Assembly (NCBI GenBank): GCA_005798335.1
Contig: SYJV01000107.1
Location: 1 to 47,951, forward strand
Source of the DNA: Planctomycetaceae bacterium
GTDB taxonomy: Bacteria; Planctomycetota; Planctomycetia; Pirellulales; Pirellulaceae
Length of the DNA: 47,951 nt
Direction: 5' to 3'
Part shown: positions 1 to 47,951 of the stretch, one piece after another
Layout of the letters: each line of letters starts with the position of its first letter
Numbering within the stretch: position 1 is the stretch's first letter
The notes under the pieces: generated by a model
Told to the model about the DNA's origin: nothing
The model's input: only the letters and a program-made list of their open reading frames with translations
The model's database searches: none
Translations under genes and position numbers: made by a program

Positions 1-1
1 C

Positions 2-91
2 TCCACCGATAAAGAAAAGAAAAACAACCAATTAACCGTCGAAGATCAACTATTCGACGGCCTCAGCGGACAACGTGACTCCAGTTCATAG
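2..91 (+). CDS. C-terminal end of an unidentified protein (partial)
   Basis: An open frame runs in from the left edge and ends at TAG (89-91), giving 29 residues rich in Lys, Asn, Asp and Ser and ending in DSSS. Nothing in it identifies a family. Because dnaE2 follows on the same strand, and imuA-imuB-dnaE2 cassettes are common, it could be the tail of an ImuB-type Y-family polymerase. That is inference from position only; the sequence left of the window would settle it. Confidence 0.4.
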   Translation, partial: STDKEKKNNQLTVEDQLFDGLSGQRDSSS

Positions 92-241
92 CTTTAGAAA
101 CGTGGCATCTCAAGCCCGCCAAACTACGCATCGTCCGCGTCAATTCACATCTGCAATTGGTCTATAATGCCCATGCCAAAGAGATAGTCGCATGCAGGCA
201 GCCAACAGTCTAATCTACTAGGCATCGGGCGAACAATGAGT

Positions 242-300
242 GTCGCCTTTCGCTCCGCGAAAGTAGCGTTACATCATTCTGTCGCGGAGCGAAAGACGAC
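242..300. repeat. REP-like inverted repeat
   Basis: Arms of 19 bp at 242-260 and 282-300 pair with one mismatch around a 21-nt spacer. The core reads TTTCGCTCCGCGA in one arm and its complement in the other. No T-tract follows, so it is not a typical intrinsic terminator. The compact form and intergenic position suit a dispersed REP-type element. No second copy was seen in the window. Confidence 0.6.
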
Positions 301-333
301 AATAAAAAACCTGTCGATGCTAGGTAGACTTAA

Positions 334-361
334 TTGAGATCGTCTCAATCGATCATCTCAA
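334..361 (+). promoter_or_regulatory. Possible operator dyad upstream of dnaE2
   Basis: TTGAGAT (334-340) and ATCTCAA (355-361) form an inverted repeat with a 14-nt spacer, and GAGATCGTCTC inside it is itself a short palindrome. It lies 58 bp before the preferred dnaE2 start. DnaE2 genes are commonly under SOS control, so a repressor site is plausible. The motif does not match a LexA box known to me, and the regulatory role is inference. Confidence 0.3.
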
Positions 362-418
362 TCATGGTTCCCTCGCTGCAAGAGTGGTTTGGGCACAGGA
401 AAAATTGGCGCACCAAGA

Positions 419-3400
419 ATGCAGTACGTTGAACTTCATTGCAAAACGAATTTCTCATTTCTTGAAGGGGCCTCTCATCCAGACGAGTTAGTAGAGCAAG
501 CGCAGAGATTGGGATATGCGGGGTTGGCGATTACCGATCGAAATTCGCTTTCGGGCGTCGTTCGAGCTTTTACCGCGGCCAACGATTGCCAACTTCGTAT
601 GATCGTCGGGGCTGAGCTTCATCCGATCGATGGTCCACCGGTAGTTGTCTGGCCGAGCGATCGAGCTTCGTATGGGCGGCTTTGCAAGCTGATTACTCGA
701 GGTCGAATGCGGAGGGAGAAAGGCCATTGCGAGCTACGATGGAACGACATTATTCAGCTTCGCGATGGGTTGTTGGTAGGGATATTGCTGCGCGAACCAG
801 TGCTGGACGAAATAACGGTTCGCGACAAGTTGCATAGGCAAGAAAGTAGTGCATTTGTCTGGGAAGCGAACGATGGTTCCAAACAATCTTTAGAACACTT
901 TGACGTACCAAGCATTACGTTCAACTCGTGCGACGATGCGGGCTGGTTAGGCTGGTTACATTTTCTGCGCGACGTCTTCGGCGACACTGCATATCTATTG
1001 GCACAGTTGCATCGCGGAGTCGATGATCGCGATAAACTGGCGCGTTTGGATCGACTGAGTCGGGACTCGCGCGTGCCATTATTGGCCTCCGGAGATGTCC
1101 ACTATCACGTACCAGCGCGCTCTATTTTGCATGATTGCCTGACGGCTACTCGGATGGGAACCACGATCGAGATTATTCAAGCCGAGCGATTAGCAAACTC
1201 GCAATATCATTTGCGTCAGTTGGACGAGATTCAACGAATCTTCCAGGAAGCTCCTGATGCAATAGCGCGCACCAACGAAGTTGCTGACAGGTGCGGATTT
1301 TCTTTAGCTCAACTAAAATACGAGTACCCAATTGAACTTGCGCCCGACGGCCAACGCCCGATTGATTACCTCAAACGACTAGCATGGGAGGGTGCCAAAG
1401 GACGATTTCCGGACGGCGTACCCGAGAAAATCATTAACTTGTTGCGCCACGAAACTAACCTGATAGAGGAACTTGGTTATGAAGCCTATTTCTTGACAGT
1501 CTGGGACCTGGTCCGCTTTGCGCGATCCATGGGAATTCTATGTCAAGGGCGAGGTTCAGCGGCGAACAGCGTAGTGTGTTACTGCTTGGGCGTGACGTCG
1601 GTAAACCCCAATGAGCTCGATTTGCTGTTCGAGCGATTTATCAGTCGCCAGCGCAATGAGGCGCCCGATATTGACGTTGATTTTGAACATCAGCGGCGCG
1701 AGGAGGTCTTGCAGTATATCTATGCGAAGTACGGTCGCCACCGAGCAGGCATGACCGCAACTGTGATCACGTATCGCACAAAGTCTGCGATTCGCGATTG
1801 TGGGAAGGCCTTGGGAGTCTCGCTGGATCGATTGGATTCACTGTCCAAGCTGGTGGATTCACGGTACGAGGAAGGTTCTTTGGAACATCGTGCTGCCGAA
1901 ATAGGATTGGATCCCGAGTCAGCAATTGGTAAGCGATTCATCTATCTGGTGCAGACACTGGTCGGTTTTCCACGCCACCTCTCACAACATGTCGGTGGCA
2001 TGGTGATGACTCAAGGGTGGCTGTGTGAATTGTGTCCGATTGAAAACGCATCCATGGATGGGCGCACGGTGATTCAATGGAACAAGGACGATTTGGATGA
2101 TCTCGGAATTCTAAAAGTCGATTGCTTGGCGCTGGGGATGTTATCCGCAATCCATCGTGCATTCGACCTGATGGCGGAGCACTACGAGCGCACATTGACG
2201 TTGGCAACCGTTCCGCGCGAAGATCTCGCCGTTTACGACATGATCTGTCAGGCCGACACGATTGGCGTGTTTCAGATTGAAAGCCGCGCTCAAATGAGCA
2301 TGTTGCCGCGTTTGCGACCACGCTGTTTTTATGACTTAGTGATTGAAGTCGCCATTGTTCGGCCCGGCCCCATTCAAGGCCAGATGGTGCACCCGTACCT
2401 ACAAGCTCGCAAAACAGGAATCCAGCCTGAATATCCCACTGATGAGATACGCGATGTACTTGCTAAAACGATGGGCGTGCCAATTTTCCAAGAGCAAGCA
2501 ATGCGTCTGGCTGTCGTTGCAGCAGGATTTACACCGGGTGAGGCGGATCAATTACGACGAGCCATGGCGGCATGGCGACGTCCAGGGGTGATCGATTCGT
2601 TTCGGCAGAAGCTGATCGAAGGAATGCGCGCCAAAGGGCTGCCCGACAAATTCGCCGAACAAGTCTTTACGCAGATTCGTGGCTTTGGTGAATACGGATT
2701 TCCTGAATCGCATGCGGCCAGCTTTGCGATCTTAGTCTACGTCTCATGTTGGTTGAAATATCACTACCCAGCGGTATTTTGCGCTGCGCTGCTAAACAGC
2801 CAGCCCATGGGATTTTACGCGCCCGCACAATTGGTTCAGGATGCTCGCAAGCACGGTGTCGAAGTTGCTGGAGTCGACGTCAACTTCAGCCGTTGGGACT
2901 GCACGTTAGAACCCATTGGAGATCACCATTCGAAGCCGGTGAGGCGACTGCGGCTGGGGTTGAACATTATTCGTGGATTGGCCATATCGGTCGGATCGGT
3001 AATCGAGATTGCTCGTGACAAAGCTGGGCCATTTCGCGACCTGGCTGACTTCACCAGACGATGTCGACTAGGGCAAGCCTCTATCACCATATTGGCAGAT
3101 GCGGGTGCGCTGCAATCGCTTGCGGGTGATCGGCGTGCTGCGTATTGGCAGGCACTCGCGCAGGAGAAATCTGCCATGCCTATGCCGCTCTTGGAAGCGT
3201 ACGGTGCTAATACTGACGATCCTTTACCAGAGCACATCCAGCCGATGCGCGCGGTAGAGGAAGTTCAGGCAGACTACCAAACCACTGGCCTGTCATTACG
3301 AGCACATCCGTTTTCTTTTCTACGAGCTGAGTTAGAGAAGTTACGAGTCACACCCGCAGCACATCTAGAACATGTTTCCGATGGCCGATTCCTACACGTC

Positions 3401-3667
3401 GCAGGTTTAGTTCTAGTGAGACAGCGTCCGGGAACTGCCAAGGGAATTACTTTCGTAACGCTCGAAGATGAAACCGGAACTGTGAACCTGGTACTCAAGC
3501 CCGAAGTGTGGCAGCGGCATTATAAAGTTGCTCGTCGCTCCAATGCGTGGCTCGCTCACGGAGTACTCGAAAGCCGCGATGGGGTCATGCACATAATCGT
3601 TGGTCGCATAGAAGACCTCACCGATAGGATTGGATCAGTTCCAGGCAAGTCTCGTGATTTTCATTAA
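419..3667 (+). CDS. dnaE2: Error-prone DNA polymerase III alpha subunit DnaE2
   Basis: A C-family DNA polymerase of 1,082 residues for translesion synthesis and damage-induced mutagenesis, normally working with ImuA and ImuB. The N-terminus is a PHP domain (HCKTNFSFLEGAS near residue 6). The palm carries PDIDVDF, with catalytic aspartates about D419 and D421, and a third in LKVDCLALG (about D568). Helix-hairpin-helix and OB-fold segments occupy the C-terminal third. The length and the absence of a long C-terminal tail fit DnaE2 rather than replicative DnaE1. A TTG at 389 would add ten residues, but ATG at 419 puts the conserved start of the PHP domain at the N-terminus, so it is preferred. 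The upstream gene runs off the window, so an imu cassette cannot be confirmed. Confidence 0.95.
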   Translation: MQYVELHCKTNFSFLEGASHPDELVEQAQRLGYAGLAITDRNSLSGVVRAFTAANDCQLRMIVGAELHPIDGPPVVVWPSDRASYGRLCKLITRGRMRREKGHCELRWNDIIQLRDGLLVGILLREPVLDEITVRDKLHRQESSAFVWEANDGSKQSLEHFDVPSITFNSCDDAGWLGWLHFLRDVFGDTAYLLAQLHRGVDDRDKLARLDRLSRDSRVPLLASGDVHYHVPARSILHDCLTATRMGTTIEIIQAERLANSQYHLRQLDEIQRIFQEAPDAIARTNEVADRCGFSLAQLKYEYPIELAPDGQRPIDYLKRLAWEGAKGRFPDGVPEKIINLLRHETNLIEELGYEAYFLTVWDLVRFARSMGILCQGRGSAANSVVCYCLGVTSVNPNELDLLFERFISRQRNEAPDIDVDFEHQRREEVLQYIYAKYGRHRAGMTATVITYRTKSAIRDCGKALGVSLDRLDSLSKLVDSRYEEGSLEHRAAEIGLDPESAIGKRFIYLVQTLVGFPRHLSQHVGGMVMTQGWLCELCPIENASMDGRTVIQWNKDDLDDLGILKVDCLALGMLSAIHRAFDLMAEHYERTLTLATVPREDLAVYDMICQADTIGVFQIESRAQMSMLPRLRPRCFYDLVIEVAIVRPGPIQGQMVHPYLQARKTGIQPEYPTDEIRDVLAKTMGVPIFQEQAMRLAVVAAGFTPGEADQLRRAMAAWRRPGVIDSFRQKLIEGMRAKGLPDKFAEQVFTQIRGFGEYGFPESHAASFAILVYVSCWLKYHYPAVFCAALLNSQPMGFYAPAQLVQDARKHGVEVAGVDVNFSRWDCTLEPIGDHHSKPVRRLRLGLNIIRGLAISVGSVIEIARDKAGPFRDLADFTRRCRLGQASITILADAGALQSLAGDRRAAYWQALAQEKSAMPMPLLEAYGANTDDPLPEHIQPMRAVEEVQADYQTTGLSLRAHPFSFLRAELEKLRVTPAAHLEHVSDGRFLHVAGLVLVRQRPGTAKGITFVTLEDETGTVNLVLKPEVWQRHYKVARRSNAWLAHGVLESRDGVMHIIVGRIEDLTDRIGSVPGKSRDFH

Positions 3668-3787
3668 TGAATTGCGACAGTTGCTGAATGAACTTGATTA
3701 ATGGGTGGACCGTTACAGCTTGACAGCCGCACAAAGCTGAACGCAAGTGATGAACCTCAATTAGATGCTTGCTACAATTACCGTACG

Positions 3788-4780
3788 ATGGAAAATTCCA
3801 ATCTACCTACGCCACACAACAACTTCTTTCAGTTTGCGTTATCGCACGTTGAGTTGTTGCGGAGCTTAATAGAAACTCAGTTGCCTGTCGAACTCGTTGC
3901 CGCATTGAATTTGAGTTCACTAGCGCTGATAAAAGGCAGCTTTGTTGACCCCAATTTGCGCGAGATGCACTCGGATCTATTGGCTTCTACACGGTTGACT
4001 GGTCCGCTTGGCGAACATGACGAAGAAGTGCTAATCTACTTTCTGTTCGAGCATAAAAGCGAAGCGGAACCGTTGACGGTTCTGCAGTTGCTGGCGTACA
4101 TCGTGCGTATTTGGCAGCAGAGAACCCGCGAGGGCAAACCGTTGTGCGCGATCGTGCCGCTGGTAATTTATCATGGCTCGAGCCGCTGGAAGACCGCGCG
4201 CCGAATTAGCGACTTGGTACGCGTTCCCAAGATTTTTGATCAATACCTTGTTCAATTCGGATTTCGACTGGTGGATCTTTGTGAATTATCCGATGAGGAA
4301 GTTTCCGGCGAGCCATTTTTACAAGCCACGTTGCGGCTGCTAAAATACAGTCGTAGCCAGGAATTGCCCAAGCGACTTAGGCCGATCCTGGAATTGTTGG
4401 TCTCGGTCCCGCAATTCAGCAGCATTGAGGTTTGGATTCAAGCCATTGGAGTATATATCATGGCGGTAAACAAAACGATTGGCGCTAGCGAACTGTCTGC
4501 TATCGTTCAGCAAGTGTTCCCAACTCAATTTGAACTCGGCTCGCTCGCGGATCGTCTGTTGACCCAAGGGCGACAAGAAGGAGCCCAAGTCGGTAGACAA
4601 GAAGGTATACAAACAGGTAGACAGGAAGGAGTCTTGATTGGCAAGATTCAATTGCTGGAAGAACTCTGTGGCGTCGAGCAAACGAGTGGTGACAAGTTGC
4701 TATCGTTGAGTTCTGATCAGCTTGAATTGCGAGTCGCGGAACTCCAGACGCAACTTCGCGATCGTCGCTCAAAGGAGTAG
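3788..4780 (+). CDS. Rpn family PD-(D/E)XK nuclease (transposase_31/YhgA-like)
   Basis: Resembles the recombination-promoting nuclease (Rpn/YhgA, COG5464) family: an N-terminal NNFFQFALSHVE segment, an aspartate in MHSDLL, then a strand with FLFEHKSE that supplies the E-x-K of a PD-(D/E)XK site. The C-terminus carries three tandem GRQEG units followed by a Gly-Lys segment, typical of this family. ATG at 3788 starts MENSNLPTP and gives 330 residues; an in-frame ATG at 3701 would add 29 residues without family-like sequence. It follows dnaE2 by 120 bp on the same strand but is probably a separate, mobile-type gene. Known members cut DNA and promote RecA-independent recombination; activity here is inferred. 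Confidence 0.85.
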   Translation: MENSNLPTPHNNFFQFALSHVELLRSLIETQLPVELVAALNLSSLALIKGSFVDPNLREMHSDLLASTRLTGPLGEHDEEVLIYFLFEHKSEAEPLTVLQLLAYIVRIWQQRTREGKPLCAIVPLVIYHGSSRWKTARRISDLVRVPKIFDQYLVQFGFRLVDLCELSDEEVSGEPFLQATLRLLKYSRSQELPKRLRPILELLVSVPQFSSIEVWIQAIGVYIMAVNKTIGASELSAIVQQVFPTQFELGSLADRLLTQGRQEGAQVGRQEGIQTGRQEGVLIGKIQLLEELCGVEQTSGDKLLSLSSDQLELRVAELQTQLRDRRSKE

Positions 4781-4917
4781 TTTGACTGCATAGCGTTGTT
4801 GGGATCGCTGGGTAGCAATAAGTGGTCTTAATTGTTTGGTCTTGCAAATTGCAGATTTCGAATTGCAGAACTCAGAATCAAATTGCAGGTTGCAATGGCA
4901 AGCTAGCAGGGGCAACT

Positions 4918-7900
4918 TCAGCTCTTGCTATCAACTTTGGTTCGGATTGCCCAGTCGGTGGATTGTTCGAGCGAGGAAACATCGTAGGGACGAAATCGTG
5001 CAACCGAACTTGTCGCATCGTCGTGTGCGAGCAGAACATTGGGACTTAGCTGCGATGCGGCGATCGAATCGATCAAATTTGTAGAATCGTTCGCGCCCAT
5101 CTGCATCAGTATGCGCACTTCAATTTCGCGCAACGCCGAGCGGCTAAGCCATCGGTTGGCGGTGGACGCGTTCTCGGCCCAAATGGCGACGTGCACGCCA
5201 TGGCTGGGACCATCTCGTAGAATTTCCTCAAGCAACTTGTCCGGTGTAAGACTGGATTCACCGAACGATCCCATGCCAAATTCATCTTCTCGCCTCAACG
5301 TTCGCAGCCGTCCAATCTGTACCAGTACAACCAGCAGCGGAGTCCAATTCGATTCCTCGACGGTATTGTCGATGCGCTGCTTCAATTGTGCGTGGACCTC
5401 TGCCAACATTTCGTCAACACCTCGCGCGTCGACGATTTGACTGTTTGCGTACCCGACCTTCAATCGATCACCTAGTTGCAAGCAACTTGCATCAGTGGGT
5501 TTTGCAGCCTGGACGAGGATAACTTTCGAAACGGATAGTCCGTAGTGATGCACGAACGAGGCTATCACAGAGTTCAGTACCGCCGCAGCGTGCGAGTCGT
5601 CAGCCCCGACTAGCAGAATATTCCGACCTGCCTGCTGAGTAAGCGGAATTACTACTCCTGGATTGATCGCAACGCTGTCACCCAACAAGCACCAGCAAGC
5701 GTTTGCATTCAAAGTCTTGCGAGCAGTTTCAATCGCTAGGGCAGCGCTCGACGAATCCCAATTCGAGGCCCGATTACCTTCGTAAACGACTGTGTGCCCC
5801 AGCATATTGGTGCTTGGGTCGGAATTGCGATACTGCGTGGGAAATTCTGCGAACCAAGCGATTTGCTCTTGTTTGGTCAACCAGCCAATTTGCATGGTTT
5901 GATTGCCTTCGATCCTGCCGCCTGCATCGTTGTAAACGGCTTGCCCGGGATGCTTGAGACGTGCAGCGGCTGGATTGTCATCGGCAAAAATCATCTGTGC
6001 GTCCGCCGCATCACACTGCAAAGCGACGCGCACTGCCATTTGCCCCATCGTCGTTCGCGGCAATGAATATGCTCCCGACAGAGTCTGGCTGCTCAGAATC
6101 GAGTGTACGCCGAACGAACGCCCTTGCCGAACGATGCGATCCAGAATCAAGCTGGCTTGATTGGATAGCTTATCATCTTCGACAAACAACTCCTGGAACT
6201 CATCAATTACGATCAATACGCGCGGCAGCGGCTGGTCTGGACGTACCAGATTCCAGCTTGCCAAATCCTGAACACCAGCTTCACGAAACATCTGTCCCCG
6301 GATCTGCATGCAGCGATCGATATGCTCCAGCGCGCTTAAGCCAAATTCGCGTTCGCTCTCGATGCCAATGATATCGGCATGCGGCAATCGACCTTGACCA
6401 TAGACTTGGAATTCGACTCCTTTCTTGAAGTCGAGCAAGACCATGCGAAGTCGCTCTGGCGAGTACTTCACCGCTGCGCTCGTTATCAATGCGTGCAATA
6501 GAGTTGACTTGCCCGAGCCCGTTTTGCCGGCGATGATCGCATGTTGGGCTGTGCCTATGCCCAGTTTCATGGAGTGAATGCGGCCGACACCACTTTGGCC
6601 AATCGGAATTTCCAGCGATTTTGAGCTGTCGGCGGTCCAATGTTGCTCTTTGGGTGGAACGATGGATTGCAAAGGAACTTCCACGCGCGCCGCGAGTATG
6701 GCTTGTCTTCCGGATTCTTCGACCAACCATTGCTGTTGATTCTCGTCAGGCAGTCGCGGCGGATCGATGGGCAGATCCGCATATTGCGCACCGTTCAGCC
6801 TAAGTCCTTGGCCGTTATCGGTAACCGTCAAATGTAAACCCCGGCGCATGACAGATTCACAGTGTTCGGACGTCAGCCACGGTAGGTTTGGATCGATCAG
6901 CAATATCGGCACGATGCCGCAACGCGTACCAGAATCCAGTAAACTTTGTAACGCTTTCCACGAGTGATCATCCAGCCCCGCGGGAAATGAGGACCAAACG
7001 AGCAGACGATACGGTTCAGCCAGCGAGCCTGCATCACGATTGTATTCGACGATACTGCGATACTGATTGCGCAGCGATTGCTGGATAAAATCCTCGGCAG
7101 CCATGGCTAGTTGATCGATTTGCCTGGCGATGTGTCCCGGTTGAGTCCAGACGCGATGTGTGACCAATTGTGGATCGAAGTCGGCCAAGTGCATCAACCA
7201 TCCGAAATCTCTGCCAAGCGCCGGTGGATCGATAACGCATACTTGAGTCTTGCCTGGCGGCAAACTAGTTAGGGCCCGCAAGATCAAGTTCCGCACCGAG
7301 CACTGTGCCACTTCGCTTGCAGGATCGCCTGTCAGCGTAAGATATTTGTCCTCGATGGGCTCAAAGGTAACTGTTGCCATATGGGGTATAGGGCCGTTGG
7401 CGCGAACATCTTCGTGCAGCAAATCGTCTACAGCCAGCGATCCGATCGGAAAAATAGGTTGTTCCAATCGACATGGCCAATCTCGGTTAGACCAAGTGCT
7501 GTTGGTCCAAACAGGAAAATGCTGTTGGCACCATTGATTGCCCCGTTGCATGAATTGCAGCGCGGTACTGCTGGCTCGAAGTAGTCGTCGGGCGCCGCTG
7601 CGGTCAATGCGTTCGATGTGGGCGACGATTGAGGATTTGCTTTCCACAAACCTAGTTTCGACATCCGAGATAGTCTGTTCGTGTCGAGCCAAAAAATCGT
7701 GCTGGCGAGACTTGAATTGTTGGTCAGTTGAGGCAATCGACTGAGTAAGCTGGTCACTCGCAGAACGTTTTTCGGCTGTATGGCTTTGCGACAGTAATTC
7801 GAGCTGCTGTTTGACCTTCGAGTTGATTTCGGTGACTTGTTGTTCGCGCCATTTGACAACTTTTTCGATCTTGGCGTCGCGTTTGTCGGCCAATCGTTTG

Positions 7901-8820
7901 AGCTCGGCCTCGCTCTCCGCCATCGATAAACGCTTACCTTCTTCAATTACTTTGCGCGCAGTATTTAGTGAGGTTTGCAGTTTGGGAAACTCCGCCAGTG
8001 TAAAACGTCGCAACCAAGGATATGCGGCCAATTGGGCGCCACCAATCAATACAATCGCGAGCACACCTCCGATCGACAAGGCGACTGGCCAGTTAACGAT
8101 TTGGAGCGCGCCGAGAACCCCGGTTATGGCAAAAGCGATGATCAAGCAAGCAAGCCAAAACCATATCGATCGAAGGGCTTGAGTTACGTGGTTGTTCGCC
8201 AGGTGCTGCAGATGGCCGGATGCCTCGTTGATAAATTGATGCGCCCTCTGAAGGCATTCCCTAGCAGTGCCGGGAAGTTCAGTTATCACTTTGTCAATCG
8301 CGGCCTGAGGAACATTGACTCCACGTTGCGCGAGCAATGCTTCACTCGATTGTTGAACGCCGAGGATCTCATTTGATTTTAATTCAAAGGCGTTCTTGAA
8401 TTCGCGTAGCTGAGCAATCGGAGCATTTTTCGCCTGCATGAAACGTTTCTCAGCAGATCCAACTCTTTGCTTGGCCTCATTGTTGATTTGTTCGGCATGG
8501 ACTCGTGCGGCGGCTCGTATCGCAGCTTCCTTGGCTGAATAGCCGTGGACAGCGTCGTACGCACGTTGCTCGCACTCACTCCAGCGCGCGTGCCTGGCCG
8601 AGTCCCACTCAGTAATCAACTGATTTAGCGATCGTTGGCCGGTTTCTTTAAGTGAAGCTAAATGCTGCTGATGCTGTTCGTCAAGCAACAGGATTTGCTG
8701 GCGCAGTTGCTCAACCTCCAGCGCGATTTTCTTGCTGCTGGAACTCATCCGTTCGCGCAGGCCACTTATCAGTTTTTGGAGCCGCTGGCGTCGAAGAAAT
8801 CTCGGCGTCGATTCGATCAT
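4918..8820 (-). CDS. FtsK/SpoIIIE-type two-domain membrane ATPase (EssC-like)
   Basis: A 1,300-residue protein. Seen in order: an N-terminal Gln/Lys/Glu-rich coiled coil (about 15-130), two transmembrane helices at about 218-268, a second coiled coil (about 280-410), an FtsK/SpoIIIE ATPase with Walker A GKTGSGKST (765-773) and Walker B VLIVIDE (D873, E874), then a second RecA-like domain whose P-loop position reads GADDSHAAA and so lacks the Lys-Ser/Thr. One active plus one degenerate ATPase domain recalls EssC/EccC of type VII secretion rather than chromosome-segregating FtsK. The C-terminal FtsK gamma DNA-binding domain is absent. A WXG100-like gene lies 68 bp upstream on the same strand, supporting export over DNA pumping. 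The coiled coils flanking an internal membrane pair are unlike classical EssC, which has FHA domains. Substrate unknown. Confidence 0.85.
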   Translation of the reverse strand: MIESTPRFLRRQRLQKLISGLRERMSSSSKKIALEVEQLRQQILLLDEQHQQHLASLKETGQRSLNQLITEWDSARHARWSECEQRAYDAVHGYSAKEAAIRAAARVHAEQINNEAKQRVGSAEKRFMQAKNAPIAQLREFKNAFELKSNEILGVQQSSEALLAQRGVNVPQAAIDKVITELPGTARECLQRAHQFINEASGHLQHLANNHVTQALRSIWFWLACLIIAFAITGVLGALQIVNWPVALSIGGVLAIVLIGGAQLAAYPWLRRFTLAEFPKLQTSLNTARKVIEEGKRLSMAESEAELKRLADKRDAKIEKVVKWREQQVTEINSKVKQQLELLSQSHTAEKRSASDQLTQSIASTDQQFKSRQHDFLARHEQTISDVETRFVESKSSIVAHIERIDRSGARRLLRASSTALQFMQRGNQWCQQHFPVWTNSTWSNRDWPCRLEQPIFPIGSLAVDDLLHEDVRANGPIPHMATVTFEPIEDKYLTLTGDPASEVAQCSVRNLILRALTSLPPGKTQVCVIDPPALGRDFGWLMHLADFDPQLVTHRVWTQPGHIARQIDQLAMAAEDFIQQSLRNQYRSIVEYNRDAGSLAEPYRLLVWSSFPAGLDDHSWKALQSLLDSGTRCGIVPILLIDPNLPWLTSEHCESVMRRGLHLTVTDNGQGLRLNGAQYADLPIDPPRLPDENQQQWLVEESGRQAILAARVEVPLQSIVPPKEQHWTADSSKSLEIPIGQSGVGRIHSMKLGIGTAQHAIIAGKTGSGKSTLLHALITSAAVKYSPERLRMVLLDFKKGVEFQVYGQGRLPHADIIGIESEREFGLSALEHIDRCMQIRGQMFREAGVQDLASWNLVRPDQPLPRVLIVIDEFQELFVEDDKLSNQASLILDRIVRQGRSFGVHSILSSQTLSGAYSLPRTTMGQMAVRVALQCDAADAQMIFADDNPAAARLKHPGQAVYNDAGGRIEGNQTMQIGWLTKQEQIAWFAEFPTQYRNSDPSTNMLGHTVVYEGNRASNWDSSSAALAIETARKTLNANACWCLLGDSVAINPGVVIPLTQQAGRNILLVGADDSHAAAVLNSVIASFVHHYGLSVSKVILVQAAKPTDASCLQLGDRLKVGYANSQIVDARGVDEMLAEVHAQLKQRIDNTVEESNWTPLLVVLVQIGRLRTLRREDEFGMGSFGESSLTPDKLLEEILRDGPSHGVHVAIWAENASTANRWLSRSALREIEVRILMQMGANDSTNLIDSIAASQLSPNVLLAHDDATSSVARFRPYDVSSLEQSTDWAIRTKVDSKS

Positions 8821-8888
8821 GAGTATCCGATGCGGTTCTAGTTGGCGGCAATCCGAAGCTGGTACAACGGCCAGGCCAATTCTCTGTT

Positions 8889-9125
8889 CTAGCGAGGTTC
8901 GCTGAGCTTTTTGGCAACGTCCTCAAACAATTCTACTGTACGAGTTATCTCAACCACCAACTGCTGCACCGTCGGACGAATCTCTTGCATATGCTCCTTC
9001 ACAAACGCCTGCGCTTGCGAATCTTTCCACACTTGTTGAGTGTTTTCTACTTCCGTCAACAACTCGTCCGAAATCCGAGTCAGTCGTTGAGCAACACCGG
9101 GTAAATCGTGGCTGATGCGTTGCAT
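8889..9125 (-). CDS. Small WXG100-like helical hairpin protein
   Basis: 78 residues, almost all predicted helix, with a central turn VWKDSQAQAF at residues 32-41. The spacing Trp-x-x-x-x-x-x-x-Phe, with Ala before Phe, matches the WXG turn of ESAT-6/WXG100 proteins, except that the glycine is replaced by Asp. Helix 1 covers about residues 5-31 and helix 2 about 42-75. The ATG at 9123-9125 is the only plausible start, since an in-frame TGA lies about 11 codons upstream. It ends 68 bp before the FtsK/EssC-like ATPase and is probably cotranscribed with it. In type VII systems such small proteins are exported dimers that bind the ATPase. That role is inferred from motif and neighbour; it could also be an unrelated coiled-coil adaptor. 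Confidence 0.65.
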   Translation of the reverse strand: MQRISHDLPGVAQRLTRISDELLTEVENTQQVWKDSQAQAFVKEHMQEIRPTVQQLVVEITRTVELFEDVAKKLSEPR

Positions 9126-9229
9126 GAGGCAATTCCAGAAGATGTTGAGCCAGATTCAGAATAGCAGACTCGCCCCGCGCTTGCCACGGAACAACCCCTA
9201 CAGGCAATTTGATCAGTACGAATTTAGTC

Positions 9230-9398
9230 GTGGATTCAACTTTATTTGCGGTCGACGTCGTTTAAAGGGCTCAGACGATCCTGGGAGAACTAGGCTGAAT
9301 TTTGAGCGACTAGTGCTCAATGAAAGTGTACAAGCTTTCTCACCCCCCGTTGAGAGGCGAGGTTGGTCGATTGTCGATTAGCTTCGCCTCTTTTTTTT
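9230..9398 (+). ncRNA. Candidate small RNA ending at an intrinsic terminator
   Basis: Between two minus-strand genes, the plus strand shows consecutive hairpins: TTGAGC/GCTCAA around 9302-9320, GAAAG/CTTTC around 9322-9341, and the GAGGCGA/TCGCCTC stem at 9354-9390 followed by eight T. No protein gene precedes this terminator on the plus strand (an 88-codon frame there has no family features). A short untranslated RNA would explain it. The 5' end is a guess, since no strong promoter was seen. It does not match 6S, SRP, tmRNA or RNase P signatures that I can recognise. Confidence 0.3.
9352..9398 (+). terminator. Rho-independent terminator (plus strand)
   Basis: The stem AGAGGCGA (9353-9360) pairs with TCGCCTCT (9384-9391), and a run of T follows (9391-9398). 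The intervening loop of about 23 nt can fold further. The T-run is on the plus strand only, so it acts on rightward transcription. The facing TPR gene, which ends at 9472, is on the other strand. Confidence 0.5.
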
Positions 9399-9471
9399 GT
9401 ACCTGAGATCAGCTTTTTGACTGTCACGGTGGGATACATAACAAGCTTGTCATCTTTCAGCAAGAGTGTCA

Positions 9472-10773
9472 CTATCGGTCTGGCGGCTTTGCGGTGGAGG
9501 AATTCGGATTGTTGGTGACTGCTTGCTCGGCAATTTTTGGATCGAAGGTCTTCTTCTGTTCATATAGTTCCATAATGCTCTTGGCGAACGGTTTCTGCGA
9601 ATCGCTCGACAACTCGATTATTTTTTCCTGCCAACCGATAGCTTTTTCAAATTGACCATCAGCGGCCAATGCAGCGCCCAGCGCAGTGAGGTCGTTAATG
9701 TCCTTATATTCGCTGAGTTCGCACGCGGCGGTCGCCGACTCAATCGCCTTTTTTGCATCGCGGATTGCAGCGTCGTCTGCGAGAGTAAGTAACCAGGCTT
9801 TGTTTTGATGGGCCAACCCGTATTTGGGCGCGAGTTTAATCGCCTGTTCAAAGTCCTCAAGCGCGTCCTTGAGCTTACTAAGGCGCTGAAGATTGTAACC
9901 GCGGTTGTTGTATGCCACAGCGGTTTGCGGCGACAGTTCGATAACCTTGCTAAAATCGGCGATTGCTGCCTCGTGGTTTCCCAATTGAAATTGGACAAAA
10001 CCACGCCCCATCCAAGCAGCGACATCGGCAGGTGTCAGCTCGATTGCCTTGTCGTAATCAGTAATCGATTGTTGTAACTTGCCCGCAATCTTGTAGGCCA
10101 CTGCTCGCTGTTGATAAAGCACGGCATTGGCAGGCTTCAGCTCGATCGCGCGCGTATAGTCGTCGAGTGCTTCGTTAACCTTTCCACTGGTCATGTAGAC
10201 GCTGGCTCGGTTCAGAAACGAGGCATCGTCTTTGGGATTCTTCTCGATGGCAATTGAGTAATCACTGATCGCTCTGTCGTAATTTCGCATCGAGGCGTGG
10301 AACATGCCGCGACTGGCATACGCGTGTGGTGATTGGTAACCAATTTCGATGGCTTTGTCGAAGTCCGCCAGCGCTTCCTCAAATTTATTGAGCGCCCACC
10401 AAGCTCCCGCCCGCAACGTATAAAGTCTGCCGTCGTCTTTTTTGGCTGCGATCAAGTCGTTATAAACGTCGATCGATTCAGCGAGTTTTACGGCGTTGTT
10501 CTTGGCAACTGCGCCTTTGTGCCCATTGTATGTTTGAATCACATAAGAATCCGGACGTTCGGCCAGAACGGTTAACAGATCACCTTTCTCGATAACGTCG
10601 ATCACCTTTTCACCAAGGGTCAGCTTCATTTCCAAGCGAGCCACCAATGGTTCAATTGTGGCGAGAGATTGTGGCTTTGGCTGAGCCCGAGCAGATGTGA
10701 CGGAGATGCTTACCAAGAGGAAACCAGAAATTGCTGCGATCCTGAGTTTCAAGCACCAAAAATTGACAGCCAT
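9472..10773 (-). CDS. Exported SH3-like and TPR-repeat protein
   Basis: 433 residues from the ATG at 10773, which opens a clear signal peptide (basic start, hydrophobic core, cleavage after SARA-Q near residue 30). A bacterial SH3-like segment follows (about 35-100, containing GDLLTVLAERPDSYVI), then at least seven tetratricopeptide repeats of the form NRG/AxxY...AIxDYxxAIEL (about 115-390), and a low-complexity Asn/Ser/Pro tail. An in-frame start at 10803 would put ten polar residues before the signal peptide and is less likely. TPR proteins scaffold other proteins; the partner is not evident. The SH3-TPR order resembles the front of the CHAT protein at 25.7-30.4 kb, but no protease domain is present here. 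Confidence 0.85.
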   Translation of the reverse strand: MAVNFWCLKLRIAAISGFLLVSISVTSARAQPKPQSLATIEPLVARLEMKLTLGEKVIDVIEKGDLLTVLAERPDSYVIQTYNGHKGAVAKNNAVKLAESIDVYNDLIAAKKDDGRLYTLRAGAWWALNKFEEALADFDKAIEIGYQSPHAYASRGMFHASMRNYDRAISDYSIAIEKNPKDDASFLNRASVYMTSGKVNEALDDYTRAIELKPANAVLYQQRAVAYKIAGKLQQSITDYDKAIELTPADVAAWMGRGFVQFQLGNHEAAIADFSKVIELSPQTAVAYNNRGYNLQRLSKLKDALEDFEQAIKLAPKYGLAHQNKAWLLTLADDAAIRDAKKAIESATAACELSEYKDINDLTALGAALAADGQFEKAIGWQEKIIELSSDSQKPFAKSIMELYEQKKTFDPKIAEQAVTNNPNSSTAKPPDR

Positions 10774-10990
10774 GTTTCTCTCAAAAAATCGTATCTCGGG
10801 CAAAGCTATCCGTCGCCTACGGATAATCGCTTACATCGGCAGCACCTTATTCTGGCGGTCACGTCAAGATTAGGCAAGTCGGAGGCGCTGTTCCATTTTG
10901 GTACTGTCAACACCCCGCTCGCCTAACATCTTTGGATGCCCGCGAGATTCAACGTGCGAATGGCCAAAGCCCGTATTGAAGAGCGACAAA

Positions 10991-11515
10991 TTAGACGGTA
11001 GCCGCGGGTTCGTTGACTACCTCCGTGTACGCGTCGTCCGCCCCTTGGGTGCTCGCGGCTTCGGATTCCGTTTGCTGTGAACTTAGGATAAATTGTAGTG
11101 CCTTAATTTTCTCTTCGCGTTCCTGCAACTGAGCTTGCAGCCAGTTGATGGGCCCCACCACGTCTTGCCAATAATCGCTGTCGCGAAACGAAACTGGATC
11201 GGTATCAATATCGTCTTGCAGATTATGCAGATGGTTGCGCAATCGATAGATTGGTCCAACGAACTGATGACTGAGCCTGACGACGTCGAACAGGACCAAT
11301 GGCATGAGCAGAAATACGCTTGGCAACCAAGGCCACACTTGACCGAAGAACTCCGACGCATGTTGGCCGAAATTTCCATCCGGATTGCGCCACCACTGGT
11401 CACATAGGACGGTCCCTCCCAGCAAAATTAAGCTCGCGACCCAGTAGATGACAATGCGTTCCAAGAGAATTCCTTGGACGTTTCGGTCAATCCAGATCCT
11501 TTGTCGCTGAGCCAC
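10991..11515 (-). CDS. Two-helix membrane protein with HAMP-like segment
   Basis: 174 residues. Transmembrane helices lie at about 20-40 and 63-83, followed by VRLSHQFVGPIYRLRNHL, which fits the h-x-H-x-h-x-GP-h-x-R-h pattern of HAMP-like linkers, and then a coiled coil (about 125-150) with an acidic, Ala-rich tail. Start is GTG (11513-11515) behind an AGGAG sequence. There is no kinase, cyclase or methyl-accepting domain, so it is a stand-alone signalling or scaffold membrane protein of unknown role. It lies 75 bp downstream of the Flp pilin gene on the same strand; a functional link is possible but unproven. Confidence 0.65.
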   Translation of the reverse strand: MAQRQRIWIDRNVQGILLERIVIYWVASLILLGGTVLCDQWWRNPDGNFGQHASEFFGQVWPWLPSVFLLMPLVLFDVVRLSHQFVGPIYRLRNHLHNLQDDIDTDPVSFRDSDYWQDVVGPINWLQAQLQEREEKIKALQFILSSQQTESEAASTQGADDAYTEVVNEPAATV

Positions 11516-11590
11516 GCCGAACTCCTAAATGGAAAACTGATCATTGAAGCCGGAGACTAGCCTCCGAACGTGTCGAAGCCAATCGCCCTG

Positions 11591-11779
11591 TCACAGCGCA
11601 GAAGAGATCGCACCAGCGGAGGCGTCGAGGCTGCCCTTCGTTTTACTCGCCAACAAAGATACTGCCGACATGCAAGTTATAACGATCAATGCCAGAATTA
11701 CCGCATACTCGACTGCAGTTGGACCGTCATCTTCTCTGAAGAAGCGTCCGATTTTCGATATTCTCGACTCGGTATTCAT
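11591..11779 (-). CDS. Flp family type IVb pilin
   Basis: About 62 residues from the ATG at 11777-11779: a short basic leader RISKIGRFFREDDG followed by PTAVEYAVILALIVI, the class IVb prepilin hydrophobic helix with the conserved Glu five residues after the cleavage Gly. An alternative in-frame start at 11809 adds ten residues. Such pilins are cleaved by a TadV/PilD-type peptidase and assembled by a Tad apparatus. No tad genes are in this window, so the assembly genes must lie elsewhere or the gene is an orphan. Confidence 0.9.
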   Translation of the reverse strand: MNTESRISKIGRFFREDDGPTAVEYAVILALIVITCMSAVSLLASKTKGSLDASAGAISSAL

Positions 11780-12000
11780 GGCTCGTCTCACTGCAAATGA
11801 ACTAGGCATGTCGCATTCTCGTAGAATATCGACCCTCGACCAAACTCTAGCTTGCGCAGTTACTCGTCCACTCGAGCGATTGTATTTTTGATTGTTAAGG
11901 GGAAGTTTGTCATGGTAATTGGTGTTACAATCCTCACAATCAACAACCCACCGCCTTCGCCAAGTGTTTCATTTACCGAGGAAAAAATCGAGCGTTCCCA

Positions 12001-13779
12001 ATGATTGGACCAATACTTGGTCGTGAATGGCTGGTTAGCCCGCGACGAATGCGATTTTATGCACAGCGAGTTGTATTTGTTGCAGCGTTATTCAGTTTAG
12101 TTTGCACGATGTGGCTGCTGCTGGCAGGAATGCAGCAAATTCGGAATGTGGGCGATCTGTCGCGCTTCGGATCTTTGGCATTTCAGTTGGTCGCCCCCAT
12201 GGAACTGGTGGTGGTGATGTTTTTGGCAGCCGTGGCAACTGCTTCGAGTGTATCCCAGGAAAAAGATCGACGGACATTGATATTGTTGTTGTTAACGAGG
12301 CTGACCAGCACTCAGATCGTGATGGGCAAGCATTTGGCAGCCATGTTAGGAATAGCAAATATTGTCGTGGCATCGCTGCCACTGTTATTGCTGATTTCGC
12401 TGATGGGGGGCGTTTCAATCCAACAAGTTTTTTCTGTCTTAGCGATCGTCCTGGTCACCGCGCTGGTGTGTGCCTCGCTTGGAACAGTGGTTGGATTCTG
12501 GCGAGAAAAGACCTTTCAAACTTTGGCGGTCACATTGCTGGCCATTACTGCTTGGTGCGTATTAGGGGAGGTTATCGCCAATGGCGTTTGGCCAATGCTC
12601 GCGCCCAGTTGGGCCGAAGCAATCAGTCCTTTTCGTGCAGTGTTGAACGTTTGTCAACCTTTGCCCAGCAACCATTGGCAAAATATTTCCGGCGGAGTTA
12701 CAGCGGTCTATTCCGTCTTCGGATTTGGTCTATCGGCTGTGTTGTGCTCGATTGCGATTTCGCAATTGCGAGTGTGGAATCCGTCGCGTGAATTGCGCCT
12801 GCAAGCTCCCGAGTCGGACGACGCGGCTGACGCGACCGAGGCATTGGGCACTCGTAGCTGGAAAGTGCGCGCACCGCGGCCGATGTGGAAAAATCCAGTT
12901 TTGTGGCGCGAGATGCGTACTTGGGCATACGGTCGCAAACTACTGTTCATTCGATTGTCGTACGTAGTATTGTTCTTGCTTGCCGTTGGCTCGCTTTACT
13001 GGAGTGTCGCCAGTGGCGCAGCCCTACAGCGCAGTCGCTTGACGACGGAATTGATCCCAGTCGCGACCAAGATTCTCGCCCCGTTCTTTGTCGTTTCGCT
13101 GGTCATGCTGAACGCATTGGCGGTGAATTCGATCACTAACGAGCGCGATGGCCAAGCGCTCGACCTACTCTTAGTAACTCAGATTTCTCCATCCAGTTTC
13201 TTGTTGGGCAAGTTGCTGGGAGTCCTCTACGTTGCCAAAGAGATGGTGATGCTGCCACTGGTGTTGTGCATTTATCTGTGGTGGCAGGGAGGATTGAGTA
13301 CGGAGAATCTCGTATTCACAGTCGCAGGGTTGTTAGTTTTGGATATTTTCGTGGCGATCCTGGGAATTCACTGCGGTATGAATTACGGACTGTCGCGAAC
13401 GGCGATCGGCACGAGCCTGGGCACAGTATTTTTCCTGTTGCTGGGCGTGGTTGTGTGCATGATGATCATGATCAGTTTCCGAGGTTCTTTCTCGCGGCAG
13501 TTGCCTCCCTTCTTGGTCATTATCCTGGGCGGAGGAACAGGCCTGTTTGTGGCTCTAGGTAATCGCAACCCGAGTCCAGCAATCGCATTGGCCGCCTTCA
13601 GTCTCCCATTCTTGACATTTTTCTCCATTACCAGTTTCATACTGCGCAACCAGGAGCTGACGGTTTTCTCGGTGATTGTCACGGCATACGGATTTGCGAG
13701 TCTTGCCATGCTGATTCCAGCGCTCAGCGAGTTTGATTTCGCGATCGACCAATCGCGCGCCGCCGAAGACGAGAGTTAG
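12001..13779 (+). CDS. ABC-2 type transporter permease, fused double unit
   Basis: 592 residues with about twelve hydrophobic helices in two groups of six (about 20-260 and 315-580) separated by a soluble linker. Each half contains the ABC-2 permease signature near its start: VSQEKDRRTLILLLLTRLT (about residue 86) and NERDGQALDLLLVTQIS (about residue 380), so two half-permeases are fused. The cognate ATP-binding protein is not beside it, which is unusual. It is followed 6 bp later by the first CNNM gene and probably heads an operon with it. Substrate unknown. Confidence 0.85.
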   Translation: MIGPILGREWLVSPRRMRFYAQRVVFVAALFSLVCTMWLLLAGMQQIRNVGDLSRFGSLAFQLVAPMELVVVMFLAAVATASSVSQEKDRRTLILLLLTRLTSTQIVMGKHLAAMLGIANIVVASLPLLLLISLMGGVSIQQVFSVLAIVLVTALVCASLGTVVGFWREKTFQTLAVTLLAITAWCVLGEVIANGVWPMLAPSWAEAISPFRAVLNVCQPLPSNHWQNISGGVTAVYSVFGFGLSAVLCSIAISQLRVWNPSRELRLQAPESDDAADATEALGTRSWKVRAPRPMWKNPVLWREMRTWAYGRKLLFIRLSYVVLFLLAVGSLYWSVASGAALQRSRLTTELIPVATKILAPFFVVSLVMLNALAVNSITNERDGQALDLLLVTQISPSSFLLGKLLGVLYVAKEMVMLPLVLCIYLWWQGGLSTENLVFTVAGLLVLDIFVAILGIHCGMNYGLSRTAIGTSLGTVFFLLLGVVVCMMIMISFRGSFSRQLPPFLVIILGGGTGLFVALGNRNPSPAIALAAFSLPFLTFFSITSFILRNQELTVFSVIVTAYGFASLAMLIPALSEFDFAIDQSRAAEDES

Positions 13780-13785
13780 TCGAGC

Positions 13786-15069
13786 ATGCTCGAGCCATGG
13801 TCGGTTATTGCTGCATTTCTGCCTGGCATGCTTGTGCTGCTGGTGTTAAGCGCTTTTTTTGCGGCCAGCGAAGCAGGTTTGTTTTCACTCTCGTTGAGCG
13901 AACGTCGCCAACTTCACGGGGGTTCGACATCTGATCAAGTAGCCGCCACGCTGTTAAATCGTTCTGATCGCTTGCTGATGGGAATTCTGTTTTGGAACCT
14001 TACAGTCAACCTAGCTTACTTTGCAATCGCATCGCAAGTAACTCAGAAACTTGTCGACCTGCAGCAGCAGTCGCCAACCGCAATTTCACCCGAGCTATTC
14101 GATGTAGTAGCGATTGTCATCGTCGTGATCTTCGCCGAGTTCTTACCCAAATGCGTAGCGGTACTTAAGCCTCGCACGGTTGTGCGTGTGGTCTCAATCC
14201 CGCTGGCAATCGCGATCCGAGTCCTCGACAGCGTCATACCAGCTCTCAAGTTTGTCAACGAAGTTTCACGGCGCATTATTCTGCCTGGGTTTCGCCCCGA
14301 ACCTTATTTAGAAACGGCGGACCTGGATCGCGCCGTCGTACTAACAACTGGGGACTCGTTGCTCTTGCAGCAGGAAAAAGAAGTTCTGCAGAATATTATC
14401 CAGCTCAGCGACATTCGTGTGGAGGAATGGATGCATCCGCGCTCGCAGTATCGTACTTTGCCGATCACTGCCGACGTTACAGGCATCGATGCCGAAATGG
14501 CTGCCAGTGGTTACTTGATGTTAACCGACAAGTTTGGTCGAGAGATAATTGCTGCTGTCGATCTGGCCGACAATCGACTTGGGCACGAAACGAACTTTGT
14601 TGCTCTTCGGCAGTCGGTCATCATTGTTCCATGGTGTACGAGTATTGCCGACGCGCTAAGTCGCCTTCACGAAACTCAACGAAAAGTCGCCTTGATCGTC
14701 AACGAGTTTGGCGAAACCATCGGCGTGTTGACTTTTGATGAGATGATCGATGCAGTATTCAAGCTGAACCCGACTCAGTCCCATCGCGAATGGTCCAGAG
14801 CGGACATTGTCCCGCAGGACGAGGATGTATGGTTGGCGACTGGGATGACCAGCCTCCGGCGACTGGAGCGAGTCGTTGGCCGAAAACTCTCCGTGGGCAG
14901 GAATTTGACTGTCATCGGTGCCATTCAAGAACGATTGAAACGGCTGGCTCAAGTCGGTGATCGCTGTTCAGTTGGTGATTTCGATATGCAGGTGGTGGAG
15001 GCCGCACGAGACGGCGAATCGTTAGTGCGCATCGCTTTGCGAAAGAACTCGCAGGAGCCACAATCATGA
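13786..15069 (+). CDS. CNNM/DUF21 domain membrane protein with CBS and CorC_HlyC domains
   Basis: 427 residues. The N-terminal DUF21 (CNNM) membrane domain (about 1-190) opens with FFAASEAGLFSLSLSERRQL, the family signature. A CBS pair (about 205-330, including the NEFGETIGVLTFDEMID segment) and a CorC_HlyC transporter-associated domain (about 340-420) follow. Family members are implicated in Mg2+ or Co2+ export and resistance; older annotations call them hemolysins. Starts 6 bp after the ABC permease and overlaps the next CNNM gene by four bases (ATGA at 15066-15069), so translation is probably coupled. Confidence 0.9.
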   Translation: MLEPWSVIAAFLPGMLVLLVLSAFFAASEAGLFSLSLSERRQLHGGSTSDQVAATLLNRSDRLLMGILFWNLTVNLAYFAIASQVTQKLVDLQQQSPTAISPELFDVVAIVIVVIFAEFLPKCVAVLKPRTVVRVVSIPLAIAIRVLDSVIPALKFVNEVSRRIILPGFRPEPYLETADLDRAVVLTTGDSLLLQQEKEVLQNIIQLSDIRVEEWMHPRSQYRTLPITADVTGIDAEMAASGYLMLTDKFGREIIAAVDLADNRLGHETNFVALRQSVIIVPWCTSIADALSRLHETQRKVALIVNEFGETIGVLTFDEMIDAVFKLNPTQSHREWSRADIVPQDEDVWLATGMTSLRRLERVVGRKLSVGRNLTVIGAIQERLKRLAQVGDRCSVGDFDMQVVEAARDGESLVRIALRKNSQEPQS

Positions 15070-16046
15070 TTTGGATCGTGGCTTTATTTATTGGTGGTTT
15101 ATGTTTAAGCTCCTTTTTTAGCGGTAGTGAAACTGGATTCTACCGCGTGACTAAGATGCGGTTGCTGATCCACGCCAAGAGCGGCAGTTGGATGGGCAAA
15201 GTTATGTTATGGTTGGTGAACAACCCAAGTATTTACGTGGCAACTGCTCTGATCGGTAACAATATCGCGAACTTCTTGGTGGCTAAGAGCATGGTCATGT
15301 TCGGCCAACAATTTTTTCATGGGTCCGGTTGGGGCATCGAATTCCTGCTGCCCATTCTCATGACACCAATTCTGTTCGTGTACGGAGAACTATTACCCAA
15401 GTATCTATTCCACCAAGCACCCTACCGTCTATTGATGGCCACCGCTCCGCTAATATTCTTGGTAACCGCCATGCTGTTACCTATTTCACTGATCGTCGTT
15501 GTCATTGAAAGAACATGGAGGCGTTGGCTTGGGGTCGCGGCGATCGAAGTCCAACCTGCGCTTGAACGCCAGGAATTGCAACGCGTGCTGGCCGAAGGTC
15601 AGGAAGCTGGAGTTCTCAAGTCGATTCAGCGGGAACTTTCTCAGAATCTATTTGCATTCGGTGACCGACCGATTCGCCAATTTGCAATGCCCAACCGAGC
15701 CATACCTTGGGTGCGCCAAGGTGCGCTTCGCGACGAAATTCTCGCACAAGCTCGGCGCGGCAATCAATCCATCATCGGCGTCATGGACGGATCCCAACTT
15801 TCTCTAGTGGGCTATTATCGTGTGGCAGATGTGCTATCGTGCCGCGATGACATACCACCCCAAATGATCCAAGCAATCGAAGTTTCGGCGACTGTCTCTC
15901 ACTTGCAGGTGCTAACACAGCTTGAAGACTTACATACGGAATTGGCGCAAATCGTCGATACGCGAGGCAGGGCGTTGGGGATTGTCACTCGCCGCCGGTT
16001 GTTGGCTATGATGCTGTCCGGCAGCGCTCCAGCGAACACAATATAA
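15066..16046 (+). CDS. CNNM/DUF21 domain membrane protein, shorter paralogue
   Basis: 326 residues, with the DUF21 signature SSFFSGSETGFYRVTKMRL at about residues 14-32, four transmembrane helices to about 160, and a reduced CBS region ending in TRGRALGIVTRRRLLAMML. It lacks the CorC_HlyC domain present in the preceding gene. The ATG lies inside the upstream stop (ATGA), the usual arrangement for two planctomycete CNNM proteins that may form a heterodimer. The dimer is inference from pairing; ion transport is the family role. Confidence 0.88.
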   Translation: MIWIVALFIGGLCLSSFFSGSETGFYRVTKMRLLIHAKSGSWMGKVMLWLVNNPSIYVATALIGNNIANFLVAKSMVMFGQQFFHGSGWGIEFLLPILMTPILFVYGELLPKYLFHQAPYRLLMATAPLIFLVTAMLLPISLIVVVIERTWRRWLGVAAIEVQPALERQELQRVLAEGQEAGVLKSIQRELSQNLFAFGDRPIRQFAMPNRAIPWVRQGALRDEILAQARRGNQSIIGVMDGSQLSLVGYYRVADVLSCRDDIPPQMIQAIEVSATVSHLQVLTQLEDLHTELAQIVDTRGRALGIVTRRRLLAMMLSGSAPANTI

Positions 16047-16119
16047 TTCGCATCCAACGGAAAGATCGCCCAAGAAACAACTCAACAATCTCATCATTGA
16101 ACCACTCAAGAGGTGTTCC

Positions 16120-17796
16120 ATGCGCCGCAGTCTCGAATTACTCCTCAATACTGCGTTGTTTGTCATCGTGCTGGCCATGGCTACGCCAAGTCTTGCACAA
16201 CCGTCCCGCGAAATCGATATTCTGATCCGTCACGGCCGAATCATCGACGGTACTGGAAACCCAGAATTCACCGGCGACGTAGCGGTCAACGGTGATAAGA
16301 TTGTCATGGTCGGACGCCAATTAAACGTCAACGCGAAACGCGTTATCGACGCGAATGGCTTAATCGTCGCGCCGGGCTTTATCGATATTCATTCCCATTC
16401 AGATAACCTGTTGTTCGAAGACGGTTCTGCGCAGAGCAAGATCCGCCAGGGCGTGACAACCGAGGTGCTCGGCGAAGGCGAATCCGCCGGTCCCAACAAA
16501 GGCTCGCGACAATCCACTGCGAATACCTCCGATCGCAACGCACCCTGGCCAACTCTGGGCGCGTATTTCAGTGCTGTCGAGCGATCAGGAATTTCCGTAA
16601 ATGTGGCTTCGTACGTGGGCCTAAATAATATCTGGCAATCAGCAATGGGGACGAGTTTCGATCGTCCATCGCCGGACCAGTTTGAGCAAATGAAACGGAC
16701 ATTGGACGAAGCTATGAACGACGGAGCTTTGGGCTTGTCCAGTTACCTGATGATGCCGCCAGGGTCGCTCGCCACGCTCGACGATTTGGTCGAACTGTGC
16801 AAAGTGGTTGCCAAACACGGCGGAATCTATTCGTCGCACATCCGCACCGAAGGAGTTGGCGTAGTCGATGCCGTCAAAGAGGCAATATCCGTGGGAGAGC
16901 GCGCCGGAGTGCCCGTCGATATTATTCACATGAAAATTGCAGATGAAAAATTGTGGGGACAAATGAGCCAGTTGGTGGCTTTGGTTTCAGAGGCACGCTC
17001 GCGGGGAGTCAATGTACAAGCCAACGTCTATCCGTACACTCGCGGCAACAACAATTTATCGAGCATTATTCCTCCGTGGGCTCATGAAGGAGGCTCAGCC
17101 AAAATGCTCGAGCGATTGCGAGATCCGGAGCAGCGCAAACGCATCAAGCAAGATGTGCTGCAAGGAGTCGATGGTTGGTACAATCATTACACTGCCGTCG
17201 GAGGCGATTGGTCGCGGATGCAAGTCGCCGCCGAGAATCGCTTTAAGGGATTGACGATGGATCGCGTGATGGCGCTGCGTACCGCCAGCAAGAACAACGT
17301 GGATTTGCTCGATGAGATGTTCGATTTCTTACTCGAAGAAGGAGGTTCGGTCAGTACTGTATTTGCGCATCACACCGAAGCAGATATGAATTTGGCACTC
17401 AGCCAATCATGGTGCTCGATCGGATCTGACGGCTCGGCATATGCCATCGAAGGACCATTGCGTCGCGGCAATCCCCATCCTCGCAGCTTCGGAACTTTTC
17501 CGCGCGTCCTGGGCGAGTACGTTCGCCAACGCAGTTTGTTGAGCCTTGAGGATGCAGTACGCAAAATGACATCGCTCAATGCAACGAAAATCGGCTTGAT
17601 GGACCGCGGGATATTGCGCTCTCAAATGGCTGCTGACATCACGTTGTTCGACCCCGCCAAAGTCAAGGACCTCGCAACCTACACGGAACCTTTTCAATAT
17701 AGCGAGGGCATTACTTATGTCTTAGTGAACGGAACCATTGTGCTCGATAAATCCAAACACACCGGCGCCACGCCAGGTCGAGCACTGAAGCGCTGA
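16120..17796 (+). CDS. Exported amidohydrolase of the N-acyl-D-amino-acid deacylase family
   Basis: 558 residues. A signal peptide (cleavage after SLA-Q near residue 27) precedes the amidohydrolase barrel. Visible signatures: HGRIIDGTGNPEF, APGFIDIHSHSD with the HxH metal pair (about residues 90-92), SSHIRTEG, DIIHMKI and the catalytic CSIGSDGSAYA. The GNCG zinc-ligand loop of D-aminoacylases is replaced by LGEGESAGP, so metal coordination may differ and the exact substrate is uncertain. Members cleave N-acyl-D-amino acids or act as dipeptidases. It begins 73 bp after the CNNM gene, behind AGAGGTG, and may share its transcript. Confidence 0.85.
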   Translation: MRRSLELLLNTALFVIVLAMATPSLAQPSREIDILIRHGRIIDGTGNPEFTGDVAVNGDKIVMVGRQLNVNAKRVIDANGLIVAPGFIDIHSHSDNLLFEDGSAQSKIRQGVTTEVLGEGESAGPNKGSRQSTANTSDRNAPWPTLGAYFSAVERSGISVNVASYVGLNNIWQSAMGTSFDRPSPDQFEQMKRTLDEAMNDGALGLSSYLMMPPGSLATLDDLVELCKVVAKHGGIYSSHIRTEGVGVVDAVKEAISVGERAGVPVDIIHMKIADEKLWGQMSQLVALVSEARSRGVNVQANVYPYTRGNNNLSSIIPPWAHEGGSAKMLERLRDPEQRKRIKQDVLQGVDGWYNHYTAVGGDWSRMQVAAENRFKGLTMDRVMALRTASKNNVDLLDEMFDFLLEEGGSVSTVFAHHTEADMNLALSQSWCSIGSDGSAYAIEGPLRRGNPHPRSFGTFPRVLGEYVRQRSLLSLEDAVRKMTSLNATKIGLMDRGILRSQMAADITLFDPAKVKDLATYTEPFQYSEGITYVLVNGTIVLDKSKHTGATPGRALKR

Positions 17797-17948
17797 CATT
17801 CAAAAACTGCACGAATTATCAATGCAATAACTTCGTTTCGTCGTTTTCCAAGCGGAATTTTGCATGATCAAACCAAGTACTTGCGCGTAAACGCACGTTT
17901 GACAATCATTTTCGTATGCGATGATGGGCGTGTATGCCAGGATTGACG

Positions 17949-17975
17949 CACTCGCTTGCGCATCGGGCTTGTATT
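17949..17975. repeat. Half copy of a dispersed palindromic repeat
   Basis: CACTCGCTTGCGC-A-TCGGGCTTGTATT matches one arm of the long inverted repeat at 44763-44897 and the fragment at 47752-47811 with a single change. The preceding CCAGGATTGACG also matches bases beside the 47.8-kb copy. Only one arm is present here, downstream of the amidohydrolase gene. Confidence 0.6.
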
Positions 17976-18016
17976 CGCTGAGGCCTTGGTAAAATCCCAT
18001 CTGCCGCTCGCCTCAC

Positions 18017-18982
18017 TTAGTCAGGAAGTCCTGCTACCTCACCACTGGAGATGGAGCCTAGAGCGCGCCATATGTCCAAGCCAATGCTGTTGGAGATGAA
18101 ATGAACTGAGCCGTCGCAATTCACGACTTGCACACCGCCAGTGTGACGACTGCGCGAGGCTACCGTTTCGTTATTGCCGTTTACCGGCACGCAAGGTTGG
18201 TTTGTGCGCGGTTGATTCTCAGCGGCAGGGCAACTCGAGACTCGCAACGAATCTGGTACGGGGCTGTTGGGTCCTACAAATGTGAATATCCAAGCTCCGC
18301 CTGGGAAGTCGTACCAGTAGGATCCGCGCATCGTTTGGGCCGGGTCCGACGACGCGCCTCGCAATTGCTCGCCCAGTGCCATCGAGTTGCTGGTGCCATC
18401 GGTAATCGAACCAAATTTGACAGGGCGGTAACCAAATGCAGCCGGTAGATGATTGGCCGCCAGCGTGCGAGTCGCGCCTTTGTTGACGTTGCCAAAAAAG
18501 GCGCCATAGTTTCCCTTGGCGGTCGTGTGCGGCTGGATGCCTGGGTGTGCGTAGACTTGCGAACCGGCTCCGTCGCTCGGACACATCATCGTGGAAATCG
18601 TCCGGGCAGTCAACGAATTGGGACCAGAAGAATTCAGATTGTTAAGATACATCGTGTCGTTCGAGCCAAGGGAAAAACTGAATTGGTTGTAGATCGCTGT
18701 TTGTTCGATGTAGGGATAGAAATGGATGCCCCACGTTAATCGCGGAAAACCAAACTCCGCGCCCAAGTTCGCTTGCAAAACTCCCAGCGGGAAAACTCGA
18801 TGCGTGTCGTGATAATTGTGCATCGCCAAACCAAGTTGCTTGAGATTGTTCGAACACTGCATTCGCCGAGCCGCTTCGCGAGCGGCTTGAACCGCCGGCA
18901 ACAACAGGCCTACCAACACGCCAATAATGGCGATCACTACAAGTAGCTCGACCAACGTAAATCCAAGTCGATTAGTTTTCAT
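18017..18982 (-). CDS. DUF1559 domain pseudopilin-like protein
   Basis: 321 residues from the ATG at 18982. It opens with [20 protein letters not shown], the type II/IV prepilin cleavage and methylation motif, then [34 protein letters not shown], the hallmark of the DUF1559 family that is greatly expanded in planctomycetes. The C-terminus ends with [21 protein letters not shown], the family's closing signature. Function is unknown; surface or periplasmic pseudopilus roles are proposed from the leader only. The lipoprotein gene just upstream is the usual partner. An earlier in-frame start at 19006 would push the leader away from the N-terminus and is rejected. Confidence 0.95.
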
Positions 18983-19030
18983 AAAAAGAAGCCTCCAGAG
19001 GGCCAATGAACAATAAGGACCGGGCCAGTA

Positions 19031-19432
19031 TTATTTCGATGTCAGATCAAAATTGTGTGACATCTTGGATTCGGAAACTTCGACATCAATGCCCATAATA
19101 TATTTATCGGGAATTTTATTCTTCTTTTCCGGATACTTGATGCCAAGTTCCACAACGGTTCCGCCCGTTTCCTTGAAGGCGTACAGATGTACCAAGTTCT
19201 TTCCCTGAGCCACTCCTTTGGCTAAGTACTTTCCGTTGCGTATCTCCGCTGATACTGCGTCTCCGGCGACCGTAGGTGTAAACGTAACGGTACCTTCTTC
19301 AATGGGGACTTTGTCTACCTGCACCGTCCCTTCAACATCGCTGACCGGATAGCCAACACCACCGCAACCTGCTATTGCCAGCAAGAGAAAAAGCTGCCAG
19401 AGCCTTGGTCTGTACACCACACAACTCCACAC
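19031..19432 (-). CDS. Small lipoprotein with transthyretin-like fold, DUF1559 partner
   Basis: 133 residues if started at the GTG at 19432; two further GTG codons (V5, V6) behind a GGAG would shorten it by four or five residues and may be the true start. A lipobox LAIAGC lies at the end of the signal peptide, so it is probably a lipoprotein. The mature part begins with VEGTVQVDKVPIEEGTVTFTP, the pattern of small carboxypeptidase-regulatory-like proteins encoded next to DUF1559 genes. It is 48 bp upstream of that gene on the same strand. Molecular role unknown. Confidence 0.8.
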   Translation of the reverse strand: MWSCVVYRPRLWQLFLLLAIAGCGGVGYPVSDVEGTVQVDKVPIEEGTVTFTPTVAGDAVSAEIRNGKYLAKGVAQGKNLVHLYAFKETGGTVVELGIKYPEKKNKIPDKYIMGIDVEVSESKMSHNFDLTSK

Positions 19433-19880
19433 GTTAGAAATGGAAAGGATTGCAGTCGAGGTGATTCTAGCTTGTGACGTTGAATTGTCTAGCTTGCAAT
19501 TGCTGCGTCTAACGAGGAATCTCGCTAAGCTCTGGGCACCTCTCTCTAGTTTGCCCGCAAAACACCTGGCTTCCGTCGATGCAGTATTCGCACAGTAGAA
19601 ATGGTAACGACCACGAATCTGGTCGTAGCCATTTGAACGAGATCGGCAGTCTTATAGAAATACCGGGACTGTCTTATCGCTTGACCTCAATACCTTGCAG
19701 TATGCCGCCTTCGATAACCGTCGGATCGTTGATAGTCAACGACGGCAATTCGACCGGCTTCAGCGCCGCCAGCAGTTCGGCATGAGCTGATATGCGATAC
19801 TCCTACTTGAAAATAGACAAAATGTCTTGTATATTCGCGTAGAGTGGACACAAAACGACGGTATACAAAGGAGAAAATGC
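19433..19880. other. Intergenic region with a possible gene remnant
   Basis: 448 bp with no intact gene. It contains the minus-strand coding-like fragment at 19674-19802 and a hairpin (ACGACCA/TGGTCGT, around 19605-19630). Nothing else is recognised. Confidence 0.5.
19674..19802 (-). pseudogene. Coding-like remnant, C-terminal end only
   Basis: The minus frame ending at TAA (19674-19676) reads AELLAALKPVELPSL then TINDPTVIEGG and ILQGIEVKR, which has protein-like composition. It opens only after an in-frame TAG at 19803-19805 and lacks a start codon. It may be the tail of a destroyed gene. No family recognised, and chance cannot be excluded for 42 codons. Confidence 0.25.
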
Positions 19881-20726
19881 ATGATTCAAGCACTCGTGAT
19901 AGTGATTGCTTTGGCTGGCCAGGTACAGCCTAACGCATCTATCTCTGGCAAGGATTTGGACGATTCAGAGCGACTTGTATTACAAAAATACTATCTCAAA
20001 ACCGCCTCAGAATACTCCATCGATCTAGGCGCGAAACGTGACCGAAAGCTATCGCTACATCAGCAACCGATTCTAACGTACTTGAATGCGGTAACAGCTT
20101 ACATGTCCTATGGCCAGTTGTTCGTTTGGACGCTGGATAACCGCCCCGAAGCAGTTGGCATTTTATGGTCCAGAAGATACGGTAACGACCGGTATGCAAT
20201 CCACTCCTTCCATTCGTTGTCATTGGACCCCTTACGGGCTGAACGCAACGGTGCGGTCTTTTGGTCCCCAAAGGAAGCAGGAATTAAACCGATAGAAATC
20301 CCTGACGCACCCACGCCCGCCGAAAAGCCGCAACTACGCTTGGCGCAAATGCGCAGCCTGGCTCGCGAATTTGGATTTACTACTCATCAGGGCACAACGA
20401 GTCGAACACCACGGCTGATTCCACAACCGGTTTATCGATTCGTTAGTGACGATGGACCAGAGGATGGCGCGCTTTTCATGTGGGTCGATGACTGGGACCC
20501 CGAACTTTTAATGTTCATTGAAGTGCGCAAAACCAGCAGCGTTCCTAAATGGCATGTTGGATTTGCCCGACTATCGAATTTGACATTATCGGTCCAATAT
20601 AAGGGAAAGTCGCTTTGGGAATTTACCCCAAACGTCGCTGAACCTCCCCTGGGAGGACCGAATCTACCCTATTATTCCGTACATAACGTTGAGAGAATTC
20701 CCATGCATGAGGATACGCCGAACTGA
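19881..20726 (+). CDS. Exported protein of unknown function
   Basis: 281 residues from the ATG at 19881, which has AAAGGAG 7-8 bp upstream and opens a short signal peptide (MIQALVIVIALAGQVQ). The mature part is an unfamiliar soluble domain with conserved-looking segments such as MSYGQLFVWTLDNRPEAVG, HSFHSLSLDPL, GAVFWSP and RLAQMRSLAREFGF. The layout (substrate-like segment followed by PEDGALFMWVDDWDPE) resembles uncharacterised planctomycete exported proteins, but I cannot name a family. It stands alone, next to the degraded region downstream. Confidence 0.7.
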   Translation: MIQALVIVIALAGQVQPNASISGKDLDDSERLVLQKYYLKTASEYSIDLGAKRDRKLSLHQQPILTYLNAVTAYMSYGQLFVWTLDNRPEAVGILWSRRYGNDRYAIHSFHSLSLDPLRAERNGAVFWSPKEAGIKPIEIPDAPTPAEKPQLRLAQMRSLAREFGFTTHQGTTSRTPRLIPQPVYRFVSDDGPEDGALFMWVDDWDPELLMFIEVRKTSSVPKWHVGFARLSNLTLSVQYKGKSLWEFTPNVAEPPLGGPNLPYYSVHNVERIPMHEDTPN

Positions 20727-20806
20727 TCGAATATGGCGGTACATTGATGTCAGCTTGACAATCAAGATAGCAAACAATCGCGCCAACGCTACAAGAATTC
20801 ACACAC

Positions 20807-20965
20807 AATGCGCATCAGTTGGTCTCCACCAGTGTCGGTTTCAACCGCGACGGCGGGCGGTTAGTGTTGGCGGGGCTGGAAGGCAACATGAATGTTGGAA
20901 ACGTGATGAATCGGCAACGCACGTTCACCTTGCGGGCGCAAAGCGGCTCTGTTTGGGATTGAACT
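20807..20965 (+). pseudogene. Decayed WD40-repeat fragment (copy 1)
   Basis: The plus frame reads NAHQLVSTSVGFNRDGGRL, VLAGLEGNMNVGNVMNRQR and FTLRAQSGSVWD, then TGA. It aligns almost residue for residue with the WD40 segment at 21890-22048 (NAHQLAVTSVGFSRDGARL and so on). The WD of the repeat has become GN, and there is no start codon, so this is a non-functional duplicate. About 1.08 kb separates the two copies. Confidence 0.7.
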
Positions 20966-21109
20966 TTCGCCCGATGCCCAATCAACCGGAGATCTGGAGT
21001 ACACGCCCTGCAATCAAGTGCAGCGACGGGCCATTGGCTAGCGGTTAGACGATTACATCAATTAGCACAGATTCACATTGTCTTCGCTGGGCTGAGTTTC
21101 GTCGTCCAC

Positions 21110-21205
21110 TTATTCCAGTAGCGCTTCAAAAACATAAGCCTCTTCAGAGGAATTCGTGGGTGTACGGTGCTTGGGCTTGAAGAGGCGCCAAGCCGAAATG
21201 ATCAC
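21110..21205 (-). pseudogene. Truncated RES-domain toxin remnant
   Basis: A GTG at 21203-21205 overlaps the antitoxin stop (TGA 21202-21204), the usual coupling in Xre/MbcA/ParS-RES operons. It reads IISAWRLFKPKHRTPTNSSEEA, then leaves the family pattern and stops at TAA (21110-21112) after 31 residues. AWRLFKPKH-x-T-x-x-S-x-E-x-A matches the start of RES toxins, which normally run to about 150-230 residues with Arg, Glu and Ser in the active site. The rest is not present downstream, so the toxin is lost. Confidence 0.6.
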
Positions 21206-21606
21206 GAGAACACTCCATGTTCCAGCCGGCCGATGAGATTCTCAACTTCGCGTGCCCCGATCTCAGTTTCCGCCAGTTGCAATGGCGTCTGACCACCTAA
21301 ACCTTTGCTGGGCTTTTCAAGCCACTCCCGGGCGGCATCGACATCGCCATCAAAGAGGTCAACCGCTTGTTCGAACAGAAAACTTAGCCTCAACAGCCGC
21401 TCCGATTCAGCAGGATTCAATCTCCCTGTCTCTTTCCGCCGAGCCATAGTTCGCAGCGGAATGCCAGTCACCTTTGCGACGTCCGCCAGGCGCAAACCGC
21501 TCTTCTGTTGAAGACTTTCAAGGGCTTTGTAGGGCAAGCCTGTGGCGATTCGTTGTAGGACATTGAACAGATTATTAGACCGCAGACCAACAGTATATCC
21601 ACGCAC
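21202..21606 (-). CDS. MbcA/ParS/Xre family antitoxin (DUF2384), probably 5'-truncated
   Basis: The core reads GLPYKALESLQQKSGLRLADVAKVTGIPLRTMARRKETGRLNPAESERLLRL: an Xre-like helix-turn-helix followed by the MbcA/ParS toxin-binding domain, ending GGQTPLQLAETEIGAREVENLIGRLEHGVFS. The GTG at 21604-21606 gives about 134 residues beginning just before YTVGLRSNN, near where family members start. Longer in-frame starts (21705, 21747) read through DNA that is antisense to the WD40 remnant and add non-family sequence. In intact systems this protein neutralises an NAD-degrading RES toxin and represses the operon. Here the toxin is cut to 31 residues, so the antitoxin is an orphan. Confidence 0.75.
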   Translation of the reverse strand: MRGYTVGLRSNNLFNVLQRIATGLPYKALESLQQKSGLRLADVAKVTGIPLRTMARRKETGRLNPAESERLLRLSFLFEQAVDLFDGDVDAAREWLEKPSKGLGGQTPLQLAETEIGAREVENLIGRLEHGVFS

Positions 21607-21619
21607 TGGCTGCTGGGAT

Positions 21620-22200
21620 GTCTTCGACCGAGTCGCGCACAACGGATCTATTTCGCAAGTTGCCTTTAGCCCCGATTCCAAAGGCCGCTTCCTCGCGACA
21701 GCCATGACGAATGTAAAAGTCTGGGATTGGGCAACCAATTCGACCAAACCGCTTCACAATTGGCCCGGTTGCAGAGCCGGCACGTACGATTTAGCGTTCA
21801 GCCCGGATGAAAAAACTGCTGGCAACAGGAGGTCGCGATGGCCTCGTTCGATTCCATAGCCTCCAGTCCGGAAAAGAAGAATTCACTCTCAATGCACATC
21901 AGTTGGCGGTCACCAGTGTCGGCTTCAGCCGCGACGGCGCACGGTTAGCCTCGGCGGGGCTGGAAGGCGATATGCATGTTTGGAACGTGAAGAAACGGCA
22001 ACGCCTATTCACGATGCACGGTCACAGCGGTAGCGTTTGGGATTTGGACTTTGCGCCAGGTGACAATCAACTCGTCTCAGCCGGCCACGATTTTCTGGTG
22101 CGCGTGTGGAATGCTACTGCCGGTCAAGAAGCGGCCCCACTTCCGATGCAGGCGCGTATGGCGTCGGTCCGGCGATTCGATTCGTGTGAGTCAAAGTCAC
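21620..22200 (+). pseudogene. WD40-repeat protein pseudogene (copy 2)
   Basis: Two plus frames join into one WD40 protein. The first carries SQVAFSPDSKGRFLATAM, VKVWDWA and YDLAFSPDEK up to about 21812; the second carries KLLATGGRDGLVRFHSL, SVGFSRDGARLASAGLEGD, MHVWNVKKRQRLF and VRVWNATAGQE. The switch falls in the A-run of GATGAAAAAACTG, a single-base-type indel. No start codon in family context is visible, and after about 22180 the sequence loses repeat character. Its 5' part overlaps the antitoxin's upstream DNA on the other strand. The intact parent was probably a multi-repeat beta-propeller protein. Confidence 0.7.
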
Positions 22201-22235
22201 GAAAAATTAACTTATCGCGAACTTTGTGTCTTTAG

Positions 22236-22547
22236 CGCAAATTGCTTACGGGGGAAGCGATGTAGATTTGGCTTGTCCAGCGCGAGCAACTCGAATTCGC
22301 TCGGGCTGGCTCGATGTACTTGCCATTGTTGTTGGCGCAATGGGGTTTTGAACGTTCAGTTATCGTTGCTTGCCGTGGAAAGCAAAAGCGATTGAGATAG
22401 CCTGCGGTAGACTTCGAGTGCAATATGGAAATTATGAATACCTACTGCGATCGGGTATGATAGTTCGTTAGACTCTATCCACAAAGTGGCGCGTCAAATG
22501 TTCTGGGATCACCGGACGCCATGACGATGAAATAGGAGAGCGTCCCC
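22236..22547. other. Intergenic region, nothing recognised
   Basis: 312 bp between the WD40 remnant and the next gene. No gene, repeat shared with other parts of the window, or terminator was seen. A GGAGAGCG sequence just before 22548 is the ribosome-binding site of the next gene. Confidence 0.5.
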
Positions 22548-23390
22548 ATGAGCTTGAGCGATATCGTTACTTGGTTGGTGGGTTTGGAATGGTCCAGGCT
22601 GGTTCCCGAGATCTTAGGGAAGGGGCTGGGTTTTTTGTTGGGTTTTGCGGTTAGCTGGTACTTCATTTTCCGAAAACGGATCAAGGATCTCCAAAAATTC
22701 CAGCACGGAGATTCTGACGATGTGCTGTTCCAAGTGCATTATTTGCTCGACGTAAACGCGGGCCAATTTCAACTGGTATTTCGCAACGTCACTACAAAAT
22801 TGACGGTCAAGAATTTGTACGACAACCCGGCCGCGCGTGATTTGGCCAAGTCGCTAACCGATGGCACAACGTTGAACGATCCTATCCTGCCAACACACGG
22901 TACCTTGGGCTTTGAATTAGTAAACGACGCGGCCAACTACGTGTGCGGATCGCTGGCTACAACTCCTCACCCGAAGAGCGTTTGGTTGATGTGCATGACC
23001 TGTGAAGACCGTGCCGTCGTCCGACGTAGGTGTATTCGGTGTTTCTTGATTCGCCCAGGCGATCTCGAGAAATTCACCGATTGGAAATGGGCCAGCACCT
23101 ACGTGCGACTGGAAAAACCGTGGCATTGGTTTCGAATTGTGGCATTACATCGGATCGCGCGCATGTGGTTGTCGGAAAATGTTCGGTTCTCGCGCATTGA
23201 ACGGGACGACACAATGCCATTGGTCGACGATCATGCCGAGCACCGACGGATCGTCAAGCTCTCGCTGGGATTGTCCGAGACTGAACTGGCGGTGGCAGAA
23301 CCCTATGCAGTCGACTGGTCGCAACATGCTGCGGCTCTCAGCACCTGGCAGGTTGAGTTGGAAAATTCAGAGCTTGCTTCTAGGTTATGA
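22548..23390 (+). CDS. Conserved-type protein of unknown function with one N-terminal membrane helix
   Basis: 280 residues. One hydrophobic helix (about 20-40, LGFLLGFAVSWYFIF) is followed by a soluble domain with no family I recognise. It is rich in Trp and Arg, with Cys-containing segments WLMCMTCEDRAVVRRRCIRC and MWLSENVRFSRI. The Cys cluster (four Cys in about 18 residues) might bind metal, but spacing does not match a standard zinc finger. ATG at 22548 has AGGAG about ten bases upstream. It stands alone between the graveyard region and the CHAT island. Confidence 0.65.
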   Translation: MSLSDIVTWLVGLEWSRLVPEILGKGLGFLLGFAVSWYFIFRKRIKDLQKFQHGDSDDVLFQVHYLLDVNAGQFQLVFRNVTTKLTVKNLYDNPAARDLAKSLTDGTTLNDPILPTHGTLGFELVNDAANYVCGSLATTPHPKSVWLMCMTCEDRAVVRRRCIRCFLIRPGDLEKFTDWKWASTYVRLEKPWHWFRIVALHRIARMWLSENVRFSRIERDDTMPLVDDHAEHRRIVKLSLGLSETELAVAEPYAVDWSQHAAALSTWQVELENSELASRL

Positions 23391-23787
23391 AATCGATTCT
23401 CCTGTCAATCGTAATCGACTTTTTTTCAGGTGGAGTCCCACTGGCTTTGTTGGGGTCATATTCGTGAACCCGACCGGGTTCAATGATCCGTAGTTTTCCC
23501 CTAACCGCGCCAGTCTAGAGTTGCGGCCCAACGTCGTGCGAATCGACAGCAGCACGGCTTTCGGGGCGGTACGACGACGAATCCTGCTAAGTCTGCAGGC
23601 GGAAATTGGATCGGGTTCGAGAAATCGAGAAATCTAGGTCGAGAGTTACCAGCGTGCGGCCGACCACTTTGCAGGTCACGTAAATCGACTTGTCAGCGGG
23701 CTGTTGTTAATTAGTGCGGCAGACTTGTGGATCGAATCAGGGCGAGATTCAAACTACCACGTCAGTTCTTGCGGCTGTCGCATCGAG
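23391..23787. other. Intergenic boundary of the CHAT island
   Basis: 397 bp without a gene. A short perfect hairpin TGAACCCG/CGGGTTCA lies at 23465-23482 with no T-tract. No attachment site or transposon end was found to mark the island edge. Confidence 0.5.
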
Positions 23788-25602
23788 TTACAGGGTACGA
23801 TAGGGGGTTCCAACTTGAATTTCTGAGGCCGTTTGCTGGAAGGGGGAGAGGGGTTTTTCGAGGGTTTGCCAGTGGCTTCGTTTAATGGCGGCTCCTTGCA
23901 ATAGTGGGCCTAGGCCGTACTCGCGGAGTTTGGTGTTGGATCGGATCAGGAGTTGAAGTTGAGTGGGGTCATCAAAACCGAGTTCGGCGGCGACATCGTC
24001 GAGTTCAAGGTCTCTTTGGTACGAGCGAGCCGTTGTGCCGACTGGCTCTGGGATGCTCTTAATGTCACCGTCGGCAGAGCTCTCGGTTTCGAGGAAAGGA
24101 CTCATCGCTTCATTAACGGCTTGCACAAATCGTTGCTCGTCCTTTTCGAGTAACTTATCCATCTGTTCCCTGGTGGCAAACAGGCGGCGCGCTTTGACTT
24201 GCGCCTGTCCGCCGATCGCGAGGCCCTCGCGAACTGTATCTCGGAAGCGAATCGTGCCACGTTCGTGACAAGCCATACATGAGATTCCGTTGACGACCTC
24301 GGGCGTTCCGGAGGTCTCTTTCAAATCGCGAACGATCTCGATGGGTCCCTTATCGATACGATTTCCCTTCGCGTCAGTCAGGAGATATCCCTGAAGACCG
24401 TTTGGAAGGTTGAAAATCATCTCACCTCCCGCATGTTCAAAGACCTGATTCGGAAATGGGTTGTCTGCGAAACTCGGACCGAGAGGGAATTGGAAAAGGT
24501 TTCCTTTCGTTTCGCTCTTTTCAAAGTCGTAGCTTTTCCAATACGCTCCGTAAAGCGCGACGTGTCGATCAACAAGTCGATTGTGGCGGGACACTCCGCT
24601 CTCTGCAAAACCGGCTCTGGCGAGTTTGTCGCGAAGAAAGTCGGTCTCGGGATTAACTCGCAACGATTTTTCCAGGTCCCCAACAACCGTCGGCAGTCCC
24701 AGGATAGTATGATACAGCGGCGGACGCGAGGCGTTGTCGACGAACCAATCGACTCGCACGGCGGGAATCTTCGAGTTGGTCAGTTCATAAACCTGAGTCG
24801 CCAGTTCGCGAAACTCGTCGTCCATTGGAACAGTCTCGTGGGTTAATCCGTAGGGATACCGCTTGAGGATTTCGTTCCAGAGATTCTGTTCGTCCCAGCC
24901 GAGGTCACGAAGATCAACGACCAGAAGAATCTCCTCTTCACCCTGATCGACAATGCGAGGAACGACGATTTCCGGCTTCCAACTCAGGCTGTTGACCAGC
25001 TTGGCCAACGCGGCGCGAGCCAGACGCAGGTCAGAGTCATCCAAGTTCTTGCCCTGCCGCCCGATCCGCTTCTCGAACGAATTGTTATGCAAATTGGTCA
25101 GCGTGAAGTACCGTCGAAAACGACGATCTTCGCGGGCGGTCGCCATCAGGTCGTCCTTCATCCGGACGAAGACTTGCTTTTCGCTGACGTGCTTGCGAAC
25201 GCCGGCCTTCGGAAACGGAGCCTCCGCTTCGATCCATTTTTTGAGGACGGTCAACTCCTCCGCAGTGGGCTTGGGGTTATCGCCGGGAGGCATGTCCTTG
25301 CGAACTCCGGCTCGTTGCCACATTAGGGATTTCTCCGGCTGACCCGATACAACGTACTTCAGGTCTTTGTCTTCCTCCGGAACCTTGTCGAGTAGGATGC
25401 TGCGACTAAGAACGTTGAAGCCTTCGACTTCGAACCGCTGTCCGTGGCATCGATAACAATATGTCTTCAGGATTTGATAGCCTTGAGCGGCCAAGTCACT
25501 CGCTTCGTCGGCTTTGGTCAAGGGTGTCATTGACGGAAGGCTCAGTCCCGTCATCGTCAGTAGCAGCAAGCGAGCAAACCAATTGCGTGGCATCGTAATC
25601 AT
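23788..25602 (-). CDS. Exported cytochrome c-like protein with two haem-binding motifs
   Basis: 604 residues. A signal peptide (first about 31 residues, cleaved near KADEA) precedes a planctomycete-type cytochrome c segment with CYRCHG near residue 48 and GQPEKSLMWQRAG, and a second site CMACHERG near residue 440. Between them is a long uncharacterised domain including a PFPKAGVRKH segment and GPSFADNPFPNQVFEHAGGEM. It is probably periplasmic and binds haem; redox role unknown. The start codon follows GAGGAAG by three bases. It is the last gene of the CHAT island and has its own copy of the shared promoter (25648-25673), so it belongs to the same regulon although separately transcribed. Confidence 0.8.
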   Translation of the reverse strand: MITMPRNWFARLLLLTMTGLSLPSMTPLTKADEASDLAAQGYQILKTYCYRCHGQRFEVEGFNVLSRSILLDKVPEEDKDLKYVVSGQPEKSLMWQRAGVRKDMPPGDNPKPTAEELTVLKKWIEAEAPFPKAGVRKHVSEKQVFVRMKDDLMATAREDRRFRRYFTLTNLHNNSFEKRIGRQGKNLDDSDLRLARAALAKLVNSLSWKPEIVVPRIVDQGEEEILLVVDLRDLGWDEQNLWNEILKRYPYGLTHETVPMDDEFRELATQVYELTNSKIPAVRVDWFVDNASRPPLYHTILGLPTVVGDLEKSLRVNPETDFLRDKLARAGFAESGVSRHNRLVDRHVALYGAYWKSYDFEKSETKGNLFQFPLGPSFADNPFPNQVFEHAGGEMIFNLPNGLQGYLLTDAKGNRIDKGPIEIVRDLKETSGTPEVVNGISCMACHERGTIRFRDTVREGLAIGGQAQVKARRLFATREQMDKLLEKDEQRFVQAVNEAMSPFLETESSADGDIKSIPEPVGTTARSYQRDLELDDVAAELGFDDPTQLQLLIRSNTKLREYGLGPLLQGAAIKRSHWQTLEKPLSPFQQTASEIQVGTPYRTL

Positions 25603-25647
25603 GGCTTCCTCAAGATGGTATGAGTATTGTCCAGCATCCTATTCGAG

Positions 25648-25673
25648 AACGAATCGACTTGCAATTTCTTCCC
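25648..25673 (-). promoter_or_regulatory. Putative ECF-sigma promoter P3
   Basis: On the minus strand GGGAAG (25673-25668), exactly 16 nt, then CGTT (25651-25648). This has the same form and spacing as P1 and P2, and shares the AT-rich AAATT after the -35 element. It begins three bases past the CHAT stop codon and lies about 46 bp before the cytochrome gene's start. GGAA-N17-CGTT is the classical layout of ECF promoters. Confidence 0.65.
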
Positions 25674-25675
25674 GA

Positions 25676-28600
25676 TCAATCTCCGTTTCCGACCAAAACG
25701 AACGCGGCCCAATAGTAAGGGTCGGCGAAGGGGCGGTCGCCGCTGGGAGCCCGGGCGTTCTCACCCAAGAATTCTTTGACCAGCTTGTCTGCCTCCGGCT
25801 TTGTGAGGTTACGCAGCCATTGCTTTGCCTCGCGCAATGCGTCGGCTTTGGGGAGCGGCTGGACGGGAGCGTAGGTCTTCCGGGAAACCGTGCGAGGCGA
25901 GTCAAACGAACCGAGGACATTTTCGTAAAGGCGTGACATCAGCAGTGCGGTCGCTGTGTCATCCACTTCCCACAGACTAGCAATAACACACCGAGTTCCG
26001 GCGTACAAAAAACCCCAAGTCAGCGCGACGAATCCGTCTCCAGAAGACATCTCGCCGCGCGCCGTCCGACAAGCGCTGAGCACAACCATCTCAGTCCCTT
26101 TGAGTTTCCCGCCCCATCCTTCCAGCAAGTTGGCCAGAGTGAGAAAGCCGTTGTCGTCGAGCGTCACCGTTGGAGGAGCGGCAAACGCCAGTGCAGATTC
26201 GTGAGCCTTGCGACCTCCCTCAGCCAACCCGTGTGTCGCGAGATGCAGAAAGCGCGGATGATCGACCGCCTTCATCAGGTTGGCCACTGTGGCTTGGTCA
26301 CTCAGCAGCACGCGCGGAGCGGAACGGTCTGTCGATTTCGAAGGCCAGCGTGAGACGATCGCGTTGATTTCGGCACGGGTTCCCGGAAGAGGAGACAACT
26401 GACCGAAGCGGTTGAGTGCTCGTGTCCGTCCCAGTAGCGGAGCATCGATGGGGCCTGACGTTTCCATGTTTGTTGAGTCATTACCACGCGAGAACGTTGC
26501 ATCGCCAAGAGCCACGAGATCCGTGCTATACGTCTGATCCGTTGGCTTGTTCCGATCGCCAAGCATGATCGTGGCCGATGAGCCGTATACGAACGACGGT
26601 GCGTCGTCCAGCAAAACCTTGTCACCATCGGCGTCGAGGAAGAGTGACTCTAACGGCAACCGATGCAAGGCTCCATCGGCAACGATGAAGACCTTTTCCG
26701 ACTTGCTCAATATCTTACGAACCTTGTCTGGTACGACAGCCTTCGCCAGTTCATCGGGAGCGAAGAGCTCGATTGACGTGACCGAGTTGTTCGTGCCGGA
26801 CGTCTCGCGGGAGATTTCCTCGAAGAACTCGGCAACGTTGGCGTTCAGAGATTCCTGAGTGACCGGCTTGCCGTCGGGCCACGCGAGGAAAAGCCCCTCA
26901 ACATTTCCATCGGGAGTGACCGTCAACAGCACGCTCTCGCGCGGACCGATGTCATAGACCAACAGCGCTTCGCGCGGGCCAAGCTGGTTCGCAACCTCGT
27001 CGCTGGTGAGCGGCTTTCTGGTTTCGTCCTGTATGATAGTGCGCGCAATGTCAAACAGATCGCGGGCGGCCTGCCGGTCGGTGTCGCGCGCGGTATTGAT
27101 CTCTGCCATCTGAGCCTGCATTGCTTGCGGATTCGTCGGAGCAATCGCTGGAGCAGCGACCTGGTTCAGAGTTTCGCGAGCCTTCCGTTGTTGGGTGCGC
27201 AACGTTTCGACGCGAGACTTCAGTGCCTCGTCGTTCCGTCTGCGAGCGGCTTTGCTGGCGAGTTCGGCTGGGTCACCACCACGCCGACTCGTCAGATCCA
27301 GCAGCGCTCGTCCTCGTCCCGCTTCGAGCGTATCGAACGCAATTCGAGGTCCAAACCGTCCGAATCCGATAGAATCCGCATAGCCTTCACCGGCTTCAAG
27401 CTGAATTCGTACCATCTGCGAATAGGGGTTGAATCGCGTCAACTCAGTAAAGAACTGCGAGCGAGACAGTTCATCACCTGCAATTTTGGAACGCTGTTGT
27501 TCGACGGATGCGATGCCGTGCTCGAGTACGATTGCGGCCTCTGCGAACCGGCCCGAACGACGCAGCGATTCGGCAAAAGTGACGGTCGGCTGCATCCCCG
27601 CCAGGTAGTTAACCATCGCCGCCCGACTTTCCAGGCGCATCGCACAAGCCCACCCGTCGTAGGCCATCGGTGTTGCTTCCGACAGCGAGCCACCGCGCAT
27701 CATGATGACGTCAGAACATCCCGCGAGTGTTTTCGCATACTTACTATTGGATTGAATGGCCCAACGCGAAAACATCTCTGTCAGTGAAGCTCGAAATATT
27801 TTCTCTGCTTCCGTGAAATCCCCGCGTGCAATCTGGATGCGTGCCAGGTTTGCCAAGTCATCTCCATGCATTGAGTACAAATCTTCGCCCCGATATGCAG
27901 TGACAGGGCTCCACAGTTCCGGGTCTTCGATTTGCTTCTTCAACTCCCTTAGTTCAATGCACTCCCGATAGACCCGTTCTGCCTCATCGAACTTTCCCTG
28001 CTGTTCCAGCATTGCCCCCAACTGCGAGAGTAGTGTGAACAGTGCGTAAAGCTGAGGTGCCGTTCCTCCATATCTCTGATCGCGGGGAAGTTTCATCGTC
28101 TCCTTGATTTTCTGATGCTCCTTCTCCCACTTCGTACGCTCGATGGCAACCGATTCTGATACTTCGACGCCTCGTCGGCACTGCCGACGATTGATAGAAC
28201 GACGGCCAGGCTCCTGCAAACCATCGAGTGCTGAAAGTCATCGCCGACTTTACGAGTCGTCGTCAAACGGTAGGCTTCACGAAGAACTCGTTCCGCGGCG
28301 GCATAATCACTTTTCAGCATCATGGCGGTGGCCGTGGACGTGAGTTCGGAAGCCGCATCGGCTTTCGTCGATCCTGCCTGTCCTACACCGGCGAAACTCA
28401 GGGAATCAATGGAAGTCGTTTGAAGCATCCCTTGAGTAGTTCCGCCGGTCCAGTTGCCGTTTCGTTTTATCAGAAAAGGAACCAGGTAGTTTGTTAAGCT
28501 CGGTCGGTAGGCCAATCCTGCTCGTAGAGCCAAGGGTACTTGTGACGCTGTCTCGTGATCGAGCGTCGCCAATTCGGCCATGTAGATTCGATGGACCCGT

Positions 28601-30351
28601 TGTTGGTCGTTAGGACTCAACGAACGAGAGACGTCGCGAGACAGAGCAAAAGCCCTCAGTGACGGTTCTCGTTGTCCCTGCTGTTCACAGGCTCGGCCCA
28701 AGTTTGCCAGGATCAGTACCCCATCGAGTGTGGCCAATTGATGATGCTTTTGCAGCAGGTTGACGGTGAATGCGAGCAGCTTTTGAGCGGCTCCATGATC
28801 GGCCCGATCCATTCGAACAAGAGCGAGGTTGCTGATTGCTCGCGCTGTCCATGGATGGGCGTCTCCCAGTATCTTGCGAACTCGGTCAATAACTTCGAGA
28901 TGGAGCGATTCGACATCCTGGCCCGCTGCCCCGCGTAGAAGAAACGCCAACCAACTCGTGGCTGCGATGGAATCGGAGCAATCGTTTCCCAGATGGTCTC
29001 GCCGAACGGTGCGCTGATCGACTGCCAAGAGAAACGATTTCAATGAATCGTCCCGTTCTTGTAACAACGACAAGTTAGTCGCATCTGATTGAGTGATCTC
29101 CCAACGCGCGTTATCTTTCAGTGTGAGGATTCGTTCTAGAGTTTGTTTCAACAACGCGGACTCACGAGTTCGCCAGTGATTCTCTCCCAGGGCAATGCGG
29201 CACTTTTTCAGCAGTGAGTTCGCCGACTGATTCGCTTCGTCGTATTTGCCGGCAGCGCGCAGGTCCGCAATCGCCGATCGCAGCGATGACAGATCGGAAC
29301 TCTCGTTCTTCAACGCGGCATCTTTCGCTCTGGCAAAATCATTTGCCAGTCGCTGGAAGAACTCATCCCAATCTGGAATGGGAGGAAGTTGGACGAGCAG
29401 TTGCTCCGTACCCGGCTCGCGTCGAGTGGAGATGTCTCGATCCTCATGTGCGTTGGACAAGTACGTCTCATATCCGGTTCGTTCATACATGTGGGACACG
29501 TCGGGCACGTTGAGATCGAATGTGACGCGGCGATGCAATCCTTGTTTGATGGGAGTCGTGCCGTACAGCATTCCGGCAGCATCGTGAGAAAGGTCAAACC
29601 GAGGTAAATTGCGTTGAAAGTTTTGAAGCCACCAAGCCGAATCATACGTGATCGGATTGAATCGGCCTCGCGAAGCCTCATAACGGTTTTGCTTTACGAC
29701 GTCGTCGTAATTCAAGTATCCGTCCCACTTCTGCCCACCGGCTTCAATGGTCACATGGTATCTGGGTAAATCAGGTCCGAATTCGTAGCTCACTCGCCGC
29801 ACTTTCAACGACGTTCCGTGCGGGATCAAGTAGTCATCGCCCTTGTTGTAGTCACCCTTCGTGAGACGCAACGGTCTTCCGTCCGGCTGGTACAACGGTG
29901 CTCCGTCTTTCTGTCCAAATAGACTGGCTTTTCTTGACACGATGACAGTGTCGCCTGCTTTGATCTCCAACTCGTCGCGGCGATTGAAGACAAAGGGGCG
30001 ATCCCACGGTTCCAATTCGATCTGCGGGCGGCCTCGGTTTGGAAGCTGCGATGCGGCCGGAGCGGGACTGGTCATCGAGGCGATTGTCACGTCCTGTATG
30101 CTCACCCAACCGGATCGCTGTTGGCCGCCGAGCTTCACCGTCGCCTGCAACCACACGCCGCTGATCTTCTCGACTGTGAATTGAGTTCCTTTCGGCAGCG
30201 TGCCGACTTGGTTTTGTCCGGCCATCAACTTGGTGGCGGCCGCATTCACGGTTACCTTGTCACCAACCTGGATCGCTGGCGGCTGAGCGAGCGCCGAAAG
30301 TCCAAATCCGATCCACAACACACAACCTGCAAACATCCACGTCGGCTTCAT
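25676..30351 (-). pseudogene. Exported SH3-TPR-CHAT protease, disrupted by a frameshift
   Basis: Two overlapping minus frames (30351-28093 and about 28219-25676) form one protein of about 1,558 residues. From the ATG at 30351: a signal peptide (MKPTWMFAGCVLWIGFGLSALA), an SH3-like domain (about 30-100), a beta-rich region to about 330, a long TPR region (about 400-1020) and a C-terminal CHAT domain with both catalytic residues visible: His in HLATHG and Cys in VVLSACRTARGE (663rd and 717th codons of the second frame). The break is at about 28150-28155, where SADEASKYQ in one frame continues as SVAIERTKWE in the other. A missing base in CAGAATCGG would restore it. CHAT proteases cleave specific partners when activated through TPRs. 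The gene starts 14 bp after its upstream neighbour and ends three bases before promoter P3. Programmed shifting or sequencing error are alternatives. Confidence 0.8.
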
Positions 30352-30364
30352 AAGGCTGGCTCCG

Positions 30365-31465
30365 TCAAGGTGTCGTTGGTTTGGTGTAGCGGCAACTGAT
30401 GGCGGCGCGTGTGCGGCCGATAACTCGCTGGATTTCTTTGTATTTGGCGGCGATTTCCGGGCCTCGTCCGGTGGCGTTGTCGCCTCGACGAGTCTCATCG
30501 GGTGGAGCCAATCCATCGACTGGCCAAGCAGCGCTGACACTGCAAGTGATCGTGCCTAGGTCAGACGTCTGCTTCAGTTCCGCAGCGGCGCTCTTGGCGT
30601 ATTCGGTCACGAGGAACGAATCGGAAACCTCGTTCGTGCGATGCCAGCCGTAGATGGTCCCAGTCGATTTCGCGCCGATGATCACGTAGCCCAACTGCCG
30701 GTAGGAAGCATTTTGGCTGAACGAAAACATGCTTAAGCCATCGATCGTCAGCGTGACGGCAGCATCGTAGGGAGAGTCGTTATGGAACAGCACGGCATAG
30801 GTTTCGTCAGGCTTGATCGGCACATAGGCAAGGCCCTCGTCATCGGTCGCACCGCGCGGCAACCAATCGCTGCCGGACTTGACCAACACTTCTACGGCAT
30901 ACGGGCTGCTGGTACTGGTGGCGATTCTCGACTGCGCAATCGAGGCTTTCGGCTGGTCGATGCTCTCGCGAATCTTCTGCCGTCGATCGCGAGGACTGTC
31001 ATCGGGCGGCAGATCCACCGTGATGCCGAACATCGACGCAACGGTGATGTCGTTTGAGAAGCCTTTCTCAAATTCGTAGACCACATTGCCGCTGGCATCG
31101 AGGACTCGACCTTTCAGTAGCGCGGCGGGACCACGGTTCTTTTCGCTGACGACCGCCAGGTAATCTCCTTTGATTTCGAGGGAAGCCCGTTTGTTAACCA
31201 TGATCCCCAGCTTGGTCAGCTCTTCGGAAAGAGCCTTTGCAATCGATGGACCTGAACTTGATGGCATTCTCGACGGACCGGAAAATTGTCCCACTGCAAT
31301 CCGGTTCTCGTTCTTTTGCTCCAAAACGCTAGCGATGTTTTTGGCGACATCGACGAGTTCCTTTTGAATCTCGGTCGAAGCCCGTGCGTCACCTTGAATT
31401 GAAACGAACAAAACCAACGTGGCCGTAAGACCAAAATGCGGAGTCAGTCGTGATACGAGTTTCAT
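30365..31465 (-). CDS. Exported island protein B, paralogue of the upstream gene
   Basis: 366 residues with a signal peptide (cleavage near ARA-S at about residue 29). The N-terminal domain AKNIASVLEQKNENRIAVG, with QFSGP and ELTKLGIMV, resembles FlgO/CsgG-like outer-membrane-associated folds; this is a by-eye similarity. The C-terminal half contains FHNDSPYDAAVTLTIDGL, YGWHRTNEVSDSFLVT and ends GRTRAAISCRYTKP. The upstream gene has the same domain order and motifs (NKAPYDVSVVFMLDG, GWHRTNDYVDKFLVTDF, TRAVITVRYSKP), so the two are tandem paralogues. AAGGAG precedes the start. Periplasmic or envelope role with the CHAT protease is inferred from operon position. Confidence 0.75.
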   Translation of the reverse strand: MKLVSRLTPHFGLTATLVLFVSIQGDARASTEIQKELVDVAKNIASVLEQKNENRIAVGQFSGPSRMPSSSGPSIAKALSEELTKLGIMVNKRASLEIKGDYLAVVSEKNRGPAALLKGRVLDASGNVVYEFEKGFSNDITVASMFGITVDLPPDDSPRDRRQKIRESIDQPKASIAQSRIATSTSSPYAVEVLVKSGSDWLPRGATDDEGLAYVPIKPDETYAVLFHNDSPYDAAVTLTIDGLSMFSFSQNASYRQLGYVIIGAKSTGTIYGWHRTNEVSDSFLVTEYAKSAAAELKQTSDLGTITCSVSAAWPVDGLAPPDETRRGDNATGRGPEIAAKYKEIQRVIGRTRAAISCRYTKPTTP

Positions 31466-31482
31466 AAAAAGGCTCCTTAAAT

Positions 31483-32724
31483 TCAGTGGTTATCCGGTTT
31501 GGAGTAGCGGACGGTAATGACGGCGCGCGTCTGACCGAACTCGCGCGGGGCGGTATCTTCCTTGACTTGCTGAGTATCTCGTTCACCTTGACCAATGCCG
31601 AGAACCACCGCATGCGTGGCGGTTTCATCGGCAGGTGGCCGCTCCGATTGTCGCCAAGTTGCCTGAACTGAAGCGGTGATCGTTCCGAGTCCACTGGCAC
31701 TACCAAGCTTTGCGGCGGCGCTTTCGGCGAAGTCGGTGACCAGGAACTTGTCTACGTAGTCATTCGTGCGATGCCAACCCTTCAGGGTGAAAGAATGACT
31801 GCGAGAGACGATCCACCTTCGGTACTTCGCTTCGCCGCGCCGTGGTCCCTGTGTTTCTCGAACATCGCTGAACGAGTACGAATTGACTCCGTCGAGCATG
31901 AAAACCACTGAGACATCGTAGGGAGCTTTGTTCGTGAATTGAATTTGGAAACTTTCCCCTTTGTCCAAATGGACGAATGGCTGGCCATCTTCGAGCTTTA
32001 TTGGGCGAGGCCGACCTTCGACGAGAATCTCCATGTGGAATGGGCTTTCTCGGCTTGCAGCTACGCCTGTTCCATTCGCCATCAAAGCGACCGTTGGTTT
32101 CTCGAAACTGTCGATGACTGACTCGGAGCCACCGGAGAAGCCATCTTTGTTTTTTTGTTTGAGATCAACGGTTGCTCCCAAAACTTCGGCGAGCGCACGT
32201 GCTCCCCCGATGTCTCCGATTCCTCCGTAGGCGTCGATGGTCAGCGTCCCCTTGGCGATTCTTGTCTTGTCGATGATGGGCTGACCGTTATCTTCGACAC
32301 CGACTTTGACGGCGACTTCGACATTCAACTCGGTCAACACCTGACCGTTCTTGTCCACAAGCGAGGCCAAAAGTTGCAAATGAGGCGGCCCCTTCTGCGC
32401 TCCGGCGAATGCGGCTTGATCTTCTTGAACGAGATACTTTCCCTGGATGCCGATACTGGCTCCGATCTTCTTTTCACGAATGCCGACTTTCGCGAACTCT
32501 TCCGCAAGCACTTTGCGTATCCCTGGGCCCGCCGCAGACGCGAAGGACGGCGGGCCGGTGAACTCGCCAATTGAGATCGAGTCCGAACCGCGATCCTGCA
32601 AGACCTGCGAAACCGCTTTGGCGATCCTGGCAAGAGGTTCGCGCAGGTTTTCGTTGCCACGCCCAGTCACAGGCGTCAGTGCTGAGGTTACCAAGAAGAT
32701 CAGCGTGAAATGATTCGTTCGCAT
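31483..32724 (-). CDS. Exported island protein A, paralogue of the downstream gene
   Basis: 413 residues. A signal peptide (MRTNHFTLIFLVTSALTPVTG) is followed by an N-terminal FlgO/CsgG-like domain (LARIAKAVSQVLQDRGSDSIS, GEFTGP), a middle insertion with VGVEDNGQPIIDKTRIAKG absent from its neighbour, and a C-terminal domain sharing GWHRTN, FLVTDFAESAAAKL and a TRAVITVRYSKP ending with it. GAGGAA lies ahead of the start. It is followed 17 bp later by the paralogue. I do not recognise a characterised family for the whole; the pairing suggests a heteromer. Confidence 0.75.
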   Translation of the reverse strand: MRTNHFTLIFLVTSALTPVTGRGNENLREPLARIAKAVSQVLQDRGSDSISIGEFTGPPSFASAAGPGIRKVLAEEFAKVGIREKKIGASIGIQGKYLVQEDQAAFAGAQKGPPHLQLLASLVDKNGQVLTELNVEVAVKVGVEDNGQPIIDKTRIAKGTLTIDAYGGIGDIGGARALAEVLGATVDLKQKNKDGFSGGSESVIDSFEKPTVALMANGTGVAASRESPFHMEILVEGRPRPIKLEDGQPFVHLDKGESFQIQFTNKAPYDVSVVFMLDGVNSYSFSDVRETQGPRRGEAKYRRWIVSRSHSFTLKGWHRTNDYVDKFLVTDFAESAAAKLGSASGLGTITASVQATWRQSERPPADETATHAVVLGIGQGERDTQQVKEDTAPREFGQTRAVITVRYSKPDNH

Positions 32725-32828
32725 GATAATAGGTTCCTCAACTGGAATGACTCGATTTCAACGTAGCGTGGGACTTGAGATCCTCGACACACGCTACGAA
32801 TGTCCGTACTTGGCATTTTCGGCAAGCA

Positions 32829-33308
32829 CTATGGTGCTGGAAACGAAGGAGCGTCTTCTGGCGGCAAGTCGAGCGTGGCTCCTTCTTTCGGATCGGAGTC
32901 TGGAATCGCGGGCATCTTGCCTGGAGGCGGGAACGCAGATTCCGGAATTTTTTCCAAATCCTGCTGCCGGTCTTCCATCTTCAGTAGCGAGTACTGCGGC
33001 TTGCCAGCGTTCTCGATCGGGCAGCGGCCCCAATATTTCTGTGTCTTAGGGTTGTAGTAGTAATAATGCTTCGGTTTTTTCGAAAAGTAATGGACTTCGT
33101 GAGTGCGATAGCCAGCGTAATCGGGAGTCGGCTTCGCGTAATACTTGCGGATGTGGAAATCTCCACGAGAAGGCGGCGCTTTTTGCCAATCCGAGTAGTA
33201 CTGGCGCGGTGCGTAGTTCTGAGCCATCGCGGGTTGAGTTGCCGCAACTCCCAGAAATAATCCTAAGGCGAGGCCACTCAGTACCAGGTTCGGTAGCGTT
33301 CGAGACAT
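32829..33308 (-). CDS. Small secreted Tyr-rich protein
   Basis: 159 residues from the ATG at 33308, which follows AAGGAG. The signal peptide is cleaved after PAMA-Q near residue 29. The mature chain has unusual Tyr and Lys density in its first half (YYSDWQKAPP, RKYYAKPTPDYAGY, KHYYYYNPKTQKYWG), followed by an acidic Pro-rich tail. No family recognised. It is the first gene behind promoter P2 and probably heads the transcript containing the two paralogues and the CHAT protease. A later WGRCPIENAG segment holds its single mature Cys. Confidence 0.7.
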   Translation of the reverse strand: MSRTLPNLVLSGLALGLFLGVAATQPAMAQNYAPRQYYSDWQKAPPSRGDFHIRKYYAKPTPDYAGYRTHEVHYFSKKPKHYYYYNPKTQKYWGRCPIENAGKPQYSLLKMEDRQQDLEKIPESAFPPPGKMPAIPDSDPKEGATLDLPPEDAPSFPAP

Positions 33309-33408
33309 TGAATTTCTCCTTGAATCGGAAGACCATACGAGAACGGTCAGTTGAGCCGCCACGTCACTTTCGCATCGAAAGCAACTCGCGGAGGCTTCTA
33401 CTAAAGAC

Positions 33409-33434
33409 AACGAAACAGATGCGAATTTCTTCCC
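33409..33434 (-). promoter_or_regulatory. Putative ECF-sigma promoter P2
   Basis: Minus-strand GGGAAG (33434-33429), 16 nt, CGTT (33412-33409), with upstream TTCTT. It has the same architecture as P1 and P3 and the same AATTCGC-like stretch after the -35 element. It lies about 101 bp upstream of the Tyr-rich gene, matching the distance (about 102 bp) between P1 and its gene. Confidence 0.7.
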
Positions 33435-33537
33435 AAGAATCTTTGGGCGAAGGAAATGACACTAATAAATAAACGACTCGATCTGGGCCGCTTATCATAA
33501 CAGACAACATGGTATTCATAAGAAACAGGCTACGGTA

Positions 33538-34410
33538 TCAACCAATTGTTTGAGCGCGGTCACGGATTGCCATGATGAGTTTGCTAATGGTCTCATCAGC
33601 AGCGGCACGAACGGAGGAAATGTCTTCGCCGGATTCTATGGCAATGAGGTGTGCATCCAGTTTCGCGGCCCAGGCTCGGCAGCGTTCTACGAGCCAATCG
33701 CGGTCTGGCTGAGCGAGCGCGGTATGTTCCGTAAGAATGAGCGTCGAGCAGCCCTGACGAAATTGTGCGATGCGTCGAGCAAGATCCGAGGCATTCTCCG
33801 GCCGCTTCTTAAACCAGTCCTGAGCCGCATTGGCTAATTGTTCAAGGTACTGGCGAGGCGGCAATTGGACAGCCAGAACGCCGGGTTTTTCCCAACCCCA
33901 GCCCGGTGCCGAAGCAGGAACCAACCGGTCTCGCACTGAAAACGCAATCAGCAACAAGGCTGCCACTGAAAGGACCGCAGCGATCGTCGCTTGGCCAAAC
34001 CAATTGCCGCGAATGGCTGGAGAAACAGGAGCCGAGGCTGGCGGCAACATCACTGTTTCAAGCAGCTTCCATTGCGACGCCAGTGTGATTTCCTCTTCGC
34101 GGCTCAATGGAAGTTGCAGCCAGTACTCACTTCCGCGCAGCACGACTTCGTTCTGAAGCGACAGCAACAGTTGCGGATGCTCTAGCAACTGCCGCAACTG
34201 TTTTTCGTCCAAGGCCGCCAGACCCTTCTGTAACACGCTGTCCATACTCTCACCGAGAGCCTGATCCAATGACAGTTCGTACGCGCGCGTGCCGTGTACA
34301 ACCTGCAGTTCCGCGACGAGATCGCCAAGCTGCAGTCCCAACAGGTGGGACTCCAGCCAGTCGACTTGTTCGCACCGATCTTTTGGGATGTCGAGAGAAA
34401 TTGGGGTCAT
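33538..34410 (-). CDS. One-helix membrane protein in the anti-sigma position
   Basis: 290 residues from the ATG at 34410. The N-terminal part (1-137) is soluble and mostly helical, one transmembrane helix lies at about 138-159 (ATIAAVLSVAALLLIAFSV), and a C-terminal part of about 130 residues would be outside the cytoplasm. The start overlaps the sigma factor stop by four bases (ATGA), so the two are translated in a fixed ratio, as anti-sigma factors usually are. No zinc-binding HxxxCxxC motif of the ZAS type is visible. The topology suits a membrane anti-sigma factor whose extracytoplasmic part senses a signal; that role is inferred from position, coupling and topology. Confidence 0.6.
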   Translation of the reverse strand: MTPISLDIPKDRCEQVDWLESHLLGLQLGDLVAELQVVHGTRAYELSLDQALGESMDSVLQKGLAALDEKQLRQLLEHPQLLLSLQNEVVLRGSEYWLQLPLSREEEITLASQWKLLETVMLPPASAPVSPAIRGNWFGQATIAAVLSVAALLLIAFSVRDRLVPASAPGWGWEKPGVLAVQLPPRQYLEQLANAAQDWFKKRPENASDLARRIAQFRQGCSTLILTEHTALAQPDRDWLVERCRAWAAKLDAHLIAIESGEDISSVRAAADETISKLIMAIRDRAQTIG

Positions 34411-35000
34411 GCCAGTTTGCCTTGCATGCAATTCGCGAGAGCTTGCTTGGCGCGGTGAAATCGAGTCATCGCAGTGTTGCTGGGAATTCCGAGTTCGAGA
34501 CTGATCTCTTCGTGGCTTCTTCCCGACAGTCGAAGCTTCACGACTAGCTGCCGTTCCTGATCGAGTCCCCCAAAACACTCGCGGAAGGCCAAAAGCCGAC
34601 TCTCGTTGATTTCAGTGTCAGCGGCTATGCGTTCCGCCGGGTCAATCTCTTCCGAAAGCGACTGCGTTCGTCGTTTGCGAGACTCGTCGATCACCCGGTT
34701 ACGAGCAATCTCGTACAGCCATGATCGGAATTGCCCCCCTTTGAACGACGTCGGCAATACGCGCCACACGCGATGCCAGACATCCTGAGAAAGGTCCTGA
34801 GCTGCGTCGGCGTTGCGGGTTCGAGCCGCAATGAAGGCCAAAATCAATCGGCCATAGCGAGAGTGCAGGTGTGCAAATGCTACATGAGCCGACTCAGAAG
34901 GTGGCGGGGGATTGGCTCCCTCCGCCACTCTTTTGGCCAGCTCTTCATCGGTCGCGGAAGGATCAAACTCGGCAATGCTCATGGCAATAGTATATTCCAT
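34407..35000 (-). CDS. ECF-type RNA polymerase sigma factor
   Basis: 197 residues. Region 2 is clear (LHSRYGRLILAFIAARTRN, DAAQDLSQDVWHRVWRVLP, FRSWLYEIARNRVIDESRKR), and region 4 (LDQERQLVVKLRLSGRSHEE, ISLELGIPSNTAMTRFHRAKQ) carries the helix-turn-helix for the -35 element. There is no region 1.1 or 3, as expected for ECF factors. ATG at 35000 has GGGTG upstream; an ATG at 34982 would remove six residues. It lies 27 bp behind the small secreted gene and overlaps the membrane protein gene. Three GGAA-N17-CGTT-type sites in the island, one upstream of the first gene of this transcript, suggest autoregulation. Confidence 0.92.
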   Translation of the reverse strand: MEYTIAMSIAEFDPSATDEELAKRVAEGANPPPPSESAHVAFAHLHSRYGRLILAFIAARTRNADAAQDLSQDVWHRVWRVLPTSFKGGQFRSWLYEIARNRVIDESRKRRTQSLSEEIDPAERIAADTEINESRLLAFRECFGGLDQERQLVVKLRLSGRSHEEISLELGIPSNTAMTRFHRAKQALANCMQGKLA

Positions 35001-35027
35001 GTCACCCGGGCATTGAAGTCACCGTCG

Positions 35028-35297
35028 TTAGTAGCAGACCTTAACTACCTTTTTCACGGGAATTTTGACCGTGACATAGCTGACAACTTTCGCTTCGTAG
35101 GGCCGACCACAGTGATCGTACTTCGTCACCCAATCGACGACCGGCTGAGTCTGCAGCTTTCAAACGATGACGGTCTTGTAGTAACAAGTTGGTGTCGTAC
35201 AGTGATCCGCCGAAGCACTCGATGTACCAACCAGAGTGATCGCTCCAGCAACCAGCATTCCACAGACTGCTTTCTTGAGAAGATTGGTGATGTTCAT
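35028..35297 (-). pseudogene. Small secreted Cys-containing protein with an in-frame TGA
   Basis: From the ATG at 35297 (behind GAGGAA) it has a good signal peptide (MNITNLLKKAVCGMLVAGAI, cleaved near SASA-D) and a short mature start DHCTTPTCYYKTVIV, then TGA as codon 46. The same frame stays open beyond, reading KLQTQPVVDWVTKYDHCGRP and YEAKVVSYVTVKIPVKKVV up to KVCY and TAA (35028-35030), and the join looks like one protein: 90 codons in total. Either the stop is a mutation or assembly error, or it is read through. It sits first after promoter P1, 27 bp before the sigma factor. Function unknown. Confidence 0.65.
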
Positions 35298-35815
35298 GAT
35301 TTCCTCTTTCGACGCTTGCTTGGTGATGTTCGAGGCGTCAGGCGAGCGAAGCGTGATAGCTTCCTGTGATTCTCGTTTCTTTGCCTCACACTCAAGGAAA
35401 CGAACCAGTCGTGAATTCCTTCCCAAAAATCTCTTCTTGACTCGAAATACTTGCTGACGAGCACAGCAACGCCTCTCAAATCCTATAGTTTCCTGTGAAA
35501 AACCTGCCTCGCCAAAGCACTCCTACCTTTTAGTTCGGCCAAAAACAGTCCATCTACGGGGAACTGGATTTTCCAGCGGTTGGACTGAGTCTTGCGGAAT
35601 ACATAAGCATTAGATGGATCGCAGCCTAGCTACCTACCTACCTAGGATTCGCAAACATTCTTCGATGATTCTAATGCGGAGATGAACGACCGAGGGTATG
35701 GGCAAAGATCCTGAGTGGGCCTAGTACATTCCCTTGCATGGAATCGCCTAGCCTCGCTGGCCCGCTATTGTTCTGCCAATGCTGGTGGGAAAGCTGAAGA
35801 CGAAATCAACTGCGC
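35298..35815. other. Leader and intergenic region beyond the CHAT island
   Basis: 518 bp. It includes the 5' leader of the small secreted gene and promoter P1 (35399-35424). From about 35480 onward nothing was recognised beyond a short CTAC/TACC tandem around 35630-35645. An open frame at 35715-35957 on the plus strand is antisense to the MMPL gene and was not accepted. Confidence 0.5.
35399..35424 (-). promoter_or_regulatory. Putative ECF-sigma promoter P1 (autoregulatory)
   Basis: Minus-strand GGGAAG (35424-35419), 16 nt, CGTT (35402-35399). A preceding AGATTTTT matches AGATTCTT before P2. It drives the small secreted gene and, with only 27 bp separating that gene from the sigma factor, the sigma and membrane-protein genes as well. 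An ECF factor transcribing its own operon is the usual pattern. Confidence 0.7.
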
Positions 35816-38548
35816 TTACGAGGCCTTGCTTGATGGACGCAATAGTACGAAGAAGGCAGGGACCAATAACGATCGAATGATCAGTGTGTCGAGCATTACT
35901 CCTAGGGACAAGGCAAACCCTAACTCAGTAATGCCACTGAGCACAGGAGCATCGTAGGTAAGACTCAACTGTGGCCACAAGTGCGTTACCCAGTGAATGA
36001 TGGCTGGACTAACCATGGCAATAAAGGTGCCTGCCATCACGAATCCGCAACTGGTAATAATGCCACCGGTCATCACCATCGCTTGTCGAACGCCAGCCAG
36101 TGTTCCCAGCCGTCGCTCCTCTTCACGAATACGAGTCGTCAAATACACGTTGTAGTCTTGTCCCACGGCAACCAAAATTACGAACAGAAAAAGCGGGACT
36201 TTCCAGTCGAGTCCTGAATAATCGCCGCCGTGTAAGATCGAGAAGAAGAAATAGGTTAGTCCCAATGTTGAAAAGTAACTAAACAGAACCGTCAAGATCA
36301 AGTAAGTGGAAACGAGTAGCTCACCGAGCAAAACGATCAAGACGGCCCAAACGACAAGCGTAACCAAAACTTGAATTCTTCGCTGATCGGCTTGAGTGAC
36401 CATGCGCAGATCTGTAATGCCGACCGTGGTTCCGGCAGCCGCAATGGTGGCTGATTTCCAAGGCGAACCATCGCGCTTCGTTTCCACGTCCAGCAATTTC
36501 AAGACTCTCGCCAATGTACTGGCGGCATCGAGCGAGAATGGATTGTCGGTCAGGATCAAATCGAACTTCGCCAAGCGTTTGCCGAGATCTTCGACGGTAC
36601 TAATATATTGATCTCGAGCAATGCGATGCGTCTGCAAAACGCGCCGCCGCCAGGCATCTTTATCAAACAATCCCATGCGTCGCCCGGGTGGATAATCACC
36701 CAAGGGGTCGGAGACGTTGCGGACTGAATTCACGCCAGAGGTATAAAGAGACTTGGATATTTCTAAACATGCGTTCAGCAATTGCTGGTCGGAATCGAAC
36801 GGTTGCTCGCGAATCATCAAGATCGTAACAGGACTGCTGTCCGACGTTGGGAAGAACTGCGAAATTAAATGAGCTCCCCGCCGGCTCGGTGCATCCTCGG
36901 AAAGTTCGGCTGGCAAATCGTAGGTCACTCGATCCATACAAATCGCTCCGTACGTTGCCGGAATGCCCAACAACAAGATCGTCAATACCAGCGTTAATGC
37001 TGGCCGAGCGACTACGATTTCACCTACCTTATCCCACAGTTTGTACCAAATCGAAGTCGTCATTCTCGACGGTTCACCCTTGAGCCTAGTGTGTCCGAAT
37101 TTCGAGGGCCAAAATGCCACTAACCCAAACCCACTTAGCAGCGCCGGCGTGAAACTGAGGCAAGCGACCAGCGTGACCGCTAGAGAGATTGCGATCACTG
37201 GCCCGCTATATTGAAACTTCTCAAAGCTGGAAAACCACATGACCGCCAACCCGAGTATCGTCGTCATTGCGCTGGCAACCAAGGCATTGTGGACGCTGCT
37301 CCAACTCCGTGCGATGGCTCGGTAAAGCTGACTACGAGAACGAATTGACTGTTCCACAAAAGCTTCGCGACATCGAGCAATGAGAAACAAACAGAAATCG
37401 GTACCGGAGCCAAACAGCAGTACCACCACAAAAATTCGCGTCGTCGTAAATACTCCTAAGCCGACACTTCCTGGAACATTGGGGTCGCGAGCAAGCAATG
37501 CGACAATTGCAGTCGCCACGACTAAACTCAAACCAATGGTAGCAAGCGGAATGGCGACTAAAAATGGACCACGGTAGGCAACCGCCAAAATCAACAGCAC
37601 CAAAAAGATGGAAACTCCTTCGGTCAGCCTGACACTTCCCGCCGAGGCGCGCAGCATGTCTGCACCCAACGCGGCAGAGCCACTGACTTCGATCATCAAA
37701 TCAGGCGTCAATTGGCCTGAAAAATCCTTGCGAATTCCATCGATAGTCTGTTCCAATCCCTCGAGCACATCAATATTTCCCACCGCAGAGAATTCGTTGC
37801 CAAGCTGAATCGCGATCAGTCGCGCGTTAAGGTGCTCACTGCCCAGCTTATGCCCCAAAATGGAATCGCGCCATGTCCAAACGTCCTGCACCGCTTTGGC
37901 CCAGTCCGGTGGTTCGCGCGAGATGGACGGAACCGATTGGACACGAAGCTGGTCGAGCACCTCTACATCCTGGGCAACTTCAATTGCCCTCCCAAGTGCA
38001 AGATTGAGTCTCTGCCGAAGTTCATAGGCGGCGGTCAGCCGACTGACGGCTCGCGTGGGTTGAGCGCTTTCCAGATAGGTTGCCAGTTCCTGATCGATCT
38101 CTATCGATTGATTGACGTTGTCGCGCATGGTCTCAATCAGAGTCTGCGTTCCTCGCGGCAGCTCAGCTTCATTGACCGGTGTATCGCTGACCCCAGGCAG
38201 TTCTTTGGCGATACTTGTCCATGCGAAATGCGCGGCGTAGAAATGCAGCCGGCGAGCTAATTCCATACCCACTGCCAAGTCGCTAGTGGCAAGTGGCTGA
38301 TGTTGGTTCGCGATCACTACCACCATCTGGCTGCGCACGCGCGATCCTGGAAATGCTTGATCGAGCGTTTTTTGCCCTACAGCGCTAGCAACTGTAGGAG
38401 GAAGAAAGGAAAGGTCACCGTCGGCAGCAATGGAATCCCAGTCGGGTGCGATACCATACAGAAACGCGGCCAGTGCCAGCCAACCTACGATGACCGCAGG
38501 CCAGTAGCGAGTTACCAACCTGCTGCCGACAATCTTGTACCAATTCAC
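35816..38548 (-). CDS. MMPL/RND family membrane transporter
   Basis: 910 residues with the RND layout: one helix near 15-35, a large extracytoplasmic domain (about 40-310), five or six helices (about 310-480), a second extracytoplasmic domain (about 560-720), and a closing helix bundle with GQDYNVYLTTRIREE and GGIITSCGFVMAG, both typical MMPL signatures. Members export lipids or other hydrophobic compounds using the proton gradient; substrate here unknown. The start codon is GTG, overlapping the mqnD stop (GTGA at 38548-38545), so expression is probably coupled with mqnD, an unusual pairing. Confidence 0.9.
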   Translation of the reverse strand: MNWYKIVGSRLVTRYWPAVIVGWLALAAFLYGIAPDWDSIAADGDLSFLPPTVASAVGQKTLDQAFPGSRVRSQMVVVIANQHQPLATSDLAVGMELARRLHFYAAHFAWTSIAKELPGVSDTPVNEAELPRGTQTLIETMRDNVNQSIEIDQELATYLESAQPTRAVSRLTAAYELRQRLNLALGRAIEVAQDVEVLDQLRVQSVPSISREPPDWAKAVQDVWTWRDSILGHKLGSEHLNARLIAIQLGNEFSAVGNIDVLEGLEQTIDGIRKDFSGQLTPDLMIEVSGSAALGADMLRASAGSVRLTEGVSIFLVLLILAVAYRGPFLVAIPLATIGLSLVVATAIVALLARDPNVPGSVGLGVFTTTRIFVVVLLFGSGTDFCLFLIARCREAFVEQSIRSRSQLYRAIARSWSSVHNALVASAMTTILGLAVMWFSSFEKFQYSGPVIAISLAVTLVACLSFTPALLSGFGLVAFWPSKFGHTRLKGEPSRMTTSIWYKLWDKVGEIVVARPALTLVLTILLLGIPATYGAICMDRVTYDLPAELSEDAPSRRGAHLISQFFPTSDSSPVTILMIREQPFDSDQQLLNACLEISKSLYTSGVNSVRNVSDPLGDYPPGRRMGLFDKDAWRRRVLQTHRIARDQYISTVEDLGKRLAKFDLILTDNPFSLDAASTLARVLKLLDVETKRDGSPWKSATIAAAGTTVGITDLRMVTQADQRRIQVLVTLVVWAVLIVLLGELLVSTYLILTVLFSYFSTLGLTYFFFSILHGGDYSGLDWKVPLFLFVILVAVGQDYNVYLTTRIREEERRLGTLAGVRQAMVMTGGIITSCGFVMAGTFIAMVSPAIIHWVTHLWPQLSLTYDAPVLSGITELGFALSLGVMLDTLIIRSLLVPAFFVLLRPSSKAS

Positions 38549-39462
38549 TGCTGCCGGACCTCGGGAGGCGGATCGACGAATTCTGGCTTAACAAGCTTGG
38601 AAATCATTCCCGATTCAAATCCTCGCCGCAGCAACAATTCCACGGACGCTCGGCCCTTGGCACCAAAATCCAAAGTCCAATCGTTGACATACATGCCGAC
38701 AAAGGTATCCGCTTTGTTGCGATCCAGTCCCCTGCCGAACCCTAATGCATAGTCCAGCGCAGCGGATCGATGATTCAGCCCATAGTAAATGCTCTGATAC
38801 AACAATCGGTTGACATCACTAATCGCTTCGGTACCGATGTCCTTGCGAATCGCATTGGCACCAAGAGGCAGCGGGAGACCGGTTTCCTTAGTCCACCACT
38901 TGCCAAGGTCGGTGAGCAAGTGCAACTGCTGCTCGTGGTAAGTCAACTGCCCTTCATGAATCACCAACCCGGCTCCAACCGGCTGGCTACCGAAGAAACC
39001 GGACTGTACGACTTCCAAGGTCTGATCGAAGGGTACAACCACATAATTACATCGCTGACCAAACCAAAGATTTAGCGCCAAGAATGCAGTCGTCAAAGTG
39101 CCAGGCACTGCAATGGTTTGGCTGAGCAATTGTTCGCGCGACATGGGCTGGCGAGCAACCAACATCGGTCCATAATTATCTCCCATGCTGGCGCCGCACG
39201 AACAAATGATGTACTTGTCCGCTAAGTACGCATACGCATGCAAACTGAGCGCTGTCAACTCCAGCTCGCCACTAAATGCCCGCCGATTCAACGTTTCAAT
39301 GTCAACCAGCTCATGGGAAAAAATATATCGGCCCGTATCGATGCGGTCTTTGCTGAGAGCATAAAACATGAAAGCGTCGTCAGCATCCGGACTGTGACCC
39401 ACCCGGATGCGGATTTTTTGCGTGCTCAATACAGGATGAATTGCGGTATCTTCGTTAGACAT
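38545..39462 (-). CDS. mqnD: 1,4-dihydroxy-6-naphthoate synthase MqnD
   Basis: 305 residues. The N-terminus VGHSPDADDAFMFYAL is the MqnD signature, followed by HELVDIETLNRRAFSG and ELELTALSLHAYAYLADKY, with a CGASMGDNYGPML segment in the periplasmic-binding-protein-like fold. It converts cyclic dehypoxanthinyl futalosine to 1,4-dihydroxy-6-naphthoate in the futalosine route to menaquinone. A GAGGAGGAG ribosome-binding site lies ahead of the ATG. It ends inside the start of the MMPL gene. No other mqn gene is in the window. Confidence 0.93.
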   Translation of the reverse strand: MSNEDTAIHPVLSTQKIRIRVGHSPDADDAFMFYALSKDRIDTGRYIFSHELVDIETLNRRAFSGELELTALSLHAYAYLADKYIICSCGASMGDNYGPMLVARQPMSREQLLSQTIAVPGTLTTAFLALNLWFGQRCNYVVVPFDQTLEVVQSGFFGSQPVGAGLVIHEGQLTYHEQQLHLLTDLGKWWTKETGLPLPLGANAIRKDIGTEAISDVNRLLYQSIYYGLNHRSAALDYALGFGRGLDRNKADTFVGMYVNDWTLDFGAKGRASVELLLRRGFESGMISKLVKPEFVDPPPEVRQQ

Positions 39463-39662
39463 TCGATTCTCCTCCTCTAGATTCCCGCAATTACTTCAAC
39501 TGGATAACAAGCCGCAGTTTCTCGACCTTCGGAATCTTCGATCCAACAAATGCGTTCGAACTATATCATCAAACGCGAATCCACCGACGGCGAATAAGAC
39601 CTTGCGAGCTGACGAAGAGCTTTATACACACTTTAATCCGGCGAGTCGCCACCCCTTTGCAA

Positions 39663-40346
39663 TCAGGGGGAGATACGTTCTATAGACTCTGGCCCGTCGA
39701 ATCTTGCATGATTCACACGCATATCGACCGGATAGGCCTCAAGGAAGTCGTCGGGCGCCGATTTCAGCAAGCTCTGAATTCTTGTAGAAGGCAGTGTAGG
39801 ATCAAGCCAATCTCTAAGATCGTTGCCCAATAGCATGACGGGCATGCGATCATGAACAGGGCTAACTCCAAGTGACGCGTCGGTCGTAATCAAGGCGCAG
39901 GTTCTGATTGTTTCTTTCGTAGCTTTGGTGTTAGTTTCCCACAACCCCGCCATAACAAATAACGACTTGTCAGGCCGGTGAATCCAGTAGGGTTGCTTGC
40001 GATTTTCCACCTGCTTCCACTCGTAATATCCGTCCGCAATAACGGCACACCGGCGCTCGGCAAGCGGTTTACGAAATGACGGTTTCTCAGCTACAGTTTC
40101 CGCGCGAGCGTTAATCATTCGACTACCGATTGTCACATCAGTAGCCCACGATGGAACCAGCCCCCAACGAAAATACTGAGCCAAGAAACCACCGGTTGCG
40201 GCATCTTGAACAAGCGCGATAATCGACTGCGTCGGAGCAATGTTGTAGCGAGCGCGCCAATCGGTTACCGCAGAACTGTCGATGATCGGCAACAGCAGTT
40301 GTCCCCACTGGTCCGGCGCCGTTTTCAAAGTGAATCGTCCACACAT
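39663..40346 (-). CDS. SOS response-associated peptidase, YedK/HMCES family
   Basis: 227 residues from the ATG at 40346, chosen because the catalytic Cys must be residue 2 after Met removal (MCGRFTL). Other family marks: ARYNIAPTQ, WGLVPSWA, NARAETVAEKPSF, RRCAVIADGYYEWK, and VHDRMPVML with the conserved His. The protein forms a thiazolidine crosslink with abasic sites in single-stranded DNA. An upstream Met at 40355 would bury the Cys and is rejected. Its start codon abuts the start of the cutA pseudogene on the other strand. Confidence 0.93.
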   Translation of the reverse strand: MCGRFTLKTAPDQWGQLLLPIIDSSAVTDWRARYNIAPTQSIIALVQDAATGGFLAQYFRWGLVPSWATDVTIGSRMINARAETVAEKPSFRKPLAERRCAVIADGYYEWKQVENRKQPYWIHRPDKSLFVMAGLWETNTKATKETIRTCALITTDASLGVSPVHDRMPVMLLGNDLRDWLDPTLPSTRIQSLLKSAPDDFLEAYPVDMRVNHARFDGPESIERISP

Positions 40347-40557
40347 ATGAAGCATTCAAACTCGACAGAAGAACCTATTGTTGAGATAACCACTATCTTT
40401 GGGAAATGAGCAGGATGCGCTGCAGCTCGCTCGAAAGCTGGTTGAATCCAAACTGGCCGGCTGTGTGCAAATTGCCGGACCACTGCTCAGCGTCTACCGA
40501 TGGAAAGGGACCATCTGCGAAGATCGCGAGTGGTGCTGTACGATCAAAACACTCTCT

Positions 40558-40567
40558 AGCTTAATCG
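40558..40567. repeat. Left flanking duplication of the MITE-like element
   Basis: AGCTTAATCG, identical to 40699-40708. It lies inside cutA codons for Ser-Leu-Ile, and one copy plus the downstream sequence restores the gene. Confidence 0.8.
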
Positions 40568-40698
40568 CAATACCGTTCAACGAACGTGGGATAAGCTTCC
40601 AGCTTGTCAATATCTTGTGCAAGCAATGGCGAAACTCCGCTACAGGTTGACAAGCTGGAAGCGCTGGAAGCTTATCCCACGTTCGTTGAACGGTATTG
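40568..40698. mobile_element. MITE-like palindromic element with 10-bp target duplication
   Basis: 131 bp. Perfect 35-bp terminal inverted repeats lie at 40568-40602 and 40664-40698, beginning CAATACCGTTCAACGAACGT. The element is flanked on both sides by the identical AGCTTAATCG (40558-40567 and 40699-40708), consistent with a target-site duplication. The 61-bp centre has no gene. The right arm holds an extra CGCTTCCAG next to the inner end, so the inner TTGACAAG/CTTGTCAA pairing is offset by nine bases. Removing one flanking copy and the element rejoins the cutA reading frame, supporting real insertion. The transposase that moves it is not in the window. Confidence 0.85.
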
Positions 40699-40708
40699 AG
40701 CTTAATCG
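40699..40708. repeat. Right flanking duplication of the MITE-like element
   Basis: AGCTTAATCG directly after the right terminal repeat, matching 40558-40567. Confidence 0.8.
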
Positions 40709-40840
40709 ATCCGGTAAAAGAATTCATGCGCACTCAACATGCCTGTGAAACACCCCAGGTCTTGATCAATCAAGTGGATGGCAGCAGCGACAAATACAAT
40801 CATGGTTTCGCGCGCAAATCGAAGTCCAACGACCTGGCGA

Positions 40841-42331
40841 TTAGGCGAGTAATTCGCGAATGATAGCACCCTCGTCTAGGATAGGCCGCGGGCGATCTTG
40901 AAAGTCTGCCGTAAAATCTTCGTGGTTAATGCCCATCAAATGGTAAATTGTGGCGGCGACATCCCACGGTCCATAGGGGCGAGTCAAAGGACGTGAGGCC
41001 GTTCGATCCGTTTGGCCGACGACCTGCCCAGTTTTAATTCCCGCGCCTGCAAAGAACAATGAACCCGCGCGCCCCCAGTGATCTCGGCCACCTAGTTTGT
41101 TGATCGTCGGAGTGCGCCCAAACTCAGTTACAAATACCACGAGAGTTGTCTCTAGCAATCCGCGACTGCTGAGGTCACTAATCAATGCCGCAAACGCGCG
41201 GTCCATGCCGGCCAGATGGTAGCCGCGAAATACCATCTGCTGAATCGGCGGGTGGTTCTGCACTGGCGCATTGTGATTGTCCCAGATATTTCCGTAGTCG
41301 GGATCGTAGCCGTAGTCGACCATAACAAACCGCGCTCCCGCTTCGACCAATCGCCTGGCAGTCAGACAGCGACCGCCGATCTTTGTGCGACCATAATTTT
41401 CGCGTACGCTTGACGGTTCATCACCCACTTCAAACGCTTGTCGAACTTCAGGTGTATGCAACAATCGCAAGCCATTCTGAAACTGCGCCTCGGCAGCTTG
41501 AAACTGATCCTGCCTTTCCACCGTTCGCAGGGCTTGATCAAAGGCATCGCGCAGAGCTTGCCGATTACTTAATCGACTAAGCGAAACATCTGGCGACAAC
41601 GACAGCGACTGAGGGCGCAGTTCCTCTTCGTACTTTGCAGGCGGATCATACAATTTTTCGCCAACAGAAAAATCAGGTTGCTCAGGCAAGCCACCCAAGC
41701 AATACGGCGCGTACTTGCTGCCCAGCCAGCCACCGACAAACAAATTATGCGGAGGTGGCCCCGGACGCGTTACTCCCGGTACTGCGATATATCCGGGCAA
41801 TCCACTCCGCGGTCCGTGAGTGCGCCAAACGACGCTGCCGATATTTGGCTCGCTAAACAACTGCAGCCGATTGATCCGCCGGCCCGATAGCGTATAAACT
41901 TGGCTCAGTAAATGATCGTCACTGTCGTGCGAAAAACTGCGCAGCACAGCCAACTTGTCAGTAACGCTCGCCAATTTGGGCAGAGTTTCGCAAAAGCGGA
42001 TTCCGGGGACATTGGTAGCGATGTCCTCCAACGAGCCACGAACTTCGCTCGGTGCCTGTGGCTTGGGATCGAACGAGTCGATATGCGTAACGCCGCCGCC
42101 CATCCACAAAAAGATGACCGACTTTGCTTTTCCCGGCCCCGATCGATCGACCGTACCGATTGAGCCAGCAGCATGCAATCGGCAAGATTGCGGAATCAAT
42201 GTTGCGGCAACACTAATTCCACCAACTCGCAACACATCGCGTTGGGCAAGCAACGGTGGCAAGCGTACCAGCGAAGTGGTTTCGGTGCTGGCGTTCAAAT
42301 CCTTCGTATCCAACATATTGCGAGATTCCAT
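40841..42331 (-). CDS. DUF1501 domain protein, alkaline-phosphatase-like fold
   Basis: 496 residues. Segments typical of planctomycete DUF1501 proteins: KAKSVIFLWMGGGVTHIDSFDPK, HDSDDHLLSQVYTLSGRR, DNHNAPVQNHPPI, VVFVTEFGRTPTINKLGG RDHWG, and a C-terminal DVAATIYHLMGINHE. A Tat-like or signal region precedes it (about 20-55, without a clear twin-arginine). These genes sit next to DUF1549/DUF1553 genes, as here: the partner starts upstream on the same strand and ends about 200 bp before this gene. Predicted exported hydrolase of sulfatase/phosphatase superfamily; substrate unknown. Confidence 0.92.
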   Translation of the reverse strand: MESRNMLDTKDLNASTETTSLVRLPPLLAQRDVLRVGGISVAATLIPQSCRLHAAGSIGTVDRSGPGKAKSVIFLWMGGGVTHIDSFDPKPQAPSEVRGSLEDIATNVPGIRFCETLPKLASVTDKLAVLRSFSHDSDDHLLSQVYTLSGRRINRLQLFSEPNIGSVVWRTHGPRSGLPGYIAVPGVTRPGPPPHNLFVGGWLGSKYAPYCLGGLPEQPDFSVGEKLYDPPAKYEEELRPQSLSLSPDVSLSRLSNRQALRDAFDQALRTVERQDQFQAAEAQFQNGLRLLHTPEVRQAFEVGDEPSSVRENYGRTKIGGRCLTARRLVEAGARFVMVDYGYDPDYGNIWDNHNAPVQNHPPIQQMVFRGYHLAGMDRAFAALISDLSSRGLLETTLVVFVTEFGRTPTINKLGGRDHWGRAGSLFFAGAGIKTGQVVGQTDRTASRPLTRPYGPWDVAATIYHLMGINHEDFTADFQDRPRPILDEGAIIRELLA

Positions 42332-42531
42332 TTTGTGTTCTGCTTAGGTGTGAAGCAACAGAAGTGGAGAAAACGGGCAACCTCTTCGGATTCTAGCTCA
42401 ACGTCGACGACCGCCGCAATGAATCATCTGAAAAATTTCAACTCTTCGTTGCATTGGATGGTTCGTTCTGTGAACGAAAGCTGGCGCGGTTCGAAAACGC
42501 GTTGGTTCGGCAATTGAACCACGACGACCGA

Positions 42532-44700
42532 TTAATGCTGCATCAGGAATTCGTTCGAATTGATCAGCGCCCATCCAACATCTTGAAATGCGATGAGTCG
42601 ATTCGCTTGCTTGGAAATGTGAATCTGGATAGTTTGCAATTCCCGTTCTGAAGGCTTGCGCGAATACGCGGCCATATAGAGTTCATGTGTGATTTGTTGA
42701 TCGGACGTTCCACCATTTACCAATCGGTGAATTCGTCCGTCGGCCGATGACAGTTTATCGTGCACTAGCTTCCCATTGGCCATTTGCAATGCTTGTGACA
42801 AAGTGGCTTCGACCATCCGCTCGCACTGACAAACCGTTTCTCGCTTGGGTTGGCCAAACGCTTCCAAAAATTCGCTGTTGATATCAGGACTAGGTAATTG
42901 AGTCGCCCGCGTGCCTTCCGGAAGGCCGCGAAAATGCTCGGGCAGCTCGGTAAACGAACCAATCGCATCGAGCAACTGTTCAGCCGTCAATAATCGAGAT
43001 CGATAATGTGAAAAGTACTTTTCGTCCGCCGGTTGTTGGTGACTAGTTTGGGATGCTGACTGGTAGGTGCGACTGTTCGTGATCAGCCGAATCGTTCGTT
43101 TGCGATCAAATCCATGGCTGCGAAAATCATCAGCTAACATGGCCAGCAACTCGGGATTACTCGGCGGATTGGAATCGCGAAAATCATCAATCGGTTCGAC
43201 AATGCCTCGTCCCACCAAATGACTCCAGATTCGATTCACTTCCACGGCTGCTAGGAACTCGTTATTCTTCGCAGTCAGCCAGTCAACAAATGCTGCACGA
43301 CGATCCCCGTCCGATCGATCTTGTACGTCGCCGATTCCTGGCAACCACGGAGCAACGCTGCGGCCAGTGCGAGGATGATTCAGCTCGCCTGAGTCTGCCA
43401 TCCAAATCACCAAATCGCCGCTGCGCCGATTGGTTTTTCGTTGCACGCGATTGAAGAACGCGGCGAATCCGTAATAGTTGTTTTGAGTCCACTTTTCCAT
43501 CGGATGATTATGGCACTTGCAGCATTCCAGCCGCACGCCCATGAAGATTTGGGCAGTGGATTCGGTAGCGTTGTTGACATCCGTCGCTGTCCGATAGTAA
43601 TTGGCGGCAGGACTCGTCAGCGTACTACCCTGCGCGAGCAGCAGCTCGCGCGTGAACTGGTCGTAAGGTTTATTGGTTGCGAATGAATCGACCAGCCAAC
43701 GCGCATACTTCTGAACACCCGCATTGCCGACTTGTTGACTATTGACTCGCAGCAAATCGCCCCACTTCAGTGCCCAGAACTTCGCATATTCCTCGCGCTT
43801 GAGCAACTCATCGATTAACTTCTCGCGTTTTTGCGGGTCTGTTCGAGGCAAAAATTGCTGAACTTCGTCGGTTGATGGCAGCAGTCCGATCACATCCAAA
43901 TAGGCGCGGCGCACGAACTGTTCGTCAGAGCAAAGTCCTGAGGGTACTACTTGCAGTCGAGCCAATTGCCGGTCCACCAACTCGTCGACTTGGTTCATTG
44001 GATTTGGCCAGGTGGCTTGCTGCGTAGTCCCATTGGGCGCGTAGGTAACAAACAGCGAGCGCCAAAACTCCAAATAGCGAACGCTGATCGCGGCGTGACC
44101 TCTTCCCTTACCGATAACCTGTCCGTCGCCATCAACTGCGACGACACCTAGATCGGAGCTGGAGAATACTGCCAACTTAGAAACATCGCGCTCGGTTCCA
44201 TCAGAAAATTTTGCCCATACTTCTAACCGTCGGCTCGCGTCGGTCGGTGACAGCATCACGCTATCCGCACAATTGAAGCGGATTCCGACGCACGCCGCAG
44301 CCGGCTCAGCCGTTGAACAACCGTGCCGCAGCCATCTGCGCAGTATCTCCAGCCCGTAGTCCCCGTTTTTTAACTGTTGTCCGCCGCCATGCGGTACGCG
44401 CATCATGGGCTTTTGGATCAGCAAACTAAGGTCAGGAGAAATCTTGTTTACGCGTCGCCCAAGCTCATCGCGAGTTAGCGACTGCGCATCCGCCACCGGA
44501 TCATAACCTCGCAAGCTCAACCGAAAACCATTCTTGCCGTTGGGTGAACCGTGGCAGGCTCCAGAACTACATCCAATCTTCGAAAGCAAGGGCACGACTT
44601 CGTGAAAAAACGAAGGCCCAATGTCGCTCGCATTTAAATGCCCCAAGAGGCATGGGATGAGCCACATACAAAACATCAGGCTGAAACGGTGTCTAAACAT
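42532..44700 (-). CDS. DUF1549/DUF1553 domain protein with cytochrome-like CX4CH motif
   Basis: About 722 residues from the ATG at 44700; a TTG at 44721 would add seven polar residues. A signal peptide (ending near LNASD) is followed by a haem-type region FFHEVVPLLSKIGCSSGACHG with C-x4-CH, a Big-like segment (about 185-235), DUF1549 (about 245-450, FVRRAYLDVIGLLPSTDEVQ, RLECCKCHNHPMEKWTQNNYYG) and DUF1553 (about 475-720, including RNRIW-like NRIWSHLVGRGIVEPIDDF and RSRLLTAEQLLDAIGSFTEL). This is the standard planctomycete partner of DUF1501. Both may act on polysaccharides or in an envelope-linked complex, but the function is unproven. Confidence 0.92.
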   Translation of the reverse strand: MFRHRFSLMFCMWLIPCLLGHLNASDIGPSFFHEVVPLLSKIGCSSGACHGSPNGKNGFRLSLRGYDPVADAQSLTRDELGRRVNKISPDLSLLIQKPMMRVPHGGGQQLKNGDYGLEILRRWLRHGCSTAEPAAACVGIRFNCADSVMLSPTDASRRLEVWAKFSDGTERDVSKLAVFSSSDLGVVAVDGDGQVIGKGRGHAAISVRYLEFWRSLFVTYAPNGTTQQATWPNPMNQVDELVDRQLARLQVVPSGLCSDEQFVRRAYLDVIGLLPSTDEVQQFLPRTDPQKREKLIDELLKREEYAKFWALKWGDLLRVNSQQVGNAGVQKYARWLVDSFATNKPYDQFTRELLLAQGSTLTSPAANYYRTATDVNNATESTAQIFMGVRLECCKCHNHPMEKWTQNNYYGFAAFFNRVQRKTNRRSGDLVIWMADSGELNHPRTGRSVAPWLPGIGDVQDRSDGDRRAAFVDWLTAKNNEFLAAVEVNRIWSHLVGRGIVEPIDDFRDSNPPSNPELLAMLADDFRSHGFDRKRTIRLITNSRTYQSASQTSHQQPADEKYFSHYRSRLLTAEQLLDAIGSFTELPEHFRGLPEGTRATQLPSPDINSEFLEAFGQPKRETVCQCERMVEATLSQALQMANGKLVHDKLSSADGRIHRLVNGGTSDQQITHELYMAAYSRKPSERELQTIQIHISKQANRLIAFQDVGWALINSNEFLMQH

Positions 44701-44721
44701 CTGACTATTCGACGATGACAA

Positions 44722-45072
44722 TCAACAATGCCTAATCTCCGCGGTCACGACCTTAGTTGGGAAGCGCCACTTTTATTGCGGAATACAAGCCCGAAGCGCA
44801 AGCGAGTGAATGATCGAATGAGTGGATGAGTAACTTACGACGACGACAATTCACTCGCTTGCGCTTCGGGCTTGTATTCCGCAAAAAAGGTGGCGCTGTC
44901 CAATGAGGCATGCCTCAAACGAGGCCCGCAGTTACCGCATCGGTTTTCTGAGTACGCGGTACTACAGTACCTGCACCATTATGAACCACGTGAAAGTCCA
45001 AGCTAACCCGCCAAGCGGGGTTTGCAATACCCCGCGTAACCGTGTTACCTATGGAAATCGCTCGTCAATTAA
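44722..45072. other. Intergenic region with a long inverted repeat
   Basis: 351 bp without a gene. It contains the palindromic repeat at 44763-44897 and a perfect 7-bp hairpin GCGGGGT/ACCCCGC (45015-45035) that has no T-run on either strand. Confidence 0.6.
44763..44897. repeat. Long palindromic repeat (full copy of the 17.9/47.8-kb family)
   Basis: Arms of about 49 bp at 44763-44811 and 44849-44897 pair almost perfectly, differing around the T-run. Their inner core GAATACAAGCCCGAAGCGCA and AGCGAGTGAAT recurs as half copies at 17949-17975 and 47752-47779. Only this copy retains both arms and the outer AGCGCCAC ends. It is probably a non-coding dispersed element. Confidence 0.75.
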
Positions 45073-45591
45073 TTAGATGAGCTGCTTAAGCGCTGCTGCC
45101 GCACCGGCATAATTGGGCTCGTGAGTTACTTCAGGCACTATTTCCGCATAGACAACTTTGCCTGTCGAGTCCAAGACATAGACGGCTCGAGCCAGTAGCT
45201 TTAGTTCGTCGATCATAACTCCCCACGCGGCACCAAAGCTGTGCGTTTGGTAGTCGCTGCCCACGCGCATGTTTTTGATACCCTCGGCACCGCAAAAGCG
45301 ATTCTGCGCGAATGGCAAATCAAGGCTCACCGTCAGTGCATTGATCTTGTCGCCCATGGAAGCGAGTTCTTCATTGAACTTCTTCGTTTGAATTTGGCAA
45401 ACACCTGTGTCGAGCGACGGAACAATCGAGACCAATGTCGGCTTACCTGCCAAGTCCGATTTGCGAATCGTCTTAAACCCACCTTCAAAATAATGCAGGG
45501 TAAATTCTGGAGCGGCGCTGCCAACCTTGACTTCGTCCCCTGCCAACGTCATCGGATTCCCTTTGAACGTTATCACACCAGTGCGTGCCAT
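45073..45591 (-). CDS. tpx: Thiol peroxidase Tpx
   Basis: 172 residues from the ATG at 45591, behind GAAGG. Atypical 2-Cys peroxiredoxin: the peroxidatic Cys is in VPSLDTGVCQIQTKKFNEEL and the resolving Cys in FAQNRFCGAEGI. TLVSIVPS and EIVPEVTHEPNYAGA complete the family pattern. It reduces lipid and hydrogen peroxides with thioredoxin. An in-frame start at 45630 would add 13 residues before the conserved GVITFKGNPMTL and is rejected. It stands alone beside purM. Confidence 0.95.
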   Translation of the reverse strand: MARTGVITFKGNPMTLAGDEVKVGSAAPEFTLHYFEGGFKTIRKSDLAGKPTLVSIVPSLDTGVCQIQTKKFNEELASMGDKINALTVSLDLPFAQNRFCGAEGIKNMRVGSDYQTHSFGAAWGVMIDELKLLARAVYVLDSTGKVVYAEIVPEVTHEPNYAGAAAALKQLI

Positions 45592-45815
45592 CGTTATACC
45601 TTCAATGTTATTAGTTAATCCCGAACCCAACAGTACCTATCACACTTAAACGCAAGTTTGCGATTTCAAGAAATTGGCAATTCAGTGCGTTTGGCCAAAA
45701 TGTAGGCAAAGCGAATGAACATTCAAGGGCGTCACTGGGGACTGGCTGAACGAATCACGACTAATTGTGGACCCTGCAGGTTCAATTCCTGCGGTTTGAT
45801 TCTGATTGTCACCGA

Positions 45816-46877
45816 CTATTTCCAGCGCGAGTGGCCAGAGCCCTCGATGACGTGGCCAATGGTCCAGCATTTCAGTCCCTGCCTAGTTACAAACTCGCTG
45901 ATCGTTTTAAAATAGAACGGGTTGATCACCAAAGCCAATCCAATACCCATGTTAAACACGTGAGTCATCTCATCATCGGGGATCTGTCCAAGCTGTGACA
46001 ACCAGCGAAATACCGGAGGAATCTCCCAGGAGTCGCGCTCGAATACTATATCGACTCGCGATGGCAGAATTCGCTCGGTGTTTTCCAGCAAACCGCCGCC
46101 GGTAATATGCGCAATACCTTTGACGACATTTTTCACACGATAGTGTGCTAGAACTTGGCGCACGAGTTTGGCGTAAATGACCGTCGGTTCGAGCAAGGTT
46201 TGCCCAACGGTTGTTCCGAGTTGATCAACGAATTGGTCGGTAGCTAGCCCAGCTTTTTCAAAAACTACTTTTCGCACCAAACTAAAACCATTGGAATGCA
46301 AACCGGAGGAATTCACTCCCAGAACAATATCTCCAGCGGAAATTTGCTTTCCCGTCACCAAATGCCTGCGTTCGACGACTCCCACGCAGAAACCCGCCAG
46401 ATCGTAATCGCCGGGTTGGTAGATGTCCGGCATGATCGCTGTTTCACCGCCTAGCAACGCGCAGTCTGCAGTCACGCAGCCGCGACTGATGCCATCGACA
46501 ATTTGTTCCAGCAGCGCGGGTTCATCGCGGCTCATCGCCACATAGTCGAGAAAGAACAGAGGCTCGGCACCACAGCATAAAATGTCGTTTACGCACATGG
46601 CAACCAAATCGATACCCACCGAATCGTGTTTGCCCATCCGCTGCGCGACTTTCAACTTCGTCCCGACGCCATCCGTTCCCGAAACTAGGATCGGATCAAT
46701 GTAATTGCGTTTGAACAGCGCGTCAGCAAAATCGAGGCGAAACAGGCCAGCGAAACCACCGTCATTTCGTACTACCCGCGGACAAAACGTCCGATGCATT
46801 AACTTGGGAAGCCGCTTCATGGACTCTTCGTAGAGCTCCAGGTCGACGCCGCTGTCCTTGTAGGTTGTGGGGCTCAT
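45816..46877 (-). CDS. purM: Phosphoribosylformylglycinamidine cyclo-ligase PurM
   Basis: 353 residues from the ATG at 46877, behind TGGAGA. It starts [19 protein letters not shown], with [75 protein letters not shown], and [19 protein letters not shown], all typical AIR synthetase segments. It makes aminoimidazole ribonucleotide from FGAM with ATP in purine synthesis. A longer start at 46934 is not supported. No other pur gene is nearby. Confidence 0.95.
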
Positions 46878-47284
46878 TGATATCTCCAAGAACGAAAGCC
46901 TCCCATTATGTCCAGACTTGTCAACTTTGCCCATGAGGCAGAAAGTAGAACGATTGTCCCAATCGACTTCTGAGCGGATGCGATTGGTGATTCAGAGCGT
47001 TTTTCTGAATTGTGAGTGATTGAGGAAGAGATGCTTTGGCTTGTGAGCGACTGGAGCAATTGGGGACAATTGCTCTACTCTCTGTTAAGTTAGCGCAATT
47101 GGACAATCTTTCCGCTCGGATGAGAATTTCCAGCGCATGAACTTATCGGTTTTTCCGAATTCAACACAGGGTCGTAGCCGATTTCAACGGTTGTGCGGAG
47201 TGCGACCCCGCTTATCGCAGCCGCGAACCCATGACCCAAAGTCGGCAGAGGAACTGTCGACCGAATGCGTAAAGGATGTCGCAG
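46878..47284. other. Intergenic region between purM and the Cys-rich lipoprotein
   Basis: 407 bp without an accepted gene. A perfect hairpin GAGCAATT-GGGGAC-AATTGCTC lies at 47054-47075, with no T-run. The divergent promoters of purM and the lipoprotein gene should lie here, but none was clear by eye. Confidence 0.5.
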
Positions 47285-47584
47285 ATGAAGCGTACGATGA
47301 TCGCCTTGACCCTTTTGACGTTAACGTTTGCGGGTACCGGTTGCCAGCATATGCAGCGCAAAAACTGCAACAGTTGCAATGGACCGATCGGTTGCCGACC
47401 TTGCAATCTCGGTTGGCAGCGCGGTGGCACCGATTACCAGCGTTTTCTTGGTCACTCTCAGCACGGTGCCCATGTTCCGGACGCCCAAGGTAACACAGGA
47501 ACCGCCCAAGTTGCATACCCATATTACACCACGCGCGGTCCTCGCGATTTCTTGTTGAACAATCCGCCAACGATCGGCAACTAG
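47285..47584 (+). CDS. Small Cys-rich lipoprotein
   Basis: 99 residues from the ATG at 47285. A lipobox FAGTGC ends the signal peptide (MKRTMIALTLLTLTFAGTGC), then QHMQRKNCNSCNGPIGCRPCNLGW, with four Cys in CxxC-x4-CxxC spacing, and an uncharged tail with YPYYTTRGPRDFLLNNPP. The Cys spacing suggests metal binding or disulfides. Short lipoproteins with the YYTTRGPRDFLxxNPP ending are common in planctomycetes; function unknown. Confidence 0.75.
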   Translation: MKRTMIALTLLTLTFAGTGCQHMQRKNCNSCNGPIGCRPCNLGWQRGGTDYQRFLGHSQHGAHVPDAQGNTGTAQVAYPYYTTRGPRDFLLNNPPTIGN

Positions 47585-47617
47585 CCAGCCCATGATGCGA
47601 GGCCAGGGTTAAATTCG

Positions 47618-47692
47618 AATGTAGGATGGGCACTCTTGCCCGTCGCCGTCGTAGGTCTCTGGAAAGACGGGCAAGAGCGCCCATCCTACATT
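47618..47692. repeat. Inverted repeat, dispersed-element type
   Basis: Arms of 27 bp at 47618-47644 and 47666-47692 pair with one mismatch (core TAGGATGGGC-x-CTCTTGCCC) around a 21-nt spacer. It lies just after the lipoprotein gene; no T-tract follows. It could stabilise mRNA 3' ends or be a REP-like element. Confidence 0.7.
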
Positions 47693-47751
47693 CCGCAGTG
47701 CCCAAGCGGTTAGCGGTCAATTGTTAGGCGAGCGGCTGATGGGAATTTACC

Positions 47752-47811
47752 AATACAAGCCCGACGCGCAAGCGAGTGAGAGCCTGGATTGACACGAGCC
47801 TGGATTGACAC
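47752..47811. repeat. Degraded half copy of the palindromic repeat plus 16-bp tandem
   Basis: AATACAAGCCCG-x-CGCAAGCGAGTGA (47752-47779) matches one arm of 44763-44897 with one change. It is followed by two exact copies of GAGCCTGGATTGACAC (47780-47795 and 47796-47811), and then by CACTCGCT, the start of the opposite arm, which is otherwise lost. Confidence 0.65.
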
Positions 47812-47951
47812 ACTCGCTCGTATCTTGAAATTACGGGCAATTTACAGGTCGATGTTACCTGTGATTGCTAGCTTTCGCTAGAGGCGGAAGAATATCGTCT
47901 TGTCGTTCGTGAGGAGCGTTTACCACTCGCTGTGGCTTTGACCACTTGCGC

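Follow-up and report, generated by a model that had tools for sequence, protein, structure and literature searches.

The DNA analysed here (the window; the 47,951-nucleotide stretch of contig SYJV01000107.1, from a Planctomycetaceae bacterium) appears to encode a switch composed of an ECF sigma factor and a membrane anti-sigma factor, whose regulon would comprise its own operon together with exported caspase-clan proteases and their cytochrome-like (cytPS) and FlgO/PelC-like partners, a reading which is given a probability of roughly two in three. The gene content, the conservation of the promoter motif and its tie to these genes are established at the level of sequence, while binding, inhibition, signal and substrate are not. 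The features of the island are collected in Table 1.

Table 1. Promoter sites and genes of the island, in minus-strand order.
Feature	Position	Strand	Evidence or remark
P1, ECF-type promoter GGGAAG-N16-CGTT	35399..35424	(-)	exact match; heads small-protein/sigma/anti-sigma operon
Small exported Cys/Tyr-rich protein, first gene of sigma operon	35028..35297	(-)	translation
ECF sigma factor, 197 aa	34407..35000	(-)	Sigma70_r2 4.8e-12, Sigma70_r4_2 6.1e-10, TIGR02937 1.3e-20
Putative transmembrane anti-sigma, 290 aa	33538..34410	(-)	alignments and structure model
P2, ECF-type promoter GGGAAG-N16-CGTT	33409..33434	(-)	exact match; heads Tyr-rich/FlgO-like/protease operon
Tyr-rich exported protein, 159 aa	32829..33308	(-)	7 further fetched loci hold homologues
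FlgO/PelC-like exported protein A, 413 aa	31483..32724	(-)	relatives in 23/149 family genomes, own included
FlgO/PelC-like exported protein B, 366 aa	30365..31465	(-)	paralogue of A; model mean pLDDT 83.8
N-terminal protease part: signal peptide, SH3-like, TPR	28093..30351	(-)	TPR_12 1.5e-08; SH3_3 only 0.081
C-terminal protease part: TPR-CHAT peptidase frame	25676..28219	(-)	CHAT 3.6e-54; His-Gly and Ser-Ala-Cys motifs
P3, ECF-type promoter GGGAAG-N16-CGTT	25648..25673	(-)	exact match; heads cytPS
cytPS: exported c-type cytochrome-like protein, 604 aa	23788..25602	(-)	PSCyt1 7.7e-06, two CxxCH motifs

The original observation of three minus-strand sites with 16-nt spacers and an AATT stretch after the -35 element, each preceding an island gene, was borne out in all respects, coordinates included. 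P1 lies 102 nt upstream of the gene of the small exported protein, which precedes sigma, P2 lies 101 nt upstream of the ATG (33308) of the Tyr-rich gene, and P3, beginning directly after the stop codon of the CHAT frame, lies 46 nt upstream of cytPS. No other exact match occurs in the window, all three being inside the island, where 0.15 were expected (100 shuffles, none reaching three). Moreover, when the common AATT is included in the motif (GGGAAGNAATT-N10-TCGTT), P1, P2 and P3 are the only perfect matches in the 8.46-Mb assembly. The bare core, GGGAAG-N16/17-CGTT, matched 36 times in the whole assembly and the pattern read backwards almost as often (32 times), so that by itself the core lacks specificity at the genome scale; as it showed no enrichment in the window's own genome, its use there for finding regulon members genome-wide was rejected.

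Lack of motif conservation in homologous islands had been named as refuting the regulon; instead, the motif is present in them with its spacing kept, and it is the gene set which recurs only partly, since no island holds it in full. Across 32 related islands (window excluded), 13 exact sites were found at N16 and six at N17, against 0–4 at each of the other spacings from 10 to 24, and 14 loci of genomes without the sigma/anti-sigma pair gave none at N16 and one at N17. Motif matches of at least 9/10 head 17 of 30 sigma operons, compared with a mean of 1.52 and a maximum of 5 in 60 shuffles and with two on the reverse strand; the other 13 operons have no 9/10 match within the region scanned. 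This threshold was picked after inspecting the data, and the test did not include the loci L154 and L161. In the five loci fetched after that choice, an N16 match of at least 9/10 stands ahead of the sigma operon in every case. Further relaxed matches also occur elsewhere in these five loci.

The positions of the sites in relatives correspond to those in the window. P1-like sites are found in L084 (9401), L087 (8402), L159 (8428) and L182 (8869), and P3-like sites before cytPS in L086 (N17), L157 and L044, while a match of at least 9/10 lies upstream of all four Tyr-rich genes in other sigma islands versus none of the three from genomes lacking the pair. Upstream of genes of the same kinds, in loci whose genomes lack a match to the putative anti-sigma, the counts were 0/37 for the exact motif and 1/35 for the relaxed one. 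A gene-level test with the exact motif gave a modest difference (12/130 module heads vs 5/249 others, p=0.002), and the background of the relaxed motif was 18/234 non-module heads. The proposal that the ECF factor controls the P1, P2 and P3 units is supported by this recurrence ahead of the same kinds of gene, its binding to the sites being inferred. It could still be argued that the motif serves a different ECF factor encoded in these genomes and that the linked sigma is a mere neighbour, given that GGAA and CGT are generic ECF promoter elements and that two genomes carry some 30 copies of the core each. Nevertheless, this explanation is considered improbable, in view of the 17 of 30 loci with the motif at the head of the sigma's own operon and of its near absence ahead of effector genes in loci whose genomes do not carry the pair.

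Exact motif sites also head caspase genes far from sigma in three genomes carrying the pair (G138, G159 and G528). In the first, all 28 exact N16 sites were examined; nine are not inside an ORF longer than 200 aa, and five of these nine stand ahead of the small-protein/sigma operon, one cytPS-FlgO-C14 operon and three C14 genes. In G159 the distant gene headed by an exact site is of the CHAT type, in G528 of the C14 type. No motif was found for 38 of 46 other caspase-clan genes in sigma-bearing genomes, including both of those tested in the window's genome. This set left out the island genes, L164, L167, the C14 gene of L044, second pieces of one gene, and weak or partial CHAT matches in G114, G159, G018 and G000 (C160); L220, which was kept, sits within 10 kb of its sigma. 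Of the seven module loci lying apart from sigma in sigma-bearing genomes, only the two of G138 carry the motif, the other five being without a match (G032 twice, G038, G084 and G029).

As regards the sigma operon, P1 does head it, as had been predicted, with the correction that the small Cys/Tyr gene intervenes between P1 and sigma. Among 32 further sigma/anti-sigma loci, nine matched the profile of this small protein, whose gene in the window contains an in-frame TGA (35162-35160), at which selenocysteine is thought unlikely, Tyr occupying the position in L084, L086 and L087 (aligned by eye). The sigma factor has region 2 and region 4 only, as in the ECF family (Pfam; NCBIfam TIGR02937 above its cut-off), and its stop overlaps the start of the next gene (ATGA), encoding a single-pass membrane protein which is likely the anti-sigma factor, although its binding to sigma and inhibition of it are inferred. 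The protein is modelled (mean pLDDT 89.3, pTM 0.48) as a helical N-domain, one membrane-length helix and a helical C-domain, and Cys221 and Cys244 are conserved at 90% or more in the alignments. Encoded beside sigma, it has what a membrane anti-sigma factor is expected to have, namely a cytosolic domain, one membrane helix and an extracytoplasmic domain, as predicted by the model and with the orientation inferred. No known anti-sigma domain was detected among 31 members against Pfam, where only three weak, unrelated families appeared in one or two members each, and the fold search gave no PDB match with E <= 0.001. The anti-sigma identity of this protein had not been named in the earlier reading.

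The original description of an exported CHAT protease calls for a correction. On the CHAT frame itself no signal peptide is seen; the one that is recognised belongs to the SH3-TPR frame upstream (start codon at 30351), which runs into the CHAT frame in a different phase and whose stop is overlapped by the first CHAT ATG (28096). In the relative L157, signal peptide, SH3-like, TPR and CHAT parts form a single 1381-aa frame. Signal peptides were called by eye or with a simple script, without a dedicated predictor. Having a CHAT/C14 domain with His and Cys, the product meets the definition of a caspase-clan (CD) peptidase as far as can be predicted from its residues, activity being inferred. A programmed frameshift was rejected: a scripted search of the overlap for an in-frame X-XXY-YYZ heptamer came back empty, and the frame of L157 is continuous, which makes mutation or assembly error the favoured explanation. 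Translation could also restart at the ATGA overlap (28096), but the CHAT part would then have no signal peptide. Together with the in-frame stop in the first small gene, the frame change means that the window copy may be damaged. The regulon might thus be real in the relatives and be decaying, and doing little, here. However, both lesions may be artefacts of the draft assembly, neither the His nor the Cys motif of CHAT is disrupted and P1–P3 are all perfect, and decay is held to be possible but rather unlikely.

With regard to the partners, cytPS and a FlgO-like gene are adjacent on one strand in 21 of the 24 loci holding both, and are fused in L047. The FlgO-like proteins gave no Pfam match above the curated cut-off in 32 members. 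In the fold search with protein B, PelC was found with a Foldseek probability of 0.93 and an E of 0.05, only rank 28 by E-value; nothing in the PDB reached E <= 0.001, and the best-ranked matches were unrelated beta proteins.

The islands form a family defined by the ECF sigma, the putative anti-sigma of no recognised family and, often, the cytPS/FlgO-like pair, many of them also holding an exported caspase-clan protease of varying build. This variation of protease type was not visible to the earlier reading. Outside the window, only 16 of 37 islands have a clear C14/CHAT gene in the stretch fetched, contigs being short in some cases, and four of the five last-fetched loci have none in theirs. 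Not counted were the TPR proteins of L151 (cut by the stretch end), L152 (4493-9238) and L153, with a CHAT-profile score and no Pfam CHAT domain, the FGE of L056, whose caspase-like part is unreported by Pfam, and an unchecked 377-aa WD40C14 match in L186 (5e-11); L149, L159 and L185 were counted on custom profiles alone. Rows were dropped for L158 (a near-copy of L157), for L058 and L091 (overlapping L090) and for L187-L190 (matching L085, L088, L143 and L084). In eight of ten chosen genomes a caspase-clan gene lies within about 10 kb of the anti-sigma gene, with 0.16 expected (P about 4e-14); the ten include the window's genome and were picked after their island maps had been seen, so P is only nominal. 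It might be objected that unrelated genes have come together by chance in planctomycetes whose genomes abound in caspases and cytochromes, as CHAT-like genes are present in 58 of 149 family genomes. Nonetheless, this neighbourhood, the recurrence of the cytPS-FlgO pair and the mostly low genome-wide counts in the ten genomes (0–16 C14 and 1–8 CHAT matches per genome) make it scarcely credible.

In the mechanism proposed for the sigma/anti-sigma switch, the single-pass membrane protein is inferred to hold sigma in the resting state, until an envelope signal, sensed by the extracytoplasmic domain with its two highly conserved cysteines, would free it. Together with RNA polymerase, the freed sigma would read the GGGAAG-N16-CGTT promoters: P1 for amplification, P2 for the Tyr-rich protein, the FlgO-like pair and the SH3-TPR-CHAT protease, and P3 for cytPS, unlinked caspase genes being transcribed as well in some relatives. 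The products may constitute a haem-protein, scaffold and protease assembly outside the cytoplasm, inferred to act against envelope damage or an intruder.

The exported protease could also be the trigger, cutting the extracytoplasmic domain of the anti-sigma in the site-1 role that DegS plays on RseA, whereupon sigma would make more protease in a positive feedback. Such a loop would fit the closeness of protease and anti-sigma genes in the eight genomes above, the folded domain modelled beyond the membrane helix (orientation inferred), and the cleavage of the sigma inhibitor Csx30 by the TPR-CHAT protein Csx29 in a CRISPR-linked system, as given in the part of the source available (PMC10028731). 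However, there are no cleavage data and no identified cleavage site, many islands are without a nearby protease, proteases can be unlinked, and the window's protease gene is split, all of which keeps the loop doubtful. More speculative still is a version in which the haem c protein and the FlgO/PelC-like scaffold would activate the exported protease, the anti-sigma would be cut, and sigma would yield more caspases, in cis and in trans. If true, this extracytoplasmic form of caspase signalling in bacteria, in which a caspase cuts the anti-sigma, would be a periplasmic, non-CRISPR counterpart of Csx29-Csx30-sigma, with a cytochrome upstream of the caspase.

The switch proposed here resembles several known systems. 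The FlgO-like proteins share their N-domain layout, and a weak PelC structural match, with the PelC/CsgG/FlgO outer-membrane accessory proteins, and differ from them by an extra beta-sandwich C-domain and a cytochrome partner. In the RpoE-RseA-DegS type, according to the portion of the source at hand (PMC8103513), an operon of an ECF sigma and a single-pass membrane regulator is autoregulated and combined with extracytoplasmic proteases. The island has such an operon and such proteases, its autoregulation resting on sequence only; however, its proteases belong to the caspase clan and not to HtrA, its regulator has no Pfam anti-sigma family and it includes a cytochrome partner. Genes of caspase homologues in operons with sigma-70 factors were already noted in 2012, in Myxococcus, Anaeromyxobacter, Haliangium, Sorangium, Ralstonia and Fibrobacter; the accessible part of that account names, for this arrangement, no planctomycete, promoter motif, membrane regulator or cytochrome/FlgO pair, and describes bacterial caspase homologues as widespread, with function and control largely unknown (PMC3501461). 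For studies of exported caspases, the island supplies a proposed switch, along with the sequence of a promoter, two recurring partners and a set of defined gene families.

A known anti-phage defence system was rejected, since PADLOC gave only weak matches on the eight island proteins (Csm3 0.01, BovA 0.0024). No CRISPR proteins (including Cas7-11, Csx30 and Csx31) were found in these eight with Pfam, NCBIfam and PADLOC at E <= 0.1, a scan which did not cover the rest of the window and for which the presence of Csx30/31 models in the libraries is unconfirmed; the Csx29 model scored 0.0022 on the CHAT frame, far below its cut-off. By analogy, the nearest system is nevertheless the CRISPR-linked Csx29/Csx30/CASP-sigma circuit, the type III-E CASP locus being described, in the part of the source available, as comprising Csx29 (TPR-CHAT), Csx30 (inhibitor), CASP-sigma (ECF) and three sigma motifs (PMC10028731). 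As far as that part goes, a TPR-CHAT protease with His/Cys motifs, an ECF sigma and three motif copies are common to both, and the sigma inhibitor is Csx30 in CASP/Craspase and only putative in the island. In contrast to CASP/Craspase, the island proteases are exported and vary in type, the putative inhibitor is membrane-borne, and cytochrome and FlgO-like partners are present, so that in planctomycetes the tie between a caspase-type protease and an ECF sigma, known from a CRISPR system, may also occur without CRISPR and facing the envelope.

The motif GGGAAG-N16-CGTT (N16 and N17 denoting spacer length) was located in the window by direct search at the three sites of the original prediction, which exist as described (P1 to P3) and are the only exact ones, where 0.15 would be expected and none of 100 shuffles reached three. 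In the 8.46-Mb assembly, perfect matches including the shared AATT and TCGTT are again P1 to P3 only, while at this scale the bare core motif is not specific (36 matches at N16/17 against 32 with the reversed pattern). Two other caspase-clan (C14 or CHAT) genes of this genome were tested and showed no motif match, a third, weak one lying outside the test.

Elements of the island in minus-strand order (FlgO-like, FlgO/PelC-like exported protein; cytPS, exported c-type cytochrome-like protein)
Feature	Position	Strand	Remarks
P1	35399-35424	-	first element of island, ahead of small-protein gene
Small exported Cys/Tyr protein	35297-35028	-	in-frame TGA
ECF sigma	35000-34407	-	Sigma70_r2, Sigma70_r4_2, TIGR02937
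290-aa membrane protein	start overlaps sigma stop codon	-	putative anti-sigma
P2	33409-33434	-	between 290-aa membrane-protein gene and Tyr-rich gene
Tyr-rich exported protein	downstream of P2	-	
Two FlgO-like paralogues	between Tyr-rich gene and SH3-TPR frame	-	
Signal peptide-SH3-TPR frame	ATG 30351	-	
TPR-CHAT frame	before P3	-	CHAT, 3.6e-54
P3	25648-25673	-	directly after CHAT stop codon, ahead of cytPS
cytPS	after P3	-	PSCyt1, two CxxCH

The two frames of the protease share 28219-28093, in different phases and with no slippery heptamer in this stretch. Most simply, they would be a single gene broken by a frame change that is either real or an assembly artefact, since a related island (L157) encodes signal peptide, SH3, TPR and CHAT in the same order within one continuous 1381-aa frame. 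The in-frame TGA of the small gene that opens the sigma operon is at 35162-35160, where relatives have Tyr, and a short WD40-like frame near the island (21807-22235) matches a WD40-C14 profile at 1e-08.

Conservation of the motif in homologous islands, the check proposed with the original prediction, was borne out, exact sites peaking at N16 (13) and N17 (6) in 32 islands (469 kb, window excluded), with 0–4 at each other spacing from 10 to 24. Fourteen loci (235 kb) of genomes without the pair of ECF sigma and putative anti-sigma gave 0 and 1, respectively, and the reversed-pattern control 1 and 3. Of 30 sigma operons, 17 are headed by a 9/10 or better match at N16/17 (15 at N16) and 13 have no such match; controls gave a mean of 1.52 and a maximum of 5 in 60 shuffles, 2 on the reverse strand and 0–4 with other spacing pairs. 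In addition, the sigma operon is preceded by an N16 match in all five loci found later, exact in L182 and L183 and 9/10 in L184, L185 and L186, that of L184 falling within the over-long predicted start of the small gene and that of L186 one gene further upstream; relaxed matches occur elsewhere in these loci too.

As regards effector genes, a match of 9/10 or better was present at 14 of 63 heads in sigma islands, where control spacings give 4 and 2. Elsewhere in sigma genomes the figure is 2 of 18, both in genome G138 (controls 1 and 0), and where the genome lacks the pair it is 1 of 35 (controls 4 and 2); the relaxed-motif background at non-module heads of sigma islands is 18/234. Tyr-rich genes have such a match in 4/4 cases in sigma islands versus 0/3 where the genome lacks the pair. 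A strict gene-level test was weaker, with 12/130 heads of module genes against 5/249 others (p=0.002). In islands of one genus, g11, GGGAAT replaces GGGAAG, with N16 and CGTT (L151 11454, L152 11387, L153 441 and 5228), a variant which perhaps matches divergence of the sigma.

The caspase-clan proteases of related islands vary in build, most having a signal peptide according to a simple script: C14-FGE (L084, L086, L090, L143, L144, L152, L134), WD40-C14 (L089), C14 with beta-helix (L160) and TPR-CHAT (L147, L157; L093 and L145 via PF12770 in their genomes; L159 via a profile built for this analysis). A clear C14 or CHAT gene lies within the fetched stretch in 16 of 37 non-window islands (32 mapped first and 5 later, several on short contigs). 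Ten chosen genomes, including the window's own, hold 0–16 C14 and 1–8 CHAT matches each, and in eight of them, all but G138 and G528, such a gene stands no more than about 10 kb from the putative anti-sigma, versus 0.16 expected. The P of ~4e-14 is nominal, the genomes having been chosen after the island maps were known; proximity in G023 was taken from the domain matches of its island. In L086, a group II intron-type reverse transcriptase (5435-6910) separates the C14-FGE gene from cytPS.

The motif also stands before unlinked genes. The sigma of G138 is at 8.83 Mb; of the 28 exact N16 sites in this genome, every one of which was checked, nine lie outside ORFs >200 aa. Five of these nine head three C14 genes (C14-FGE, L164; C14, L167; WD40-C14, L179/L210, the same gene), a cytPS-FlgO-C14 operon (L169/L044) and the small-protein/sigma operon (L087). 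Across ten sigma-bearing genomes, 8/46 caspase-clan genes tested have a 9/10 match at most 350 nt upstream (control spacings 0 and 1), three being exact: L210, a CHAT gene of G159 (L226, 0.52 Mb; sigma at 4.69 Mb) and a C14 gene of G528 (L230, 4.94 Mb; sigma at 0.21 Mb).

cytPS and FlgO-like genes are adjacent on the same strand in 21 of 24 loci having both, the others being the window, L157 and L047, where both form one 1118-aa frame (1892-5248) adjoining a C14 gene. C14 genes adjoin FlgO/cytPS genes also where the genome lacks the sigma/anti-sigma pair (L051, L052, L057); therefore the protease module is wider than its ECF control. One L057 frame (973-3129), with an adjoining FlgO-like gene, joins a C14 caspase domain to PDZ domains.

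The membrane protein is inferred to be an anti-sigma from gene position and topology. With the window's own genome and a few marginal matches counted, it is matched at E <= 0.001 in 28/241 family and 14/392 phylum genomes, and the sigma profile scores a gene in 26/32 fetched loci. In its model (mean pLDDT 89.3, pTM 0.48), a single membrane-length helix (141-163) separates two helical domains, the N-domain and the C-domain. Across 31 sequences, conservation of Cys221 and of Cys244 reaches at least 90%. No convincing Pfam family and no PDB match to the model with E <= 0.001 were found. In L184, a second sigma-like gene (11398-12216) adjoins the pair, with an exact N16 motif within its predicted 5' part.

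What the sequences show is a conserved promoter-like motif linked to two sets of genes: the pair of ECF sigma and membrane protein, and caspase-clan genes accompanied by the cytPS/FlgO pair. We give a probability of about two in three to a switch of ECF sigma and membrane anti-sigma whose regulon comprises its own operon, exported caspase-clan proteases and their partners, an explanation weakened because the ten genomes were not drawn blind and 5/7 distant module loci in sigma-bearing genomes lack the motif. By inference, the membrane protein would inhibit the sigma, an envelope signal would release it, the sigma would read the GGGAAG-N16-CGTT promoters and the products would work outside the cytoplasm. 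A hypothetical feedback in which the caspase-clan protease would cut the anti-sigma is attractive by analogy alone, since Csx29 (TPR-CHAT) cleaves the sigma inhibitor Csx30 (PMC10028731) and DegS cleaves RseA (PMC8103513).

A 2012 paper (PMC3501461) pointed out sigma factors encoded within metacaspase operons of Myxococcus and others, and no planctomycete ECF regulon of exported caspases was found in the titles and opening lines of the open-access literature matches listed. The circuit of ECF sigma and membrane regulator is of a known kind; what is unusual is its recurring caspase-clan output, together with a regulator of no recognised family.
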